Shown here one piece after another: positions 1 through 64,000 of a DNA stretch of 64,000 nucleotides. The notes beneath the pieces were generated by a model that worked only from the letters and a program-made list of their open reading frames with translations, had not been told where the DNA came from and searched no databases. A program made the position numbers and the translations under genes. Origin of the DNA: Arthrobacter sp. JZ12 (GTDB lineage Bacteria; Actinomycetota; Actinomycetes; Actinomycetales; Micrococcaceae); contig NZ_CP045246.1 in assembly GCF_035189165.1 (NCBI RefSeq), positions 186,001-250,000 of the forward strand. Direction: 5' to 3'. Position 1 is the first letter of the stretch, and each line of letters opens with the position of its first letter.

Positions 1-1211
1 GCAGTGGCGGCCGCAGCCCACTCCACAAGGTTCCTGGTCTGGTTGGCGAAGGAATGTTCGTCGCTGCCCCAGGGATCCTTGAAGAAGAAACCTAGGGCCG
101 GGATGTTGCCCGTCTCTCCGGCCGCGTCCGCGAGTGCCATGAGCCTCGCGAGGTCCAGCACCATGGGTGCGGCGAGCATGGAGTCGAACGCACTCCAGGT
201 TGTCTGCAGGGTCAGGCGGGATCCAAGGAATCCCTCGATGTTGATGTGGTCCCAGGCGACCTTGGTTTCTCCGAGGTCCTGCACGTTGTCGATGTGGAGT
301 GGGGTAACGGCGCCCCCGGTAAGCTCCTGCAGGCCGCGGTTCTTGGACTGCAGCTTCCCGGAAACAGCCTGGGGGTCCGCGAGCGTGGCTCCGTCACCAC
401 CGCCGAGCAGGTTGGTCCCGGCCCAGGACAGTACCCGCAGGCCCCGCGACGCCAGCGCGGGAGCAAGGACGGAGCGCAGCCAAGTCTGTCCGGTTTTGCC
501 GTCCTGTCCGGCTGTGGCGATTCCCTGGCGATCCGCCAGTATGCGCAACGCCGGCACATTCAGGGCAGTCGACGGCGTGAAGCACACATAGGGGGCGCCG
601 GCGAGGACCGCGGCGTAGGCACTTACCGAGCTTGGAGGCAGTACAGCCCTTGCCGGGTCCTCGAGCGCGGCCAAAAGCAGGTCCGGATCTTCGAACTCGG
701 GGGCAGGTGCTGCGGGCGGTTCAGTGGACGCGACATCAAGCACGATCACGCGGGCGAGGCTGTGGGTCTCCCTGAACTCGAGGATGTCCTGGGCCAGGCG
801 CCGGGCGACCTGTGCCTGGGATTCCGAACCCTGCCCGGGGTCGTAGCCGGGACGGACCCGTTGGTCGGTGTCCACCAGATGCGCGCGCACCGATTCGATG
901 AGGTGTGGCGGCAGCATCCCGGACTCTACGAGTCCTTCTGCCCGTTTGGCCATGCACACCTCGCTGATGTCATGGCCGCCGATCAGGAGTTCCCGGTAAG
1001 AGGGGAGGGCTACGCCGTCGAACTGCTTCTGCTCCGTGACGCACCCCGTGGGATCCGCGTAGCCGGCGGAGATTGCGGCAAGGCCGGCAGCAGCGGTTGT
1101 TGCCACAGATCCACGCGCTCCAATCAGCCAGATGCCGGTCCTTCCGAACGAATGGACTCGGTTGTCCGCTTGCAGCGGTTCATCCGGGATCCTCTCGGCT
1201 GATGTTCCCAA
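1..1211 (-). CDS. Myo-inositol-phosphate synthase-like protein (3' end beyond left edge)
   Basis: Reading the minus strand from a TTG at 1211 gives an open frame of over 400 codons to the left edge without a stop, so the C terminus is missing. The N-terminal part has a dinucleotide-binding stretch (WLIGARGSVATT, about residues 27-38). Further on are AGTNLLGGGDG, the NxGLQELTGG region, HIDNVQDLGETK, AWDHINIEGFLG and SMLAAPMVLDLARL, the conserved order of the NAD-dependent inositol-phosphate synthase family, which cyclises a hexose 6-phosphate. The TTG is chosen because AAAGGA lies 7 nt upstream and an in-frame TGA lies just before it. It is transcribed toward the left edge, 138 bp after an exported isomerase-like gene on the same strand. 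True synthase or a divergent dehydrogenase of that fold cannot be decided here. Confidence 0.8.
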   Translation of the reverse strand, partial: MGTSAERIPDEPLQADNRVHSFGRTGIWLIGARGSVATTAAAGLAAISAGYADPTGCVTEQKQFDGVALPSYRELLIGGHDISEVCMAKRAEGLVESGMLPPHLIESVRAHLVDTDQRVRPGYDPGQGSESQAQVARRLAQDILEFRETHSLARVIVLDVASTEPPAAPAPEFEDPDLLLAALEDPARAVLPPSSVSAYAAVLAGAPYVCFTPSTALNVPALRILADRQGIATAGQDGKTGQTWLRSVLAPALASRGLRVLSWAGTNLLGGGDGATLADPQAVSGKLQSKNRGLQELTGGAVTPLHIDNVQDLGETKVAWDHINIEGFLGSRLTLQTTWSAFDSMLAAPMVLDLARLMALADAAGETGNIPALGFFFKDPWGSDEHSFANQTRNLVEWAAAAT

Positions 1212-1295
1212 TTCGGTGTCCTTTCACAGGTGGAGCAAAGCAGGCGGGCAGCGGCCAGGCGCAACACGCAGATGCAGGTGGAGAAGAGTATGGGC

Positions 1296-1333
1296 CGCTC
1301 TCCGGGTGCCGACTGGACGGTACCCGGAGAGCG
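1296..1333 (-). terminator. Hairpin after exported isomerase gene
   Basis: Arms 1296-1310 and 1319-1333 pair over 15 bp with one mismatch around an 8-nt loop (core CGCTCTCCGGGT / ACCCGGAGAGCG). It lies just past the stop of the 1350-2318 gene and before the inositol-phosphate synthase-like gene on the same strand. There is no clear T-run, so it may only attenuate. Confidence 0.5.
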
Positions 1334-1349
1334 ACGGGATGCGGCGTGA

Positions 1350-2318
1350 TCAGTAGGAGTAGCAGGTGAGGAAGTTGAAGCTGTCCTCAGCGAACTCACG
1401 GGTTGCCGGAGCGCCATCGCGCTCAATCACGTAGTACTTGACGTGGCCCTGGGCGGCGTCGAGGATCGGACCCCATTCGATGTCCCCTTCACCGACATCG
1501 GTCAGCAGCGGGAAGCTCTGGAATCCGAGGGTGTTGTCGGGCAGGGCGCCGTCCTTGATGTGGAGCAGTTCGATCCGGTCGCCGTAGCGCTCAAGCAGGT
1601 CAACAACGTCGACCCCGGCGTCGGATGCCCAGAAGACGTCCAGCTGGAATGCGACGTAGCGGGGGTCTGTGTTGGCCAGGAGCACTTCATATGCCGTGGT
1701 CCGTTCTCCCGTTTCCGGGTTGGTAACGAGCGTTGTGAACTCCCACCAGTGGTTGTGCCCGAAGTGCTTCCCCGTTCCCGCCTCCGTGGAAAGCTGTCCG
1801 AGGCGGTTCATCGCCTCGGCGGTGGCCAGCACATCCGCGTAAGTGCTTGTACCGTCCCGGTTGATGCCGGGCGATGCCCAGCCTCCGGAACCGGTGTACT
1901 TCTGCCCGATCGTCTTGGCGTACGCAAGCGTCTCGTCGAATGTGGTCTCAGCAGTACTACCGTGCGCCGACGGTGCTTTGAGTCCGTATTCCTTGAGCAG
2001 GTCCCGGAACTCCTCGGCCGACCGTCCCTCGTACGACGCACCGAACGGCTCCACGTTCTTGTACCCGATCTCCGCCAGTTCTGCGAGGATCCCCTCCGTG
2101 CCGACCTCCTGCTGCCAGCCGGCGTAGCTGTAGAGCTGGAAGGAGATCTTGCTGGCAGGCACGCTCCGGCCGGCGCATTCGGCAGCGGCATTGGCGTTGC
2201 CGGACGCGGGGGCTGCGACAGCAGGTCCGGCCAGGACCGCCGTGGCTGCGACAGCGAGCGACGCCGCTGCGGCGAGCTTGCGGGCAGTGCCCGAGACGAT
2301 GGTGTTGTCCTTGATCAA
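1350..2318 (-). CDS. Exported sugar phosphate isomerase/epimerase-fold protein
   Basis: A 322-residue protein with a Sec-type signal peptide (basic start, hydrophobic residues 14-33, AVAAPA cleavage region near 36) and a xylose-isomerase-like TIM barrel (AP endonuclease 2 superfamily). Visible family pieces are ISFQLYSYAGW, NVEPFGASYEG, GHNHWWEF, FQLDVFWASDAG and LLHIKDG, which carry the usual His/Asp/Glu metal ligands. The start is TTG at 2318 with AAGGAGG 5-6 nt upstream. Export means it probably does not act on phosphorylated cytosolic sugars; secreted relatives are annotated as hydrolases or epimerases of oxidised sugars, but the substrate is unknown. A homologous exported protein lies at 4066 across a ROK regulator. 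Confidence 0.82.
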   Translation of the reverse strand: MIKDNTIVSGTARKLAAAASLAVAATAVLAGPAVAAPASGNANAAAECAGRSVPASKISFQLYSYAGWQQEVGTEGILAELAEIGYKNVEPFGASYEGRSAEEFRDLLKEYGLKAPSAHGSTAETTFDETLAYAKTIGQKYTGSGGWASPGINRDGTSTYADVLATAEAMNRLGQLSTEAGTGKHFGHNHWWEFTTLVTNPETGERTTAYEVLLANTDPRYVAFQLDVFWASDAGVDVVDLLERYGDRIELLHIKDGALPDNTLGFQSFPLLTDVGEGDIEWGPILDAAQGHVKYYVIERDGAPATREFAEDSFNFLTCYSY

Positions 2319-2566
2319 AGCTTCCTCCTTGAAGTGATGCCACCGTGGTCAACGCCGTTCCGGTTCCAGCGCTGGACGCTGAAAGAGACGCTGATCACAC
2401 ACGAACCTAACACGACTAATGACGGCTAACAACGAATGTTGAGCCGCGTTCGATGTATCAGCGCGACTTTCGGGCAAACTTCGGTCGAAATACCCGGTCG
2501 TACCTAGCAATGGGGCCGGTCACGAGAGGAAAGACGTTTCGTCGATAGGTGTGCTGTAATTGGTCG

Positions 2567-3769
2567 ATGAGTGACATAAGTAGCTTCAACGGGCTTGGTT
2601 CGTCGGGGGCCAGTGAGCTGTTCCAGATCCTGCGGGACGGGCGCCCCCGCACCAGGACCGAGCTGGCGGAACAGATGGGTCTGGCGCGCTCCACGGTCAC
2701 GCTGCGGATTGAAGCCCTGATGGAACTGGGGCTCGTCGGTTTCGTGGACGACGCCGTCTCCACCGGTGGGCGCCCATCCTCCCGCATTGCGCTCAAGGCG
2801 GGCAGCAAGGTGGTCCTGGGTGTGGACATTGGAGCTTCGCATGTGCACGTGGCCGTGACGGATCTGACCGGACACCGCCTTCGCGAGGACTCCCGGACGC
2901 TCGAGGTCACCCGGGGACCGGACGTTGTCCTGGAGGCCGTAGTCGAGATGGGCAGCAACCTGCTCAAGGAATCCGGCCGCGCGGCCGAGGACCTCCTGGC
3001 CGTCGGGATCGGAGTGCCGGGACCGGTGGAACACCGCACAGGCAGGCCCATCAACCCGCCGATCATGCCCGGCTGGAACGGCTTCGACGTTCCCGGTTAC
3101 CTTCAGAACCACTTTCACGTCCCAGTGCTTGTGGACAATGACGTGAACATCATGGCGCTGGGCGAGCGCAATGTGGCGTGGCCGCATGTCGACAACCTCA
3201 TCTTCGTCAAGGTCGCCACCGGTATCGGGTCGGGGATTGTCTCCAGTGGAATGCTCCAGCGCGGCGCCGATGGTGTTGCAGGGGATATCGGCCATATTCG
3301 GGTTCACAACGGTGCGGGCGTGCCGTGCCACTGCGGAAACCTTGACTGCCTTGAAGCAGTGGCATCCGGTCCCGCAGTGGCGGCCAAACTTCGGGCCCAG
3401 GGCCTGGAGGCCAAAAGCAGCGAGGATGTGGTCCGCCTGGTGGGGGCGGGCACTACCGAGGCGGTGCATGCAGTCCGGCAGGCCGGCAGGGATGTCGGCG
3501 AGGTCCTGTCCGCATGTGTAAGTCTGATCAATCCGTCGGTGATTGTCATCGGCGGTTCCATGGCGCTGACTGGTGAGCACTTCATCGCAGGAATCCGGGA
3601 GGTCGTGTACTCGCGTACCATTCCCCTGGCCACCCAGCATCTGCAGATCGTGCAGTCCAGCTCGGGCCTGGATGCTGGTGTGCTCGGAGCCAGCATGCTG
3701 GCAATCCACCACGCCATGTCTCCACAGAGGATCGACGCAATGTTGGGCCTGGCCGGGTCCGTAGGGTAG
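2567..3769 (+). CDS. ROK family transcriptional regulator (NagC/XylR type)
   Basis: About 400 residues. An N-terminal winged helix-turn-helix (residues ~15-60, TELAEQMGLARSTVTLRIEAL) is followed by a ROK sugar-kinase-like domain with the phosphate-binding DIGASH (87-92), VDNDVN, and the zinc motif CHCGNLDC (Cys254, Cys256, Cys261). Such proteins bind DNA and respond to a sugar or sugar phosphate. The ATG at 2567 is preferred because the DNA-binding domain starts soon after; an in-frame GTG at 2549 is the alternative and neither has a good Shine-Dalgarno. It is divergent from the exported isomerase at 1350-2318 and 296 bp before a second one at 4066, so those two are the likely targets. Confidence 0.88.
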   Translation: MSDISSFNGLGSSGASELFQILRDGRPRTRTELAEQMGLARSTVTLRIEALMELGLVGFVDDAVSTGGRPSSRIALKAGSKVVLGVDIGASHVHVAVTDLTGHRLREDSRTLEVTRGPDVVLEAVVEMGSNLLKESGRAAEDLLAVGIGVPGPVEHRTGRPINPPIMPGWNGFDVPGYLQNHFHVPVLVDNDVNIMALGERNVAWPHVDNLIFVKVATGIGSGIVSSGMLQRGADGVAGDIGHIRVHNGAGVPCHCGNLDCLEAVASGPAVAAKLRAQGLEAKSSEDVVRLVGAGTTEAVHAVRQAGRDVGEVLSACVSLINPSVIVIGGSMALTGEHFIAGIREVVYSRTIPLATQHLQIVQSSSGLDAGVLGASMLAIHHAMSPQRIDAMLGLAGSVG

Positions 3770-3789
3770 CCGACGTCGAGTGCCGAAAT

Positions 3790-3811
3790 TGATCGGCAAC
3801 TGATCGGCGAC
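3790..3811 (+). repeat. Tandem 11-bp direct repeat upstream of promoter
   Basis: TGATCGGCAAC is followed directly by TGATCGGCGAC, ending 6 nt before a -35 box at 3818. The spacing of one helical turn suggests a regulator site. The rest of the 296-bp gap 3770-4065 holds the promoter and a long leader with no recognised RNA. Confidence 0.4.
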
Positions 3812-3817
3812 TTTTGC

Positions 3818-3847
3818 TTGACAGGCAACAAAACCCGGACCTAGGCT
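3818..3847 (+). promoter_or_regulatory. Predicted sigma-A-like promoter of the 4066 gene
   Basis: TTGACA (3818-3823), an 18-nt spacer and TAGGCT (3842-3847). Use of this promoter would give a leader of about 210 nt before the ATG at 4066. Confidence 0.45.
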
Positions 3848-4065
3848 CGAGTCCACAAAGCTGGCTCGGATCCAAGGTCAGGAAGTAGAAGCGGCAAGCT
3901 GTGGCGAAGAAGCCGGAGGCTGACGCAACTAACTTGTGCTCCTGGTTGCTGTGGCAGCTCCAAAGGCTCACGCCATCCCCACTGTCCCGCTGCGCTCTGC
4001 AGCATCCTTGAGCTTTCCGCTGCCAATGCCGGTGCGGAAGGTTTATCTGCCAGAAAGGCAAACAC

Positions 4066-5022
4066 ATGTGCTTCGGATTCAATGCCCCCGGTGCCCTTCG
4101 TCGTTCACTGGAAGAGAAGGGAGTGGACCGACGCAGCTTCCTTCGCGGAGCGGTTGCGGCGGGCGTTGGAGTTGGACTTGCCGGTCTTGGAGGCAGTGCG
4201 GCAATCGCGGCCCCGGCTTCCAGCGCCGCGAGGGCAGGTAGGCCCGTTCCTCCTGGGCTGATCAGCATCCAGCTCTACACGCTCCGCTCCATCATGCGGG
4301 GCGAGGGGGTCGACGCGACCCTGGCGAGCCTGGCCGACTACGGATACACGAAGGTTGAGCTCGCCGGGCTCTACGGCCGCACGGCCGAGGCAATGCGCGC
4401 AACCCTGGACTCGCTCGGGATCACACCGTCCTCCAGCCACGACGGCATCAGCAGTGATGCTGCGGCCCTCGAAACCAAGATCGCGAACGCAGTAACACTG
4501 GGACAGACCCATATCAACGTTCCCTACCTGGACTCGACGAATGCTGATGACTGGCGCCGGTGGGCGGACCAGATGAACGCTGAGGCCGCCGTGGCCCGGG
4601 ATGCCGGCCTGAAGTACGGCTACCACAACCATGCCCACGAGTTCACGACCGACCTCGGCAACGGACTTACCCCGTGGGACATCTTCACCAGCAGGCTCGA
4701 TCCCAAGCTGGTCCACCTGGAAGTCGACCTCTACTGGGCGGTGACCGGCGGTGTTGGCGTCGGCGCATCCGATCCGATTCAGTTCGCCATCGACACGATC
4801 CTGGAGGCCCCGCAGAAGGTCCTGCAGTACCACGTGAAGGACAAGGAGAACCTAACCGGCGACCGCAACTTCGCTGACCTCGGTACGGGGATCATCGACT
4901 TCGCCCGCATCTTCCGCGCACATACTCCGAAGGAGTACATCGTCGAGAACGATCAGCCCGATGTCACCCCGCTGCAGACCGCGGAAGTCGGATACAACTA
5001 CCTCCGGAGCCTCCGCTTCTAG
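4066..5022 (+). CDS. Tat-exported sugar phosphate isomerase/epimerase-fold protein
   Basis: A 318-residue protein with a twin-arginine signal (DRRSFLRG, Arg22-Arg23, then a Gly/Ala-rich hydrophobic run to about residue 50) and the xylose-isomerase-like TIM barrel. Family elements include ISIQLYTLRS, YTKVELAGLYG, KYGYHNHAHEF, HLEVDLYWAV, LQYHVKD and EYIVENDQP, with His/Asp/Glu residues that fit a divalent metal site. ATG 4066 has AAAGG 9 nt upstream; starting at the internal GTG would remove sequence ahead of the Tat motif. Tat export suggests folding with metal before secretion. It shares fold and probably a role with the protein at 1350-2318 but uses a different export route. Substrate unknown. 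Confidence 0.85.
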   Translation: MCFGFNAPGALRRSLEEKGVDRRSFLRGAVAAGVGVGLAGLGGSAAIAAPASSAARAGRPVPPGLISIQLYTLRSIMRGEGVDATLASLADYGYTKVELAGLYGRTAEAMRATLDSLGITPSSSHDGISSDAAALETKIANAVTLGQTHINVPYLDSTNADDWRRWADQMNAEAAVARDAGLKYGYHNHAHEFTTDLGNGLTPWDIFTSRLDPKLVHLEVDLYWAVTGGVGVGASDPIQFAIDTILEAPQKVLQYHVKDKENLTGDRNFADLGTGIIDFARIFRAHTPKEYIVENDQPDVTPLQTAEVGYNYLRSLRF

Positions 5023-5035
5023 TCCAGTCTGAGCA

Positions 5036-5082
5036 GAAGCCGGGCCGACTGCCCCCGTACGGGAGGCCGTCCGCCCGGCTTC
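5036..5082 (+). terminator. Terminator hairpin after the 4066 gene
   Basis: GAAGCCGGGC (5036-5045) pairs with GCCCGGCTTC (5073-5082). The loop holds a smaller palindrome CCCGTACGGG. It lies 14 nt past the stop and 55 nt before pyrE. No strong T-run. Confidence 0.6.
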
Positions 5083-5137
5083 CGCGTTAACACGAAGTTG
5101 ATCCGGCGCGGCTTGGCGCCCTACTAAACTGAAGCGC

Positions 5138-5701
5138 ATGACCGACATTGCCGCTGCCCGTGCCCGACTTCGTGAACTCATCCTCGAACTGGCGGTGGTG
5201 CGGGGGCGTGTGACCCTTTCCAGCGGCAAGGAAGCTGACTACTACATCGACTTGCGGCGGGTCACCCTGCATCATGAGGCATCGGCCCTGGTGGGCCGAG
5301 TCATGCTCGCAATGCTCGACGACGCCGGCATCCCCTTCTCGAGCGCGGGCGGACTGACGATGGGTGCCGACCCGGTGGGTACGGCGATCATGCACGTGGC
5401 CGCCGCCGAGGGGCGGGCAATCGACGCGTTCGTCGTCCGCAAGGCACAGAAGACCTATGGGATGGGCCGCCAGGTGGAAGGGCCGGAGATTGCCGGCCGC
5501 GACGTCGTCGTACTTGAAGACACCTCAACAACCGGCGGCTCGGCCCTCACTGCTGTGGAGGGCGTGCGGAAAGCAGGCGGCAACGTGCGCGCGGTGGCCG
5601 TCATTGTCGACAGGGATACCGGTTCCCGGGAGCGCATCGAAGCTGAAGCCGGCGTCCCCTACCTCTTCGCGTTCGGCAAGGACGAACTCGGCCTGGAGTA
5701 A
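5138..5701 (+). CDS. pyrE: Orotate phosphoribosyltransferase
   Basis: A 187-residue type I phosphoribosyltransferase that joins orotate to PRPP, giving OMP in pyrimidine synthesis. The orotate/PRPP loop region is seen as LSSGKEADYYIDLRRVTLHH (residues ~29-48), the conserved GADPVGTAI, and the PRPP-binding VVVLEDTSTTGGS (~123-136), where the usual ED-x-x-TTG pattern is intact. Length fits the family. Its TAA overlaps the ATG of the next gene (TAATG), so the two are translationally coupled. Confidence 0.95.
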   Translation: MTDIAAARARLRELILELAVVRGRVTLSSGKEADYYIDLRRVTLHHEASALVGRVMLAMLDDAGIPFSSAGGLTMGADPVGTAIMHVAAAEGRAIDAFVVRKAQKTYGMGRQVEGPEIAGRDVVVLEDTSTTGGSALTAVEGVRKAGGNVRAVAVIVDRDTGSRERIEAEAGVPYLFAFGKDELGLE

Positions 5702-6696
5702 TGACCAACGATCCGGAGCAGCTCCTGAGGTATGCCCACGGGCTGAAGGGAATGTCCCGTAGGCGCTTCCTGACCGGTTCGGCGCTTGGCCTCACTCTGG
5801 CCACGGACCTCTTCGTGACCCGGCGGATCCAGGAGGCCCGCGAAGAGCTGGCGATCATCCCGGTCGCCGACGAGTTTGCTGACCGCACCTACCCCAATGC
5901 CCGCTGGGTCCTCTTTCCCGGTTACAAGACCAGCTGGGAGGAGGGCGTCTGGATCATGAATTCGCTTCGGCCGGTGCTCAGCCGCCGGGCACGCATGGCC
6001 GTGATGGGCTACTCAAACCGGGGACTGGACGTCGCCACGATCGTTGCTTCGCTCCGCCGTTACATCCGGACCCAGCAGATCGACAAGCTGTACTTCTACG
6101 GCCACAGCTTCGGGGGAATGGTGGCAGTGGAAGTCGCCTCCCGGCTCCGGGAGTTCGGCGTCAACGTCCAGTTCATCCTGCTCGATTCCAGTCCGCATGA
6201 CCGGTTCGACGTCGTGGACCAGGCGATGTTCGACGGCGTGGTCTACCTTTACGAGGCTGGCTACCGGGTGCCCTCGGTGCTGCGGGGCAGTTACGAACTT
6301 GCTGAGCGGATCGTGCACAAGAACGAGCGGACCTGGTCGCAGATCATTGACCAGACCCTTGAGCAGCTTTCGCCGCTGGCGCCCTCGAGCATTCTCATCC
6401 AGTCCCAGGCGTCCTACATCTTCCACTACAACGTCACCCGCTTCTCGTTGGGGGACACTCCCGTAGCCTTCATCGGCAATCCCGGAGACGGCACCGTGGA
6501 TTACGCCACCGCCCGGCCCGGTTGGGCTGCGGCGTTCCCCAACAACATGGTCTCCGCGGACCTGGTCACCGAGGGAGCACTGCCCGCCCATGCCAGCCCC
6601 CAGTGGAATCCGCTGATCTACCAGGCGGTGGTCCGCGAACTGCAGATGGACTTCCTCCCTCTGCCCAGGGGAGGGAAGACCAAGAGCCTGCGCTAG
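5701..6696 (+). CDS. Membrane-anchored or Tat-exported alpha/beta hydrolase
   Basis: A 331-residue protein. Residues 20-40 read RRRFLTG followed by a hydrophobic run, a twin-arginine-like signal or signal anchor. The hydrolase core has the nucleophile elbow GHSFGG (Ser136) and an LLDSSPHDR segment. The likely acid is in the IGNPGDGTVDY region and the His is late (LPAHAS). The start overlaps the pyrE stop, and co-location with pyrE is a common arrangement in related actinobacteria. The substrate cannot be inferred; an esterase-like role at the membrane is a reasonable guess. Confidence 0.75.
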   Translation: MTNDPEQLLRYAHGLKGMSRRRFLTGSALGLTLATDLFVTRRIQEAREELAIIPVADEFADRTYPNARWVLFPGYKTSWEEGVWIMNSLRPVLSRRARMAVMGYSNRGLDVATIVASLRRYIRTQQIDKLYFYGHSFGGMVAVEVASRLREFGVNVQFILLDSSPHDRFDVVDQAMFDGVVYLYEAGYRVPSVLRGSYELAERIVHKNERTWSQIIDQTLEQLSPLAPSSILIQSQASYIFHYNVTRFSLGDTPVAFIGNPGDGTVDYATARPGWAAAFPNNMVSADLVTEGALPAHASPQWNPLIYQAVVRELQMDFLPLPRGGKTKSLR

Positions 6697-6759
6697 GCGC
6701 TCGAGGGATCAGCGTCCTATAGTCGGCTGCACAGCGTCGTCGTTCGCAGGAGGTCTCAA

Positions 6760-7407
6760 TTGGTTGACGAGGAACGGCCCGGCGCGCAGCGCTGGGTGCC
6801 GGATACGACGGCGGTAAGCGCCCTGGCGGAGGCCGCCGCTTCCTGCCACGGCTGCGAGCTGTATCGGGATGCAACGCAGGTGGTCTTTTCCGCCGGACCG
6901 CAGGAGTCGCCGCTCATGCTGGTGGGGGAGCAGCCGGGGGACCAGGAGGACCAGCGCGGCCGTCCCTTCGTCGGACCAGCCGGGCGGCTTCTCGCCGAGG
7001 CGCTCACTGCCGCCGCCATCGACACGAAGACGGTGTACCTCACCAATGCCGTGAAGCACTTCCGGTTCGAGCGCCGGGGCAAAGCCCGCATCCACAAAAC
7101 GCCCGACGTCGGCAACATCACCGCCTGCCTGCCCTGGCTGGAGGCCGAGCTGCAGGCGGTGCGTCCCGCCGTCGTCGTCTGCCTGGGCGCGACCGCCGGC
7201 CGTGCAGTGTTAGGGCGGCCCGTCAGGATCGGCGCCGAACGCGGCGCGCTCATGCCCGGACCAGAGCGCCTGGCGCCGGCGCAGGTGCTGCTTACCACGC
7301 ACCCGTCCGCGCTGCTCCGGCTGCGGGACCCGGCGGACCGGGAGCCTGCCTTCGGACAGCTGGTCGCGGATCTTGCGGTGGCGCGGGACGCTGCGAAACC
7401 GGCCTAG
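6760..7407 (+). CDS. udgX: UdgX-type uracil-DNA glycosylase
   Basis: A 215-residue family-4-like uracil-DNA glycosylase of the UdgX branch, whose characterised mycobacterial member forms a covalent bond with the abasic site after removing uracil. Motif A is GEQPGDQED (56-64), motif B is HPSALLR (181-187). Cys29, Cys32, Cys123 and Cys141 fit the 4Fe-4S cluster. The UdgX-specific insertion is present as KARIH (108-112), with His112 as the expected covalent nucleophile; the usual sequence is KRRIH, so one Arg is Ala here. TTG 6760 is supported by AGGAGG 6 nt upstream. It converges on the HAD gene with only 3 nt between stops. Confidence 0.9.
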   Translation: MVDEERPGAQRWVPDTTAVSALAEAAASCHGCELYRDATQVVFSAGPQESPLMLVGEQPGDQEDQRGRPFVGPAGRLLAEALTAAAIDTKTVYLTNAVKHFRFERRGKARIHKTPDVGNITACLPWLEAELQAVRPAVVVCLGATAGRAVLGRPVRIGAERGALMPGPERLAPAQVLLTTHPSALLRLRDPADREPAFGQLVADLAVARDAAKPA

Positions 7408-7410
7408 GTC

Positions 7411-8190
7411 CTAAATCTGGTCGATAAGGTCCTTGACGGAGTCCACGATCTGGGCAGGCCGGAAGGGATAGGCCTCGATGTCGTTCCGCTGGGTGATGCC
7501 GGTAAGCACCAGCACTGTGTGCAGGCCGGCCTCCATCCCGGCGATGATGTCCGTGTCCATCCTGTCGCCCACCATGGCGGTAGTCTCCGAGTGGGCGTCG
7601 ATCTGGTTCATGGCGGAGCGGAACATCATGGGGTTCGGCTTGCCCACGACGTAGGGTTCGCGGTTGGTGGCCGCGGTGATGAGGGCAGCTATCGATCCCG
7701 TGGCTGGAAGCGGCCCCTCCTTCGACGGCCCAGTGGTGTCCGGGTTGGTGGCGATGAACCGTGCGCCGTCGATGATCAGACGGATGGCCTTGGTGATCGC
7801 CTCGAAGGAGTAGGTGCGCGTTTCACCCAGCACCACATAGTCCGGGTTCTGGTCGGTGAGCACAAAGCCAGCCTCGTGGAGCGCCGTGGTAAGTCCGGCC
7901 TCCCCAATGACGTAGGCCCGGCCTCCCGGCATCTGGTCCCGGAGGAACTGCGCCGTGGCAAGGGCTGAGGTCCAGAGGTTCTCCTCGGGCACCTCCAGTC
8001 CGGATGCCTTCAGCCGGGCGGCCAGGTCGCGCGGGGTGAAGATCGAGTTGTTGGTGAGGACCAGGAACCTCCGCGAGGTGGCAACCCAGCGATCGATCAG
8101 TTCAGCGGCTCCGGGAATGGCCTGGTTCTCGTGCACCAGCACGCCGTCCATGTCGGTCAGCCAGCACTCGATGTGTTCGTTTTCGCGCAT
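7411..8190 (-). CDS. HAD-IIA family phosphatase (NagD-like)
   Basis: A 259-residue HAD-superfamily hydrolase, subclass IIA. The nucleophile motif is DMDGVL (Asp13, Asp15), motif II is LTNNS, and the lysine motif is GKPNPMMF. Motif III/IV is MVGDRMDTDI, giving the Mg-binding acidic residues. NagD-like enzymes remove phosphate from small metabolites, including nucleoside monophosphates and damaged sugar phosphates; the substrate here is not evident. Divergent from the methyltransferase gene at 8269. Confidence 0.9.
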   Translation of the reverse strand: MRENEHIECWLTDMDGVLVHENQAIPGAAELIDRWVATSRRFLVLTNNSIFTPRDLAARLKASGLEVPEENLWTSALATAQFLRDQMPGGRAYVIGEAGLTTALHEAGFVLTDQNPDYVVLGETRTYSFEAITKAIRLIIDGARFIATNPDTTGPSKEGPLPATGSIAALITAATNREPYVVGKPNPMMFRSAMNQIDAHSETTAMVGDRMDTDIIAGMEAGLHTVLVLTGITQRNDIEAYPFRPAQIVDSVKDLIDQI

Positions 8191-8268
8191 TCGCTTCTCT
8201 CGTCGGGCAGGTAGCGGGGATACAACGTCGAATAAACCGTCGCCAGTCTTTCACCTTAGGCTTGGGGG

Positions 8269-8910
8269 GTGGAAGAAACGGCGGAGAACGCTCCGGGAAG
8301 TGTCGGCGTCGGCCCGTGGGAAGGCGTATGGCCCACCGGCCCCCAGTGGGATCCGGAGCTGCTCGCCAAAGGCGACGCCCGCAACGTGGTGGACCAGTAC
8401 CGGTATTGGAAGCACGACGCAATCGTTGCCGACCTCGACTCCCGGCGGCACGAGTTCCATGTGGCCATCGAGAACTGGCAGCACGACCTGAACATCGGCT
8501 CCGTTGTCCGCACTGCCAACGCTTTCCTTGCGCGTGAGGTTCACATCATCGGACGACGCCGGTGGAACCGCCGGGGCGCGATGGTCACCGACCGGTATCA
8601 GCATGTAAGGCACCATCCCACAGTGGAGGAATTTGTTGCCTGGGCCGAGTCCGAGGGACTCCGCGTCATCGGGATCGACAACTTCCCCGACTCAGTACCG
8701 CTTGAGACCTACGACCTGCCGCGAAACTGTGTCCTGGTCTTCGGCCAGGAGGGCCCGGGGTTGACCCCGGAAGTTCATGCTGCTGCCGATGCCACACTGT
8801 CCATCGCCCAGTTCGGCTCCACCCGTTCCATCAACGCGTCGGCAGCCGCGGCCATAGCCATGCACGGCTGGGTCCGCCGGCACGTGTTCGGCCAGGCGGT
8901 TACGGGCTAG
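8269..8910 (+). CDS. SpoU/TrmH family RNA 2'-O-methyltransferase
   Basis: A 213-residue SPOUT methyltransferase. The three SpoU motifs are present: LNIGSVVRTANAF (motif 1, Arg in VRT), LVFGQEGPGLTPE (motif 2) and the SAM-knot STRSINASAAAAIAM (motif 3). It should methylate a ribose 2'-OH in tRNA or rRNA using SAM. GTG 8269 follows a G-rich stretch. There is no L30-like N-terminal domain, which suits a TrmH-like tRNA enzyme, though the target nucleotide is unknown. Its stop abuts the stop of the opposing MarR gene. Confidence 0.9.
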   Translation: MEETAENAPGSVGVGPWEGVWPTGPQWDPELLAKGDARNVVDQYRYWKHDAIVADLDSRRHEFHVAIENWQHDLNIGSVVRTANAFLAREVHIIGRRRWNRRGAMVTDRYQHVRHHPTVEEFVAWAESEGLRVIGIDNFPDSVPLETYDLPRNCVLVFGQEGPGLTPEVHAAADATLSIAQFGSTRSINASAAAAIAMHGWVRRHVFGQAVTG

Positions 8911-9426
8911 TCAAGCTTCCGCAAGCGACTTCGCGTCGATAGTCTCCACTGCTTCCCGCATCCGGGTGAGGAAATCCACGACGACGGCGGCGTTCTCCGG
9001 TGACAGGGACAGCGCCACATCCATCATGCGCGCGTGGGTCTGGGTGAGGGTCTGCCGTACTTCGCCGTCGGACTCCAGCGTCGCTTCCAGCACCAGCGCA
9101 CGTCGGTCGTGCGGGTGCGGTTTGCGTGTCACATGGCCGCTGCGGGAGAGGCGGTCAATGAGCGTTGTGGTGGACGCGGATGAGATGCCCAGCTTCAGCG
9201 ACAGTTCCTTGGGACTCACTTCGCGCCCTGCTCTTTGGGCTTCCAACAGGTAGCGAAGGGCCAACAGGTCAGTCTCGCCCATTCCCATGGAGGAACGGGT
9301 GCGACGGCGCATGGCGGTTTCAGCGGCGCGGTAATCACGAAGGGCAGTCAATACATCGATGCCCGCCGCGACTGGCCCATACCAGTAGCCCGAGGATCGG
9401 GCAGTCGTTCGCGGAGGGGTGGTCAT
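8911..9426 (-). CDS. MarR family transcriptional regulator
   Basis: A 171-residue winged-helix regulator: helix-turn-helix and wing at about residues 77-115 (PKELSLKLGISSASTTTLIDRL, then SGHVTRKPHPHDRRALVL with the MarR DxRR pattern). The N terminus has an extra segment (about 35 residues). It is divergent from a small Cys-containing protein and an ECF sigma factor; five CTAG-centred boxes fill the shared promoter region and are the obvious operators for autoregulation and control of the sigma gene. Ligand unknown. Confidence 0.9.
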   Translation of the reverse strand: MTTPPRTTARSSGYWYGPVAAGIDVLTALRDYRAAETAMRRRTRSSMGMGETDLLALRYLLEAQRAGREVSPKELSLKLGISSASTTTLIDRLSRSGHVTRKPHPHDRRALVLEATLESDGEVRQTLTQTHARMMDVALSLSPENAAVVVDFLTRMREAVETIDAKSLAEA

Positions 9427-9444
9427 GAAACCTCATGGTAGCAG

Positions 9445-9536
9445 TTTGCTAGGAAACCTTGCAGGATGGATGGCTAATAGATAGTTTTCCTAGTGAAACT
9501 TGTGAACGTATTACTAGGTTATCTAGCAAAAGCTAG
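9445..9536. promoter_or_regulatory. Cluster of five CTAG-centred boxes (candidate MarR operators)
   Basis: CTAG occurs at 9449, 9490, 9514, 9523 and 9533, in contexts such as TTTGCTAGGAAA (9445-9456), AGTTTTCCTAGTGAAACT (9483-9500, with AGTTT/AAACT arms) and TTATCTAGCAAA. The last three are 9-10 nt apart, one helical turn. The first lies 19 nt upstream of the MarR start, the last runs into the Shine-Dalgarno of the 9547 gene. Confidence 0.6.
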
Positions 9537-9546
9537 GAAGGGCGTC

Positions 9547-9783
9547 ATGACTATCGAAATCACTCTGCCGGGCCAAAGCGACCAGCAGGCCGCGCCCATT
9601 CACTGCGGAGACGCGATGACGCTTCTTCCTAGTTCTGCTGGAATGCATGCTCCGGAGGGCTACTCCACCAGGCGCTGCCTCTGCGGGTTCCGCATGGACA
9701 CGCCGTGGGGTGCTTCGCTTAGTGAGATTGCTGCCGCAATCGGTGGAAGTCCCGCTGGAGTGCCGTTGTTGGTCTCTCCATGA
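9547..9783 (+). CDS. Small Cys/His-containing protein coupled to ECF sigma gene
   Basis: A 78-residue protein I do not recognise. It contains PIHCGDAM near residue 16 and RRCLCGFRMD near residue 43, a His/Cys and Cys-x-Cys arrangement that could bind metal or sense redox. ATG 9547 is chosen because AGGAAGG (9535-9541) lies 5 nt upstream. The frame is open further upstream to 9493 but that part overlaps the operator cluster. Its TGA overlaps the ATG of the sigma gene (ATGA), so the two are translationally coupled. It might act on the sigma factor; this is inference only. Confidence 0.6.
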   Translation: MTIEITLPGQSDQQAAPIHCGDAMTLLPSSAGMHAPEGYSTRRCLCGFRMDTPWGASLSEIAAAIGGSPAGVPLLVSP

Positions 9784-10385
9784 CTCTGGCGGAGGAGGCC
9801 CCACCGCTCGCCGGCACTCCGGACCTGGCTGCGGACCTTCGGACCCTTTTGGCCGGCGTGGCGCAAGGTGAAGAGGCCCCCTTCAACGCGTTGTACCACT
9901 CCACGAGCGCGAGGATCTACGGCCTGGTGTATCGGATTGTGCTGGACAGGGCGCTGAGCGAGGAAGTGACCCAGGAGGTCTTCCTCCAGGTCTGGCGCAA
10001 GGCGGCTGAATACCGCCCGGATCTCGGCACCCCGCTGACCTGGCTTCTGACGCTTGCCCATCGCAGGGCCGTGGACCGCGTCCGTTCGGAACAGGCGTCC
10101 AGGGCACGACTGAATCGCTGGACAACCGCCGAGGTCCAGACACCGTTCGACCAGGTTGCCGAGGCCGTCCTCGACAACCATGAGGCAGCGGCCCTGAAGA
10201 TTGCGGTCGGCGCTCTCACCGAAAAGCAGCGGCAGGTCATCGAACTGGCCTATTACGGCGGCCTTACCTATGCCCAGGTTGCGCAGGTCTTGGGAGCTCC
10301 GGACGGCACAGTGAAGACGCGGATACGCCAGGGGCTGGGCAGGCTGAAGGACGCCCTGGAGCCGGGTTCTTCAATGGTGACGTAA
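9780..10385 (+). CDS. ECF-type RNA polymerase sigma factor (SigK-like)
   Basis: A 201-residue sigma-70 family protein with region 2 (YGLVYRIVLDRALSEEVTQEVFLQVWRK and the Trp/Leu-rich LTWLLTLAHRRAVDRVR, residues ~43-100) and region 4 (TEKQRQVIELAYYGGLTYAQVAQVLGAPDGTVKTRIRQGL, ~150-190). Sequence style and length fit the SigK/ECF19 group, whose members are usually held by a membrane anti-sigma RskA encoded next to them. No such gene follows; fba is next, 96 bp downstream. Regulation may instead involve the upstream coupled small protein and the MarR operators. Confidence 0.88.
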   Translation: MTLAEEAPPLAGTPDLAADLRTLLAGVAQGEEAPFNALYHSTSARIYGLVYRIVLDRALSEEVTQEVFLQVWRKAAEYRPDLGTPLTWLLTLAHRRAVDRVRSEQASRARLNRWTTAEVQTPFDQVAEAVLDNHEAAALKIAVGALTEKQRQVIELAYYGGLTYAQVAQVLGAPDGTVKTRIRQGLGRLKDALEPGSSMVT

Positions 10386-10387
10386 GG

Positions 10388-10463
10388 TTTCCGCCCAAAT
10401 AGCGCCATCGTTAGGATGGGACGGAAGCGAGCCTTATCCCTGATGAGCCTCTTCCGCCCAAAC
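10388..10463 (+). repeat. Direct repeat TTCCGCCCAAA in fba leader
   Basis: TTTCCGCCCAAA at 10388-10399 recurs as CTTCCGCCCAAACC at 10450-10463, flanking the likely fba promoter region (TAGGAT near 10412). Function unknown; could be a regulator site. Confidence 0.3.
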
Positions 10464-10481
10464 CTTCAATGAGGAGTTGCC

Positions 10482-11500
<1,019 letters not shown>

Positions 11501-11501
<1 letters not shown>

Positions 11502-11923
11502 TGTCGGACGAATTCCGCAAGAATCTCCTCGGCCCTGAGCCCACCCTGCTCCCCGCGGAACCTGAGGTGACCTCGCGACTGGAGGCTGGAGAAGCGGCGG
11601 TCGACCTGGCAGCCAGGCACCCGTCGTCGTCGTTGGTGTGGGCCATCCTTGCCGACGAGGCATATCGCGAGGGTCGCACGATCGAGTCCTACGCCTACGC
11701 GCGCACGGGCTACCACCGCGGGCTGGATGCGCTGCGCCGCAACGGCTGGCGGGGCGCCGGCCCGGTGCCATACTCGCACGAACCCAACCGCGGATTCCTG
11801 CGCGCGCTCAACGCGCTTGGGCGGGCGGCTGCGTCCATCGGCGAGCTCGATGAGGCGGAGCGGGTTGCCAAGTTCCTGCGTGAGTCAGACCCGGAGGCAA
11901 GCGAGAAGCTCGCCGGGTCCTGA
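11501..11923 (+). CDS. DUF3151 family protein
   Basis: A 140-residue conserved actinobacterial protein of unknown function. Its recognisable core is LAARHPSSSLVWAILADEAY, ESYAYARTGYHRGLDALRRNGWRGAGPVPYSHEPNRGFLRAL and a C-terminal ELDEAERVAKFLRESDP helix, resembling a TPR-like helical protein. It is translationally coupled to fba, which hints at a link with glycolysis or simply expression coupling. No catalytic motif is visible. Confidence 0.85.
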
Positions 11924-11942
11924 CCCTCACCTGCGAAAAATC

Positions 11943-11980
11943 GTGCACCCCAGGCGACCGCAAGGTCACCTGGGGTGCAC
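11943..11980. terminator. Bidirectional terminator between convergent genes
   Basis: Arms 11943-11959 and 11964-11980 pair over 17 bp (one G-T wobble) closed by a GCAA tetraloop. On the minus strand the stem is followed by a TTTTT run, so it should terminate the 11995-12651 gene, and the same stem can serve DUF3151. Confidence 0.85.
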
Positions 11981-11994
11981 ACGTTCTCAGGACT

Positions 11995-12651
11995 TCAAAG
12001 ACCCTCGGACGCCGTCGCTGCGACGTCCGCTTCAGCAGGTGGGAGGATAGTAGTGGTCACGTCGACGAGCTGCGGCTTCTTCGGTGCCGAACTGAAGCCG
12101 AAGTGCACCCGCGGACGTACGTTGCTCAACGATCCCAGGGGTTCTCCCGCCCAGGTCGCCTCTGCGGCCGTGATCAGACGGGCGCCGGTGACGCCGTAGT
12201 ACTGTCGGCGCCCGTCCCTGAGCGTTCCGGCCGTACGGACACCGGGCATGAGGAACTTGGCAACCGGATTAAGCAGCGACAGCCACCGCGGGTGGGTGCC
12301 GACGGCGCGCGGAATGGCGCCGAGCACCTTCCCGACGCCGGTGGTCTCACCAAATTCTGCACGAACGGTGAGGGGACCGGCCTGGAGGGACAGCCGTTCC
12401 TCGTCCATGCTCACGGTCAGCGGCACCGTGCGCACGATGTCGAACGAGTACGCGCCTGACACCCAATCGGCCACAGCAGCGGACGGCGCGAGCAACGTCC
12501 GTGTGCCCTCAAGGCTCTCCACCATCACGTCGGTGAATGCGCCGAACGGCGAGGTGGTCCACATGCCGATTACGATGCGTACCCCTGAGGTGGTTCCAAG
12601 GCTTGCGATATGTCCGGTGAACTGTTCGGTCTCGGCGCTCATGGTTCCCAT
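11995..12651 (-). CDS. Conserved hypothetical protein
   Basis: A 218-residue protein without a signal peptide or clear membrane segments. I do not recognise a family. Its sequence (RIVIGMWTTSPFGAFTDVMVES, then AVADWVSGAYSFDIVRTVPLTV and a C-terminal RRQYYGVTGARL) suggests a beta-rich ligand- or lipid-binding fold of the acetoacetate-decarboxylase-like kind, but this is a weak impression. The first Met (12651) and a second at 12642 are both possible. It lies 67 bp downstream of ptsI on the same strand and might be co-transcribed. Confidence 0.6.
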   Translation of the reverse strand: MGTMSAETEQFTGHIASLGTTSGVRIVIGMWTTSPFGAFTDVMVESLEGTRTLLAPSAAVADWVSGAYSFDIVRTVPLTVSMDEERLSLQAGPLTVRAEFGETTGVGKVLGAIPRAVGTHPRWLSLLNPVAKFLMPGVRTAGTLRDGRRQYYGVTGARLITAAEATWAGEPLGSLSNVRPRVHFGFSSAPKKPQLVDVTTTILPPAEADVAATASEGL

Positions 12652-12718
12652 TATGTACGGCTGAGGCGTGCGTGCCAGCCGGGCGCCCGCTCATACGGAG
12701 CGGGCAGCCCGGAGCAGG

Positions 12719-14404
12719 TCAGATGCCCAGTTCCTCGAGCACGGGCAGCTTCTCCCGGACGCGAAGCCTTGCCTCGGTTGCATCGGAAGCCGAGAGGGCC
12801 AGCTGCGCCAGGTCCCGGGCTTCGTCCAGCGTCACCGTCTTTAGGACGGCGGCCACAGCGGCGAGGGAGCGTGCGGTCATGGAGAGCGTGTTGACGCCCA
12901 GGCCCACCAGTACGACGGCGAGGGCCGGGTCGGCGGCCGCCTCACCGCACACTCCGACCGGCTTGCCGCTTCCTTCCGCTGCAGCACCCTCGACGGACAG
13001 CTTCACCAGGCGCAGCACTGCCGGCTGCCAGGGCGTGTTCAGACCGGCCAAGGGGCCGAGCTGGCGATCCGCTGCCATGGCGTACTGGGTGAGGTCATTG
13101 GTGCCGAGGCTGGCGAACTGCACTTCCCGGAGGATCGAATCGGCAGTGACTGCGGCTGAGGGAACCTCCACCATCACGCCCGGCGTCTTCAGCCCCGCTT
13201 CGGCGCACATTCCGGCGAAGTCGGCGGCCTCTGCCGCGGTGGAGATCATCGGAGCCATCACCCAGACGTCGGCCTCGGACCCTGCGGCTGCCTGCGCGAT
13301 AGCTTGCAGTTGCCGCTGCAGCACACCGGGAGAGGTCATATCGGTGCGGTAGCCCCGCACACCCAGGGCGGGGTTTGGCTCGGTGGCGTCGGTGAGGAAT
13401 GGGAGCGGCTTGTCCGCACCGGCGTCGAGCGTGCGCAGTACCACCTTCTTCCCGGGGAAGGCATCGAAGACGCCCTTATAGGCTGCCGCCTGCTCTTCCA
13501 CGGATGGCTCCGTGTCGCGCTCAAGGAAGCAGAACTCGGTGCGGAACAGGCCCACGCCCTCCGCCCCCAGCTCCGCAGCTGCCGCTGCGTCCTTTCCGCC
13601 GCCGACGTTGGCCAGCAGGGGGACATGGTGGCCGTCTGCAGTTTCACCCTTGCCGGTGAACGCCGACAGCAGGGAGGCGGTTGTGGCCCATCCTTCGGCT
13701 GCCGCGCGCTCGGTATCACCGGGCTCGACGACAACGGACCCCGCCGCTCCGTCCACGTACACCTCGGTGCCGTCCGCCAGCTCGTCCACACCGCGCGCGG
13801 CCACCACCGCGGGCAGGCCAAGGGACCGGGCAATGATGGCCGTGTGGGACTGCGGCCCGCCGCCGGAGGTGACGAGTGCGAGCACGATGTCCGGGTTTAG
13901 GGTGGCGGTATCTGCGGGCGCAAGATCCTCCGCCACGAGGATGAACGGGGTGGCAGAAGCGGGAATTCCGGGTGCGGCCTGCCCGCGGAGTTCGGCGACG
14001 ATGCGGGCGCGAACGTCGAGGATGTCCGTGGCGCGTTCGGCCATGTAGCCGCCGAGGTTGTGCAGCATCTCGGAGACGGAAGCCCCGGACTCCCAGATGG
14101 CGCGCTCGGCGGAGGAGCCCTTCGCGATGAGCTTCGCTGCGCCCTTGATGAGCATGGTGTCCTTCGCCATCAGCGCCGTCGCTTCAAGGACTGCCTTGCC
14201 GTCACCGCTCGCCCGATCGGCGCGCGCCTTGAGCTCGTCGTGAACCGCGTCCGCCGCCTTCTTGAGGGCGGCTGTTGCATCTTCAGGCGTGACTCCCGCC
14301 GGCAATTGTTCGCCCAGCGGCGGTTCACTCACCGGCTTGGGCATCTGGCGGATGGTCGCAATCACTCGTCCGGGGCTAACCCCTACTCCTGGGAAGTTCT
14401 GCAC
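12719..14404 (-). CDS. ptsI: PTS Enzyme I (phosphoenolpyruvate-protein phosphotransferase)
   Basis: A 561-residue cytosolic protein that takes phosphate from PEP and passes it to HPr, the first step of all PTS sugar uptake. The phospho-His is in GGGPQSHTAIIARSLG (His187). The C-terminal PEP-binding barrel shows LFRTEFCFLERD, LRTLDAGADKPLPF, NPALGVRGYR, SLGTNDLTQYAMAADR and the PVGVCGEAAADP Cys loop. Divergent from the TetR-mtlA-mtlD operon, which supplies a sugar-specific permease. No HPr (ptsH) gene is visible in the window. Confidence 0.95.
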   Translation of the reverse strand: MQNFPGVGVSPGRVIATIRQMPKPVSEPPLGEQLPAGVTPEDATAALKKAADAVHDELKARADRASGDGKAVLEATALMAKDTMLIKGAAKLIAKGSSAERAIWESGASVSEMLHNLGGYMAERATDILDVRARIVAELRGQAAPGIPASATPFILVAEDLAPADTATLNPDIVLALVTSGGGPQSHTAIIARSLGLPAVVAARGVDELADGTEVYVDGAAGSVVVEPGDTERAAAEGWATTASLLSAFTGKGETADGHHVPLLANVGGGKDAAAAAELGAEGVGLFRTEFCFLERDTEPSVEEQAAAYKGVFDAFPGKKVVLRTLDAGADKPLPFLTDATEPNPALGVRGYRTDMTSPGVLQRQLQAIAQAAAGSEADVWVMAPMISTAAEAADFAGMCAEAGLKTPGVMVEVPSAAVTADSILREVQFASLGTNDLTQYAMAADRQLGPLAGLNTPWQPAVLRLVKLSVEGAAAEGSGKPVGVCGEAAADPALAVVLVGLGVNTLSMTARSLAAVAAVLKTVTLDEARDLAQLALSASDATEARLRVREKLPVLEELGI

Positions 14405-14466
14405 TGAAGGTCCTCGTTTTTCTGCAGGTGGTTGGATCCGCTTGAATGCCGGTGTGATTCAGTTCA

Positions 14467-14481
14467 TATAGCGTTGCTATA
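14467..14481. promoter_or_regulatory. Perfect palindrome, candidate TetR operator 1
   Basis: TATAGC-GTT-GCTATA, 15 bp, in the ptsI / TetR divergent promoter region and immediately next to a second inverted repeat. Confidence 0.55.
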
Positions 14482-14498
14482 GGTGCTAGGCTAGCGCC
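14482..14498. promoter_or_regulatory. Inverted repeat, candidate TetR operator 2
   Basis: GGTGCTA-GGC-TAGCGCC, 17 bp with one mismatch, abutting the palindrome at 14467-14481 and ending one base before the GTG start of the TetR gene. Confidence 0.5.
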
Positions 14499-14499
14499 T

Positions 14500-15228
14500 G
14501 TGAGTTTCGATGGCCAGCCACCGGCAAAGATGAGGTTGCTTCGAGCAGCCGCTGAATTGCTGGCCAACTCTGCCGGAGCACCGGTCTCCACCCGCCAGAT
14601 TACCCAGCTGGCAGGTGTTAGCGCCCCTACCCTTTATCACCACTTCGGTGACAAGGAGGGCCTGTTTGACGCGGTGGTTTCAGCAGGTTTCGAGGAGTAC
14701 GTGGCGGGAGAGCGGGATTTCGCTCCTTCCGGGCAGCCGCTGGAGGATATTCGGCGGATGTGGGACAACCACGTCCGATTCGGGCTTAACCAACCGGAGC
14801 TCTATCTGGTGATGTTCGGCAATATCCGCCCGGAAAGCCGCCCCAGCATTGTTGCCGATGCCGAGGCGCTCATGGAGGAGATGCTGAACAAGGCCGCTGC
14901 CGCCGGGCAGCTGAGTGTTCAACCGCGCGAGGCTGCCAGGAGCATCCTGGCGGCGAACGTCGGCGTCACGCTCATGCTGATCGCGGAAGCTGCAGCAGAC
15001 CGGAACCTCGAGCTATCCACGATGACCAGGGACGCCATGATTTTTGCGGTGTCCTCTGAGAAGGCGGAGCCGAATGAGCAGCAATCCGCCGGCAAGTCAT
15101 CGGTTGTAGTGGCCGCCATTGCGTTGAACGCAGCGCTCCAGGCGTCCCATTCCGACCAGCTCTCCAGCTCCGAGCTCAAGCTGTTCCTCGAATGGCTTCA
15201 CCGGATCTCAACCAGTCCCACCGGGTAA
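14500..15228 (+). CDS. TetR/AcrR family transcriptional regulator
   Basis: A 242-residue regulator with an N-terminal TetR helix-turn-helix (residues ~7-52: AKMRLLRAAAELLANSAGAP, then QITQLAGVSAPTLYHHFGDKEGLFDAVV) and a helical ligand domain. GTG 14500 is used; little leader is possible because back-to-back palindromes end at 14498, so the mRNA may be leaderless. It is 58 bp upstream of the mannitol PTS gene on the same strand and divergent from ptsI, so control of PTS genes is likely. TetR control of mannitol PTS is uncommon; MtlR types are usual elsewhere. Confidence 0.88.
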   Translation: MSFDGQPPAKMRLLRAAAELLANSAGAPVSTRQITQLAGVSAPTLYHHFGDKEGLFDAVVSAGFEEYVAGERDFAPSGQPLEDIRRMWDNHVRFGLNQPELYLVMFGNIRPESRPSIVADAEALMEEMLNKAAAAGQLSVQPREAARSILAANVGVTLMLIAEAAADRNLELSTMTRDAMIFAVSSEKAEPNEQQSAGKSSVVVAAIALNAALQASHSDQLSSSELKLFLEWLHRISTSPTG

Positions 15229-15286
15229 GAACTCCACAACATCGGACCATCCTGCATAGAGGCGGGATCCACGGTTAGGAAATCAC

Positions 15287-17392
15287 ATGGCAACTGAGAC
15301 AGCTGCAAAACCCCGAGGCAGCATGAGGGTCGGTGTCCAGAGATTCGGTACATTCCTCTCCGGAATGATCATGCCGAACATCGGCGCGTTCATTGCCTGG
15401 GGCCTCATCACCGCCCTGTTCATCGAGGCGGGCTGGCTGCCCGTCCCCGAACTGGGCGGTTTCGGCACGGACGCGGAAGGCAATCCGAACACCGGCCTGG
15501 TCGGGCCAATGATCACTTACCTCCTGCCGCTCCTGATCGCCTACACCGGTGGACGGATGGTCTACGACGTTCGCGGTGGCGTGGTGGGCGCCATCGGCAC
15601 CATGGGCGTCATTGTGGGCGCAGGCATTCCGATGTTCATCGGCGCCATGATCATGGGCCCCCTCGGCGGCTGGACCATGAAGAAGATCGACTCGATCTGG
15701 GACGGCAAGATCAAGCCCGGCTTCGAGATGCTCGTCAACAACTTCTCCGCCGGCATCTGGGGTGCAGCGCTCGCGCTGATTGGTTTCTACGGCATCTCGC
15801 CCCTGGTCGAAGCCTTCAGCACGGCCGCCGGCAACGTGGTGCAGTTCCTGGTCAACAACGGCCTCCTGCCGCTGACCAGCATCTTCATTGAGCCGGCCAA
15901 GGTGCTCTTCCTCAATAACGCCATCAACCATGGCGTCCTGACGCCGCTGGGCGTCCAGCAGTCGCTGGAGGAGGGCAAGTCCATCCTGTTCCTGCTCGAG
16001 GCCAACCCCGGTCCGGGCCTCGGCATCCTGCTGGCCTACATGTTCTTCGGACGCGGCGCGGCCAAGGCATCTGCTCCGGGTGCCGCGATCATCCACTTCC
16101 TCGGCGGTATCCACGAGATCTACTTCCCCTACGTGCTGATGCGTCCGCTCCTCATCCTCGCGGCGATCGCCGGCGGCATGACCGGCATCGCCACGCTGGC
16201 CATCACCGGCTCCGGCCTGGTTGCTCCCGCAGCGCCCGGCTCGATCATCGCCGTACTGGCCCAGACCGCCCGTGACAGCTACTTCGGCGTGGTCCTGTCG
16301 GTCCTCCTCGCGGCGGCGGTCTCCTTCCTGGTCGCCTCGGTGATCCTCAAGACAGCAAAGCGAAAGGACGACGACGGCGACGACCTCGCCGCTGCCACCT
16401 CCCGCATGGAGTCCATGAAGGGGAAGAAGAGCTCCGTGTCCTCGGCTCTGGCAGGATCCGGCAACGTTGCTGTGCTGGCCGGCCCGGTCAAGAACATCGT
16501 GTTCGCCTGTGATGCCGGCATGGGCTCAAGCGCCATGGGAGCCTCGGTACTGCGCAACAAGATCAAGGACGCCGGCTTCCCTGAAGTGAAGGTTACGAAC
16601 GCTTCGATTGCCAACCTCCGCGACGACTACGACATTGTGGTCACGCACCAGGACCTGACCGAGCGGGCGCGGCCCGCCACAGCCAGTGCTACACATGTTT
16701 CGGTGGACAACTTCATGAACAGCCCCCGGTACGACGAGATCGTGGAGCTGGTGCGCGAGAGTAACAGCGGCTCGTCCGGTGTAGCTGGTGTAGCTGGTGC
16801 AGCTGGTGCAGACGCCGGCACCGGCCCTGACGCCGACGCCGGATCCTTCGGGGGTGCCCACGCTTCCACGGCCCACGCTGCAGGTGCTGCAGGTACCGAA
16901 GCCGCCGCTTCAGCTTCCGGCCCACAGACTACGGGGGCCGCGGAGGGCGAGGCATCGACGTCGGACGTGCTGGTGGCTGAGAGCGTAGTGCTGGACGGAA
17001 GTGCAGGTTCGCGTGACGCAGCCATCGACGAAGCGGGCCGGCTCCTGAAGGCGCGCGGCGCCGTCGACGACGAGTACATCCGGGCCATGCACGAGCGCGA
17101 GCAGTCGGTGTCCACCTACATGGGCAGCTTCCTGGCCATTCCGCACGGAACCAATGCGGCAAAGGATCACATCCGCAAGTCGGCAGTGTCCTTCATCCGT
17201 TACCCGCAGGGAATCGACTGGAACGGCAAGCAGGTCAAGTTCGTGGTGGGCGTAGCCGGCGTGAACAACGAGCACCTGCACATCCTGTCCTCCATTGCCA
17301 AGGTGTTCACCGACAAGTCGAAGGTGGCCGAGCTTGAGGCGGCAACCTCGGTCGATGAAGTCCTCGCAATCTTCAGGAAGGTCAACGCATAG
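15287..17392 (+). CDS. mtlA: Mannitol PTS permease, fused IICBA
   Basis: A 701-residue membrane permease that imports mannitol and phosphorylates it to mannitol 1-phosphate. Order: IIC membrane domain (~1-350, several helices, with [13 protein letters not shown] sugar-site motif), IIB (~395-485, [14 protein letters not shown], phospho-Cys408), a long Ala/Gly/Ser/Asp-rich linker (~490-560) and IIA (~560-701, AIPHGTN, phospho-His620). The linker DNA contains a 9-bp tandem repeat at 16781. The stop overlaps the GTG of mtlD (TAGTG). Confidence 0.94.
16781..16807 (+). repeat. Tandem 9-bp repeat in the mtlA linker
   Basis: GTAGCTGGT, GTAGCTGGT, GCAGCTGGT in tandem, encoding Val/Ala-Ala-Gly units of the flexible IIB-IIA linker. 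In-frame, so copy changes would only alter linker length. Confidence 0.7.
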
Positions 17393-18546
17393 TGAAGGCG
17401 GTCCACTTCGGGGCAGGGAACATCGGACGCGGCTTTGTTGGGCTGCTCCTCCACCAGGCGGGTTACGAGGTGGTGTTCGCGGACGTCGCCGATGAGCTGA
17501 TTTCTCAGCTTGCGGCCGCGGACAGCTACCGGGTCCACGAGGTAGGGGAGGAGCCTGCCGTCCATACGGTCGACAACTTCCGGGCAATCAACTCGAAGAC
17601 GGACGAGGAACAGCTGGTCGGTGAGATCGCTACGGCGCAGATCGTCACCACCGCTGTCGGCCCGCACATCCTGAAGTTCGTTGCGCCGGTCATCGCCAGG
17701 GGTCTTGCAGCCCGCTCCGATGATCTGGAACCCCTGCAGGTCATGGCATGCGAGAACGCCATCAATGCAACCGATATTCTTCGGGAATCGGTGGAGGCGT
17801 TCTGGGACGGGTCCGCGGGGCAACTGGGGAACCGCGCGGTCTTCGCCAATACCGCGGTGGACCGGATTGTCCCCAACCAGGAACCCGGCCAGGGGCTGGA
17901 TGTGACGGTTGAGACTTTCCACGAGTGGGTCATCGACCGCACGCCCTTCGGTGCCGCGGCACCGGAGATTCCCGGAGCCATGTTCGTGGACCGGTTGGGG
18001 CCGTACATCGAGCGGAAGCTGTTCACCGTGAACACCGGACATGCCTCCGCTGCCTACTTCGGCTACCAGGCGGGGTTGGAAAAGATCTCCGATGCCATGG
18101 GCAACCCCGAGGTCGCCGCCGACGTTCGCGCGGTGCTGCGGGAAACGCGGGACCTGCTGGTCGAGAAGCATGGCTTCGACGTCGCTGAGCAGGACGCCTA
18201 CGTGCAGAAGATCCTCGGACGGTTCACCAACCCGCACCTGCCGGACACCGTGAACCGGGTGGGACGCGCTCCGTTGCGCAAGCTCAGCCGAAACGAACGG
18301 TTCATCGGCCCCGCTGCCGAGCTTGCCGAGCGCGGCAGGACGCCGGAGGCGTTGCTGAAAGCGATGGCCGCTACCCTTCGGTTCGATGATCCGGCGGACG
18401 GGGAAGCGGTGGAGCTTCAACAGCTCCTGGAGTCTACTGGCGCCGCGGAGCTGACGGAGCGGGTCACCGGGCTTGCCGCCGGCCACCCGCTCTTCGAGTC
18501 CGTCCGCGGGCTCGTGGAGGAACGCCAGGCGAGCGTACGGGCTTGA
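17392..18546 (+). CDS. mtlD: Mannitol-1-phosphate 5-dehydrogenase
   Basis: A 384-residue NAD-dependent polyol dehydrogenase that oxidises mannitol 1-phosphate to fructose 6-phosphate. The N-terminal Rossmann motif is [13 protein letters not shown] (residues 5-17), followed by [19 protein letters not shown] and the catalytic Lys region ([18 protein letters not shown]). Translationally coupled to mtlA. Product feeds glycolysis through the aldolase encoded at 10482. Confidence 0.94.
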
Positions 18547-18560
18547 GCCTGACCACAGCG

Positions 18561-18596
18561 CGACGGCGCCGCACCCACCCGGGTGCGGCGCCGTCG
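18561..18596. terminator. Strong hairpin between mtlD and the cupin gene
   Basis: A perfect 16-bp stem (18561-18576 with 18581-18596) closed by ACCC. It lies 14 nt past the mtlD stop and between convergent genes. Confidence 0.8.
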
Positions 18597-18640
18597 TCGT
18601 TATGGATGTTTGTTGACGGATTTGCGGAACGGATAGCCGG

Positions 18641-19114
18641 CTAGGCGCTCTCTTCGCCCTTGGTGTCCACTTCCTCAACCCACGACGGCGGCTCGTCCTT
18701 GCCCTGCTCCTCGTCCCGCTCCGCATCTTCCGGCGTCTGCTGCACGATGCCCTGGGCATGATGCGTGGGCGCGTAGATGGTGTAGAGGCGGAGCGGCTCG
18801 TCGCCGGTGTTCTCGACGTCGTGCCAGGTGCCGGCCGGTACCTGGATGCTCCAGCCGTCCTCGACGTCCTGCTGGTAGGAGAGGTCGTCCTTCGAGGGGC
18901 CCATCTTCACGCGGCCCTTACCGGCGTCAATGCGCAGGAACTGGTCCGTGCCGTGGTGCACTTCGAGGCCGATCGCCCCACCCGGCTCGATCGACATCAG
19001 CGTCACCTGCAGGTGCTTGCCCGTCCAGGCCACACGGCGGTAGGCGGAGTTTTCGGTTGTGGCGCTCTCGATGTCGAACGCGTTCGGGTTCGGTCCGTTG
19101 TCGTTGATGTCCAT
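18641..19114 (-). CDS. Cupin-domain protein
   Basis: A 157-residue single-domain cupin. The barrel has the two motifs: GAIGLEVHHGTDQFLRIDAG (motif 1 with His-His and Glu/Gln-type ligands) and GWSIQVPAGTWHDVEN (motif 2 His), followed by an acidic tail rich in Glu/Asp. Likely a metal-binding sugar or small-molecule enzyme or binding protein; the reaction is unknown. The ATG at 19114 is preferred over 19132 because AAGGATGAGG lies just upstream of it. Convergent with mtlD. Confidence 0.85.
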   Translation of the reverse strand: MDINDNGPNPNAFDIESATTENSAYRRVAWTGKHLQVTLMSIEPGGAIGLEVHHGTDQFLRIDAGKGRVKMGPSKDDLSYQQDVEDGWSIQVPAGTWHDVENTGDEPLRLYTIYAPTHHAQGIVQQTPEDAERDEEQGKDEPPSWVEEVDTKGEESA

Positions 19115-19188
19115 AACCTCATCCTTAACCATCTCGCCCGCGATCGCCAGAGCGCCATACCGACGGGGGCAACCCGCATCAGTGCCGA

Positions 19189-20427
19189 TCAGTCCCGGGT
19201 CTCATCCCAGCCGTAGTCCGGGTAGTCGAAGAAGTCGTCTCCTTCCAGTGTGTCCACCTCGCCGGTTGCCATGGAATCGATGAGGGATTCGATGCCGGTT
19301 TGCACGGTCTGTACAAGCATGCCCTTCATCTTCTGGCCGAAGTCATCTGATTGCCCCCGGACTTCGAACAGCACGGTTGCCGAGCCGTTGAGAGCGAACG
19401 CTGAACGGCCCTGGCCCGCGTACTCGCGTTCCTCCGGGTGGAAGTAGCGGCCAACGGCGGCCAGAGGGGACTGCGAGCCATAGCTGTCCTTGATGCCGTT
19501 CGCGACTGCCAGCGCGTAACGTCGGGACTTGTCCTGATCCAGTAGCGGCCAATCTTCCTTGTAGGAAGCTCCGTCATTAATGCCGAGAGGCGGGTAGTCC
19601 AGTGCCACAGATATGTGTTTGCCGTCCTGCTCACCGCCGGTTTGCTGATCGCACGGGCCCATGTGGTGCAGGTCCACAACGGCGTCGACCTGACCGAATT
19701 CGTCTCGGAGCTTCACGTACAGATCCCTGATGGCCTGTGATTCCGGGGAAAGGTAGAAGCCGGCATCCTTCGGATCTCCCGGCAGATCGCCCGGCTGGGG
19801 GACGTAATCCAGGTCGGCATTGAAGTCGCGGTTAAGATCGAAGCCCGGCAGGTCGATCCCTTCGCTGCTCAGACGGTGGTACCACGCACGTTGCGAGCCC
19901 TCCAACTGTGGGTGTCGTCGTTCAACCTCTTCCCAGGAGATGACGTTCGTCCGTCGGTTCAGCTCACCGCCGTCAGGGTTCGCCATCGGCATGGCAACCA
20001 GCGTGACGTTCTCGAGTGTCTGCTTGACGGCCGGGTCGTTACTCGATCCGAGCTTCTTCAGGATCCCCAGCAGGGCCTCCGTCCCCGTTTTTTCGTTCCC
20101 GTGGACAGCGCTTTGAACCAGCAGCACACGATCGCCGGTGCCGACCCGTGCGGTGTAGAGATTCCGGCCGAGCTCCGTTTGGCCGGCCACATCAACCTGC
20201 ACCCGCCCGTTGCTGTTGTCTTCTATTCGCTGCAGTGCTGATCCCAGCTCTGAGTAGCTGGTCCAGCCGGTGAATTGCGGGTCATCGGAGAGTTTGCAGG
20301 TTCCCTGTCCAGGAGTTGTCGCCTGATTGGGAGCAGCGCTGACCGGCGCTGCGACAAGCAGGGTGCAGAGCATGGCGCCCGCTCCGAGCGTCCCTAATAT
20401 TTTGTTGCGTTTGCGAGTGAGGCTCAT
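19189..20427 (-). CDS. Secreted M14 family zinc carboxypeptidase
   Basis: About 412 residues. A Sec signal (RKRNK, then hydrophobic residues 10-30, AxA cleavage near 31) precedes an M14 metallocarboxypeptidase domain. Zinc ligands are HGNE (His109, Glu112) and VVDLHH (His254); the substrate-site DLNRDFN is at ~197-203 and the catalytic Glu is in LFEVRG (Glu355). It should trim C-terminal residues from peptides or peptidoglycan-derived peptides outside the cell. The start at 20427 has GGAG 6 nt upstream and places the signal peptide at the N terminus; upstream in-frame codons to 20472 are probably not translated. Confidence 0.9.
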   Translation of the reverse strand: MSLTRKRNKILGTLGAGAMLCTLLVAAPVSAAPNQATTPGQGTCKLSDDPQFTGWTSYSELGSALQRIEDNSNGRVQVDVAGQTELGRNLYTARVGTGDRVLLVQSAVHGNEKTGTEALLGILKKLGSSNDPAVKQTLENVTLVAMPMANPDGGELNRRTNVISWEEVERRHPQLEGSQRAWYHRLSSEGIDLPGFDLNRDFNADLDYVPQPGDLPGDPKDAGFYLSPESQAIRDLYVKLRDEFGQVDAVVDLHHMGPCDQQTGGEQDGKHISVALDYPPLGINDGASYKEDWPLLDQDKSRRYALAVANGIKDSYGSQSPLAAVGRYFHPEEREYAGQGRSAFALNGSATVLFEVRGQSDDFGQKMKGMLVQTVQTGIESLIDSMATGEVDTLEGDDFFDYPDYGWDETRD

Positions 20428-20569
20428 GGTCGACTCCAGGGTGGAAGTGATTGGTACACAGAATCGTTCCAACGAGACCGCTCCACGGGTGCGCGATCGG
20501 ACTAATTGAGCTGAAATTCCGTGGACCCTCTAGCTGATTCACAAAGGCAACGATATGATCCGGCGGTGC

Positions 20570-21415
20570 TCACCGAAGCCTCTCAGCCAGGCCGATCGCA
20601 TTGAACGGCGCATGCACCTTCACATCATTGTCGAAGTACACGTACACGTCCCGACCTCGGACGTCTGGGCAGGAGGAGCCTGACAGCCAGCCGCGGCACA
20701 GCTCCGCCCACTCATCCAGTTCCGCTTCGGTGTAACCACTGGTGTACAGCTCCGTGCTGCCGTGAAGCCTCACATAGACGACGTCGCCGGTCACCTCGCG
20801 GAACTGCGGCCACTTTCCTGCCGAATCGGCCACCACCAGTCCCACGCCGTGCCGTCGGAGAACGTCGAGGCACTCCGGGCTGCCAAAACTCTCGTGCCGG
20901 GGCTCGAGGACATGGCGGAGGGGGCGGTCTGCGTCCGTCGTCACCCAGTCGCGGTCCTTGAGCCGCTCGTCGTGGCCGGTAGCGATGGAGGCGGCCGCAG
21001 TCGTCGTTCGCGGCAGTTGCGCGCAGAAGGCGTCCACGAGATCCGCGTCGAAGCGGCGGGTGGCAGGAAGCTGCCAGAGGACGGGACCGAGGGTGGGACC
21101 CAACGCGAGGACACCCGACGCGAAAAAGTTGGCGAGAGCAGTTTCAGCGTTGCGCAATCCAAGCATGTGCGTGATGTAGCGGGGGCCCTTCACGGAGAAC
21201 CGGAAGTCCGCAGGCACGGTTTCGCGCCAGCGGACGAAGCTGTCGCGGTGCTGGAGGGAGTAGAAGGTGCCGTTGATCTCGATCGTATCGAGGCGGGAAG
21301 CTGCATATTCGAGCTCAAGCCGCTGCGGAAGTCCGGCGGGGTAGAAGGACTTGCGCCAGGGCGCATACCGCCATCCGGAGATGCCGATGCGTGCCCGCGG
21401 CGAGGAATCCGACAT
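20570..21415 (-). CDS. DUF72 (YecE-like) protein
   Basis: A 281-residue protein of the DUF72 family, a TIM-barrel group of unknown activity. Recognisable elements: IGISGWRYAPWRKSFYPAGL, EYAASRLDTIEINGTFY, FSVKGPRYITHML, and the C-terminal VYVRLHGS and DVYVYFDNDVKVHAPFNA. No signal peptide. No operon partner; it is divergent from purA's leader. Confidence 0.9.
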   Translation of the reverse strand: MSDSSPRARIGISGWRYAPWRKSFYPAGLPQRLELEYAASRLDTIEINGTFYSLQHRDSFVRWRETVPADFRFSVKGPRYITHMLGLRNAETALANFFASGVLALGPTLGPVLWQLPATRRFDADLVDAFCAQLPRTTTAAASIATGHDERLKDRDWVTTDADRPLRHVLEPRHESFGSPECLDVLRRHGVGLVVADSAGKWPQFREVTGDVVYVRLHGSTELYTSGYTEAELDEWAELCRGWLSGSSCPDVRGRDVYVYFDNDVKVHAPFNAIGLAERLR

Positions 21416-21534
21416 GCCCGAACGCTATCGCGGACCGTTCCCCCAACACCACCGGATCAACGGCTATGTGGACATGCCTGCGGCCACGGGTGTGATGTCC
21501 GCTAAACTTGGGTGGTAAGAGCCCCGGACTTCCT

Positions 21535-21623
21535 GCTCAAACATGGTGCTGATATAAGGTGCTGAAACATGGCTAGTCTTGGGGCGTTCTCGTGCACGGC
21601 GGTATAGCTGCGCTCAAACATTG
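21535..21623 (+). repeat. Three copies of GCTSAAACATKG upstream of purA
   Basis: GCTCAAACATGG (21535-21546), GCTGAAACATGG (21561-21572) and GCTCAAACATTG (21612-21623), spaced 26 and 51 nt. They lie between a likely -10 (TAAACT near 21503) and the purA start, so could be a leader-borne or repressor-binding element. Confidence 0.4.
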
Positions 21624-21658
21624 CGCTTCAGTGCCGTCAGATGATGGGGGAGGATCCC

Positions 21659-22948
21659 ATGCCAGCAATTGTGATTGTCGGAGCCCAGTGGGGCGATGAA
21701 GGCAAAGGCAAGGCCACCGACCTGCTTGGTGGTCGCGTGGACTATGTCGTGAAGCCGAACGGCGGCAACAACGCCGGGCACACCGTCGTCGTCGGCGGTG
21801 AGAAGTACGAGCTCAAGCTCCTTCCCGCCGGCATCCTGAGCCCCAACGCCATTCCCATCATCGGCAACGGGTGCGTCATCAACCTGGAGGCCCTGTTCCA
21901 GGAGATCGACGGGCTGGAAGCCCGCGGCGCCGACACCTCTAAGCTGCGCGTCTCCGCCAACGCACACCTGGTGGCCCCCTACCACCAGGTCCTGGACAAG
22001 GTGACCGAGCGCTTCCTCGGCAAGCGTGCGATCGGAACCACCGGCCGCGGCATCGGCCCCTCCTACATGGACAAGGTTGCCCGCGTGGGCATCCGCGTGC
22101 AGGACGTCTTCGACGAATCGATCCTCCGCCAGAAGGTCGAGGGGTCCCTGAAGCAGAAGAATGAACTGCTGGTGAAGGTGTACAACCGCCGCGCCATCGA
22201 GGTGGACGAGATCGTTCAGTACTTCCTCTCCTACGCCGAGCGGCTGCGTCCGCTGGTCATCGACTCCACCTACGTGCTCAACGAGGCGCTCGACGCCGGC
22301 AAGGTGGTCCTCATGGAGGGCGGCCAGGCCACGTTCCTCGACGTTGACCACGGCACCTATCCGTTCGTGACGTCGTCGAACCCCACCGCGGGAGGCGCTT
22401 CAGTGGGCTCCGGCATCGGACCCACCCGCATCAGCCGCGCCGTCGGCATCATCAAGGCCTACACCACCCGCGTAGGCGCAGGCCCGTTCCCCACGGAGCT
22501 CTTCGACGAGATGGGCATCTACCTGCAGAAGACCGGCGGTGAGTTCGGCGTGAACACCGGCCGCCCCCGCCGCTGCGGCTGGTACGACGCCGTGCTGGCG
22601 CGCCACGCTGCCCGTGTGAACGGCTTCACCGACTACTTCGTGACCAAGCTGGACGTGCTGACGGGCATCGAGCGGATCCCGGTCTGCGTCGCGTACGACG
22701 TCGACGGCGTCCGTCACGACGAGATGCCCATGACGCAGACCGAGTTCCACCACGCCAAGCCGATCTTCGAGTACTTCGACGGCTGGACCGAGGACATCAC
22801 CGGAGCACGCACCATCGAGGACCTGCCCGAGAATGCCCAGACCTACGTGCGCGCCCTCGAGAAGATGTCCGGTACGCGGTTCTCCGCCATCGGCGTGGGA
22901 CCCGATCGGGACCAGACCATCGTGGTGAACGACCTGATCGGCGCCTGA
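21659..22948 (+). CDS. purA: Adenylosuccinate synthetase
   Basis: A 429-residue GTP-dependent enzyme that condenses IMP with aspartate in AMP synthesis. N-terminal [11 protein letters not shown] and [15 protein letters not shown] (P-loop-like and His catalytic region), [37 protein letters not shown] and [14 protein letters not shown] near the C terminus are all canonical. ATG 21659 has GGGGGAGGA upstream; an ATG at 21641 is in frame but lies before this ribosome site. Confidence 0.97.
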
Positions 22949-22965
22949 CCCGGTTTCGAAACAAG

Positions 22966-23027
22966 AATCGACCGGGCGGAAATAACCAGAAGTCGCGATT
23001 GCGAAGGTTATTTCCGCCCGGTCGATT
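22966..23027. terminator. Long perfect inverted repeat between purA and the SurA-like gene
   Basis: Arms 22966-22987 and 23006-23027 are perfectly complementary over 22 bp, with an 18-nt loop. They extend to about 27 bp if one bulged G is allowed (AACAA/TTGTT outer pairs). The T-containing flanks suit both strands, so it can end both convergent genes. Confidence 0.85.
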
Positions 23028-23066
23028 TGTTCCGAGCGGTGCGGTTTACGGTCGGTGTGTCGAGGC

Positions 23067-23807
23067 CTAGAGCTTGCTTTCGACGTCGCCGGCTTCCCTC
23101 AGCTTCTCAACCAGGGCGACCGCGACCTCCGACTTCTTCTGCTGCTTTGCCTGCTGTTCCAGCTGCGGCTTCATCTCTTCATAGGTGGGAACTTCCGCGC
23201 CCTCCGCTGAGCCGCCCTGCGTCTTGGCCTGTTCGTAGGCGGCCTTGAGCTGCTCCTCGGCGGGTGCTTCATCGGCGCCCTCTTCGGCGAGCAGGGCATC
23301 GAGGCGTACCTGCTGACGGATCTGCTCGTCAGCCTCCTCCTTCGGGATGCCGCGCTCCTCAAGGGCCGCAAACAGCTCCTCCTCGGTGGAAAACTGGTTG
23401 GCCTGGATAAGCTGATCCTTCGCGGCAGCAATGGCTTCCTCGCCGGCTTCGATGCCCCGTTTGTCAGCTTCCTGCAGGAGGAGCTTGTTGCCGATCAGGT
23501 TGTCGAGCGTCTGCGTCTTCAGCTGCTCCTGGTCCACTTCCTGCCCGGTGACCTGCGCCTGCATGGACATCTGGCTGAAGGTCGCCTCATAGGAGGTGAC
23601 GAACTCATCCTTGGCGATCTCCTGGCCGTTCACCACGGCGACCACGTCGGGGATACCCTCGAGGTCCGGCGTTGGGGCTTCTGCGGCAGCGCTCGCACTG
23701 CTGCTGGCTTCGGCACCGCCGCTTCCATCCTGGTTATCGGTTGCGCATCCGGTCGCAAAGGCGAGCGACGCGGCCAGGGCGGCGGTCAGCAGCCACTTCT
23801 TGTTCAC
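23067..23807 (-). CDS. SurA N-terminal-domain lipoprotein
   Basis: A 246-residue lipoprotein: basic start, hydrophobic residues 5-17 and the lipobox FATGC (Cys ~20), then an Ser/Ala-rich linker. The SurA_N-type chaperone region follows (VVAVVNGQEIAKDEF, then a helical part with LIGNKLLLQEADKRGI). No parvulin rotamase domain follows, so it is chaperone-like rather than a full peptidyl-prolyl isomerase. GTG 23807 is preceded by AGGAGAG; longer upstream reading would bury the lipobox. Confidence 0.85.
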   Translation of the reverse strand: MNKKWLLTAALAASLAFATGCATDNQDGSGGAEASSSASAAAEAPTPDLEGIPDVVAVVNGQEIAKDEFVTSYEATFSQMSMQAQVTGQEVDQEQLKTQTLDNLIGNKLLLQEADKRGIEAGEEAIAAAKDQLIQANQFSTEEELFAALEERGIPKEEADEQIRQQVRLDALLAEEGADEAPAEEQLKAAYEQAKTQGGSAEGAEVPTYEEMKPQLEQQAKQQKKSEVAVALVEKLREAGDVESKL

Positions 23808-23909
23808 AGTCTCTCCTACTGTAGATTTCCGCCTGAGACTGTAGCAGTGCCACATGAGAGCGCCCTTTCCGCCGGCTGGGTGGACGCTGGGTGCGGGAGA
23901 AGGAGAGCA

Positions 23910-25034
23910 ATGACGACGACGGCGCCCGCACTCAGTGCGGACCTTCGCCTGTCCAGCCTGCCCCAGCTGTTGCTGGATGTCGAAGCCATCGAGGCGAACA
24001 TTGCGTTGAAGGAGGCCTGGGCGGCCGAACACTCCATGGTCCTTGCACCCCACATCAAGACAACGATGACGCGGGAGATCGTCCAGCGGCAACTGCCGGG
24101 GGCATGGGGCGTTACCGTTGCGACGGCGGCGCAGGCTTCGCTCGCCGTCGGCTGGGGCGCGCGGCGGGTCCTCGTGGCCAACGAGATTGTGTTTCCGCCG
24201 TCGGTTGCGCAGCTGCGTGCCCTGTTGGAGGGCCACCCCGGACTCGAGCTCTTCTGCCTGGTTGATTCTGCCGCCGGGGTTAAAGTGCTCGCTGAGGGGT
24301 TCGAGGGTGCCGACAGGGCGTTGAATGTCCTCGTGGACATCGGGGTGGCCGGTGGTCGGACCGGGGTGCGGGATGCAGACCAAGCGGGAACCTTGGCTCG
24401 TGAGATTCGAGCGGCGGGGAGCCTCCGCCTGGTCGGAGTGAGCGCCTACGAGGGCATCGCCCCGAACAGCCGCACGCCGGAGAACCTCGAAGCAATCGAT
24501 GCCCACTGCAGCACCGCCCGTGACGTCTTCGAACTGCTACGCGGAACGTTCGGGACCGATGAGCCACTCTTCTCCGTCGGCGGCTCCGCGTTCCAGGATC
24601 GCGCCGCGCTCCGCTTGCCCGATGGCGCGATCAACGTCCTCCGTTCCGGATGCTATGTCATCCACGACCACGGCACCTACGCCGATGTCTCCCCGCTGCC
24701 CGGCCTCCGGCCTGCCGCGGTGGTGCGCGCCGTCGTCGTCTCCGTGCCGGAAGAGGGGCGGGCCGTCCTAGGCGCCGGCAAGCGGGAGCTGGCGTACGAC
24801 GCCGGCCTGCCCACCCTGGTGGCACACCACCGCGATGGAACGACGCTGGCCGGGCCGGCCGGCGTCGTCGTGCGTCTGTTTGACCATCACACCGTGGTGG
24901 AGGGAGACAACGCGCTGCGGGTTGGTGACCTCGTTGATCTGGGCATTTCGCACCCCTGTTCGGTCTTCGACCGCTGGCGGACAGCGCTTGCGGTCAGCGG
25001 CAACCGCACCGAGGTCTGGCACCCGCAGTTCTGA
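23910..25034 (+). CDS. PLP-dependent D-threonine aldolase / D-serine dehydratase-like protein
   Basis: A 374-residue fold-type III PLP enzyme. The alanine-racemase-like barrel carries the PLP lysine in APHIKTTM (Lys50), and the C-terminal DSD1-type domain has the metal pair GISHPCSVFDRW (His348, Cys350). Family members cleave D-3-hydroxy-amino acids or deaminate D-serine; which applies cannot be told. ATG 23910 is preceded by AGGAGAG 2-3 nt upstream; a further in-frame ATG at 23847 lacks such a site. It is 73 bp before a nitrilase-family gene in the same direction. Confidence 0.85.
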   Translation: MTTTAPALSADLRLSSLPQLLLDVEAIEANIALKEAWAAEHSMVLAPHIKTTMTREIVQRQLPGAWGVTVATAAQASLAVGWGARRVLVANEIVFPPSVAQLRALLEGHPGLELFCLVDSAAGVKVLAEGFEGADRALNVLVDIGVAGGRTGVRDADQAGTLAREIRAAGSLRLVGVSAYEGIAPNSRTPENLEAIDAHCSTARDVFELLRGTFGTDEPLFSVGGSAFQDRAALRLPDGAINVLRSGCYVIHDHGTYADVSPLPGLRPAAVVRAVVVSVPEEGRAVLGAGKRELAYDAGLPTLVAHHRDGTTLAGPAGVVVRLFDHHTVVEGDNALRVGDLVDLGISHPCSVFDRWRTALAVSGNRTEVWHPQF

Positions 25035-25107
25035 GACGGGGCCCCTGTCAGGCGGCTCTTCGGTACGCTTGAAGGAGCCCCAGAGTTCCTATCCGAAAGG
25101 GCCCGCG

Positions 25108-25914
25108 ATGAAGATCAGTGTGGGACAATTCCGGCCGGGCGGCGACGTAGCCGCCAACATCGCGACCATGCGGGAGTTGGCACGGCAGGCAAAAGCTGAC
25201 GGAGCCGGGTTGGTGGTCTTTCCCGAGGAGTCGATGTTTTCGATCGGCAAGGTGGAGGGTCCGCTAGCGGCAGCGGTCGACGCCGGCTGGTCCACCTTTG
25301 TCCAGCAACTGTCCTTCCTTGCCGCGGAACTGGACATCGCTGTGGTTGCGGGAGGCTATGAGTCCAGCGGAGAGGACCGGCCCTACAACACGTTGGTGCT
25401 GATCGACGCGACGGGCCGGATCGTGGATACCTACCGCAAACTCCACCTGTATGACGCCTTCAGCTACCAGGAGTCCGGGCAGATCAAGCCGGGCAACGGC
25501 GGCATCACAGTTGTTCCCGTAGGTGACCTGACCGTTGGGCTGATGACCTGCTACGACCTCCGTTTCCCGGAACTGGCGCGGGCGCTGGCAGATCACGGAG
25601 CCGACGTCGTGCTGGTGCCGTCGGCCTGGTTCAAGGGCGACCACAAGATTGAGCACTGGGAGACACTGCTGCGTGCACGGGCGATCGAGAACACCGTATG
25701 GATCGCGGCGGCAGGTACGTCGTCGAGCCACACCATCGGGCACTCGGTGATCCTGGACCCCATGGGTGTGCCGCACGCGTTCCTCAATGATGAGGAGCAG
25801 GGACTGGTCACTGCGGAGGTGAACCGGAAGCGGATCGAGGAGGTCCGTGAGTTCCTGCCCGTGCTGCGGAACCGGCGGTTCGCGCCCAACGAGGAGATCG
25901 TCGAGTCGCACTAG
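25108..25914 (+). CDS. Carbon-nitrogen hydrolase (nitrilase superfamily)
   Basis: A 268-residue amidase-type member of the nitrilase superfamily. The catalytic triad is visible: FPEES (Glu40), YRKLHLYD (Lys111) and MTCYDLRFPE (Cys148). Related proteins hydrolyse small amides such as deaminated glutathione or omega-amides; the substrate is not evident. AAAGG lies upstream of ATG 25108. Probably in one transcript with the PLP enzyme. Confidence 0.9.
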   Translation: MKISVGQFRPGGDVAANIATMRELARQAKADGAGLVVFPEESMFSIGKVEGPLAAAVDAGWSTFVQQLSFLAAELDIAVVAGGYESSGEDRPYNTLVLIDATGRIVDTYRKLHLYDAFSYQESGQIKPGNGGITVVPVGDLTVGLMTCYDLRFPELARALADHGADVVLVPSAWFKGDHKIEHWETLLRARAIENTVWIAAAGTSSSHTIGHSVILDPMGVPHAFLNDEEQGLVTAEVNRKRIEEVREFLPVLRNRRFAPNEEIVESH

Positions 25915-25941
25915 CGCACGGGCCGTTCTCGGCCGACCCGC

Positions 25942-25970
25942 TTGTATGACAGGTTTGTGAGTTATAGGAT
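25942..25970 (+). promoter_or_regulatory. Promoter and candidate GntR site before the aldarate dehydratase
   Basis: -35 TTGTAT (25942-25947), 17-nt spacer, -10 TAGGAT (25965-25970). The -35 is embedded in CTTGTATGACAGG, a near-palindrome similar in form to FadR/FCD-type GntR operators, so the GntR gene at 27211 may act here. Confidence 0.5.
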
Positions 25971-26022
25971 AAGTCGCATCGGTTCTCCCGATCCTCCCGT
26001 TCCTCCTCCCGAAGGCCCTGTC

Positions 26023-27156
26023 ATGTCCTACACGCCTGATGCCATCCGCTACGTCAAGCTATCGACCGCAACCCTCCCGCTGAGCACCCCCATCTCCGAT
26101 GCCAAGGTGTTCACCGGCCGGCAGAAGCCGATGACGGAGGTTGTGTTCCTCTTCGCCGAGATCGAGACCGAACAGGGCGCATCCGGCCTCGGCTTCTCCT
26201 ACTCCAAGCGCGCGGGCGGGCCGGCGCAGTACGCCCATGCGCGTGAGGTGGCGGACGCCATGATCGGCGAGGACCCCAATGACATCGCCAAGCTGTACAA
26301 CAAGCTGCTCTGGGCCGGTGCCTCCGTTGGACGTTCGGGTGTAGCCACGCAGGCCCTCGCGGCGCTGGACATCGCGCTCTACGACCTCAAGGCAAAGCGG
26401 GCCGGTCTTCCCCTGGCCAAGCTCCTCGGCGCCTACCGCGACTCGGTCCGCACCTACAACACCTCGGGCGGATTCCTCAACGCCTCCATCGACGAGGTGA
26501 AGGCACGCGCCACCCAGTCGATCGAGGAGGGCATCGGCGGCATCAAGATCAAGGTCGGCCTGCCCGACAACGCCGAAGACCTGCGCCGCCTGACCGCAGT
26601 GCGTGAACACATCGGCCCCGACGTGCCGCTCATGGTCGATGCCAACCAGCAGTGGGACCGCGCCACCGCACTGCGGATGGGTCGCAGGATGGAGCAGTTC
26701 GACCTGGTCTGGATCGAAGAACCCCTCGACGCCTACGACGCCGAAGGCCACGCCGCGCTCGCAGCCGCACTTGATACCCCGATCGCCACCGGCGAGATGC
26801 TGGCCTCGGTGGCTGAGCACGAGCGGCTCATCGCCACCCGCGCGTGTGACATCATCCAGCCGGACGCCCCGCGTGTCGGCGGCATCACCCAGTTCATGCG
26901 GCTTGCGGCCCTCGCAGACCAGGCAGGGCTGGACCTTGCCCCGCACTTCGCCATGGAGATCCACCTGCACCTCGCTGCTGCCTACCCGCGCGAGCCCTGG
27001 GTGGAGCACTTCGACTGGCTCAACCCGCTCTTCAACGAGCGGTTGGAAACCAAGGAAGGCCGCATGCTCGTCCCGCAGCGTCCGGGCCTCGGCGTCACCT
27101 TCAGCGACCAGGCGCGCGCCTGGACCACCGACACGGTGGAGTTTGGCACACGCTGA
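26023..27156 (+). CDS. L-talarate/galactarate dehydratase-like enolase-superfamily enzyme
   Basis: A 377-residue member of the mandelate racemase subgroup. Catalytic KIKV (Lys175, Lys177), metal ligands Asp206, Glu232 and Glu258, and the Asp281-His308 dyad are intact. APHFAMEIHLHLAAAYP is typical of talarate/galactarate dehydratases, which convert the diacid to a 2-keto-3-deoxy diacid. ATG 26023 has GAAGG 7 nt upstream; an upstream in-frame ATG at 25942 overlaps the promoter. It is followed by a GntR gene and lies near the tct transporter and kdgD, which can use its product. Confidence 0.88.
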   Translation: MSYTPDAIRYVKLSTATLPLSTPISDAKVFTGRQKPMTEVVFLFAEIETEQGASGLGFSYSKRAGGPAQYAHAREVADAMIGEDPNDIAKLYNKLLWAGASVGRSGVATQALAALDIALYDLKAKRAGLPLAKLLGAYRDSVRTYNTSGGFLNASIDEVKARATQSIEEGIGGIKIKVGLPDNAEDLRRLTAVREHIGPDVPLMVDANQQWDRATALRMGRRMEQFDLVWIEEPLDAYDAEGHAALAAALDTPIATGEMLASVAEHERLIATRACDIIQPDAPRVGGITQFMRLAALADQAGLDLAPHFAMEIHLHLAAAYPREPWVEHFDWLNPLFNERLETKEGRMLVPQRPGLGVTFSDQARAWTTDTVEFGTR

Positions 27157-27210
27157 GCCTGCACCGGCGTCGAACCCGTGCACGGTTCCGGACGTGCCAG
27201 CATTAACGGC

Positions 27211-27915
27211 ATGAAACAAACGCTGGCCGTATCGCTGGTGGACAGCCTGCGCCGCCGCATCATCGACGGCACAATCCCCTCCGGAGAGAAGCTGCCGAGC
27301 GAGAGCGCGCTGATCGCCGAGTTCGGCGTGAGCCGCACCGTTGTCCGCGAGGCGATCTCCCGGCTGCAGGCCGAAGGGCTGGTGCACACTCGGCGGGGGA
27401 GCGGCAGCTTCGCCCTGACACCGCCGGCATCTGAAGAGGAGTCCGGGGGCGGCGGAATGCGCCGCCCCCGGACCCTCACCGAGCGTCGGTCGCTCCTGGC
27501 ATTCCGCGCGGGCGTCGAGAGCGAGGCGGCGGCGCTGGCCGCATCCCTCCGCAGGCCGGAGCATCTGGAGGCGCTCGACGCCGCCCTGGCCGCGTTCCGC
27601 GCTGCCGGCAACCACGCGGCCACGGCTGTGTCCTGCGACTTCGCTTTTCACCGCGCTGTTGCCGAGGCCAGCGGCAACTTCTACTTCGTCGACGCTCTTG
27701 AGGCGCTGGGTCCCGCGATGATCGCCATGCCTCCCCAGCGGCTGGATCCTGCAGACGACGGCGGACAGTCGGCCAGGCTGCAGCGCGTCGCCGCCGAGCA
27801 CGCGGCCGTGCGCAGCGCCATCGCCGCAGGTGACCCGCTCACCGCCGCTGCAGCCATGCGGCTGCACCTCGCTAACTCCCGGGAGCGACTGGACGTGGAG
27901 TCCGGAGCGTCCTGA
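27211..27915 (+). CDS. FadR/GntR family regulator (FCD domain)
   Basis: A 234-residue GntR regulator. The N-terminal winged helix reads LVDSLRRRIIDGTIPSGEKLPSESALIAEFGVSRTVVREAISRLQAEGLVHTRRGSGSF (~6-65); the FCD ligand domain follows with the metal His pattern (CDFAFHRAVAEASGN and RLQRVAAEHAAVRSAIAAG). FCD regulators often sense sugar acids. The ATG at 27211 is chosen since the domain begins at once; an in-frame GTG at 27178 is possible. It is 54 bp after the aldarate dehydratase and likely controls it. Confidence 0.88.
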   Translation: MKQTLAVSLVDSLRRRIIDGTIPSGEKLPSESALIAEFGVSRTVVREAISRLQAEGLVHTRRGSGSFALTPPASEEESGGGGMRRPRTLTERRSLLAFRAGVESEAAALAASLRRPEHLEALDAALAAFRAAGNHAATAVSCDFAFHRAVAEASGNFYFVDALEALGPAMIAMPPQRLDPADDGGQSARLQRVAAEHAAVRSAIAAGDPLTAAAAMRLHLANSRERLDVESGAS

Positions 27916-27968
27916 CCGCGGGCAGACAGGCAGCCCGACAGCGCTGAGACCCTTCCGGATAGCAGAAA

Positions 27969-28004
27969 GGCCCGGTGATAGCGGAATACCGCTATCGCCG
28001 GGCC
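27969..28004. terminator. Terminator between GntR gene and universal stress gene
   Basis: Arms 27969-27984 and 27989-28004 form a 16-bp stem (one G-T wobble) around AATA. It lies between convergent genes and can serve both. Confidence 0.8.
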
Positions 28005-28022
28005 ATCTTGCTAACAGGCGCC

Positions 28023-28424
28023 TCAGTGGTTCTCGGACGGCTTCACCGCGAGTACCGGACGGTCGGCCTGAAGGAGGATCCGCTGTGCGTGCGAGCCCAT
28101 GATGAACTTCCCAACCTGGGAGCGCTGGCGCAGTCCGATGACGATCAGGGAGACATCGTGCTCGCTCGCCAATTCCAGGATCTCGTCGGCAAGGTCGTCG
28201 CGGTGTGACGGCCGCAGGACGCGCGCTGAGACACCGGCACTGTCTGCCGCATCCTTCAGGCGCTGCAGGTCCTCGTCGCTCGCAACCGACTTGTCGACGC
28301 GCGAGCCTTCGCGGACCGAGTTCACGATCAGGAGTTCCTGGTCGCGAAGCTTGGCTTCGGAGATCGCCGAGGCGACCGCGGCCTCGCCGACCGGGGTGGG
28401 TACGTAGCCAACCATGATGCTCAT
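28023..28424 (-). CDS. Universal stress protein (UspA family)
   Basis: A 133-residue single-domain UspA protein. The ATP-binding type signature is partly seen as GLRQRSQVGKFIMGSHAQRILLQADRPVLAV, where the usual G-x2-G-x9-G(S/T) pattern is degenerate at its start (GLRQRSQVGKFIMGS). It starts 9 bp after the tctA stop, with AGGAG overlapping that region, so it is the last gene of the tct operon. UspA-like proteins may sense nucleotide state; a link with transporter energetics is speculative. Confidence 0.85.
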   Translation of the reverse strand: MSIMVGYVPTPVGEAAVASAISEAKLRDQELLIVNSVREGSRVDKSVASDEDLQRLKDAADSAGVSARVLRPSHRDDLADEILELASEHDVSLIVIGLRQRSQVGKFIMGSHAQRILLQADRPVLAVKPSENH

Positions 28425-28433
28425 GTTTATCTC

Positions 28434-29951
28434 CTAGGAATCTGCGGTAACGCGGGCTGTGGCGCGGTGCTTGCGCTTGTTCAGAGCGGACTGGACCATC
28501 GGGCTGAGTGCCACGAAGACGAAGATGACCAGAAGCACCGCGGTGATCGGTCGGGTGGCGAAGCCGGTGACGTCACCATCGAGGATCAGCAGCGAACGGC
28601 GGAGGTTGGACTCGAGCAGTTCGCCCAGCACGAAGGCCAGCACGAGTGGGCCGGGTTCGAAGCCGAACTTCTTCATGAGGTAACCCAGCGCGCCGAAGAG
28701 GACCACGAGCAGGACGTCGAACATCGAGTTGCGGATGGTGTAGGCGCCGAGAATGGTGATCAGCGCGGTGATCGGGGCCAGGATGGCGCCGCGCACCCGC
28801 AGGATACGGACGAAGAGGCCAACCAGAGGGATGGACATGATCAGCAGCAGGATGTTGCCGATGTACATCGAGTTGACGACGCCCCAGAACAGTTCCGGGT
28901 CCTCGGATACCAGCTGGGGACCGGGGGTGACGCCCTGGATCAGGAGGGCACCGAAGATGATGGCCATCGTGGCGTTCGCGGGGATGCCGAGGGTCAGCAG
29001 CGGGATGAAGGAGCTGGTTGCCGCGGCATTGTTGGCGGTTTCCGGACCGGCGACGCCTTCGACGGCGCCCTTGCCGAACCGCTCGGGGTTCTTGGAGCGC
29101 TTCTTTTCGACGGCGTAGGCAGCCATCGAGGAGATCGTCGCGCCGCCACCGGGAAGGATGCCCAGGAAGAAGCCGAGCACGGAGCCGCGGCCGATTGCGC
29201 CCGAGGACTTGCGGAGGTCCGCGCGGGAGGGCCAGACGTTGGCGACCTTGGCGGGAGCGCTGGCGGCACGGTGCCGTTCCTCCAGGTTGTAGAGGATCTC
29301 ACCAACTCCGAAGAGGCCCATGGCGATCGGAACGAAGTCCAGGCCGTCAGCAAGGTTGAGGTTGCCGAAGGTGTAGCGCTCGGCGCCGGTGATGAAGTCC
29401 CGGCCCACGGTGGCCAGCAGCAGGCCGACCGCTGCGGCGATCAGGGCCTTGATCTTGCTGCCGCCGCTGATGGTGGCGACCAGGAGGATGCCGAGCAGCG
29501 CCAGTGCGGTGTATTCGGGCGGGCCGAAGTCCAGGGCGAAGCTGGCCACGAGTGGAGCGAGCAGGGTCAGGCCGATGATGGCGACCGTGCCGCCGATGAA
29601 TGAACCGATGGCTGCGATGCCGAGCGCGGTTCCCGCCTTGCCCTGGCGGGCGAGGACGTAGCCATCGAAGACCGTGACGACCGAGCTTGCCTCGCCGGGC
29701 AGCCGCAGTAGGACGGACGTGATGGTGCCGCCGTACTGCGCGCCGTAGAAAATGCCGGCGAGCATGATGATTGCGGTGACCGGCTCGATGCCGTAGGTCA
29801 GGGGCAGGAGGATGGCGATGGTCGCCGCCGGGCCGAGGCCCGGGAGTACGCCGATGAGCATGCCGATGACGACGCCCAGCAGGCAGTACAACAGGTTTTG
29901 GGGGTCAAGAACGACGCCGAAGCCGTTAATGACCGGGTTCAGGAATTCCAT
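28434..29951 (-). CDS. tctA: Tripartite tricarboxylate transporter, large permease TctA
   Basis: A 505-residue integral membrane protein with about 10-12 hydrophobic segments. The TctA signatures GVLPGLGPAATIAILLP (residues ~33-50) and GILPGGGATISSM (~267-280) are seen. With the TctB small permease and TctC binding protein it imports carboxylates using the ion gradient. Third gene of the operon tctC-tctB-tctA-usp. In this location the likely substrates are sugar diacids. Confidence 0.93.
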   Translation of the reverse strand: MEFLNPVINGFGVVLDPQNLLYCLLGVVIGMLIGVLPGLGPAATIAILLPLTYGIEPVTAIIMLAGIFYGAQYGGTITSVLLRLPGEASSVVTVFDGYVLARQGKAGTALGIAAIGSFIGGTVAIIGLTLLAPLVASFALDFGPPEYTALALLGILLVATISGGSKIKALIAAAVGLLLATVGRDFITGAERYTFGNLNLADGLDFVPIAMGLFGVGEILYNLEERHRAASAPAKVANVWPSRADLRKSSGAIGRGSVLGFFLGILPGGGATISSMAAYAVEKKRSKNPERFGKGAVEGVAGPETANNAAATSSFIPLLTLGIPANATMAIIFGALLIQGVTPGPQLVSEDPELFWGVVNSMYIGNILLLIMSIPLVGLFVRILRVRGAILAPITALITILGAYTIRNSMFDVLLVVLFGALGYLMKKFGFEPGPLVLAFVLGELLESNLRRSLLILDGDVTGFATRPITAVLLVIFVFVALSPMVQSALNKRKHRATARVTADS

Positions 29952-29976
29952 GGCAGGTCCTTAGGTCTTCGGGTCT

Positions 29977-30645
29977 TTAGAGCAGGTGGGGGATGTTGGT
30001 CCCCAGACCCAGGATGAAGATTGCGTAGAAGGCAGCGACGATCAGCACTGAATACAGCGTCGCGGCGCGCCACGTCTCACCACCGAGGAACTTCATCCAG
30101 ATGAAGCACAGCAGCAGGGCGGGGACCTCGAAGCCTATTACCGGCATCAGCCACACCAGACCCAGCAGGCTTAGGAAGCCGAACAGGGCCATCCGCGACA
30201 GGGGAGAGAACTTCTCCCCGTCCAGGCCCCCGCGCCGGCCGACAACCAGCTGCGCGAGGGCAAGGACGGTGATGATGAGGCAGATGATGAACGGCCAGGT
30301 CCCGGAGCCCGGCTGTGCCGGGCTCCCGAGGCCGAGTCCAACAGCTAGAACCATGCCTCCAACGCCCACGGCAACGGCAACCAACGACGCGGCGAGGTTG
30401 GCGATCGGGCCGGACGGCGGCGGTGATTCCGCTGCCCATTCGGCAGCGAGTTCCTCGGGAGTGAGGATCGGCGCCGGGCCTTCGAAGTCGGTGTACTGGC
30501 GGTTGTCTTCAGTACCCCCGATCCGGTGGGATCCACCGGTTCGGTCCGCGGTGTTTGCGTCTACCGCTTCGGTTACTTCGGTGACCTCGTCGGTCATCCT
30601 GTTTTCCGCGTCGTTGGTGCGCTTGGGCTCCATGGCAATGCTCAT
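29977..30645 (-). CDS. tctB: Tripartite tricarboxylate transporter, small permease TctB
   Basis: A 222-residue protein with an unusually long polar N-terminal part (~75 residues, Thr/Glu-rich) followed by four to five membrane segments (ANLAASLVAVAVGVGGMVLAVGLGL to the C terminus), matching TctB. It lies 25 bp before tctA and 36 bp after tctC on the same strand. An internal Met (residue 5) could be the start. Confidence 0.88.
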   Translation of the reverse strand: MSIAMEPKRTNDAENRMTDEVTEVTEAVDANTADRTGGSHRIGGTEDNRQYTDFEGPAPILTPEELAAEWAAESPPPSGPIANLAASLVAVAVGVGGMVLAVGLGLGSPAQPGSGTWPFIICLIITVLALAQLVVGRRGGLDGEKFSPLSRMALFGFLSLLGLVWLMPVIGFEVPALLLCFIWMKFLGGETWRAATLYSVLIVAAFYAIFILGLGTNIPHLL

Positions 30646-30681
30646 TTCAGCTGATGGTTCGGCTGGGACCAGGGCGAGGGA

Positions 30682-31683
30682 CTACTCGGTGAGCGAGATG
30701 TCGTATTCCTCGATCAGAGCCTTGTACTGCTCTGCCAGGGCGTTCCATTCCTCGACTACTTCTTCGCCGGAGACTTCCCACGGAGCGAGGATGTTGGACT
30801 CGTTGAACTCCTTGTAGGCGTCGGTGGCCTGGGTGGCTTCGACGGACTCGACGAGGCGTGCCTTCACGTCTTCAGGCAGGCCCTTGGGAGCTGCGAGTGC
30901 ACGGTACTGGGAAACAGGAACGTCGAAGCCCTCTTCGACTGCGGTGGGTACGTCCTGGAGGAACTCGCTGCGCTCTTCTGCGAAGGTGACGATCGGCGTT
31001 ACGGTGCCTGCCTCGATCTGCGGAAGGGCTTCACCGAGCTGGATCGTGGCTACGTCCACCTGGTCGCCCATGACGGCGGTCAGGGCGGGGGAGCCGGAGT
31101 CGAAGGGAACGGCGGTGCCTTCAATCTCGGCCTGGGCGAACAGGACTGCCTGCGCCAGCTGGGAACCGGTGCCGACACCGGTGGTGCCGAAGTTGAGGTC
31201 GCCGCTTGCAGCCTTGACATCCTCGAGGTTCTCGATGCCGGATTCCTTGCTGGCAACCAGGACGTAATCGTCCTGCGACAGGCCGGCGATGACGTCGAGA
31301 TCGTCAAGGCTGACCGCCTCGCCCTCAGGAACGGTGAGGGAGGTGATGGTGATCAGGGTGGCGTTGAGGAGAACGAGGTTTTCCCCGTTGGGCTCCATTG
31401 CCGCTACTTCCTTGGTGGCGAGTGCTCCGTTGGCGCCGGCCTTGTTGACCACGGGTACTGCGACGCCGAGGTCTTCAGCCATGCCTTCGGCTACCTGGCG
31501 GGCGATGCGGTCGGTCGAACCGCCGGCATCCTGTCCTACGGTGATGGTGACGGGGCCGCTGGGGAATTCAGCTTCGGCGGCGTCGCCGCCCCCACCGACG
31601 TTTCCTCCACAGGCGGACAGCGCCAGTACGCCGGCAGCTGCGGTGGTCGCCAGCATGGTGCGGCGGGTGAATGATTCTTTCAC
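30682..31683 (-). CDS. tctC: Tripartite tricarboxylate transporter, binding lipoprotein TctC
   Basis: A 333-residue extracytoplasmic solute receptor. The N terminus TRRTMLATTAAAGVLALSACGG has a twin-Arg-like start and lipobox LSAC (Cys ~27). The mature part shows the TctC/Bug fold (ITVGQDAGGSTDRIARQVAEGM, NKAGANGALATKEVA, NFGTTGVGTGSQLA). GTG 31683 has GAGGAG 10 nt upstream; earlier in-frame codons lack a site. First gene of the tct operon, with a LysR-type site and promoter at 31769-31823. Confidence 0.92.
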   Translation of the reverse strand: MKESFTRRTMLATTAAAGVLALSACGGNVGGGGDAAEAEFPSGPVTITVGQDAGGSTDRIARQVAEGMAEDLGVAVPVVNKAGANGALATKEVAAMEPNGENLVLLNATLITITSLTVPEGEAVSLDDLDVIAGLSQDDYVLVASKESGIENLEDVKAASGDLNFGTTGVGTGSQLAQAVLFAQAEIEGTAVPFDSGSPALTAVMGDQVDVATIQLGEALPQIEAGTVTPIVTFAEERSEFLQDVPTAVEEGFDVPVSQYRALAAPKGLPEDVKARLVESVEATQATDAYKEFNESNILAPWEVSGEEVVEEWNALAEQYKALIEEYDISLTE

Positions 31684-31768
31684 GACTTGGTTACTCCTCG
31701 GTAAGGAACGGCGTTGTTCTACTTCTCGGACCGCTTGATGTGATGGCACTCACGATGGCCCGATGAAA

Positions 31769-31799
31769 ACTCTACGAAGAGGTAATGATGCGTGTCCAA
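31769..31799 (-). promoter_or_regulatory. Predicted tctC promoter
   Basis: On the minus strand: TTGGAC (31799-31794), 19-nt spacer, TAGAGT (31774-31769). The -35 starts exactly 10 nt after the LysR-type site at 31810-31823. Confidence 0.55.
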
Positions 31800-31809
31800 G
31801 CCCACATAT

Positions 31810-31823
31810 GCATGGAGTGATGC
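31810..31823 (-). promoter_or_regulatory. LysR-type operator, tctC
   Basis: On the minus strand GCATCACTCCATGC, a GCAT-N6-ATGC inverted repeat matching the sites before the 41986 and 43957-region genes (GYATCRMTCCATRC). It lies 10 nt upstream of the -35. Confidence 0.6.
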
Positions 31824-31860
31824 ACTCGCAGTATCACGATGCGGTCTCTGGCGGAAGAGC

Positions 31861-32793
31861 CTAAAAGGAGTGGGAAGGCCCTGCGTCGGCTAGGCCGGAC
31901 CCTTCCTCGAGAATGATGTCCAGCAGCCGTATGACTGCCGGGTTGGTTGTTGATTCGCTCCATGCAACGTCCAGGTCGGCGCGATTGAGGTCGGCGAGCC
32001 CCGGTTGGCCCACCAGTTCCTCGAAGCACACTCCCGGAGGAGCGAAATCCCTGGACGATGCCGGAACCAGGGTGACCCCGAGCCCGGCGGCTACGAACGC
32101 CAGCAGGGCGGGCGCCTGACTGGCGAACTGGGTGATCCTCGGATGGACGCCGGCACTTTCGTAGAGCCGCATGACCAGGTCGTAGAAGTAGCGGGCCTCG
32201 GCCGTCGAGTACATCATGAGCGGCAGCCCATCCAACTGCCGGAGGGATACGCCGTTCCCGCTTGCCAGTTCGTGTCCCTCGGGTAGTGCCGCAACGAGGC
32301 GGTCCTCCATGAAGGGGCGGGTGATAACGCCCGGCCGTGCAACGATCGGGCGCAGGAGGCCGATGTCGATCGAACCGCGGGACAGGGCGTCCAATTGATC
32401 CACGGATACGGCTTCACGCAGGACCAGCGAGACGCCCGGCATCTGGGCACCTGCCTTACGGAGGATCGCGGGCAGCGCAACCTGCCCGGCGATTGCTGTG
32501 TATCCGATGACTATGGACCCTGCCTCGCCGGTTGCCACGCGCCGCACGTCGAGGGAGGTCTTGCTGCAAAGGTCCAGTACCCTGCGCGCGGCCGGCAGCA
32601 GCACCTTGCCCGCCGCCGTCAGTTCAACCTTCCGGCTGTTGCGTTCAAAGAGCTGTGCGTCCAGTTCCCGCTCAAGTAGTTGGATCTGCCGGCTGAGCGG
32701 GGGCTGTGTCATATTGAGGCGCGCTGCTGCGGCTCCGAAATGCAGTTCCTCGGCGACGGCGACGAAGGACTCCAGCTGAATGAGGGAGAACAT
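31861..32793 (-). CDS. LysR family transcriptional regulator 1
   Basis: A 310-residue LysR regulator: N-terminal helix-turn-helix (LESFVAVAEELHFGAAAARLNMTQPPLSRQIQLLERELDAQLFER, residues 6-50) and a periplasmic-binding-like effector domain. ATG 32793 has AAGGAG 9 nt upstream. It lies between tctC (same strand) and a divergent glucarate-dehydratase-like gene, with a LysR-type site 13 nt before its own start. Close in sequence to LysR 2 at 43056. Probable inducer is a sugar acid or pathway intermediate. Confidence 0.9.
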   Translation of the reverse strand: MFSLIQLESFVAVAEELHFGAAAARLNMTQPPLSRQIQLLERELDAQLFERNSRKVELTAAGKVLLPAARRVLDLCSKTSLDVRRVATGEAGSIVIGYTAIAGQVALPAILRKAGAQMPGVSLVLREAVSVDQLDALSRGSIDIGLLRPIVARPGVITRPFMEDRLVAALPEGHELASGNGVSLRQLDGLPLMMYSTAEARYFYDLVMRLYESAGVHPRITQFASQAPALLAFVAAGLGVTLVPASSRDFAPPGVCFEELVGQPGLADLNRADLDVAWSESTTNPAVIRLLDIILEEGSGLADAGPSHSF

Positions 32794-32806
32794 GAATCCA
32801 CTCCTT

Positions 32807-32820
32807 GCATGATTTCGTGC
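32807..32820 (+). promoter_or_regulatory. LysR-type operator, LysR 1 / glucarate-dehydratase-like gene
   Basis: GCATGATTTCGTGC (GCAT-N6-GTGC). It is 10 nt upstream of TTGGAC at 32831 on the plus strand and 13 nt upstream of the LysR 1 start on the minus strand, so it may activate one gene and repress the other. Confidence 0.55.
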
Positions 32821-32830
32821 TGATTTTAGC

Positions 32831-32861
32831 TTGGACAGCATGAATTAGCGGCGTTTAGCGT
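32831..32861 (+). promoter_or_regulatory. Predicted promoter of the glucarate-dehydratase-like gene
   Basis: TTGGAC (32831-32836), 19-nt spacer, TAGCGT (32856-32861). Same geometry to the upstream LysR-type site as at tctC, 41986 and kdgD. Confidence 0.5.
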
Positions 32862-32894
32862 GAACGGGATCACACTTTACGAGAGAGGAAGCCG

Positions 32895-34211
32895 ATGCTG
32901 ACTTCTGCAGGAGCCCGCACTGAGGAAAGCTCCCCGCACTATGGCCAGGCCGCCATCACCGGGGTCACCATTACCCCGGTAGCGTTCGTAGACCCGCCCC
33001 TGCTCAATACGGTCGGGGTCCACGAGCCGTTCGCATTGCGGGCAATCCTGCAGATCCATACCGATGCCGGAGTGACCGGACTTGGCGAGACCTACGGCGA
33101 TACGGGCCATCTGGCGCGCCTGCAGCTTGCCGCCCACGCCCTCGCCGGCGCCGACCCCTTCAATGTCAACGACCTCCGAGCCAGGATCACCCGGGCGCTT
33201 GCTGCGGACACCAGCAAGGGCGGCCATGGCATGAGCGGCATGGTTACGGGATCCTCCACGGCGGACCGCGTGCTGTCACCGTTTGACGTCGCCGCCTTCG
33301 ATATCCAGGGAAAGCTGCTTGGGGTGCCTGTCAGCACTTTGCTCGGGGGCGCGGTCCGGGATGCGGTTCCCTTCAGCGGTTACCTCTTCTACAAGTGGGC
33401 GGGGCACCCCGGACAGGACGACGACAGCTGGGGGGCGGCGCTCGATCCCGAAGGAATCGTGGCGCAGGCTCAGCGCATGGTCTCGGGCTACGGCTTTTCT
33501 GCGCTCAAGCTCAAGGGCGGCGTGTTTGCACCGGACCAGGAGGCCGCGGCTATTGAGGCGCTGCGTGCAGAGTTCCCCGAACTTGCCCTGCGGATCGATC
33601 CCAACGCCGCCTGGACCGTGGATACCTCAATCTCGATCGGGCGCCGCCTGGAGGGAGTGCTTGAGTACCTCGAGGACCCCACGCCCGGCATCGAAGGCAT
33701 GGCCGAAGTCCGCCGGAACGTGCCGATGCCGCTGGCTACGAACATGTGCGTGGTGAGCTTCGCCGACGTGCCGCCGGCCGTGTCGGCAGGTTCGGTGGAC
33801 GTCGTTCTCTCGGACCACCATTTCTGGGGAGGGCTACGCCGGTCCCAGACGCTGGCCGGCATCGCAGAGACCTTTGCACTGGGGCTGTCCATGCACTCCA
33901 ACTCCCACCTGGGCATCAGCCTGGCCGCCATGGTGCACCTGGCAGCGGCCACGCCCAACCTCGACTACGCCTGTGACACCCACTGGCCCTGGAAGCGGGA
34001 AGACGAGGACGTTGTCCTTCCGGGAGCCCTGACCTTCAAGGACGGTAGCGTTGCGGTTCCCACATCGCCGGGTCTCGGCGTTGAACTCGACCCGGAGGCG
34101 CTCGAGCGCCTGCACCGCCAGTACGTTGCCAGCGGCATCACGGAACGCGATGACACCGGCTACATGCAGCGTGTGCAGCCGAACTATGAGCTCAAGAGCC
34201 CGCGGTGGTGA
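32895..34211 (+). CDS. Glucarate-dehydratase-related enolase-superfamily enzyme
   Basis: A 438-residue protein of the glucarate dehydratase subgroup. The catalytic residues align: LKLKG (Lys205, Lys207), DPNAAW (Asp235, Asn237), Glu260, the subgroup-typical Asn ligand in ATNM (Asn283), Asp307 and MHSNSH (His334, Asn336), and CDTHW (Asp361-His363). It also keeps VGVHEP (His43) and GYLFY. So dehydration of a sugar diacid or acid is expected, but it differs from the canonical copy at 46707. Its stop overlaps the start of a 2-hydroxyacid dehydrogenase, implying a joint step. Confidence 0.86.
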   Translation: MLTSAGARTEESSPHYGQAAITGVTITPVAFVDPPLLNTVGVHEPFALRAILQIHTDAGVTGLGETYGDTGHLARLQLAAHALAGADPFNVNDLRARITRALAADTSKGGHGMSGMVTGSSTADRVLSPFDVAAFDIQGKLLGVPVSTLLGGAVRDAVPFSGYLFYKWAGHPGQDDDSWGAALDPEGIVAQAQRMVSGYGFSALKLKGGVFAPDQEAAAIEALRAEFPELALRIDPNAAWTVDTSISIGRRLEGVLEYLEDPTPGIEGMAEVRRNVPMPLATNMCVVSFADVPPAVSAGSVDVVLSDHHFWGGLRRSQTLAGIAETFALGLSMHSNSHLGISLAAMVHLAAATPNLDYACDTHWPWKREDEDVVLPGALTFKDGSVAVPTSPGLGVELDPEALERLHRQYVASGITERDDTGYMQRVQPNYELKSPRW

Positions 34212-35230
34212 GCGCCCCCAGCTCCGCAGCAGAACCTGCGCCCGCGGAGACAAGCACGCTGAAAGTAGCGGTTACTGACCCGATCATCACCCGCTTCGCC
34301 GACCACCTGACGGCGGGCGCCCCCGATCACGAGTGGATCTTTACGGATGGCACGGCGAAGGCCGAGCGGACAGCCATCCTGGCAGGCGCCGACGTCGTTG
34401 TCTGTTCCCGCATGGAAGCCGAAGAGGCCGCAGCTTGTACCGCTCGCCTGGTGCAGGTGACGGGAGCAGGTTTGGACCGGGTTGCCGTGGCCTCGCTTCC
34501 GGAGACCGTGGCCGTAGCCAACACCTTCCACCATGAACGCTCCATCGCCGAGCATGTGCTGATGTCCATCTTGATGCTCAGCAGGAGGCTGCCCGTAGCC
34601 GATGAGGAGCTGCGCGCCGGAGTGTGGCGTACGATCGCCACCGACCCCGACGTCCCGCTGCACCGCACCCTGGACACGATGACGCTTGGGGTTGTGGGCT
34701 ACGGCGGTATCGGCAGTGAGACAGCCCGCCTCGCCGCCGCGCTCGGGATGGACATAGTGGCCGTCCGTAGCCGCCCGGAGGCGCCCCTGCCCGACGACGG
34801 CGCCCGCCCCCGCTGGGTGGGCGGCATCGGTGAGCTGCCCCGCCTGCTGGCGGAGTCCGACGTCGTCGTTGTCACTGTTCCGCTGACCGCAGCGACCGAG
34901 GGAATGATCGGAGTGCCGGAATTCGCGGCCATGCGGCCGGACGCCCTGCTGGTCAATGTTGCCCGTGGGCCTGTGGTTGACCAGGCCGCTCTGTATGGGG
35001 CGCTGCTGGAACGTCGGATCGGAGGTGCAGCCATAGACGTCTGGTGGGGTGCACCGGCCGCGGGACGGACACCGCCCGCCGATTTCGCGTTCGGTGAGCT
35101 GCCCAACGTGGTGCTGACACCACACTATTCGGGCCATGCCCGGTCGACCTTCGAACAGCGGGCCCGGGACATCGCAGAGAACGTGAACCGACTGGCCGCC
35201 GGTGGGCAACTGATCAACCGGGTGAGGTGA
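34208..35230 (+). CDS. 2-hydroxyacid dehydrogenase-family protein lacking the catalytic Glu
   Basis: A 340-residue D-isomer-specific 2-hydroxyacid dehydrogenase-like protein. NAD-binding GVVGYGGIGSETARLAAALG (~161-180), the catalytic Arg in VNVARGPVVD (Arg253) and the His in LTPHYSGH (His306) are present. The usual Glu of the EPL motif is replaced: the segment reads DVWWGAPAAG, with Ala282 in that place. Formate-dehydrogenase-like relatives also lack this Glu. GTG 34208 overlaps the previous stop by 4 nt (GTGA); GTG 34205 is the alternative. Convergent with the TauE gene. Confidence 0.85.
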   Translation: MSAPSSAAEPAPAETSTLKVAVTDPIITRFADHLTAGAPDHEWIFTDGTAKAERTAILAGADVVVCSRMEAEEAAACTARLVQVTGAGLDRVAVASLPETVAVANTFHHERSIAEHVLMSILMLSRRLPVADEELRAGVWRTIATDPDVPLHRTLDTMTLGVVGYGGIGSETARLAAALGMDIVAVRSRPEAPLPDDGARPRWVGGIGELPRLLAESDVVVVTVPLTAATEGMIGVPEFAAMRPDALLVNVARGPVVDQAALYGALLERRIGGAAIDVWWGAPAAGRTPPADFAFGELPNVVLTPHYSGHARSTFEQRARDIAENVNRLAAGGQLINRVR

Positions 35231-35246
35231 GGATGCAGCGGGGTTG

Positions 35247-35969
35247 CTAGCCGCCGGCGAGCAGCCGGATGATCAGCAGCCCCGCTCCACCTCCTGCAGC
35301 AAGCAGGGCAACCAACCGCAGCCGCCCGGCGTCGAGGAACCTGTTGAGCCAGCGCGAGATGCCGAAACCGAGAAGTACCACGGGAGCCAACCAGAGGAAC
35401 GCGCTGAGGATCTCCGCGGTGACGGTGCCGGCAAGGGCCAGCAGGCCGACCGAGACAAGCGAACCGACGAGGAAGAAAGCACTCATCGTGCCGCGAAGCC
35501 GTGCCGGCGGTTGGCCTTGCCAGACGATCGCCATCGGGGCGCCTCCGATTGAGGTTGCCGTTCCCATAATGCCCGACAGCCCGCCCGCAGCAATCAGTGC
35601 GGGTCGGGTAGGAGCGGGGCGCCATCCGAGGAACGCGGAACCGACTCCGACCAGCACGCTGACCGCGACCAGCCAGGAGAGCGCGGCGGAAGACATAGCC
35701 ACCGCCAGCCAGGCACCGACCACGCTGCCCGGAATCCTGCCCGCCAGCGCCCATGCAGCGCCGCGAAGGTCCAGGTGTGCGCGCTCGCGGAAGGTCACAA
35801 GCATGGTCACCAGGCACGCAAGCATCACTACCAGTGCGGGTAACAGTTCAGGCGCGATGAGGGCGATCACGGGTGCGGCAACCAGTCCGGCCCCGAAGCC
35901 GATGGAACCCTGAAGGGCGGTGGCGGCACAGACCGCCACCGCCAGGATGGTTAGTTCTCCCGGGCTCAC
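35247..35969 (-). CDS. TauE/SafE family anion permease
   Basis: A 240-residue membrane protein with about 7-8 hydrophobic segments and the TauE/SafE patterns GSIGFGAGLVAAPVIALI (residues ~18-35) and GLSGIMGTATSIGGAPMAIVWQ. Members move sulfite, sulfoacetate or other small organic anions. GTG 35969 overlaps the stop of the ABC ATPase gene by 4 nt, making it the last gene of the peptide-type ABC operon. The open frame continues upstream but inside the ATPase gene. Confidence 0.86.
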   Translation of the reverse strand: MSPGELTILAVAVCAATALQGSIGFGAGLVAAPVIALIAPELLPALVVMLACLVTMLVTFRERAHLDLRGAAWALAGRIPGSVVGAWLAVAMSSAALSWLVAVSVLVGVGSAFLGWRPAPTRPALIAAGGLSGIMGTATSIGGAPMAIVWQGQPPARLRGTMSAFFLVGSLVSVGLLALAGTVTAEILSAFLWLAPVVLLGFGISRWLNRFLDAGRLRLVALLAAGGGAGLLIIRLLAGG

Positions 35970-37066
35970 GAACCGGCAGGGACAGGCGCGAGCCCGGCCT
36001 CTGCGGCATCCGCGAGTGGGAAGTGGCATTCGGCTGCGTGAATCGAAGGAACCTGTCCGGTCCGGATGGAAGGAACGCCCAGGTGCACCCTTCCCGCCTG
36101 CTCGGCGGTCTGCGCGGGCGGTGCAACACGTGCGCAGATGTCCTGCGCCTTCCAGCATCGGGTCCGGAACCTGCACCCCGACGGCGGATCCAGGGGAGAG
36201 GGCAGCTCGCCGCGCAGCACAATCCGCTCGGTCGGGCGATCTGCAGCGTTCAGCTTGGGCGAGGCCGACATGAGCGCTGCGGTGTAGGGGTGCAGCGGGC
36301 GCTCGAACACGTCCTCGGTGATGCCGGTTTCGATGATCCGGCCAAGGTACATCACAGCCACGCGGTCAGTGACGTGGCGGACCACGGACAGATCGTGCGA
36401 GATGAAGATGTAGCTCACTCCCAGTTTCTGCTGCAGCTCGTTCAGCAGGTTCAGCACCTGGGCCTGTACGGACAGGTCCAGTGCGGACACGGGCTCGTCC
36501 AGGATGATCAGCTCGGGATTGAGCGCAAGCGCCCGCGCGATACCGATGCGCTGGCGCTGGCCGCCGGAGAATTCCTGCGGCGACTTCTTGGCATCGGATG
36601 CCCTCAGGCCCACCAGTTCCAGCAACTCGTGGAGGCGGGCCTGGCGTTCGGAAGACGAGCGGAACAGGTCGCGGTGCGTGGCCCACGGCTCGGAGATGAT
36701 TTCACCGGCGGTCATGCGGGCGTTCAGTGACGCAAACGGGTCCTGGAACACCATCTGTACCCTGCGCCGCCAGGCAAGCAGCTCCTTGCCCCGCAGACTG
36801 AAGGGGTCGGCGCCGTCGAAGGTGACCGTGCCGGCGTCGGGCTTTTCCAGCAGCATCAGGGTGCGGGCAAGAGTGGACTTTCCACAGCCGGACTCGCCCA
36901 CCAGGCCGAGGGTCTCCCCGCGGCCCACGGACAGGTTGATGCCGTCCAGCGCACGCAGCTCGTTGCTGCCGGAGCCGCTGCGGGCAACGTGGAAGATCTT
37001 GGTGACGTCGCGGACCTCGAGGGCGGCAGTTTCGGCCTTCTGGTCACGCTCTAGCTGAGCGGTCAT
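35966..37066 (-). CDS. Dpp/Opp-type ABC transporter ATP-binding protein (second)
   Basis: A 366-residue ATPase with Walker [10 protein letters not shown], the Q-loop region MVFQDPFASLN, signature FSGGQRQRIGIARAL, Walker B ELIILDEPVSALD and the C-terminal oligopeptide-transporter domain with the PSPLDPPSGCRFRTRCWKA motif. OppF/DppF type. ATG 37066 overlaps the stop of the preceding gene (ATGA). Confidence 0.92.
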   Translation of the reverse strand: MTAQLERDQKAETAALEVRDVTKIFHVARSGSGSNELRALDGINLSVGRGETLGLVGESGCGKSTLARTLMLLEKPDAGTVTFDGADPFSLRGKELLAWRRRVQMVFQDPFASLNARMTAGEIISEPWATHRDLFRSSSERQARLHELLELVGLRASDAKKSPQEFSGGQRQRIGIARALALNPELIILDEPVSALDLSVQAQVLNLLNELQQKLGVSYIFISHDLSVVRHVTDRVAVMYLGRIIETGITEDVFERPLHPYTAALMSASPKLNAADRPTERIVLRGELPSPLDPPSGCRFRTRCWKAQDICARVAPPAQTAEQAGRVHLGVPSIRTGQVPSIHAAECHFPLADAAEAGLAPVPAGS

Positions 37067-38112
37067 GCTCGGACTTCCTTCAGTGACGTCTCGGGATTGA
37101 GAAGTTCGGAAAAATGGCAGGCGGCGGAGCGCCCAGGAGCGGTTTCCCGCAGGGCCGGGCGTTTTGCGCGGCACAGTTCCTGCACCAGCGGGCAGCGGTC
37201 CTGGTAGACGCAGCCGGGCGGGATGTTCTTCAGCTCCGGTGGGCTGCCGGGAATCGACGAGAGCGTTGAGCCGCGCTCGGCGTCCGTCGGCACCGACTCA
37301 AGCAGTCCCTTGGTGTACGGGTGCTTGGGGTCGGCAAAGACCTCGTCAACCGGGCCCGATTCGACGACGTTCCCGGCATACATCACGCACACGGTGTCGG
37401 CCTCTTCGGCGACGACGGCGAGGTCGTGCGTGATGAGCACAACCGCCATGTCCTCTTCTTCGCGTAGGCGGCGCAGCAGATCCATGATCTGTGCCTGCAC
37501 GGTAACGTCCAGCGCGGTGGTCGGCTCATCGGCGATGAGCAGCCGCGGGCTGAGGGCCACCGCTATTGCGATGAGGATGCGCTGGCGCATGCCTCCGGAG
37601 AACTGGTGCGGATAGGAATCCACGCGCGACTCAGGCTGGGGGATACCCACGCGAGCCATCAGCTTGATGGCCTCCTGCCGGGCTTCGGAGGCGGAAAGGC
37701 CGCGGTGGATCCGGAACGCTTCGCCGATCTGCACGCCTACGGGGTAGACGGGGTTCAGCGCGGTCAGCGCGTCCTGGAACACGATTCCCAGCTCAGAGCC
37801 GGCGATCTTCCGCCGCTGTTTAGCGTTCATGGGGGCGAGGTCCTTGCCCTCGAGCTCCATGGAGCCGCCAGCGACGTGGGCTACCGGGTCCAGGACTCCG
37901 GCGATCGCCTTGGCCGTCATGGACTTGCCGCAGCCGGATTCACCCAGAAGGGCGAGTGTTTCGCCTGCGCGGGCCTCGAAGCCTGCCGAGCTGACCGCCC
38001 GTACCGTTCCGAACGGAGTGCGGATGTCCACGTTGAGTCCGTCGACCTTGAGGACCACGGGATGGGTGCCCTCGGAGTGGCGGGTGGGTGCAGTTGTTTC
38101 CGTCATGGTCAC
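37063..38112 (-). CDS. Dpp/Opp-type ABC transporter ATP-binding protein (first)
   Basis: A 349-residue ATPase of OppD/DppD type: Walker [25 protein letters not shown], signature [15 protein letters not shown]-like, Walker [14 protein letters not shown]-loop [13 protein letters not shown], and the Cys-rich oligopeptide C-terminal region [20 protein letters not shown] 38112 overlaps the permease stop by 4 nt and has AAGGAG 5 nt upstream; ATG 38106 is the alternative. Confidence 0.92.
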
Positions 38113-39089
38113 TTTGACTCCTTGGCAGCAAGGCGGGTCACAAATTTTTTGCGGCCCGGGAGGGCGAGGCGCCAGCGCTGTCCGGGATCGGTCGCGATGC
38201 GCAGCCAGGCGGCGAGCATGTTCGCTGCGATCGCCGTGATCACGATGGCGAGGCCCGGGAAGATGGACAGCCACCAGGCGGTCTGCAGGTACTGCCGTCC
38301 CTGGGCCACCATGAGGCCCCAGGAGACATCCGGCGGCTGGATACCGATCCCGAGGAAGGACAGCGAGGACTCGGCGAGCATCACATAGCAGAACTCGAGG
38401 GTGGCCAGCGTGAGCAGGGTGGGCGTAACCACCGGGACCACGTGGCGACGGATGATCGCGTTGGGCTTGGCGCCGAAGGTGCGGGCCGCGTCCACGAAGG
38501 TGCGGCTTTGCAGCTCGGCTGACTCGGCCCGTGCCGTCCTGAGGTAGATCGGGATACGGGTCAGGGCGAGAATGAGCACGATGTTCGCGATCGAGGGGTT
38601 GAAGACATACAGCACGACGACGGCGAGCAGCAGGGAGGGGAAGCTCATGATCACGTCGGCGATGCGCATCGAGACGTTCTCGCGCCAGCCGCGGTGGTAG
38701 CCGGCCCAGATTCCCCACAGGGAACCGATCAGAAGGGCAATCGCCACAGCGGGGATGGCAACCAGGAGCGTGGTTTGGGTGGCGACAACGAGCCGCGCCA
38801 GAACCGACCGGCCCAGTGAATCCGAACCGAGGAGATACTCCCAGCCGTTGGCTGGGTCGAACGGGGCCTTGTTTGCGAACAGCAGGTTCTGGCGCGTTGC
38901 CAGTTCCCCCATCAGCATCGGCCCGAAAACAGCGGTTGCCAGCACAATGAGCAGGATGATCGCTCCCGCTGAGGCGAACTTGTCGCGGAGCAGCATGCGC
39001 AGCATGCTCGGGTGGTTGTTCTTGGCGGCGGTGCCCTTGCTCCTGGAACTTCCGTGGGCCCCGGCTGCGGTGCTAGAGGTTCGAGTCAT
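38109..39089 (-). CDS. Dpp/Opp-type ABC transporter permease (DppC-like)
   Basis: A 326-residue permease with a polar N-terminal extension, a first membrane helix (KFASAGAIILLIVLATAVFGPML) and a binding-protein-dependent transport domain with the EAA-like loop (ESAELQSRTFVDAARTFGAKPNAIIRRHVVPV). It ends with LGIGIQPPDVSWGLMVAQGR typical of DppC. Works with the neighbouring permease and two ATPases. Confidence 0.9.
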   Translation of the reverse strand: MTRTSSTAAGAHGSSRSKGTAAKNNHPSMLRMLLRDKFASAGAIILLIVLATAVFGPMLMGELATRQNLLFANKAPFDPANGWEYLLGSDSLGRSVLARLVVATQTTLLVAIPAVAIALLIGSLWGIWAGYHRGWRENVSMRIADVIMSFPSLLLAVVVLYVFNPSIANIVLILALTRIPIYLRTARAESAELQSRTFVDAARTFGAKPNAIIRRHVVPVVTPTLLTLATLEFCYVMLAESSLSFLGIGIQPPDVSWGLMVAQGRQYLQTAWWLSIFPGLAIVITAIAANMLAAWLRIATDPGQRWRLALPGRKKFVTRLAAKESK

Positions 39090-39098
39090 CGTCTTCTC

Positions 39099-40097
39099 CT
39101 ATGCCTGGGCTGTCGCGGTAGGCGTGGGGTCGGCGGGAGCAGCCGGCCGGGCGGGTGCCTTCTTCCGTCGGGCTGAGGCGCTTGCCGGCCGAACCCGCGG
39201 GTCAAGCAATGCGTAGGCAAGGTCGATCAGGATGTTCAGCACGAAGATGGCGATTGCGGTCAGCAGTACGGCGGCCTGGAGAACCGCGAAGTCGCGCTGC
39301 AGGATGGAGTCGATCATCAGCTTTCCGATTCCCGGCCAACCGAAGATGGTCTCGACGACGACCGCGCCGTTGACGAGCCCCACCATGAGGTCACCGGCAA
39401 CGGTGAGGGCCGGAGCTGCCGCGTTGCGTAGCGCGTGCCGGGTGACAACCCGCTTCTGCGACGCGCCCTTGCTGCGGGCGAGCTTGATGTAGGGCTCGGA
39501 CAGTGCGGACACCATTGCCCCGCGCACCACCTGGACCAGCGCCCCGAAGGGCCGCATCACCAGGGTGGCTATGGGCAGTATCCATGCCTCGGCTCCGACG
39601 ACGCCGGAGGTCGGCAGCCAGCCGAGGGAGATCGCGAAGATCCAGATGCCGACGATGGCGAGCCAGAAGTCCGGGATGGAGGCCGCTGCCATCGACACGA
39701 AGCTGGCGATCCGGTCCGCGATCCCGTTGGGCTTCAGGGCCGCCCAGCTTCCCACAATGACCGCCAGGACGATGGCCAAAATCATTGTGGTGAGAGCCAG
39801 CTGAAGGGTGGCCGGGAAAGCCCGCAGCGCCATTGCCGCCGCGGACTCTCCCGTCCGGAGAGAGGTGCCGAAATCCAGCTGCAGCACGCCGCCGAAGTAG
39901 TCGGCCATCTGCACCAGCAGAGGCTGGTCCAGGCCGTTTCGCGTTGCGAAGTCCTCGCGCATCTGCTCGGTGGCGTTCAACGGCAGATACAGGCTGGCCG
40001 GGTTACCGGTCATCCTTGCCAGCGCGAAGACTCCGATCACAACTACAACCAGCGGCAATGCGCTGGAAACGATACGTTTCCGCAGATAGGTCAGCAT
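39099..40097 (-). CDS. Dpp/Opp-type ABC transporter permease (DppB-like)
   Basis: A 332-residue permease with six helices and the DppB pattern: N-terminal YLRKRIVSSALPLVVVVIGVFALARMTGNPA, GLDQPLLVQMADYFGGVLQLDFG, and the cytoplasmic loop SEPYIKLARSKGASQKRVVTRHALRNAAAP. The C terminus is a basic Ala/Pro-rich tail. Nine bp before the DppC-like gene. Confidence 0.9.
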   Translation of the reverse strand: MLTYLRKRIVSSALPLVVVVIGVFALARMTGNPASLYLPLNATEQMREDFATRNGLDQPLLVQMADYFGGVLQLDFGTSLRTGESAAAMALRAFPATLQLALTTMILAIVLAVIVGSWAALKPNGIADRIASFVSMAAASIPDFWLAIVGIWIFAISLGWLPTSGVVGAEAWILPIATLVMRPFGALVQVVRGAMVSALSEPYIKLARSKGASQKRVVTRHALRNAAAPALTVAGDLMVGLVNGAVVVETIFGWPGIGKLMIDSILQRDFAVLQAAVLLTAIAIFVLNILIDLAYALLDPRVRPASASARRKKAPARPAAPADPTPTATAQA

Positions 40098-40133
40098 GGC
40101 TTCCCCCTCCTATTCCACTCCGTTGGTTGACCG

Positions 40134-41729
40134 CTACTGCGCGGGCTTGATCTCGGCCAGGCGCAGCTCGTCACCGGTGGACGAGTTCGGCTCGTAGTCG
40201 ATGGTCTCGGCCTTTCCGATCATGCCGGTCTGGTGCATGATGTGGGCGAACTGGACAACCTCTTCGTTCTGGTAGGCGAAAATTTCCTCGAACGCGCTCT
40301 GGCGTTCGTCTCCGGTTGCCGCATTGGCTTCCTGGATCATGGCGTCCAGCTCAGGCGTGCCGAAGGCGCTCTGAGCGCCGTCGGTGAGCATGTACTGGTC
40401 CACCGTGAACGCCGCGTCACCGGCCTGGTTGCCGTGCTGCGTCATGTGCAGGATGGCGCCTTCGTCTTCAACGAAGGGGCGTACCTGGTACTGCAGGTGC
40501 TGGCTGGTCTCGAGCATCTTGAGCTCGACGTTCAGGCCGGCCTGCTTCAGCTGCTCCTGGAGCACCTGGCCCAGTTCCTGAATCTTTGGGAACTGTGCAT
40601 TGCGCACGATCAGGCTGATGGGGGCGCTGGTGTCGACGCCGTCGGCCTGCGCTTCGGCAACCAGGGACTTGGCCTGCTCGAGGTCGAACGGCCAACCTTC
40701 GAGTCCTGCATTGTGGCCGACGATGCCTTCGGGTACCAGCTGCGCGGCAACCTTCTCGCGTCCGCCGTACAGGCTCGCCACGATGCCTTCCTTGTCAATC
40801 GCGTAGTTCACGGCCTGACGGACGCGGATGTCATTGAACGGAGGCTTGTCCGTGTGCATGCGCAGCGCGACGGTCTCGTTGTTGGGGTAGGGGACGCCAA
40901 GGTCGCCGATGTTGTCTTCAGGGCTGAGGCCCATCGCGATGTCGGCCTCGCCCGAGGTGACCATTGCAGCGCGCACGGTGCCCTCTGCACGCCACTGATA
41001 CTCGGCCTTCGGGAAGGCGGGCGCCTCACCCCAGTAGCCGTCGTAGGCGGACACGGTGATCTTTTGGCCGGCCTGCCACTCATCGAGCTTGTACGGCCCC
41101 GTGCCGATCGGTTCCCGGACCTTCTCGGTGTCGGAGGTCTCGCTGGGGACAACCTCGAGGAACGACAACCGCAGAGGCAGGATGGGGTCCGGCCCGACAG
41201 CGGTCACGCTGAGTGTAGTGTCATCGACGACCTCGACGGTGAGGTCGTCGTCGCCAAAGACGTAGCCTTCCACGTTGCAGCCAAGCTGGGAGTTGACCGC
41301 GCGCTCAATGGTGTGCGCGGCGTCTTCAGCCGTGAAGTCGCTGCCATCATGGAAGGTTACGCCTTCGCGCAGCTTGAAGGTCCAGGTGGTGTCGTCCTCG
41401 GAGCTCCACTCGGTGGCGAGCTTGGGCTCCAGTTCACCGGTTGAAGGATTGCGCTCGACGAGGGGCTCGGTGATGGTGGAGCGGTCGATCACGCCGGTGC
41501 TGGTCAGGTTGGACTCGCAGGGCTCCAGCGTCGGCGGCTCCTGCTGAAGGACCACCCGCAGGGTGTCCGAAGCCTCGGCGGTGCTGCCTTCGGCATTCTC
41601 CGAGTTGGCCACCGCACAGCCGCTCAGCAGCATGGTGCTGCCGACCGCCGCGGATGTCAGGGCTAGGGCCAGACGGCGCTTGGCCGAGCCCGTCTTTTCC
41701 GATGACCCGGAAGTGGGTTCAAACGTCAT
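40134..41729 (-). CDS. Dpp/Opp-type ABC transporter substrate-binding lipoprotein
   Basis: A 531-residue family-5 solute-binding protein. The signal ends in the lipobox LLSGC (about residue 38). Family features: LATEWSSEDDTTWTFKLREGVTFHDGSDFTAEDA and GTGPYKLDEWQAGQKITVSAYDGYWG, then VRQAVNYAIDKEGIV. ATG 41729 has GGAGGAAAC just upstream. First gene of the six-gene operon (binding protein, two permeases, two ATPases, TauE). Such systems import peptides, sugars or glycosides; the context suggests a sugar-acid-related solute. Confidence 0.9.
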   Translation of the reverse strand: MTFEPTSGSSEKTGSAKRRLALALTSAAVGSTMLLSGCAVANSENAEGSTAEASDTLRVVLQQEPPTLEPCESNLTSTGVIDRSTITEPLVERNPSTGELEPKLATEWSSEDDTTWTFKLREGVTFHDGSDFTAEDAAHTIERAVNSQLGCNVEGYVFGDDDLTVEVVDDTTLSVTAVGPDPILPLRLSFLEVVPSETSDTEKVREPIGTGPYKLDEWQAGQKITVSAYDGYWGEAPAFPKAEYQWRAEGTVRAAMVTSGEADIAMGLSPEDNIGDLGVPYPNNETVALRMHTDKPPFNDIRVRQAVNYAIDKEGIVASLYGGREKVAAQLVPEGIVGHNAGLEGWPFDLEQAKSLVAEAQADGVDTSAPISLIVRNAQFPKIQELGQVLQEQLKQAGLNVELKMLETSQHLQYQVRPFVEDEGAILHMTQHGNQAGDAAFTVDQYMLTDGAQSAFGTPELDAMIQEANAATGDERQSAFEEIFAYQNEEVVQFAHIMHQTGMIGKAETIDYEPNSSTGDELRLAEIKPAQ

Positions 41730-41799
41730 TGTTTCCTCCGAAGGAGCCAGTGATGAAAGCCGGTGAAACTGGGATAAATGCCGGCTGTGACCCAACTTT

Positions 41800-41813
41800 G
41801 TGATTGTCATCAC
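41800..41813. promoter_or_regulatory. Inverted repeat upstream of the ABC operon
   Basis: GTGAT-TGTC-ATCAC, 71 nt upstream of the binding-protein start. A candidate operator of GntR type; differs from the LysR-type sites. Confidence 0.4.
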
Positions 41814-41859
41814 GGCGAGTCAAGAGGCGAAACAAGTGTGAAGAAGCCCGGAATCAAGC

Positions 41860-41906
41860 GGAACGATGCGGTTCCCGAAGAAGTTCCGCGCCGTTTCGCG
41901 GAACTT
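41860..41906. promoter_or_regulatory. Cluster of GGAAC/GTTCC half-sites with a perfect 10-bp inverted repeat
   Basis: GGAAC-N6-GTTCC at 41860-41875 is followed by AAGTTCCGCG (41881-41890), 6 nt, CGCGGAACTT (41897-41906), a perfect inverted repeat. It sits between the divergent ABC operon and the hydroxyacid dehydrogenase gene. It looks like a tandem operator for a dimeric regulator not encoded next to it. Confidence 0.55.
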
Positions 41907-41925
41907 TGTGATCCATGCCTCAGAG

Positions 41926-41939
41926 GTATCGATCCATGC
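41926..41939 (+). promoter_or_regulatory. LysR-type operator, hydroxyacid dehydrogenase gene
   Basis: GTATCGATCCATGC, 10 nt upstream of a -35. A partial second copy ATCCATGC lies 21 bp upstream (41911-41918), two helical turns. Confidence 0.65.
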
Positions 41940-41949
41940 TAATTCCGTG

Positions 41950-41979
41950 TTGGACCGAAATGGTGGGCTTTTCTACTGT
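41950..41979 (+). promoter_or_regulatory. Predicted promoter of the 41986 gene
   Basis: TTGGAC (41950-41955), 18-nt spacer, TACTGT (41974-41979). Transcription would start at or within a base or two of the ATG at 41986, so the message is probably leaderless. Confidence 0.55.
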
Positions 41980-41985
41980 CGCTCC

Positions 41986-42972
41986 ATGAGTATCGACACA
42001 GCTGAGCACTCCGAAAACCGTTCAAAGGCGAACGGCCAGCAGATCCTGCAGGTCGGTCCCGTCAATCCTGCCGTCGCTGCAGCGCTCGCCGATGAATTCG
42101 GCGCGCTGCGCCTGCCCGAAGGTGCGGAACGCGAGGACTTCCTCGAGCAGCACGCCGACGGGGTACGCATCGCGGTCTGCTCCGGTCGGGTAGGCGTGGA
42201 TACCGAACTGATGCGACAACTGCCGAACCTCGAAGTCATAGTCAACTTCGGTGTCGGTTACGACGCAACCGACGTCGCCCAGGCGAACGAGCGCGGCATC
42301 GCTATTAGCAACACTCCCGACGTCCTCACCGACTGCGTGGCGGACACCGCCCTGGCCCTCTACCTGGACGTTCTTCGCGGAACCAGTGCGGCAGACCGTT
42401 TTGTACGGCGCGGGGAGTGGGCGCGGATCCCATCCTTCCCGTTGACCGTCCGTGCGTCGGGCCGAAAGGTCGGCATCCTCGGGTTGGGGCGGATCGGCAA
42501 GGCGATCGCTGCACGCCTTGAGGGGTTCGGCTGCGAGATCCACTATCACAACCGCCGCCCGGTCGAGGGCTCGCCCTACACGTACCAGTCGTCGCCGGCG
42601 GAACTCGCTTCCGCCGTCGAGGTACTTGTTATTGCAGCGGCAGGCGGCCCGGAATCGGCGGGGCTGGTCAACGCTGATGTTCTCGAGAAGCTCGGCCCTG
42701 ACGGATACCTGGTTAACATCGCCCGCGGCAGCGTGGTGGACGAGCCTGAACTCATCGCGGCCCTTCAGGAGGGACGCCTGGCAGGGGCGGGCCTGGACGT
42801 GTTCGCGAACGAGCCACACGTGCCCGCCGAGCTGATGGCACTGGACAACGTGGTGCTGCTTCCGCACGTAGGAAGCGGAACCCGCGAGACCCGAGCGGAC
42901 ATGGCCGCACTCACGCTGCATAATCTGCGCAGCTACCTCCGCGATTCCACTCTCGTTACGCCTATCAGCTAG
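41986..42972 (+). CDS. D-2-hydroxyacid dehydrogenase
   Basis: A 328-residue NAD(P)-dependent D-isomer-specific 2-hydroxyacid dehydrogenase. Rossmann motif GLGRIG (165-170) with the catalytic Arg247 (NIARGSVVDE), Glu276 (NEP) and His294 (LPHVGSGT), so a complete active site, unlike the copy at 34208. It likely interconverts a glyoxylate- or hydroxypyruvate-like keto acid with its D-hydroxy acid. ATG 41986 is chosen over an upstream ATG (41866) because the predicted promoter lies between them. Confidence 0.9.
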   Translation: MSIDTAEHSENRSKANGQQILQVGPVNPAVAAALADEFGALRLPEGAEREDFLEQHADGVRIAVCSGRVGVDTELMRQLPNLEVIVNFGVGYDATDVAQANERGIAISNTPDVLTDCVADTALALYLDVLRGTSAADRFVRRGEWARIPSFPLTVRASGRKVGILGLGRIGKAIAARLEGFGCEIHYHNRRPVEGSPYTYQSSPAELASAVEVLVIAAAGGPESAGLVNADVLEKLGPDGYLVNIARGSVVDEPELIAALQEGRLAGAGLDVFANEPHVPAELMALDNVVLLPHVGSGTRETRADMAALTLHNLRSYLRDSTLVTPIS

Positions 42973-42982
42973 CACTTTTGGC

Positions 42983-43001
42983 GGCCCCTCAAGGAAGGGG
43001 C
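42983..43001. terminator. Short hairpin after the hydroxyacid dehydrogenase
   Basis: GCCCCT-CAAGGA-AGGGGC within 42983-43001, just downstream of the stop. The stem is only 6 bp and has no T-run, so it is a weak candidate. Confidence 0.3.
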
Positions 43002-43029
43002 GATATGATGCGTCTCAAGACCGCAAAAA

Positions 43030-43043
43030 GCACCGATTGATAC
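43030..43043 (-). promoter_or_regulatory. LysR-type operator, LysR 2 autoregulatory site
   Basis: GCACCGATTGATAC, the reverse complement of GTATCAATCGGTGC. It ends 12 nt before the LysR 2 ATG, matching the position of the LysR 1 site, and could block transcription of the regulator's own gene. Confidence 0.6.
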
Positions 43044-43055
43044 TTGGGGCGCATC

Positions 43056-43940
43056 ATGTTCACGCTCGATCAGGCCAAAAGTTTCATAGCGGTCGCCGAG
43101 GAACTGCACTTCGGTCGCGCCGCAGAGCGGCTCAATATGACGCAGCCACCGCTGAGCAGGCAGATCCAGAAGCTGGAGCGGAGTGTCGGCGTCGAACTTC
43201 TCGAGCGCGACAACCGGAAGGTGTCGCTGACGCCGGCCGGCCGGGCGTTCCTGGCCGAGGCGCGGAAGCTGATTGTCGCTGCGGAGCGCGCGCCCAAGAC
43301 CGCGCAGCGTATCGCTGCGGGCAAGTCCGGCCAGCTGCGGGTCGGGTTTACGGCCGCGTCCGGGTTCAGCCTCCTGGGCCCGCTGCTGGCGGAGATCGCG
43401 GCTGAACTGCCCGACGTCGACGTGGAGCTTCAGGAGCTCGTGACCGGCGATCAGCTGGCGGCTATTTCCGACGGCGATCTTGATCTCGGGCTCGCGCGCC
43501 CGGCTTTCGATGAGGACCTGTTCGAGTCCCATCTGCTGTTCACCGAGGATCTCCTGCTTGCCGTCCCAATAGGGCATGTGCTGGATGGCCTCAACCGTGC
43601 GCCGGTAGTCGCCGACCTGAAGAACATTCCGTTGATCATGCATTCGCCGATCCAGGCGAGGTACTTCTATGACCTGGTGGTTCGGACGGTTCCTATCGAA
43701 CACGCAAACGTCGTTCACACCGTGAGCCAGATTCTGACTATGGTGGCCCTCGTCGCCGCCGGCAGGGGAGTGGCGTTCGTGCCTGAGTCCGCGAAGCTGC
43801 TGGGCATGGCAGGCGTGTCCTACCTCCGGTTGGCCGACGTGGAATCGGATGTCGTCGAGTTGTACGCAATCTGGAGCCGCGAGATGCGGAACCCGGCACT
43901 CGGCAGGCTGCTGGGGGTCATCCGCTCGGGGTGGGCATAG
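43056..43940 (+). CDS. LysR family transcriptional regulator 2
   Basis: A 294-residue LysR regulator with the N-terminal helix-turn-helix (QAKSFIAVAEELHFGRAAERLNMTQPPLSRQIQKLERSVGVELLER, residues 5-50) closely matching LysR 1, and an effector domain. It lies between the hydroxyacid dehydrogenase and kdgD, both in the same direction and both preceded by the shared 14-bp site. ATG 43056 places the domain at the N terminus; a TTG at 43044 is in frame. Confidence 0.9.
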   Translation: MFTLDQAKSFIAVAEELHFGRAAERLNMTQPPLSRQIQKLERSVGVELLERDNRKVSLTPAGRAFLAEARKLIVAAERAPKTAQRIAAGKSGQLRVGFTAASGFSLLGPLLAEIAAELPDVDVELQELVTGDQLAAISDGDLDLGLARPAFDEDLFESHLLFTEDLLLAVPIGHVLDGLNRAPVVADLKNIPLIMHSPIQARYFYDLVVRTVPIEHANVVHTVSQILTMVALVAAGRGVAFVPESAKLLGMAGVSYLRLADVESDVVELYAIWSREMRNPALGRLLGVIRSGWA

Positions 43941-43956
43941 GGGCTATGCCGGACGA

Positions 43957-43970
43957 GTATCAATCCATAC
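43957..43970 (+). promoter_or_regulatory. LysR-type operator, kdgD operon
   Basis: GTATCAATCCATAC, a GTAT-N6-ATAC inverted repeat, 10 nt upstream of the -35 at 43981. Confidence 0.65.
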
Positions 43971-43980
43971 AAAAGAGGGC

Positions 43981-44010
43981 TTAGACAGGCATCGATAAGC
44001 TTCCTACTCT
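43981..44010 (+). promoter_or_regulatory. Predicted promoter of the kdgD operon
   Basis: TTAGAC (43981-43986), 18-nt spacer, TACTCT (44005-44010). Same format as the 41986 promoter, leaving a leader of about 60 nt. Confidence 0.55.
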
Positions 44011-44076
44011 TGAAGGACTCCACCAAACAAGCACCACTACCCGCCCTTGCGGCGGCTTGCCAAAGGAAGATGCAAC

Positions 44077-45024
44077 GTGGCTCAGTATGCACCCCAAGAA
44101 CTCGCCCAGAAGCTCAAGGACGGACTCCTGTCCTTCCCGGTAACCGCATTCGACTCGAACCTGAAGGTGGACGAGGAAGCTTACCGCAAGCACCTGGCCT
44201 GGCAGGCAAGCTTCGACGTCGCCGGTCTTTTCGCAGCCGGCGGCACGGGTGAAGGGTTCAGCCTTACCCCTGCTGAAGCTGCAGGCGTAATCCGCACCGC
44301 CGTCAACGAAGTCGGTAACAAGGTGCCCGTGCTCGCCTCCGCCGGCGGCTCCATGGCACAGGCCGTCCAGAACGCGCAGGACGCCGAGGAAGCAGGCGCC
44401 GAAGGGCTCCTCCTGCTTCCCCCGTACCTGACCGAATGCGACCAGGACGGTCTGTTCGCCCACGTCAGCGCCGTTTGCTCCGCCACCTCCATCGGCGTCA
44501 TCGTCTACAACCGCGGCAACGCGATCTACTCGGCCGAGACTGTCGCCCGCCTTGCAGAGCGCCACCCGAACTTCATTGGTTTCAAGGACGCGATCGGTGA
44601 CATCGAGCACCTCACCAAGGTCTACGCAAAGAACGGCGACCGCCTGTTCTACCTGGGTGGCCTGCCCACCGCCGAGACCTTCGCTCTCCCGCTGCTGCAG
44701 CTGGGAATGAGCACCTACTCCTCGGCGTTGTACAACTTCGTTCCTGAGTTCGCCCTCGAGTTCTACAAGGACGTTCGCAAGCAGGACCACGCAGCAGTAA
44801 CCGAGAAGCTCCAGCGCTTCGTGCTGCCCTACCTCGAAATCCGCGACCGCGTGAAGGGCTACGGCGTCTCGATCGTCAAGGGTGGCCTCAAGGTTGTTGG
44901 TCGCGACGTCGGAAGCGTCCGTCCGCCGCTGCAGGACCTCACCGAGGCTGATCTCGCCGACCTGAGCGCGCTCATCGACGCGGCGGGTGTCCGCCCGGCG
45001 CCTGCTGCACTCACCAACGCCTGA
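44077..45024 (+). CDS. kdgD: 5-dehydro-4-deoxyglucarate dehydratase
   Basis: A 315-residue DapA-superfamily enzyme that dehydrates and decarboxylates 5-dehydro-4-deoxyglucarate to 2-oxoglutarate semialdehyde. The barrel shows GGTGEGFSL (55-63), VIVYNRGN (Tyr144) and the Schiff-base lysine in GFKDAIGD (Lys170). The RGN after Tyr is typical of KdgD rather than DapA. GTG 44077 has AAGGAAG 7 nt upstream. First gene of the operon with the semialdehyde dehydrogenase and gudD. Confidence 0.93.
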   Translation: MAQYAPQELAQKLKDGLLSFPVTAFDSNLKVDEEAYRKHLAWQASFDVAGLFAAGGTGEGFSLTPAEAAGVIRTAVNEVGNKVPVLASAGGSMAQAVQNAQDAEEAGAEGLLLLPPYLTECDQDGLFAHVSAVCSATSIGVIVYNRGNAIYSAETVARLAERHPNFIGFKDAIGDIEHLTKVYAKNGDRLFYLGGLPTAETFALPLLQLGMSTYSSALYNFVPEFALEFYKDVRKQDHAAVTEKLQRFVLPYLEIRDRVKGYGVSIVKGGLKVVGRDVGSVRPPLQDLTEADLADLSALIDAAGVRPAPAALTNA

Positions 45025-45060
45025 ACAACACAACCGGCAACCGATCTGCAAGGAGCATTA

Positions 45061-46710
45061 ATGCCTACCCAGAACGCAACGCTTCAGGGCCATTCCATCA
45101 TCGCCGGCCAGACAACCGTCGGAAACGGCAGGACCGTCAACGGGTTCGATCCCTCCACCAACGAGGTGCTTGAGCCTGCCTACTCGCTCATCGATGAGGC
45201 TCAGCTGAAGGAGGCTACCGCCGCGGCGGAGGAAGCCTTCGACTCCTTCAGCACCCTCGACCCGGAGACCCACGCGGCCTTCCTGGAATCCATCGCCGAG
45301 CGTATGGAAGCCGCCGGCGACGAGATCGTCCAGCGTGCAATGACCGAGACCGGCCTGCCTGAGCCGCGTATGCGCGGCGAGCTGGCTCGCACCACCGGGC
45401 AGCTGCGACTGTTCGCCACAGTTGTGCGCCAGGGTGACCACCGCGGGGTCCGCATCGACCCCGCTATCCCGGAGCGCAAGCCGCTTCCCCGTGCGGACAT
45501 CCGCCAGCGCAAGGTTCCCTTGGGACCGGTTGCCGTCTTCGGTGCGAGCAACTTCCCGCTGGCCTTCTCCACTGCCGGAGGCGACACCGCATCGGCCCTT
45601 GCCGCAGGCTGCCCGGTGGTCTTCAAGGCCCACAACGCCCACCCGGGCACCAGCGAGATCGTCGGCCGCGCCATCACGGAAGCAGTCCAGGACGCCGGTC
45701 TTCACCCGGGCGTGTTCTCCCTCATCTACGGCCCCGGTGCCAGCATCGGTCAGGCCCTGGTGGCTGACCCCGCGATCCAGGCCGTTGGTTTCACCGGCTC
45801 CCGCGGCGGCGGCACAGCCCTCATGGCTACGGCCGCGGCCCGCCCGCAGCCGATCCCCGTATACGCCGAGATGAGCTCCATCAACCCGGTGATCTTCTTC
45901 GAGGGCGCGCTCCAGACGTCCGACCTCGATGAACTCGCGAAGGCCTACATCGCCTCCGTAACCGGTTCCAGCGGTCAGCTTTGCACCTCCCCTGGGCTGG
46001 TTTTCGTACCAACCGGGGAAGCGGGTGACAACTTCCTCAAGGCGGTCAACACTGCGCTGGCTCCGTCACCTGGGCAGACCATGCTGACCCGCGGCATCGC
46101 TGACTCTTGGAATGCAGGTGTCGAGGCCCTCGGTTCTCAGGGCGGCGTTGAACTTGTTGCGCGCGGCACCGACGGCAGCACCGAGAACGCACCGGCCCCG
46201 GTGGTCTTCGGCACGCAGGCCGAAACCTTCCTGAACAACCCCGTTCTGCACGAGGAAATTTTCGGCGCGGCATCCCTCGTGGTGCGCTACTCCTCCACCG
46301 AGGAACTGGTTGCTGCAGCCAAGCGCCTGGAGGGCCAGCTGACCGCAACCCTGCACCTGACTGAAGCGGACTATGAAACGGCTGCGGGAGTACTGCCCGT
46401 TTTGGAGCGCAAGGTAGGCCGTATCCTGGCCAACGGCTGGCCCACCGGCGTCGAGGTCGGTCACGCCATGGTTCACGGTGGTCCGTTCCCGGCCACCTCG
46501 GACACCCGTATCACCTCTGTCGGCACCCTCGCGATTGAGCGTTTCCTGCGCCCTGTCGCGTACCAGAACATCCCCGACGCCCTGCGTCCCGCTCCCGTCA
46601 AGGACGGGAACCCGTGGAAGCTGAACCGGCGGATCGACGGCACGGTTGTACTGGCTACTAACGACCCCGAGGGTGAAGGCACCGTCGAGGCAACTGGAGA
46701 GGACGCATGA
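45061..46710 (+). CDS. 2-oxoglutarate semialdehyde (2,5-dioxopentanoate) dehydrogenase
   Basis: A 549-residue NAD(P)-dependent aldehyde dehydrogenase. Asn164 (GASNFPL), Lys189, Glu270 (YAEMSSINP) and the catalytic Cys308 (SGQLCTSPG) are intact. Sequence style matches the group of 2-oxoglutarate-semialdehyde dehydrogenases in glucarate/galactarate pathways. It oxidises the KdgD product to 2-oxoglutarate, which enters the TCA cycle. 36 bp after kdgD; its stop overlaps the gudD ATG (ATGA). Confidence 0.93.
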
Positions 46711-48035
46711 GCACCCAGCCAACCATTGCGGCAGTCGAGGTTGTGCCCGTAGCCGGGCACGACTCGATGCTGCTCAACCTTTCGGGTGCGCACGGACCCT
46801 TCTTCACCCGCAACATCGCGATCATCACGGACTCGGACGGCCGGACCGGACTCGGCGAAGTCCCGGGCGGCGAAGCCATCCGCTCCACGATCGAGGAGGC
46901 AGGCTCCCTGCTCGCCGGCAAGCCGGTCGCGCAGTTCCGAAGCCTGCTGCGCCAGGTGGCAGCGAAGTTCGCCGACCGCGACGCCGGCGGGCGCGGCCTG
47001 CAGACCTTCGACCTGCGCACAACCGTGCACGCTGTCACAGCTATCGAATCGGCCCTGCTTGACCTGCACGGCCAGTTCCTCGGCGTTCCTGTCGCTGAAC
47101 TGCTCGGCGACGGACAGCAGCGCGATGCGGTACCGATGCTCGGGTACCTCTTCTACATCGGCAACCCGGACAGCACCGACCTGCCGTACCTGCGCGAATC
47201 CAATGGCGCCGACAACTGGGAGCGCGTGCGCCGCGAGGAGGCCATGACCCCTGAGGCCGTGGTCCGCCTTGCGGAGGCTGCACAGGCCCGGTATGGATTC
47301 GCTGACTTCAAGCTGAAGGGCGGCGTCCAGGCCGGCGACCTCGAAGTGGACGCGGTAACCGCGCTCAAGGAACGCTTCCCGGAGGCACGCATCACCCTTG
47401 ATCCCAACGGCGGATGGCTCCTGAAGGACGCAATCCGTCTGGGCAAGCGGATGCGCGGCGTGGTTGCCTACGCCGAGGACCCCTGCGGTGCCGAGGGCAA
47501 GTTCTCCGGCCGGGAGGTCGTCTCTGAGTTCCGCCGCGCAACCGGGCTGCAGACCGCAACGAACATGATCGCGACGGACTGGCGCGAGATGGCCCACGCC
47601 GTCCGTACCAACGCCGTCGACATCCCGCTTGCGGATCCGCATTTCTGGACCATGGCCGGCTCCGTCCGCGTAGCGCAGCTGTGCCACGAGTTCGGGCTCA
47701 CCTGGGGATCGCACTCGAACAACCACTTCGATATCTCGCTGGCCATGTTCACGCACGTGGGCGCAGCCGCACCGGGTGAGATCACGGCGCTGGACACCCA
47801 CTGGATCTGGCAGGATGGCCAGGGGCTCACCCAGGATCCGCTGCAGATCAAGAACGGCGAGATCCGCGTCCCCGATGCACCGGGGCTCGGCATCGAACTG
47901 GACCGCACCCGTCTGGAAGAGGCGCACCAGCTGTACCTCGAACACGGACTTGGTTCACGCGATGACGCAGCGTCCATGCAGTACCTGATTCCCGGGTGGG
48001 AGTTCGATCCGAAGCGGCCCTGCCTGGTCCGTTAG
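46707..48035 (+). CDS. gudD: Glucarate dehydratase
   Basis: A 442-residue enolase-superfamily enzyme converting D-glucarate to 5-dehydro-4-deoxyglucarate. All subgroup residues are seen: SGAHGPFF (His29), GYLFY, FKLKG (Lys202, Lys204), DPNGGW (Asp232, Asn234), Glu257, ATNM (Asn286), Asp310, GSHSNNH (His336, Asn338) and LDTHW (Asp363-His365). Length is normal. Third gene of the kdgD operon; the pathway runs gudD, kdgD, aldehyde dehydrogenase to 2-oxoglutarate. Confidence 0.94.
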
Positions 48036-48103
48036 GACGTCAGGGTTCGCGGGAACTGCATCCCGGAGGTAACGAAGGCGGGTTCCAACAGACTGGAGGG
48101 TAA

Positions 48104-49063
48104 GTGGAGGGGGTTCTCCTCGGCTTCGGCATTGTGCTGTCGCTGATAGGCGTCGGATTTGTCGCCTCGATCCTCCTCCCCACCCGTACCAGGGCCATGC
48201 AGGAAGGCCTCACGCCGGTGATTTTCTACATCACCAACCCGGCGCTGATGTTCATCCTGCTTGCCGAGACGGAACTCGCCGAAGTCCTCACCGTTTATAC
48301 GCCGATCGCGCTGGTTGTGGCCGCCATAACCAGCGCGATCTACGCGCTTCTGAGCCGATATGCTCTTAAACGGCAGGGCGCCCAGACGGCGGTGGGAGCG
48401 ATGGCCTCCTGCTACTGCAACGCAGGCAACATCGGCATCCCGATTGCCCTCTACGCCGTGGGCACCTCTGCGCCCGTAGTGTCGGTACTGCTTGCGCAAC
48501 TGCTCGTTATCGCGCCGGTTTTCCTCACCATCTTCGCCTGGTACGGCAGGAAGAGCACGACGCCGGAAGCAGCGGCTTCCAGCGGAGCCTCGCCGTCGCT
48601 CGCCAAAACCGTGCTGCGGTCCATCGCCAATCCGGTTACAACCGGTACCGCGGCCGGGGCAATTCTCTCCGCAACCTCGCTCACCCTTCCCGACATAGTC
48701 TGGACGCCGCTAGAGATGCTTGGGCAGGCATCCATACCCCTGCTGCTGGTCGCCTTCGGCATGAGCCTGCGCGGCCAGAAGCCGTTGGGGCAACGCAGCC
48801 TGCGTGCCGACGTCGTACTGGGAAGCGTGATCAAACTGGCAGTCATGCCGGTTATTGCATGGGCGGTTGCCCACTACGTCTTCCGGGTGGAAGGGCCGGC
48901 CCTGCTCGGAGTAGTGGTGATGGCCGCCCTGCCGACCGCGCAGAATGTGTTCCTCTTTTCAGCCCAGTTCGGGTTGAAGGTGACGCTGGTCCGGGACGTC
49001 ATCCTGATCAGTTCACTCCTGGCGCTGCCGGCCTCACTGCTGGTGGCACTGCTGCTCGGCTAG
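48104..49063 (+). CDS. AEC family transporter
   Basis: A 319-residue auxin-efflux-carrier-family membrane protein with about ten hydrophobic segments; the central NAGNIGIPIALY motif and the C-terminal ALPTAQNVFLFSAQF region are typical. Relatives export or import organic anions such as malate. GTG 48104 follows GGAGGG. It is 68 bp after gudD on the same strand and may carry a pathway acid. Confidence 0.86.
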   Translation: MEGVLLGFGIVLSLIGVGFVASILLPTRTRAMQEGLTPVIFYITNPALMFILLAETELAEVLTVYTPIALVVAAITSAIYALLSRYALKRQGAQTAVGAMASCYCNAGNIGIPIALYAVGTSAPVVSVLLAQLLVIAPVFLTIFAWYGRKSTTPEAAASSGASPSLAKTVLRSIANPVTTGTAAGAILSATSLTLPDIVWTPLEMLGQASIPLLLVAFGMSLRGQKPLGQRSLRADVVLGSVIKLAVMPVIAWAVAHYVFRVEGPALLGVVVMAALPTAQNVFLFSAQFGLKVTLVRDVILISSLLALPASLLVALLLG

Positions 49064-49099
49064 CTCCGCACTTCAGGCAGGGGTCACTTCGGGCAGGGC

Positions 49100-49282
49100 T
49101 CACTTCAGGCAGAGGCAGGAGGGGTGCCCGGCGGGATCCAGAAAAACCCGGAACGTCTCCCCCGCAGCATCCAGGTTGTCAACGACGACGTCCAGGTGCG
49201 TCTGCTGGGGCACCTGCTGCCCCGGGGTGGTGGGAAAGCGTGCCATAGCCATGCCGCCCACCATAGGACCGTATGCGGACAA
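49100..49282 (-). pseudogene. Remnant of a glyoxalase/VOC-family gene
   Basis: The minus strand encodes ARFPTTPGQQVPQQTHLDVVVDNLDAAG, the N-terminal half of a VOC-domain C-terminal module. It runs straight into FRVFLDPAGHPSCLC and a stop. In intact relatives about 15-25 residues separate these parts, so this looks like an in-frame internal deletion plus loss of the N-terminal module. Only about 60 codons remain. The rest of 49064-49363 contains a terminator and no other gene. Confidence 0.6.
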
Positions 49283-49298
49283 TCATCGTCCGCATACG
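49270..49298 (+). terminator. Terminator hairpin with T-run
   Basis: CGTATGCGGAC (49270-49280) and GTCCGCATACG (49288-49298) form an 11-bp perfect stem with a 7-nt loop, followed by ATTTTT. It can terminate the plus-strand kdgD-gudD-AEC transcript. Confidence 0.8.
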
Positions 49299-49363
49299 AT
49301 TTTTGCGCCGCCTCCACCAGCCTGCATCACCACCAGCTCACCGGCATAGGACAGACTTGCCTC

Positions 49364-50023
49364 ATGACTGACGGAGCAGAAGTAACCACGCAGCAGTCGA
49401 CTGTGGAGGAGTGGACCCGCGCTCTGGCGGAGTCCGTCGGATCGCCGGGAGGGGGCGCGGGAGCGGGAGTGATGCTTGCGATTGCCGCATCGCTGACCAG
49501 CATGGTGGCCGGATACTCCGAAGCGGACGGTTCGGCACGTGATCGCCTTGATGACATCCTTACCGGCTCGCGGCAGCTTCGCGAAAAAGCGCTGCGGCTG
49601 GCCGACGACGACGCCGCGGCGTCAAGCGCATTCGGCGCAGCCTTCCGCCTGGAGAAGGGCGAGGAACGGGATCGGGCGATTGCCGAGGCGTCCGTCGGTG
49701 CCGCACGCTCGTCGGCGGATCTCGGACGCCACGCGGTGGACGCGATTGAAGACCTGTCCTGGCTCGCGCAGCATGGAAACCCGGCGTTGATTGCCGACGT
49801 CGTGGTCGCATTCGGCGCGCTGAGGGCAGCGGTGACCGGCGCAAGGACCAACGTGAGTTTCGATCTGGCTACGTTGCGGTCCTCGGGCCTGAGCCTAGAG
49901 GAGGTCCGGAAACAGCATCCCGGCCTGTGGGCGACGGTGGGGGAGCTGGATGAGGCGGTCGAGAGAATCGACTCGGCGACTGCCGCCGTCGACCACCGGG
50001 CGGCACCCACCGCCGGGGAGTGA
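49364..50023 (+). CDS. Cyclodeaminase/cyclohydrolase family protein
   Basis: A 219-residue all-helical protein of the formiminotransferase-cyclodeaminase family (FchA-like): VEEWTRALAESVGSPGGGAGAGVMLAIAASLTSMVAGY near the N terminus, LADDDAAASSAFGAAFRL, and helices to the end. Family members act on folate one-carbon units; many stand-alone actinobacterial copies have no proven reaction. ATG 49364 begins the conserved region. No partner folate gene nearby. Confidence 0.82.
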   Translation: MTDGAEVTTQQSTVEEWTRALAESVGSPGGGAGAGVMLAIAASLTSMVAGYSEADGSARDRLDDILTGSRQLREKALRLADDDAAASSAFGAAFRLEKGEERDRAIAEASVGAARSSADLGRHAVDAIEDLSWLAQHGNPALIADVVVAFGALRAAVTGARTNVSFDLATLRSSGLSLEEVRKQHPGLWATVGELDEAVERIDSATAAVDHRAAPTAGE

Positions 50024-50038
50024 CCCCGGTGGAATGCC

Positions 50039-50980
50039 TCATCCCATCACCAGCGCGGCGCCCACCAGCAGCGGGATTGCCAGCACCGTTGTCATCACCG
50101 CAGTTGTTTGGGCAACGCGTTCGGCCAGCCGGTAGCGGATGGCGTAGAGGACAACGTTCTGCCCGGTGGGAAGGATGGCGCAGGCCGTCACCACGAACGT
50201 CTCGAACTCGGAGAGCCCGAAGACGAATGCCGCAAGGATCCAGGCCAGTGCCGGCTGGAAGGCGGACTTGAGCAGGACCGCCAGCGTTGTTGGCGCCCAT
50301 TCCTTGCGTTGTGCCCGTATCCGCAGCCCGTTCAGGGACATCCCGAAAATAATGAGCATGAGCGGGACGGTCACCTCCGCGAGCAGCGATATCGGAGCCA
50401 GTATCAGATCCGGAACCTGCACGTTCAATGCGCTCAGGCACACGCCGAGGAGGGCAGCGACCGTGACCGGGTTGCGAAAAGGCGTTGCGACGATGCCGCG
50501 GATCGAGAGGTTGCGCCGGCCGGTTTCGGTCAGGTCAAGCAGCGTCAGCGCGATCGGCGTGATGAGGGCTAGTTGGAAGAGCATGATCGGCACGACGTAA
50601 GTGGCGCTGCCGAGGATGTAGAGGGACAGTGGGACCCCGAGGTTGGTTGAGTTGACGATCCCAGTGGTCAGTGCGCCGATGATCGCTTCCCGTCCCCACC
50701 CGCAGATCGCACCGACAACGGCGTAAACCAGCATGCACGCGGTGGCGGTCAGCGCCGCGATCAGACCGGTGGTACTCAGCGTCTCGCTCACGGACGTGGT
50801 CACCAGAAGAGAGAACATGAGACTCGGCAGGCCAACCATGAAGGAGAGCGTCGAGAGCACTTTGGTTCCGTTTGGGCCAAGGGCATTGCTTCGGCCCAGA
50901 ATGTAGCCAACCAGCATCACCGCGCCGACAACGAAGAAACCCTTCAGCACCCCGTCCAAAAGGCACCTCAATTCCCTCAT
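50039..50980 (-). CDS. AEC family transporter (second)
   Basis: A 313-residue auxin-efflux-carrier-family protein with about ten membrane segments; STNLGVPLSLYILG and ILPTGQNVVLYAIRY are the two conserved half-domain motifs. It is only distantly similar to the one at 48104, and is convergent with the cyclodeaminase-like gene. Confidence 0.85.
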   Translation of the reverse strand: MRELRCLLDGVLKGFFVVGAVMLVGYILGRSNALGPNGTKVLSTLSFMVGLPSLMFSLLVTTSVSETLSTTGLIAALTATACMLVYAVVGAICGWGREAIIGALTTGIVNSTNLGVPLSLYILGSATYVVPIMLFQLALITPIALTLLDLTETGRRNLSIRGIVATPFRNPVTVAALLGVCLSALNVQVPDLILAPISLLAEVTVPLMLIIFGMSLNGLRIRAQRKEWAPTTLAVLLKSAFQPALAWILAAFVFGLSEFETFVVTACAILPTGQNVVLYAIRYRLAERVAQTTAVMTTVLAIPLLVGAALVMG

Positions 50981-51146
50981 TGCCCGTGTCCGCCGTCCAG
51001 CTTATCCCTCCTGAATGCCTCAGCCGGCGTCCGCGTGGCCGTCCGGCATGGCGGGAATGTTGGGGCAGGTGGCCTTGTTATGTCCGGCGAGGCCCAAAGG
51101 TGCGCCGTCCGGAATCCACACCCCGTAAGTGAAAGGGAGCGCACCA

Positions 51147-51743
51147 ATGTCTGTGAGCTCGTCTGTCCTGGAATCGCGCGTTGCCGAAACCGTCGTCCCT
51201 ATCATCGATGAACTGGCCCGTCGCTGGAGCCCTCGGTCCTTCGATGCCGAGGCAACTGTTTCCGACCAGCAGCTCGACGCGCTTTTGGAAGCCGCACGCT
51301 GGGCGCCGTCGGCGAACAACAACCAGCCGCGGCGCTTCATCGTCGCCCGTCGCGGAACCCACGTGTTCGACACGATTGTCTCGGCGCTCGTGGGCTTCAA
51401 TGCAGCGTGGGCGCACAACGCGTCGGCGCTGATCGTGGGAATCGCGGAGACGTCATCGGTGGAGGGTGACAAGCGTCCCTATGCCGAGTACGACCTCGGC
51501 CAGGCCATGGCCCAGCTCGGTGTGCAGGCGGAAGCAGAGGGCCTCTCCACCCACCAGATGGCCGGCGTGGAGTGGGAGAGGATCACCGCTGCCTTCGACC
51601 TTGCGGAGAACCTGAAACCGCTGATCGTCACTGCCGTTGGAACCCTTGCTCCCGCGGACCGGCTTCCCGAAGCCCTGGCTGAGCGGGAGAATGCGCCCCG
51701 CACGCGCCTGCCGCTGGAAGAACTGGTGCTCGTCCGGAGCTAG
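51147..51743 (+). CDS. Nitroreductase family protein
   Basis: A 198-residue FMN-dependent oxidoreductase-fold protein: RRWSPRSFD (FMN-binding Arg/Ser), LLEAARWAPSANNNQPRRFIV, and QAMAQLGVQAEAEGLSTHQM. Members reduce nitro groups, quinones or flavins. ATG 51147 has GGGAG 7 nt upstream; an upstream in-frame GTG at 51129 is not needed. Monocistronic. Confidence 0.9.
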   Translation: MSVSSSVLESRVAETVVPIIDELARRWSPRSFDAEATVSDQQLDALLEAARWAPSANNNQPRRFIVARRGTHVFDTIVSALVGFNAAWAHNASALIVGIAETSSVEGDKRPYAEYDLGQAMAQLGVQAEAEGLSTHQMAGVEWERITAAFDLAENLKPLIVTAVGTLAPADRLPEALAERENAPRTRLPLEELVLVRS

Positions 51744-51799
51744 CGCTCCAGTGCGCCGGTGCTGACCGGTGCTGCACTTGTTCGCTCGCCGCCGGGCCG

Positions 51800-51855
51800 T
51801 TGACATGAACGGTACCCGTACTGCCGATAGCTCTACGCCATCGAGTACGGTATCC
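51800..51855 (+). promoter_or_regulatory. LacI-gene promoter region with repeated ACGGTAYCC
   Basis: A -35-like TTGACA (51800-51805), then ACGGTACCC (51809-51817) and ACGGTATCC (51847-51855), the second ending 2 nt before the GTG start. The pair is 38 bp apart and may be an autoregulatory site distinct from the TGTGA-type operators. Confidence 0.35.
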
Positions 51856-51857
51856 AT

Positions 51858-52913
51858 GTGACCGTGAACAAGGAGCCGGCGTCGTCTTCTGCGCTGCAGC
51901 CCGCCCCGCGCAGCCGAGCTGCAAATATCCGTGACGTGGCGAAGGCAGCGGGCGTCTCGCACCAGACCGTGTCGCGGGTCATCAACGGCCACCCCAGCCT
52001 GCGTGAGAGCACGCGCCAACGGGTGCTTGATGCAATGGAGACCCTTCAGTTCCGGCCCAACAGGGCGGCGCGGTCCCTGGTTACCAGCCGCTCCGGGATC
52101 ATCGGGGTGCTGGTGACCAACGGATCCTACTTCGGCCCGGCGTCCACGCAGGCAGCTATCGAGAGTGCGGCAGCCAGCGCCGGGTACCTCGTGGATACTG
52201 CCACCCTGGCGTCGCTTGAGGAAGCAGCGTTCAAGGAGGCGCTGGACCGGCTGGTGAACCATCCGGTCGAGGGCCTGATCATCCTCGCGCCGCAGGAGAC
52301 AACGCTGCGCCAGCTCGAGCACTTCTCCATCAGCCTGCCAATGGTCACGGTCCATTCAACCTCCCCGGCGGATGACCACGGGCTGTCAGTTGACCAGGTT
52401 GCCGGAGCGCGGCTCGCAACCCGCTACCTTGCCGAGCTTGGGCACCGCGACATCGCGCATGTGGCCGGCCCTGATGGCTGGGTGGAGTCGCGTGAAAGGA
52501 TACGGGGCTTCCGCACGGAAATGGCTGCCTGGGGACTTGATTCCACGCGGATCCTAACGGGGGACTGGACCTCCGACAGCGGCTTCCGGATCGGCCAGGA
52601 GCTCTTTGCGGCGAACCCTCCCAGCGCGGTGTTCTCCTCCAATGACCAGATGGCCCTCGGCCTGATGCACGCCTGCCGGGAGCATGGGTTGAGCGTTCCC
52701 GAGGATGTGAGCGTGGTGGGTTTCGATGACGTCCCCGATGCCGCCCATTTCGCGCCGCCCCTGACCACGGTTCGGCAGGACTTCACGGAGCTGGGCAGAC
52801 GCTGCGTTGCCCACCTCCTCACGCAGCTCGGCGTGCCTGCCCAAAACGCTCCCCGCACTGTGGTGCCCGAACTGATCGTCCGCCGTTCCGCCAGGCCGAG
52901 ACAGCAAGCATGA
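51858..52913 (+). CDS. LacI family transcriptional regulator of the arabinose cluster
   Basis: A 351-residue LacI regulator: helix-turn-helix and hinge (NIRDVAKAAGVSHQTVSRVINGHPSLRESTRQRVLDAMETLQFRPNRAARSL, residues ~23-75) and a sugar-binding core (VLVTNGSYFGP, GFDDVPDAAHFAPPLTTVRQDF). It precedes araD, araA and a monosaccharide ABC transporter, and two TGTGAmCGrTCACA sites before araD and chvE are its probable targets. Its TGA overlaps the GNAT start (ATGA). Confidence 0.92.
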   Translation: MTVNKEPASSSALQPAPRSRAANIRDVAKAAGVSHQTVSRVINGHPSLRESTRQRVLDAMETLQFRPNRAARSLVTSRSGIIGVLVTNGSYFGPASTQAAIESAAASAGYLVDTATLASLEEAAFKEALDRLVNHPVEGLIILAPQETTLRQLEHFSISLPMVTVHSTSPADDHGLSVDQVAGARLATRYLAELGHRDIAHVAGPDGWVESRERIRGFRTEMAAWGLDSTRILTGDWTSDSGFRIGQELFAANPPSAVFSSNDQMALGLMHACREHGLSVPEDVSVVGFDDVPDAAHFAPPLTTVRQDFTELGRRCVAHLLTQLGVPAQNAPRTVVPELIVRRSARPRQQA

Positions 52914-53374
52914 TCCAGATTTCTGCTGACGACACCACGCGCCCGGATGTCCGCGCACTTCTCGACGAACACCTCGCCGACATGTTCGCCACCTCGCCTG
53001 CCGAAAGCGTCCACGCCCTTGATCACTCTGCGCTCAGCGCGCCGGGCATAACCTTCTGGACGGCACGCGAAGGCGGTCGGCTCCTTGGCTGCGGCGCGCT
53101 GAAGGAAATGGCCTCCGGCGAGGGGGAGATCAAGTCGATGCGTACGACGACGGCGGCCCGCCGGCGCGGCGTGGGCAGCCTCCTCCTCGGACACATCATC
53201 GGCGAGGCTGAAGGCCGCGGCTATGCCCGGCTGCTGCTCGAGACAGGAACCGAGGACTACTTTGCGCCGGCGAGGAATCTTTATCTCCGCAACGGTTTCG
53301 TCGAGTGCCCGCCTTTCGGAAGCTATTCTGCCGATCCACACAGCACCTTCATGAGCCTCACCCTGCAGGGCTGA
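52910..53374 (+). CDS. GNAT family N-acetyltransferase
   Basis: A 154-residue GNAT. The acetyl-CoA loop is RRRGVGSLLLGHIIGEA (~83-99), with the strand IKSMRTTTAA before it and LYLRNGFVECPPFGSY near the end. The substrate is unknown; YeaA/PhnO-like small amine acetyltransferases are similar in size. Translationally coupled to the LacI gene. Confidence 0.88.
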   Translation: MIQISADDTTRPDVRALLDEHLADMFATSPAESVHALDHSALSAPGITFWTAREGGRLLGCGALKEMASGEGEIKSMRTTTAARRRGVGSLLLGHIIGEAEGRGYARLLLETGTEDYFAPARNLYLRNGFVECPPFGSYSADPHSTFMSLTLQG

Positions 53375-53394
53375 CCATCCGCCGTTGGCGGGCC

Positions 53395-53425
53395 TTGACA
53401 CGGAATGTCGTGTTCGTCATATTAT
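53395..53425 (+). promoter_or_regulatory. araD promoter
   Basis: TTGACA (53395-53400), then CATATT (53418-53423, 17-nt spacer) overlapping TATTAT (53420-53425). The best-looking -35 in this part of the window. Confidence 0.65.
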
Positions 53426-53438
53426 GTGAACGGTCACA
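53425..53438. promoter_or_regulatory. LacI-type operator before araD
   Basis: TGTGAACGGTCACA, arms TGTGA/TCACA around CG centre. It overlaps the -10 and start site, a classic repressor position. Confidence 0.7.
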
Positions 53439-53498
53439 TCCTGCAGCGTCGCCGATTCGGGTGCCGCAGGGCCCCTACTCGAAAGCGATGGTCGATGC

Positions 53499-54227
53499 AT
53501 GAGCAGCTTCAGCGACTTCTCGGATCGCGAACTGGATGCCATCAATGCAGTGCGCACAGATGTCGCCAGGCTTCACGGTGAGCTTGTCCGCTACAACCTT
53601 GTTGTCTGGACGGGAGGCAATGTCTCCGGCCGGGTGCCCGGCATGGACCTGTTTGTCATCAAGCCCAGCGGCGTGGACTACGACGAACTGACTCCCGAAA
53701 ACCAGATCCTGTGCGACCTCGACGGCAACGTCATCGAGGGCACGCCCGGTTCAGAGCGCTCCCCGTCCAGCGACACCGCCGCGCACGCCTATGTCTACCG
53801 CAACATGCCGCGCGTTGGGGGAGTGGTGCACACCCATTCCACCTATGCCACGGCCTGGGCGGCGCGCGGTGAAGCCATTCCCTGCGTTATCACCGCCATG
53901 GCCGACGAGTTCGGCGGTGAAATCCCGGTGGGCCCGTTCGCCATCATCGGTGATGACTCGATCGGGCGGGGCATCGTGGAAACCCTGAGCGGCCACCGCT
54001 CCCGGGCAGTGCTCATGCAGAACCACGGCCCCTTCACCATCGGCAAGGACGCCCGGGACGCGGTGAAGGCCGCCGTCATGCTCGAAGACGTTGCCCGGAC
54101 CATCCACATCACCCGCCAGCTGGGCGAGCCGCTGCCGATCGAACAGCGCCACATCGAATCCCTCTTTGACCGCTATCAGAACGTATACGGGCAGCACACG
54201 CCCGCTGGAACCGGAGCCGCACAGTGA
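53499..54227 (+). CDS. araD: L-ribulose-5-phosphate 4-epimerase
   Basis: A 242-residue class II aldolase-family epimerase that converts L-ribulose 5-phosphate to D-xylulose 5-phosphate. Zinc ligands HTHST (His111, His113) and NHGPF (His176), with Asp92 and the GNVSGR phosphate loop (40-45) present. The GTG of araA overlaps its stop (GTGA). Step 3 of the arabinose pathway. Confidence 0.95.
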
Positions 54228-55738
54228 CATCCCTGCAGACATCCCTCGACAACTACGAAATCTGGTTCCTCACCGGCAGCCAGGACCTTTATGGTGATGA
54301 GACCCTCCGCCAGGTGGCGGAGCAGTCGCAGCAGATCGTAAAGATGATCGACGCCGCGGGCGTGCCCGTGAAGGTGGTCTGGAAGCCCACGCTGAAGGAC
54401 TCGAACTCCATCCGCCGCATGGCGCTTGAAGCCAACGCCAGCGACAACACGATCGGCGTCATCGCCTGGATGCACACCTTCAGCCCCGCCAAGATGTGGA
54501 TCGCGGGTCTGGACACGCTGCGCAAGCCGCTGCTGCACCTGCACACGCAGATCAACGTCGAGCTGCCCTGGGCGGACATTGACTTCGATTTCATGAACCT
54601 GAACCAGGCCGCCCACGGCGACCGCGAGTTCGGCTACATCCAGACGCGGCTCTCGGTGGCGCGGAAGACCGTCGTCGGGCACGTTTCCAACCCGGCGGTT
54701 ACCGACCAGATCGCCACCTGGTCGCGTGCGGCTGCCGGTTGGGCGGCCGTGCATGAGCTCAAGGTCGCCCGCTTCGGTGACAACATGCGCAACGTCGCGG
54801 TCACCGAGGGTGACAAGACCGAAGCTGAACTGCGCTTCGGCGTCTCCATCAACACCTGGGGCGTGAACGAGCTCGTCGAGGTGGTGGACGCGCAGTCCGA
54901 CGCGGACATCGATGCCCTGGTCGAGGAGTACGAGGCAACCTACGACGTCGTTCCCGAACTGCGGCGCGGCGGTGACCGCCACGAATCGCTCCGCTACGGC
55001 GCGCGGCAGGAACTCGCGCTGAAGTCCTTCCTGGAGGGCGGTTCCTTCGGAGCCTTCACGACGACGTTCGAGGACCTGGGCGGGCTGCGCCAGCTTCCCG
55101 GTCTGGCCGTGCAGCGGCTCATGGCCGCCGGGTACGGCTTCGGCGCCGAGGGCGATTGGAAGACCGCTGTGCTGGTCCGCGCCGCCAAGGTCATGGGCGC
55201 AGGCCTGCCGGGCGGCGCCTCGCTCATGGAGGACTACACCTACCATCTGGTGCCGGGGGAGGAAAAAATCCTCGGTGCGCACATGCTGGAGATCTGTCCC
55301 ACCCTCACCACCTCGAAGCCCACCCTCGAGGTGCACCCGCTGGGCATCGGCGGCAAGGAGGACCCCGTCCGCCTGGTGTTCGACACGGACCCGGGAGACG
55401 CCGTCGTCGTTGCCATGTCCGACATGCGCGACCGCTTCCGCCTGACCGCCAACGCAGTGGAGGTCGTTTTGCCGGATGCTCCGCTGCCCAACCTGCCGGT
55501 TGCCCGCGCGGTCTGGAAGCCGGAGCCGGACCTTGCAACGTCGGCCGCCGCCTGGCTGAGTGCGGGAGCCGCCCATCACACGGTGATGAGCACCGCCGTC
55601 GGACTTGATGTCTTCGAGGACTTCGCCGACATCGCCGGCACCGAACTGCTGCGCATCGACAGCACGACGACGCTGCGCGAGTTCCAGCGGGAGCTCCGCT
55701 GGAATGCTGCCTACTATCGGCTGGCTCAGAAGCTCTAG
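54224..55738 (+). CDS. araA: L-arabinose isomerase
   Basis: A 504-residue enzyme that isomerises L-arabinose to L-ribulose. It begins [13 protein letters not shown], typical of AraA, and has [21 protein letters not shown], the E-containing [18 protein letters not shown] and [25 protein letters not shown] catalytic segments. Step 1 of the pathway. Coupled to araD; no ribulokinase gene lies between or beside them. Confidence 0.95.
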
Positions 55739-55807
55739 TCACAGGCAGATAACGATCCCCGAAGGGCATTCCGCAAGAGAAGGCCAAAGGCTTACTGTTG
55801 CGCATGG

Positions 55808-55831
55808 TGTGACCGATTGTGACCGATCACA
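55808..55831. promoter_or_regulatory. LacI-type operator and half copy before chvE
   Basis: TGTGACCGATCACA at 55818-55831, with a direct partial repeat TGTGACCGAT at 55808-55817, one helical turn upstream. Same format as the araD site. Confidence 0.65.
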
Positions 55832-55917
55832 CGGGGATACCAATCCGGAGGAAACCGTCCGTTCCACCGGGTACAGAGAACTTCCGGGCGCTGATGCCCG
55901 GCAAGGGAAGGAAAGAC

Positions 55918-57036
55918 ATGAAGAAGAACATGCTCGTCGGAGTCGCTGCAGCCAGCGCACTGGCACTGTCGCTCACCGCCTGCGGCGGTAACCGCGGCGG
56001 CGGTGGCGCTGAAGGTGGCGGCGAAGGGGCCAATGAAGGAGCCCGGATCGGCGTGGCCATGCCGACGCAGCAGTCGGAACGCTGGATTGCCGACGGCGAG
56101 AACATCAAGACCAAGCTCGAGGAGCTCGGCTACGAAGTTGACCTCCAGTTCGCGAACGATGACATCCCCACCCAGGTGTCCCAGATCGAGAACATGATCA
56201 ACGGCGGTGCGAAGGCGCTGGTCATTGCCTCCATCGACGGCACCACCCTCACCAGCGTGCTGGACACGGCGGAGAGCCAGGACATCCCGGTCATCGCCTA
56301 CGACCGCCTGATCAACGGATCCGAGACGGTCGACTACTACACGACGTTCGACAACTTCGAGGTCGGCGTGCAGCAGGCCACCTCGCTGCTGATCGGCCTC
56401 GGTGTCCTCGACGAGAACGGCGAGGAGACCGGCGAGGAAGGTCCGTTCGACGTCGAGCTGTTTGCCGGCAGCCCAGATGACAACAACGCAACCTTCTTCT
56501 GGGATGGCGCAATGCAGACGCTGCAGCCCTACCTGGACAGCGGCGTCCTGCGCGTCCCGAGCGGCCAGACCGACTTCGAGCAGGCAGCCATCCTGCGCTG
56601 GCTCCCTGACACCGCGCAGGACCGCATGGAGGACCTCCTCACTGTCGGTGGCGGAGAGACACTCGAGGGTGTGCTGTCCCCGTACGACGGCCTCTCGATC
56701 GGCATCATCTCGGCGCTAACCTCCGGCGGCTACTCCAAGGACGACCTGCCCGTCGTTACAGGCCAGGACGCCGAGGTTGGTTCCGTCCAGTCGATCGTGG
56801 CAGGCGAGCAGTACTCCACGATCTTCAAGGACGTCCGTGAGCTGGGCGAGCGCGCGGTCCTCATGGTCGACTCCCTGATGAAGGGCGAGGAGCCCGAGGT
56901 TAACGACACCGAGACGTACGACAACGGCGAGAAGATCGTCCCGTCGTACCTGCTCGAATCCGAGATCGTGACGGTGGACAACTACGAGGAAGTCCTCATT
57001 GACAGCGGTTACTACACCGCCGAAGAAGTTCAGTAG
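55918..57036 (+). CDS. chvE: Monosaccharide ABC transporter binding lipoprotein (ChvE type)
   Basis: A 372-residue sugar-binding protein with a lipobox LTAC (Cys ~21) after a short hydrophobic start, then [17 protein letters not shown] and [36 protein letters not shown] and [16 protein letters not shown]. These are typical of the ChvE/MmsA system that takes up arabinose, xylose, galactose and related sugars. ATG 55918 has AAGGAAAG nearby. Preceded by LacI-type operators, so arabinose-regulated. Confidence 0.92.
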
Positions 57037-57049
57037 GACCTTCCCTCAG

Positions 57050-57085
57050 TGCTGCGGCCGGTGGCCCGTGCCGCCGGCCGCAGCA
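57050..57085 (+). other. Intercistronic stem-loop between chvE and gguA
   Basis: Arms 57050-57065 and 57070-57085 form a 16-bp stem (one G-T wobble) with a CCGT loop in the 76-bp gap. There is no T-run. Such elements stabilise the upstream message or partially terminate, giving more binding protein than membrane parts. Confidence 0.65.
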
Positions 57086-57112
57086 GTTTCACGCACGATG
57101 TAAGGAAGCATC

Positions 57113-58642
57113 ATGACAGAGCACATCCTCGAGATGCGCGGCATTACCAAGACCTTCCCGGGTGTGAAGGCGCTCCAGGACGTATCTCTTGAGGTGGCAC
57201 GCGGTGAAGTGCATGCGATCTGCGGAGAAAACGGCGCCGGCAAATCCACCCTGATGAAGGTGCTGTCCGGCGTCTACCCCCACGGAACCTACGAAGGGGA
57301 TATTGTCCTCGAGGGCAAGACCGTCGAGTTCAAGGACATCAAGGACAGCGAGCACCACGGAGTGGTGATCATCCACCAGGAACTGGCACTCTCCCCGTTC
57401 CTGTCCGTCGCCGAGAACATCTTCCTCGGCAATGAGCGCGCGAAGAGCGGCCTCATCGACTGGAACGAAACCAACACGATGGCCTCGGAGCTGCTGCGCC
57501 GGGTTGGTCTCAAGCTGAACCCGACGGTTCGGGCGGGCGAGATCGGTGTCGGAAAGCAGCAGCTGGTCGAGATCGCAAAGGCGCTCTCCAAGGACGTCAA
57601 GCTGCTCATCCTCGACGAGCCGACGGCAGCGCTGAACGACGAGGACTCCGCCCACCTGCTCGGCTTGGTGAGCGACCTCCGTGAGCAGGGCATCTCCTGC
57701 ATCATCATCAGCCACAAGCTCAACGAAATCCGCGCGATCGCCGATTCGGTGACCATCATCCGCGACGGCCGCACCATCGAGACCCTGAGTCTGCATGACG
57801 GTTCGGTGACCGAGGAGCGGATCATCAAGGGCATGGTGGGCCGCGACATGGAACACCGGTATCCGGAGCGCACCCCGTCCATCGGTGACGAGATCTTCCG
57901 GGTTGAGGACTGGACAGTCCACCACCCGCAGGAGCATGCCCGGGTTGTCATCGATAAGGCACACCTGTCGGTACGTGCCGGTGAGATCGTCGGCATCGCC
58001 GGACTGATGGGGGCCGGCCGCACGGAACTGGCGATGAGCGTCTTCGGACAGAGCTACGGGTCCAATATCAGCGGTTCCCTGTACAAAAACGGCAAGCAGA
58101 TCCAGGTTCGGAACGTGGGGGAGGCCATCCGCCATGGCATCGCCTACGCCACTGAAGACCGGAAACGCTACGGCCTGAACCTGCTCGACGACATCAAGCG
58201 GAACATCTCCGGCGCGGCGCTCAACAAGCTGGCAACCCGGGGATGGGTGGATGGGGCTCGTGAAACCATCGTCGCCAACGACTACCGCAAGTCCATGAAC
58301 ATCAAGGCCCCCTCGGTCGCAGCCGTGACCGGCAAACTCTCCGGCGGCAACCAGCAGAAGGTCGTGCTGTCCAAGTGGATGTTCGCCGACCCGGATGTGC
58401 TCATCCTCGATGAGCCCACGCGCGGTATCGACGTCGGAGCCAAGTACGAGATCTATACGATCATCAACCGCCTCGCAGACGAGGGGAAGGCGATCATCGT
58501 CATCTCCTCCGAACTTCCGGAACTACTCGGCATCTGCGACCGCATCTACACCCTGGCAGAAGGCGTCATCACAGCGGAGGTTCCGATCGCCGATGCCACC
58601 CCCGAATACCTCATGCAACACATGACCAAGGAAAAGGACTGA
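57113..58642 (+). CDS. gguA: Monosaccharide ABC transporter ATP-binding protein
   Basis: A 509-residue protein with two fused ATPase domains. Domain 1 has Walker [10 protein letters not shown], Walker [13 protein letters not shown]; domain 2 has a degenerate P-loop (GLMGAGRTE) and the signature [14 protein letters not shown] with Walker [12 protein letters not shown]. Such asymmetry is normal for the CUT2 family. Works with ChvE and the permease at 58647. Confidence 0.94.
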
Positions 58643-58646
58643 TCCC

Positions 58647-59882
58647 ATGGCAACTACCGTCAAGGACGCCCCTCCGGCGCCGGCGCCTGCCAACGCTCCA
58701 CACGGCTTGGCCTTCTTCACCAGCAGGCTTCGCCAGATCGGTATCTTCGTTGCGCTCCTGGTGATCGTCGGCCTTTTCCAGGTCCTCACCCGCGGCGCAT
58801 TGCTGCAGCCGGACAACGTCTCCAACATCATCGTCCAGAACAGCTACATCCTGCTCCTGGCCATCGGCATGGTGATGATCATTATTGCCGGCCATATCGA
58901 CCTGTCCGTCGGATCGGTCGCCGCCTTCGTGGGTGCCATGTCGGGCGTGATGATCCAGGACTGGGGTCTCCCATGGTGGCTTGCCATCATTGCATCCCTC
59001 CTGATCGGTGCGCTCGTAGGTGCGTGGCAGGGCTTCTGGGTTGCGTACGTAGGAATCCCTGCGTTCATCGTGACGCTGGCCGGCATGCTCATCTTCCGCG
59101 GACTCACCCAAATCACCCTGGAGAACCAGCGGATCAGCGGCTTCCCCACCGAGTACCGCCAGCTTGGCGGCGGCTTCCTGTTCCCGGGCCTGTTCCCGGC
59201 CGAGACGAATATCCTCGACTGGACCACGGTGGGCCTGGGCATCATCGCTGCGGCACTGCTTGTCGTCAGCCAGCTCCGCGGCCGCCGTACCCGCGCCCGC
59301 CTGAACCTTGAGACCGAACCGTCCTCGTGGTTCTTCACGAAGCTCGCCTTCGGCCTCGTGGTCATCCTTGGCCTGACCTACCTGCTGGCCAGCTCCCGCA
59401 GCGGTACACCGATCGTCCTCGTGCTGCTCGGCATCCTGGTAGTGGTATACAGCCTCGTAATGAACCGCGCGGTCTTCGGCCGCCACATCTACGCCCGAGG
59501 CGGCAACCTGCAGGCGGCCCAGCTCTCAGGCGTCAATACCAAGCGCATCGACTTCATGCTCTTCGTGAACATGGGTGTACTTGCTGCGCTTGCCGGCCTT
59601 GTCTTCACCGGACGCCTCAACTCGGCAGGCCCGGGTGCGGGCAACCTGTTCGAGCTGGACGCCATCGCCGCTGCCTTCATCGGCGGCGCGGCGGTGACCG
59701 GCGGTGTGGGTACCGTCGTCGGTGCGATCACCGGAGGCCTGATTATGGGCGTGCTCAACAACGGCATGTCATTGATGGGTGTCGGAACCGACTACCAGCA
59801 GTTCATCAAGGGCATGGTCCTGCTGCTCGCGGTCGCTTTCGACGTCTTCAACAAGCGCAAGGCATCCACCGCACTGAAGTAG
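58647..59882 (+). CDS. gguB: Monosaccharide ABC transporter permease
   Basis: A 411-residue membrane protein with about ten segments. The CUT2 permease signatures GHIDLSVGSVAAF, GIPAFIVTLAGMLIFRG, and the C-terminal EAA-like GGNLQAAQLSGVNTKRI and AIAAAFIGGAAVTGGVGTVVGAITGG are intact. 4 bp after the ATPase stop; last gene before a strong terminator. Confidence 0.94.
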   Translation: MATTVKDAPPAPAPANAPHGLAFFTSRLRQIGIFVALLVIVGLFQVLTRGALLQPDNVSNIIVQNSYILLLAIGMVMIIIAGHIDLSVGSVAAFVGAMSGVMIQDWGLPWWLAIIASLLIGALVGAWQGFWVAYVGIPAFIVTLAGMLIFRGLTQITLENQRISGFPTEYRQLGGGFLFPGLFPAETNILDWTTVGLGIIAAALLVVSQLRGRRTRARLNLETEPSSWFFTKLAFGLVVILGLTYLLASSRSGTPIVLVLLGILVVVYSLVMNRAVFGRHIYARGGNLQAAQLSGVNTKRIDFMLFVNMGVLAALAGLVFTGRLNSAGPGAGNLFELDAIAAAFIGGAAVTGGVGTVVGAITGGLIMGVLNNGMSLMGVGTDYQQFIKGMVLLLAVAFDVFNKRKASTALK

Positions 59883-59898
59883 AAACACCCTTCATTTG

Positions 59899-59942
59899 GC
59901 AGGACACGCCCCTTTTGCCCGTTCATTAGGGGCGTGTCCTGC
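59899..59942 (+). terminator. Terminator after the arabinose transport operon
   Basis: Arms 59899-59912 and 59929-59942 form a 14-bp perfect stem (GCAGGACACGCCCC with its complement) with a 16-nt loop, followed by TCTTTC. Confidence 0.8.
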
Positions 59943-59981
59943 TCTTTCAACGAGCGAAGAACACGGACGTAGGAGAACATC

Positions 59982-61241
59982 TTGGCGAACGACGTCGGCA
60001 CCAACTGGGCGGGGAACCTCGCCTACGGAGCAACTGTCCTGCACGAGCCCTCCTCGGTCGAGGAGGTTCGCCGCATGGTTGCCACTGCGTCCTCCATCCG
60101 CGCGCTCGGCTCACGCCACTCCTTCAACACCATCGCCGACGGAACCTCGGAGCTGCTTTCGACGGCGGCGCTGACCGGTCCCGTCACGATCAATCGCGAC
60201 CGCTCCACCGTCACCGTCGGCGCGGGTATCCGCTACGGGGAACTCGCGCGTGAGCTCGAGAGGGCCGGTTTCGCCCTCGCCAACCTCGCTTCCCTGCCCC
60301 ACATCTCGGTGGGCGGCGCTGTCGCCACCGGGACCCACGGCTCGGGCAACCGGAACCGCAGCCTGGCTGCCGCCGTCGTCGGGCTTGAGCTGGTGACCGG
60401 CAGCGGTGACCTGATCGCGTTCGATGCCGGAAACCCGGACCTCGCCGGTGCGGTCATCAACCTGGGCGCACTCGGTGTTGTCACCAGCCTGGAGCTGGAG
60501 ATCGAGCCGGCCTTCGAGGTGGAGCAGACCGTCTTCGAGCAGCTCCCACTAGATGCCCTCACCACCAATTTCGACGGCGTCACCGGCGCAGCGTACAGCG
60601 TCAGCGTGTTCACTACCTGGCGCAATCCCGACGCCGCCGACTCGGTGTGGGTCAAACGCCGCCCCGATCGCGACGTGCCCCTGGCCCACACCCTCTTCGG
60701 CGCCGTCCGTGCGACGGAAGAGAGGCATCCGCTGCCCGGGCTGCCGGCGATCGGCTGCACGCCGCAACTGGGAGCGGCAGGGCCCTGGTACAACCGACTT
60801 CCTCACTTCAAGCTCGATTTCACGCCGAGCAATGGCGTGGAGCTCCAGTCCGAATACCTTGTGCCGCGGCAGCATGCGGTCGACGCGATCCTGGCCGTGC
60901 GGGAACTCAGCGCCGAGATCGCTCCGCTGCTCCAGGTCAATGAGATCCGCACGGTGGCTGCGGACGAGCTGTGGCTCAGTTCCAGTTACGGAACCGACGC
61001 CGTGGGTCTGCACTTCACCTGGGTTCAGGACCAGCCCGCCGTCGAGGCGTTCCTTCCCACGCTGGAGGCAGCCCTGGAACCGTTCGCGGCACGCCCCCAC
61101 TGGGGCAAGCTGTTCACGCTGGGCGCTCACGATCTTGACCGGCTGTACCCCAGGCTCGAGGATTTCCGCCTGCTGGTGAAGCGGATGGATCCGGACGGAG
61201 TGTTCGACAATCCGTTCACTGCGGAGGTCCTGGGCCGCTAG
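59982..61241 (+). CDS. Alditol oxidase (AldO type)
   Basis: A 419-residue FAD oxidase close to Streptomyces AldO. The FAD-binding N domain carries the covalent His46 (GSRHSFNTIAD), the LPHISVGGAVATGTHGSG loop and GALGVVTSLELEIEP. Active-site Glu321 and Arg323 (NEIRTVAAD), Thr346 and Lys376 (HWGKLF) match AldO residues shifted by one. It should oxidise xylitol, sorbitol and similar alditols to aldoses with H2O2 release. TTG 59982 has AGGAG 7 nt upstream. It follows the arabinose operon but after a terminator. Confidence 0.9.
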   Translation: MANDVGTNWAGNLAYGATVLHEPSSVEEVRRMVATASSIRALGSRHSFNTIADGTSELLSTAALTGPVTINRDRSTVTVGAGIRYGELARELERAGFALANLASLPHISVGGAVATGTHGSGNRNRSLAAAVVGLELVTGSGDLIAFDAGNPDLAGAVINLGALGVVTSLELEIEPAFEVEQTVFEQLPLDALTTNFDGVTGAAYSVSVFTTWRNPDAADSVWVKRRPDRDVPLAHTLFGAVRATEERHPLPGLPAIGCTPQLGAAGPWYNRLPHFKLDFTPSNGVELQSEYLVPRQHAVDAILAVRELSAEIAPLLQVNEIRTVAADELWLSSSYGTDAVGLHFTWVQDQPAVEAFLPTLEAALEPFAARPHWGKLFTLGAHDLDRLYPRLEDFRLLVKRMDPDGVFDNPFTAEVLGR

Positions 61242-61275
61242 CTTCCCGTGACGAGGATGCTCAGCGTGGTGCTTC

Positions 61276-62097
61276 TCAGCGGGCTCGAAGGTGCCGCCTC
61301 ACGAGGAGTACCGCGGCCGCAATGAGGGACAAGAATCCGGCCGTTCCTCCGATGACGAGCGGATTCGCTGACACTGACCGCTCCGGTTCGCTGCCTGCTG
61401 CGTTAGCGGGAGCGGCGTCGGCGTTTCCTGCCTCATCCGGTGCCGGTGGCACGTACATGGGCGCCCACGCGAACGGCGGCATTGCCGTGGTTGATTCCCG
61501 CGACTTCGACTCGAGCCAGCCCTCTTCATCTTCTTCCTCGGCTGGCTGCTGCTCCGGTAGCACCTCAGGCGTGATGACGGCCGGGGGCAGCCAGACGGCG
61601 GTGCCCGCCGCGCCCGCAGGCGGTGGTGCAGGGAGCTGGGCGGCCGGCGGAACGGCGGGAGCTTCCGGTGCCGGTGCCGGTGCCGGTGCCGGTGCCGGTG
61701 CGGGTTTGGGTGCTGGTTTCGGCGCAGGCGCCGGTTCCTCTGCCTCCGGCTGCGTAGGTGCTTTGGCGGGGGGTGCCTTCGCGGGCGGTGCAGGCTGGGC
61801 GGGCGGTTCCGGCTCCGGCTCGGGATCGGGCAGGGGTTCGGGTTCCGGGACGGGATTCGGCTGAGGGCCGGGGTCCGTCGGCGGACCGGGATCCGGTTCG
61901 TCGGTCTCTCCGGAGCCTCGTCCGGAGTTGTCGCCGCCCCGGTCGCCGTCGTTCCGCCCGGAGTCCCGAAGAGCAGATACCTGGTCGCGCTCGCGATCGT
62001 CAGACTTGGCATTCGCAGGCGGCGCAGTGCCGAGAGCGGCTGCACTTAAAAGCGCGGCCACCGCCGTGTACCTGAGCCAGTTCGATGTGCTGTGCAT
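61276..62097 (-). CDS. Pro/Ala-rich membrane-anchored surface protein
   Basis: A 273-residue protein with a signal peptide (hydrophobic residues 10-25, AxA cleavage near 30), a long low-complexity region of Pro, Ala, Glu, Asp and Lys (PEPEPLPDPEPEPEPP and PAPAPAPAPAPAPE), and a C-terminal hydrophobic helix followed by RRHLRAR. No LPxTG sorting motif is visible, so it is probably held by the C-terminal helix. ATG 62097 has GGGAGA 7-8 nt upstream; longer frames are not supported. Function unknown, perhaps a wall-spanning spacer. Confidence 0.75.
   Translation of the reverse strand: MHSTSNWLRYTAVAALLSAAALGTAPPANAKSDDRERDQVSALRDSGRNDGDRGGDNSGRGSGETDEPDPGPPTDPGPQPNPVPEPEPLPDPEPEPEPPAQPAPPAKAPPAKAPTQPEAEEPAPAPKPAPKPAPAPAPAPAPAPEAPAVPPAAQLPAPPPAGAAGTAVWLPPAVITPEVLPEQQPAEEEDEEGWLESKSRESTTAMPPFAWAPMYVPPAPDEAGNADAAPANAAGSEPERSVSANPLVIGGTAGFLSLIAAAVLLVRRHLRAR
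61665..61700. repeat. Six CCGGTG hexamers in the surface protein gene
   Basis: Six perfect tandem copies encode the Pro-Ala run of the surface protein on the minus strand. Whole-hexamer changes keep the frame, so length polymorphism is plausible. Confidence 0.75.
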
Positions 62098-62289
62098 TGA
62101 ACGTTCTCCCAACGCGGGCGGATTCCAATTCGAACCCCGTGCTGCCGGGCGCCTTCGGTATGAGCGCCGGTCGCCTCGACGGTGAGGGTACGTGCCTCCC
62201 AGTATCAGGCAGGCCGAAGCAATCCACAATGAGTGCGATCGGCGGCCCAAGGCTTTCACAGGCTGCCTACCCGCGTTTCCTACCCCCTG

Positions 62290-62307
62290 TGTACATCTGT
62301 ATACAAT
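62290..62307 (+). promoter_or_regulatory. MFS gene promoter with overlapping palindromes
   Basis: TGTACA (62290-62295) and TGTATACA (62298-62305) overlap a -10 TACAAT (62302-62307). The palindrome resembles GntR-family sites. The start codon is about 29 nt downstream. Confidence 0.5.
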
Positions 62308-62335
62308 GGGATCCAGCGTGCCTTAGGAGGACAGA

Positions 62336-63598
62336 TTGACCGACACAAGAAAGCCGGTTTGGTCCTGGCTCATCGTGCTCGTTGTTGCCGCCCTTCTGAC
62401 GCAAACGGCTTTGAACGTTGTCCGACCGGTCACCACCTACAAGCTTTTGGACCTGGGGGCCGATCCGACCGTTCTCGGTCTGATCACCGCTGCCTACGCT
62501 GTGGTCCCCCTTGCTACCGCCCTCTGGTTCGGCAGGATCAGTGACCGTGTACTGGATCTTCGGTGGCTGGTTGCCGGAGGAGCGGGCTTGCTGGCGCTCG
62601 GAAGCGTGGGTCTGGCCGTGGCCTCGAATATCCCGCTGGTGGGTCTTGCCAGCGCACTGCTGGGGCTCGGCCATCTGGTCTTCACCATCGCCGGACAAGC
62701 ATCGGTTGCCCGCTATGCGCCGGCCGACCGGATGAACACCGGGTTTGGCTGGTTCACTGCCGCTTACTCCGCGGGTCAGCTGATTGGTCCGCTGATCGGC
62801 GGTTTCCTGCTGGGTACGGAAACCGGCTCGGCGGCTGAGGGCCGCTCCGCAGGCATTGCGATCGCGCTGTGGGTCGGAGCCCTGCTGGCCTTAGCCGCGG
62901 CCCCCATGATGCTCATCAGGTCTGCCGCAGGACCCGGGCGGGGCAGGCTTGAGGTTGAACAGTTGGGGCCTGAGACCGGAGAGGAACCGGCCGAGACCTC
63001 GGGCGTTCCGGCCGGCAAGGCCACGTTGGTCGGCGTCTTGAGGGTTCGGGGCGTGGCCTCGCACATGCTGGCCTCACTCGCTCTCCTTGCGATGCTGGAC
63101 ATCCTGACCGCATTCCTTCCCCTGGTAGGTGAGGCGGCTGGAGTGTCGCCGGCGGAAGTTGGGATATTGCTGGCCGTCAGGGCGATGGCGTCGATCTCCT
63201 CCCGTGTCTTCCTTCCCCGGTTGTCATTGCGCTACAGCGCACGGGCCTTGTTGCTGCTCAGCCTGTACGGCTCGGGTCTGGCGCTGATCCTTCCGCCCCT
63301 GGTGATCACTCACGTCTGGGCTGTGGTCCCACTCCTCATCCTGGGCGGGTTCTGCCTCGGGCTGGGACAACCGCTGACAATGACCCTGGTATCGATGTCC
63401 GTACCCGAAAGCTGGCGCGGCGCGGCGCTTGCGGTGCGCCTGACAGGCAACCGGGCAGGGCAGGTTGTCATGCCGTTGGTTGCCGGGCTCATCGCCGCGC
63501 CGCTCGGAGCGGCAGGAGCAATCTGGTTCACCTGCGGCGTTCTGCTTCTAAGCGGATGGGAAAAGTCCGTGCGAAGCGATCCGCCGCCCTCAGGGTGA
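62336..63598 (+). CDS. MFS transporter
   Basis: A 420-residue major facilitator with about 12 membrane segments. The N-terminal half has ALWFGRISDRVLDLRW (motif A-like loop) and the AGQLIGPLIGG region (motif C-like, typical of drug exporters); a cytoplasmic loop of about 50 residues separates the halves. TTG 62336 has AGGAGG 5 nt upstream. Substrate unknown. Confidence 0.88.
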   Translation: MTDTRKPVWSWLIVLVVAALLTQTALNVVRPVTTYKLLDLGADPTVLGLITAAYAVVPLATALWFGRISDRVLDLRWLVAGGAGLLALGSVGLAVASNIPLVGLASALLGLGHLVFTIAGQASVARYAPADRMNTGFGWFTAAYSAGQLIGPLIGGFLLGTETGSAAEGRSAGIAIALWVGALLALAAAPMMLIRSAAGPGRGRLEVEQLGPETGEEPAETSGVPAGKATLVGVLRVRGVASHMLASLALLAMLDILTAFLPLVGEAAGVSPAEVGILLAVRAMASISSRVFLPRLSLRYSARALLLLSLYGSGLALILPPLVITHVWAVVPLLILGGFCLGLGQPLTMTLVSMSVPESWRGAALAVRLTGNRAGQVVMPLVAGLIAAPLGAAGAIWFTCGVLLLSGWEKSVRSDPPPSG

Positions 63599-63624
63599 GG
63601 CGAACCAGCGGGTGACTCGGATTC

Positions 63625-64000
63625 TCAGCGTCCCTTCCGCTGCCCCTCGCGCACCTCGAGGACGGACAGGGCGCCGGTTGCGTCCTCAACTGTCGACCGG
63701 CCCAGCACCGCTACCCGGTCGGCCAGGCGCAGTGCCTCGTCCATGCTGTTGGTCGCGAGCAGAACAGTGGTCGGCAGGGCGCGGTGCAGCGTCTGGAGCA
63801 CGTTGTGCAGTACGGTCCGGGCTGCACCTTCGACGGCGGCGAAAGGGTGGTCGAGCAGCATGACGCCAGGACCGCTCGCCATGGCTCGTGCCAGGGCCGC
63901 CCGCCGTGCGATTTCGGCGGTTACCTCGGCAGGAAGCAGTTTCGCGAAGCGATGAAGTCCCGCCAGGTCCATCAGCTCTGCAACCTTCGCCTTCGCCTCG
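63625..64000 (-). CDS. ABC transporter ATPase, C-terminal part, degenerate motifs (5' end beyond right edge)
   Basis: The minus strand is open from the right edge to a stop at 63625, so the N-terminal part is missing. The visible ~125 residues are the C-terminal half of an ABC ATPase: LPAEVTAEIARRAALARAMA at the signature position, VMLLDHPFAAVEG at Walker B and TVLLATNSMDEALRLADRVAVL at the D/H-loop. The signature LSGGQ is replaced (PAEVT) and the Walker B Glu is His (LLDH); the usual H-loop His is Asn (ATN). Hydrolysis is probably weak or absent. Convergent with the MFS gene. Confidence 0.7.
   Translation of the reverse strand, partial: EAKAKVAELMDLAGLHRFAKLLPAEVTAEIARRAALARAMASGPGVMLLDHPFAAVEGAARTVLHNVLQTLHRALPTTVLLATNSMDEALRLADRVAVLGRSTVEDATGALSVLEVREGQRKGR

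Follow-up and report, generated by a model that had tools for sequence, protein, structure and literature searches.

A putative LysR operator shared by promoters of a probable aldarate regulon in Arthrobacter sp. JZ12 and other actinobacteria

In Arthrobacter sp. JZ12, five sites within a stretch of 64,000 nucleotides (the window, that is, the whole of the DNA analysed here) can be assigned with good confidence to the LysR operator of an aldarate regulon, which would serve to take up sugar diacids and degrade them oxidatively. It is very probable that this operator is bound by a LysR-type regulator that coordinates both processes in relatives of Arthrobacter and in other actinobacteria, and, to judge from the sequence comparisons below, the operator is ancient. 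The genes of the proposed regulon and the two LysR genes lie as follows.

28434-29951, following tctB: TctA (Pfam PF01970)
29977-30645, following tctC: putative TctB, named from gene order
30682..31689 (start approximate), minus strand: TctC, solute-binding protein of a tripartite tricarboxylate transporter (Pfam PF03401)
31861..32793, minus strand: LysR1, of the second LysR lineage, with HTH_1 and LysR_substrate above the Pfam gathering scores
32895..34211, plus strand: glucarate-dehydratase-like protein of the enolase superfamily (TIGR03247, 264.4 bits, cut-off 828.7)
41986..42972, plus strand: HADH2, D-2-hydroxyacid dehydrogenase family (best NCBIfam match glyoxylate reductase, 212 bits, cut-off of 455 not reached)
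43056..43940, plus strand: LysR2, with HTH_1 and LysR_substrate above the Pfam cut-offs
44077..45024, plus strand: KdgD, 5-dehydro-4-deoxyglucarate dehydratase (TIGR03249, 397.9 bits, cut-off 373.95)
45061-46710, after kdgD: aldehyde dehydrogenase (ALDH), with matches below cut-off only
46707-48035, after the ALDH gene: glucarate dehydratase (TIGR03247, 796.3 bits, just below the cut-off of 828.7)

The Tct transporter, glucarate dehydratase, KdgD and the aldehyde dehydrogenase make up the oxidative route from glucarate or galactarate to 2-oxoglutarate. A talarate/galactarate dehydratase gene (TalGalacDh, 687 bits), followed by the gene for a GntR-type regulator, occupies positions 25942-27915.

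The sequence-only reading of this DNA had proposed five 14-mers of the form GYAT-N6-RTRC as LysR sites, and all five are in place. At tctC, the 32895 gene, the 41986 gene and kdgD the 14-mer is followed, as claimed, by a gap of 10 nt and TTRGAC, and then by a -10 of the form TAnnnT at 19, 19, 18 and 18 nt respectively (TAGCGT at the 32895 gene). The degenerate 14-mer by itself is no more than chance level: the 64-kb window holds 12 matches where 8.1 would be expected, and as many as 12 turn up in 12 of 100 shuffles. The recurring spacing was said to have a low chance of arising, and the counts agree, as the 14-mer with the 10-nt gap and TTRGAC gives 5 matches in the 3.3-Mb genome, four of which are the named promoters and the fifth far off at C1:982795, and the reversed control gives none. 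In the genus, a search of 38 genomes gave 22 matches to this pattern in 14 genomes, 18 of the matches at tctC, kdgD, HADH2 or a 32895-type gene, one being the distant match just mentioned and three falling outside the examined set; the reversed pattern matched once (G007).

A 51-column matrix was trained on 96 sites of the family from other genera, none of them from the genus. In a scan of the window the five sites ranked first to fifth, and the sixth hit scored -10.0 bits; over 270,150 positions, on both strands of loci fetched for other reasons, the background maximum was 6.4 bits. Because the five sites take the top five places, more than 20 bits above the sixth, all of them belong to the set, those at the 32895 gene and LysR2 being weak. 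The candidate operators are given below with their putative promoter elements, as read from the sequence.

31785..31835, minus strand: tctC operator, 56.9 bits with the other-genera matrix and 0 mismatches to the full pattern in its own genome; box GATAC-N7-GCATC at 31835-31831/31823-31819, third half-site at 31814-31810, -35 TTGGAC at 31799-31794, spacer half-site GCATCAT at 31791-31785
31769..31774, minus strand: putative -10 of tctC, TAGAGT, 19 nt past the -35
32795..32845, plus strand: operator between LysR1 and the glucarate-dehydratase-like gene, 12.7 bits, the weakest of the five; the box begins 2 nt from the LysR1 start codon
41914..41964, plus strand: HADH2 operator, 39.9 bits; -35 at 41950-41955, -10 TACTGT at 41974-41979
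43005..43055, minus strand: box upstream of LysR2, 18.4 bits; H1 at 43055-43051, H2 at 43043-43039, abutting the LysR2 start codon at 43056
43945..43995, plus strand: kdgD operator, 57.7 bits, found at 58 of 60 orthologous promoters of other genera; -35 TTAGAC at 43981-43986, spacer half-site GCATCGA at 43989-43995, -10 TACTCT at 44005-44010

Counterparts of the weak operator at the 32895 gene scored 14.3 bits in genome G031, and 25.2 and 31.2 bits in G022 and G002, two genomes with LysR1 only.

When the first G of the 14-mer is numbered +1, the aligned sites of relatives carry GATRC at -11 to -7, GYATC at 1 to 5, SATRC at 10 to 14, TTRGAC at 25 to 30, and GCATC at 33 to 37 ahead of TAnnnT. 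The full putative operator would thus span about 50 bp and comprise a box, a third half-site SATRC, the -35 TTRGAC and, between -35 and -10, a further half-site GCATC. The spacing T-N11-A is the signature of LysR sites. Since GATRC-N7-GYATC is a T-N11-A box, the 14-mer, which had been taken for the LysR site itself, is better described as a composite of the right half of the box and the next half-site; the box sits one half-site further upstream, and the operator extends to the half-site in the -35/-10 spacer. SATRC repeats GATRC 21 bp on, or two helical turns, and many loci outside the genus have GATGC as third half-site, identical to the first. TAnnnT lies 18 or 19 nt past TTRGAC in 177 of 189 operator instances, in which some genomes are counted twice through overlapping loci, against 0.3% at random. 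With a spacing of 19 nt the centre of the box falls at -65, as reckoned from the putative -35 and -10, and -65 is the usual position of a LysR recognition site. The dyad expected of a LysR operator was therefore found both conserved, as GATRC-N7-GYATC, and near -65 by the putative promoter elements.

In a leave-one-block-out analysis at kdgD, H1 was recovered in 58/58 cases, H2 in 57/58, H3 in 56/57, TTRGAC in 56/56 and the spacer half-site in 57/60, with chance values of 0.4 to 5%; the sample also held tctC rows of at least 45% (33 of 35) and 13 HADH2 rows. Among located sites, GNAT stands at 33-36 in 57 of 60 at kdgD, in all 33 at tctC and in 10 of 12 at HADH2. Of the second site, the 5' half SATRC is strongly conserved, and the 3' half (positions 22-25) is a weak match, reading GGCT or GTGT in the sites of the window and AGCT at the 32895 gene.

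It may be asked whether GYAT-N6-RTRC is after all the dyad bound by a single LysR dimer just upstream of the -35. The palindrome is visible at tctC, 41926 and kdgD, where it matches on both strands, and both of its halves are conserved, but conservation extends one half-site upstream with T-N11-A spacing, and the 14-mer is centred near -54 and not -65. Moreover, of 31 loci where no tctC was seen divergent from LysR2, 18 retained GATRC-N7-GYATC, and just 2 of these also had the second half of the 14-mer. We regard this reading as improbable, and take the T-N11-A box as the recognition site.

Conservation was measured with a test matrix of 20 genus sites, window included, in 60 loci that were retrieved from other genera solely through their KdgD protein (60 of the 62 non-genus KdgD rows of at least 57%; G259, the second G183 copy and rows of 41-44% were left out). 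Scores of at least 20 bits were obtained at 58/60 kdgD, 34/35 tctC, 10/14 HADH2 and 5/10 32895-type promoters, and of at least 15 bits at 11/14 HADH2 and 6/10 32895-type promoters; a false HADH2 match in L156 was dropped from these counts, and for HADH2 in L153 and L156 and the 32895-type gene in L144 the starts were extrapolated beyond the stretch, so that their windows are meaningless. Conservation in orthologous promoters, on which the sequence-only reading had staked its claim, is thus nearly constant at kdgD and tctC, usual at the 41986 type and present in half of the 32895-type rows. The kdgD promoters of other genera without an operator at 20 bits were those of L175 (10.4 bits) and L171 (8.4 bits). 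With 30 shuffles per region, at least 15 bits was reached in 0 of 61 kdgD rows and in one tctC row, and among reversed kdgD regions in 1 of 61, this one (L197) being the site of a divergent gene; the 61st row is a 30% KdgD paralogue in L181, at -3.2 bits.

Further afield, the box with the third half-site and TTRGAC, one mismatch being allowed, was found in 44 of the 394 genomes of this class, a count that includes the JZ12 genome and those of the family, and the control pattern gave no match among the matches listed in this class-wide scan. Regulon genes were near or adjoining the site in 18 of 30 class-level loci; one had a LysR2 relative (44%) and a weak HADH2-like match, eight had a LysR relative only and three had none of the query genes. 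Of the 30, 11 carried the pattern without any tested enzyme or transporter gene of at least 45%, LysR relatives aside. Elsewhere in the class the operator precedes glucarate dehydratase (L209), HADH2 (L211, L215) or, in another family, talarate/galactarate dehydratase (L220, L225). In the f24 loci, which were selected because they match the pattern, 8 of 10 have operators on both sides of the LysR2 orthologue, one toward tctC and one toward kdgD; of the others, L237 has one operator, and that of L238 belongs to another LysR.

A different protein might bind the operator, for instance the GntR protein encoded at 27178-27915, with the LysR genes as bystanders. A GntR gene is nearby in many loci, and GguR of Halomonas, which deals with the same substrates, is of the GntR type according to PMC5507952. 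Against this, kdgD operators stand in loci with no GntR match on the fetched stretch (L168, L178-L180, L182-L186), and the box abuts a LysR start codon. The T-N11-A spacing, too, is that of LysR proteins. The talarate/galactarate dehydratase gene beside GntR, which serves as a natural negative, has no operator in the window (best score -31.3 bits), and its promoter reached 12 bits in none of 34 evaluable family loci, 8 genus loci and 7 f24-type loci. This dehydratase therefore apparently lies beside but outside the LysR regulon, probably under GntR control, and binding of the operator by GntR or another such protein is very unlikely. Equally little credence can be given to the view that the conserved block is merely a strong inherited promoter (-35, -10 and an upstream element) with no operator, for although TTRGAC and TAnnnT are among its best conserved parts, half-sites of a single motif stand in it in a set order and in both orientations, this arrangement recurs at the non-orthologous promoters of tctC, kdgD, HADH2 and the 32895 type, and bases within the spacer are conserved.

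With a LysR operator as the preferred reading, two regulators have to be considered. The recognition helices of LysR1 and LysR2, described earlier as near-identical, with the suggestion that the two may compete for the same sites, are identical over residues 25-38, and the proteins are 42% identical overall; such identity of the recognition helix is common in the LysR family. Of the 60 family loci, 59 have LysR2 on one stretch with kdgD, and LysR1 is the best match in none of these 60; L157 has a kdgD operator and no LysR2 on its 6.9-kb stretch. LysR2 is most likely the regulator of the operator set. In genomes G002 and G022 the best LysR matches are of LysR1 type (68 and 67%) and the next have E-values only near 1e-19, and thus no LysR2 was found there; kdgD, HADH2 and the LysR1/32895 region nevertheless carry operators scoring 20 to 31 bits in these genomes, the one at HADH2 having TTGTTA instead of TTRGAC. 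Since each LysR lineage alone accompanies the same operators, LysR1 and LysR2 are likely to overlap in operator specificity.

In a tree of 56 LysR proteins LysR1 pairs with the G022 protein (99/83), and the LysR1-like proteins are not recovered as one clade. A division of sites into a LysR1 class with GTGC as third half-site and a LysR2 class with ATRC was rejected, as 32895-type promoters have GTGC even where the stretch holds LysR2 but lacks LysR1 (L139, L142, L143). LysR proteins about 33-39% identical to LysR2 have the same operator geometry beside other genes in L238-L245 (for example L243:4121-4209, where by reading of its sequence the neighbour is a short-chain dehydrogenase), and the geometry therefore marks a LysR group and not this pathway alone.

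The sequence-only reading had linked five promoters, and a shared operator is indeed found at tctC, 32895, 41986 and kdgD, but the LysR2 site is no equal fifth. The 14-mer is present there, with GGTGC at the position of the third half-site and CTTGAG in the TTRGAC register, where no -35 had been claimed; neither is conserved. Among LysR2 rows (84, some genomes again counted twice), those with a divergent tctC kept the box by the strict pattern in 45 of 52, with the third half-site in 44, TTRGAC in 44 and GNAT in 45. Those without a recognised divergent tctC, as noted, kept it in 18 of 31, and of these 18 the third half-site was present in 2, TTRGAC in 0 and GNAT at 33-36 in 10. By the strict pattern the box was absent upstream of LysR2 in 7 of 52 and 13 of 31 loci respectively; the group without tctC includes the short loci L205, L206 and L237, whose neighbour possibly lies outside; in L206 a complete operator is present farther upstream. 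One further LysR2 locus has another divergent neighbour and all parts of the operator. The site in the window fits the group without tctC, and its counterpart in G031 lacks the third half-site. The best reading of the LysR2-upstream site is that of an autoregulatory box, and as the box touches the start codon at both LysR1 and LysR2, the regulator may also repress itself. A box is likewise present in the divergent region beside LysR1/32895-type genes in L088, L093 and L094 as in the window.

The motif GCATCAT upstream of LysR2 in loci without tctC was rejected as proof of a repressor site, because the LysR2 strand there reads ATGATGC, often TATGATGC, which may be the -10 of LysR2. At the tctC/LysR2 site, too, GCATCAT could be the LysR2 -10, TATGAT on the other strand; this reading is inapplicable at kdgD. 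Because a half-site is conserved in the -35/-10 spacer of kdgD, for which no reason other than binding is seen, we propose binding positions like those of BenM.

In the proposed mechanism LysR2 would control the set, and LysR1 would be a second regulator whose specificity overlaps with that of LysR2. One dimer would sit on the GATRC-N7-GYATC box about 65 bp upstream of the transcription start, and the second dimer of the tetramer would bind beside the promoter. By analogy with BenM and CatM, without inducer this second dimer would occupy the half-site in the -35/-10 spacer and block the promoter, and with inducer, presumably a sugar diacid or an intermediate of the pathway, it would move to the half-site immediately before the -35, where it would act as an activator. 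Both LysR1 and LysR2 would repress their own genes through the box at the start codon. We put the chances of such a BenM-like two-state switch at about even.

At benA a gap of 6 bp separates the first and second sites, and the operator described here has the same gap. According to PMC6628147, BenM and CatM of Acinetobacter baylyi act at benA and catB on a T-N11-A box, ATAC-N7-GTAT, with an imperfect second site that overlaps the -35 region and a third site used without effector; that box is contained in GATRC-N7-GYATC. The genes and the phylum differ, the pathway here being that of aldarates. The best full-length solved structures for the two regulators are 7w06, BenM, CatM and 1ixc (CbnR), and their scores to 7w06 and 1ixc are similar to those to BenM. 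Their best NCBIfam match is AlsR (NF045775), at 225.2 and 216.9 bits, far below the curated cut-off of 430, and no acetoin genes were identified among those examined. Another parallel is the GguR regulon of Halomonas, in which, according to PMC5507952, galactarate and glucarate genes and TctABC are likewise under one regulator; GguR is of the GntR family, whereas the regulators beside the operators here are LysR-type, with a LysR operator.

A kind of switch that is well known would thus serve a regulon of which we found no description: among the titles and abstract openings listed in a literature search there was no actinobacterial LysR aldarate regulon. A motif found by eye has become a testable regulon with a defined operator that extends from relatives of Arthrobacter to other actinobacterial families. 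Since LysR2 promoters without a divergent target drop the third half-site and the -35 yet often keep the box, the loci form a natural data set for the long-standing question of which half-sites LysR regulators require to activate and which to repress their own genes. The promoters are also candidates for glucarate- or galactarate-responsive sensors.

Gene order bears on the origin of the locus. In G003, G006, G008, G012, G013, G035 and G037, tctC and LysR2 are divergent neighbours with one common operator. In G002 and G022 the block adjoining kdgD consists of LysR1, the 32895 type, HADH1, a TauE-like gene, DppFDCB, a solute-binding protein (SBP) and HADH2, and the stretch has neither LysR2 nor tctC. 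In the window an 11-kb block from LysR1 to HADH2 (31861-42972), which includes a DppBCDF-type transporter, separates tctC from LysR2. The same block ends are seen in G031, on two contigs. From this order we infer that the LysR1 block came to sit between tctC and LysR2; after the separation tctC has a perfect operator and LysR2 the box only. The most inclusive account, to which we give slightly less than an even chance, is of a class-wide aldarate regulon with a BenM-like operator of three positions read by two LysR lineages, in which a block that came between the divergent tctC and LysR2 genes and divided their common promoter joined two ancestral clusters here. Each cluster would have brought its own LysR, and the two paralogues would now act on a single set of sites.

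The putative -10 of HADH2 (41974-41979) ends 6 nt before the start codon at 41986, which would place that codon at the expected transcription start, and the transcript may therefore be leaderless. Of the 11 genuine HADH2 rows in the family, 8 have a distance of 73 between operator and start.
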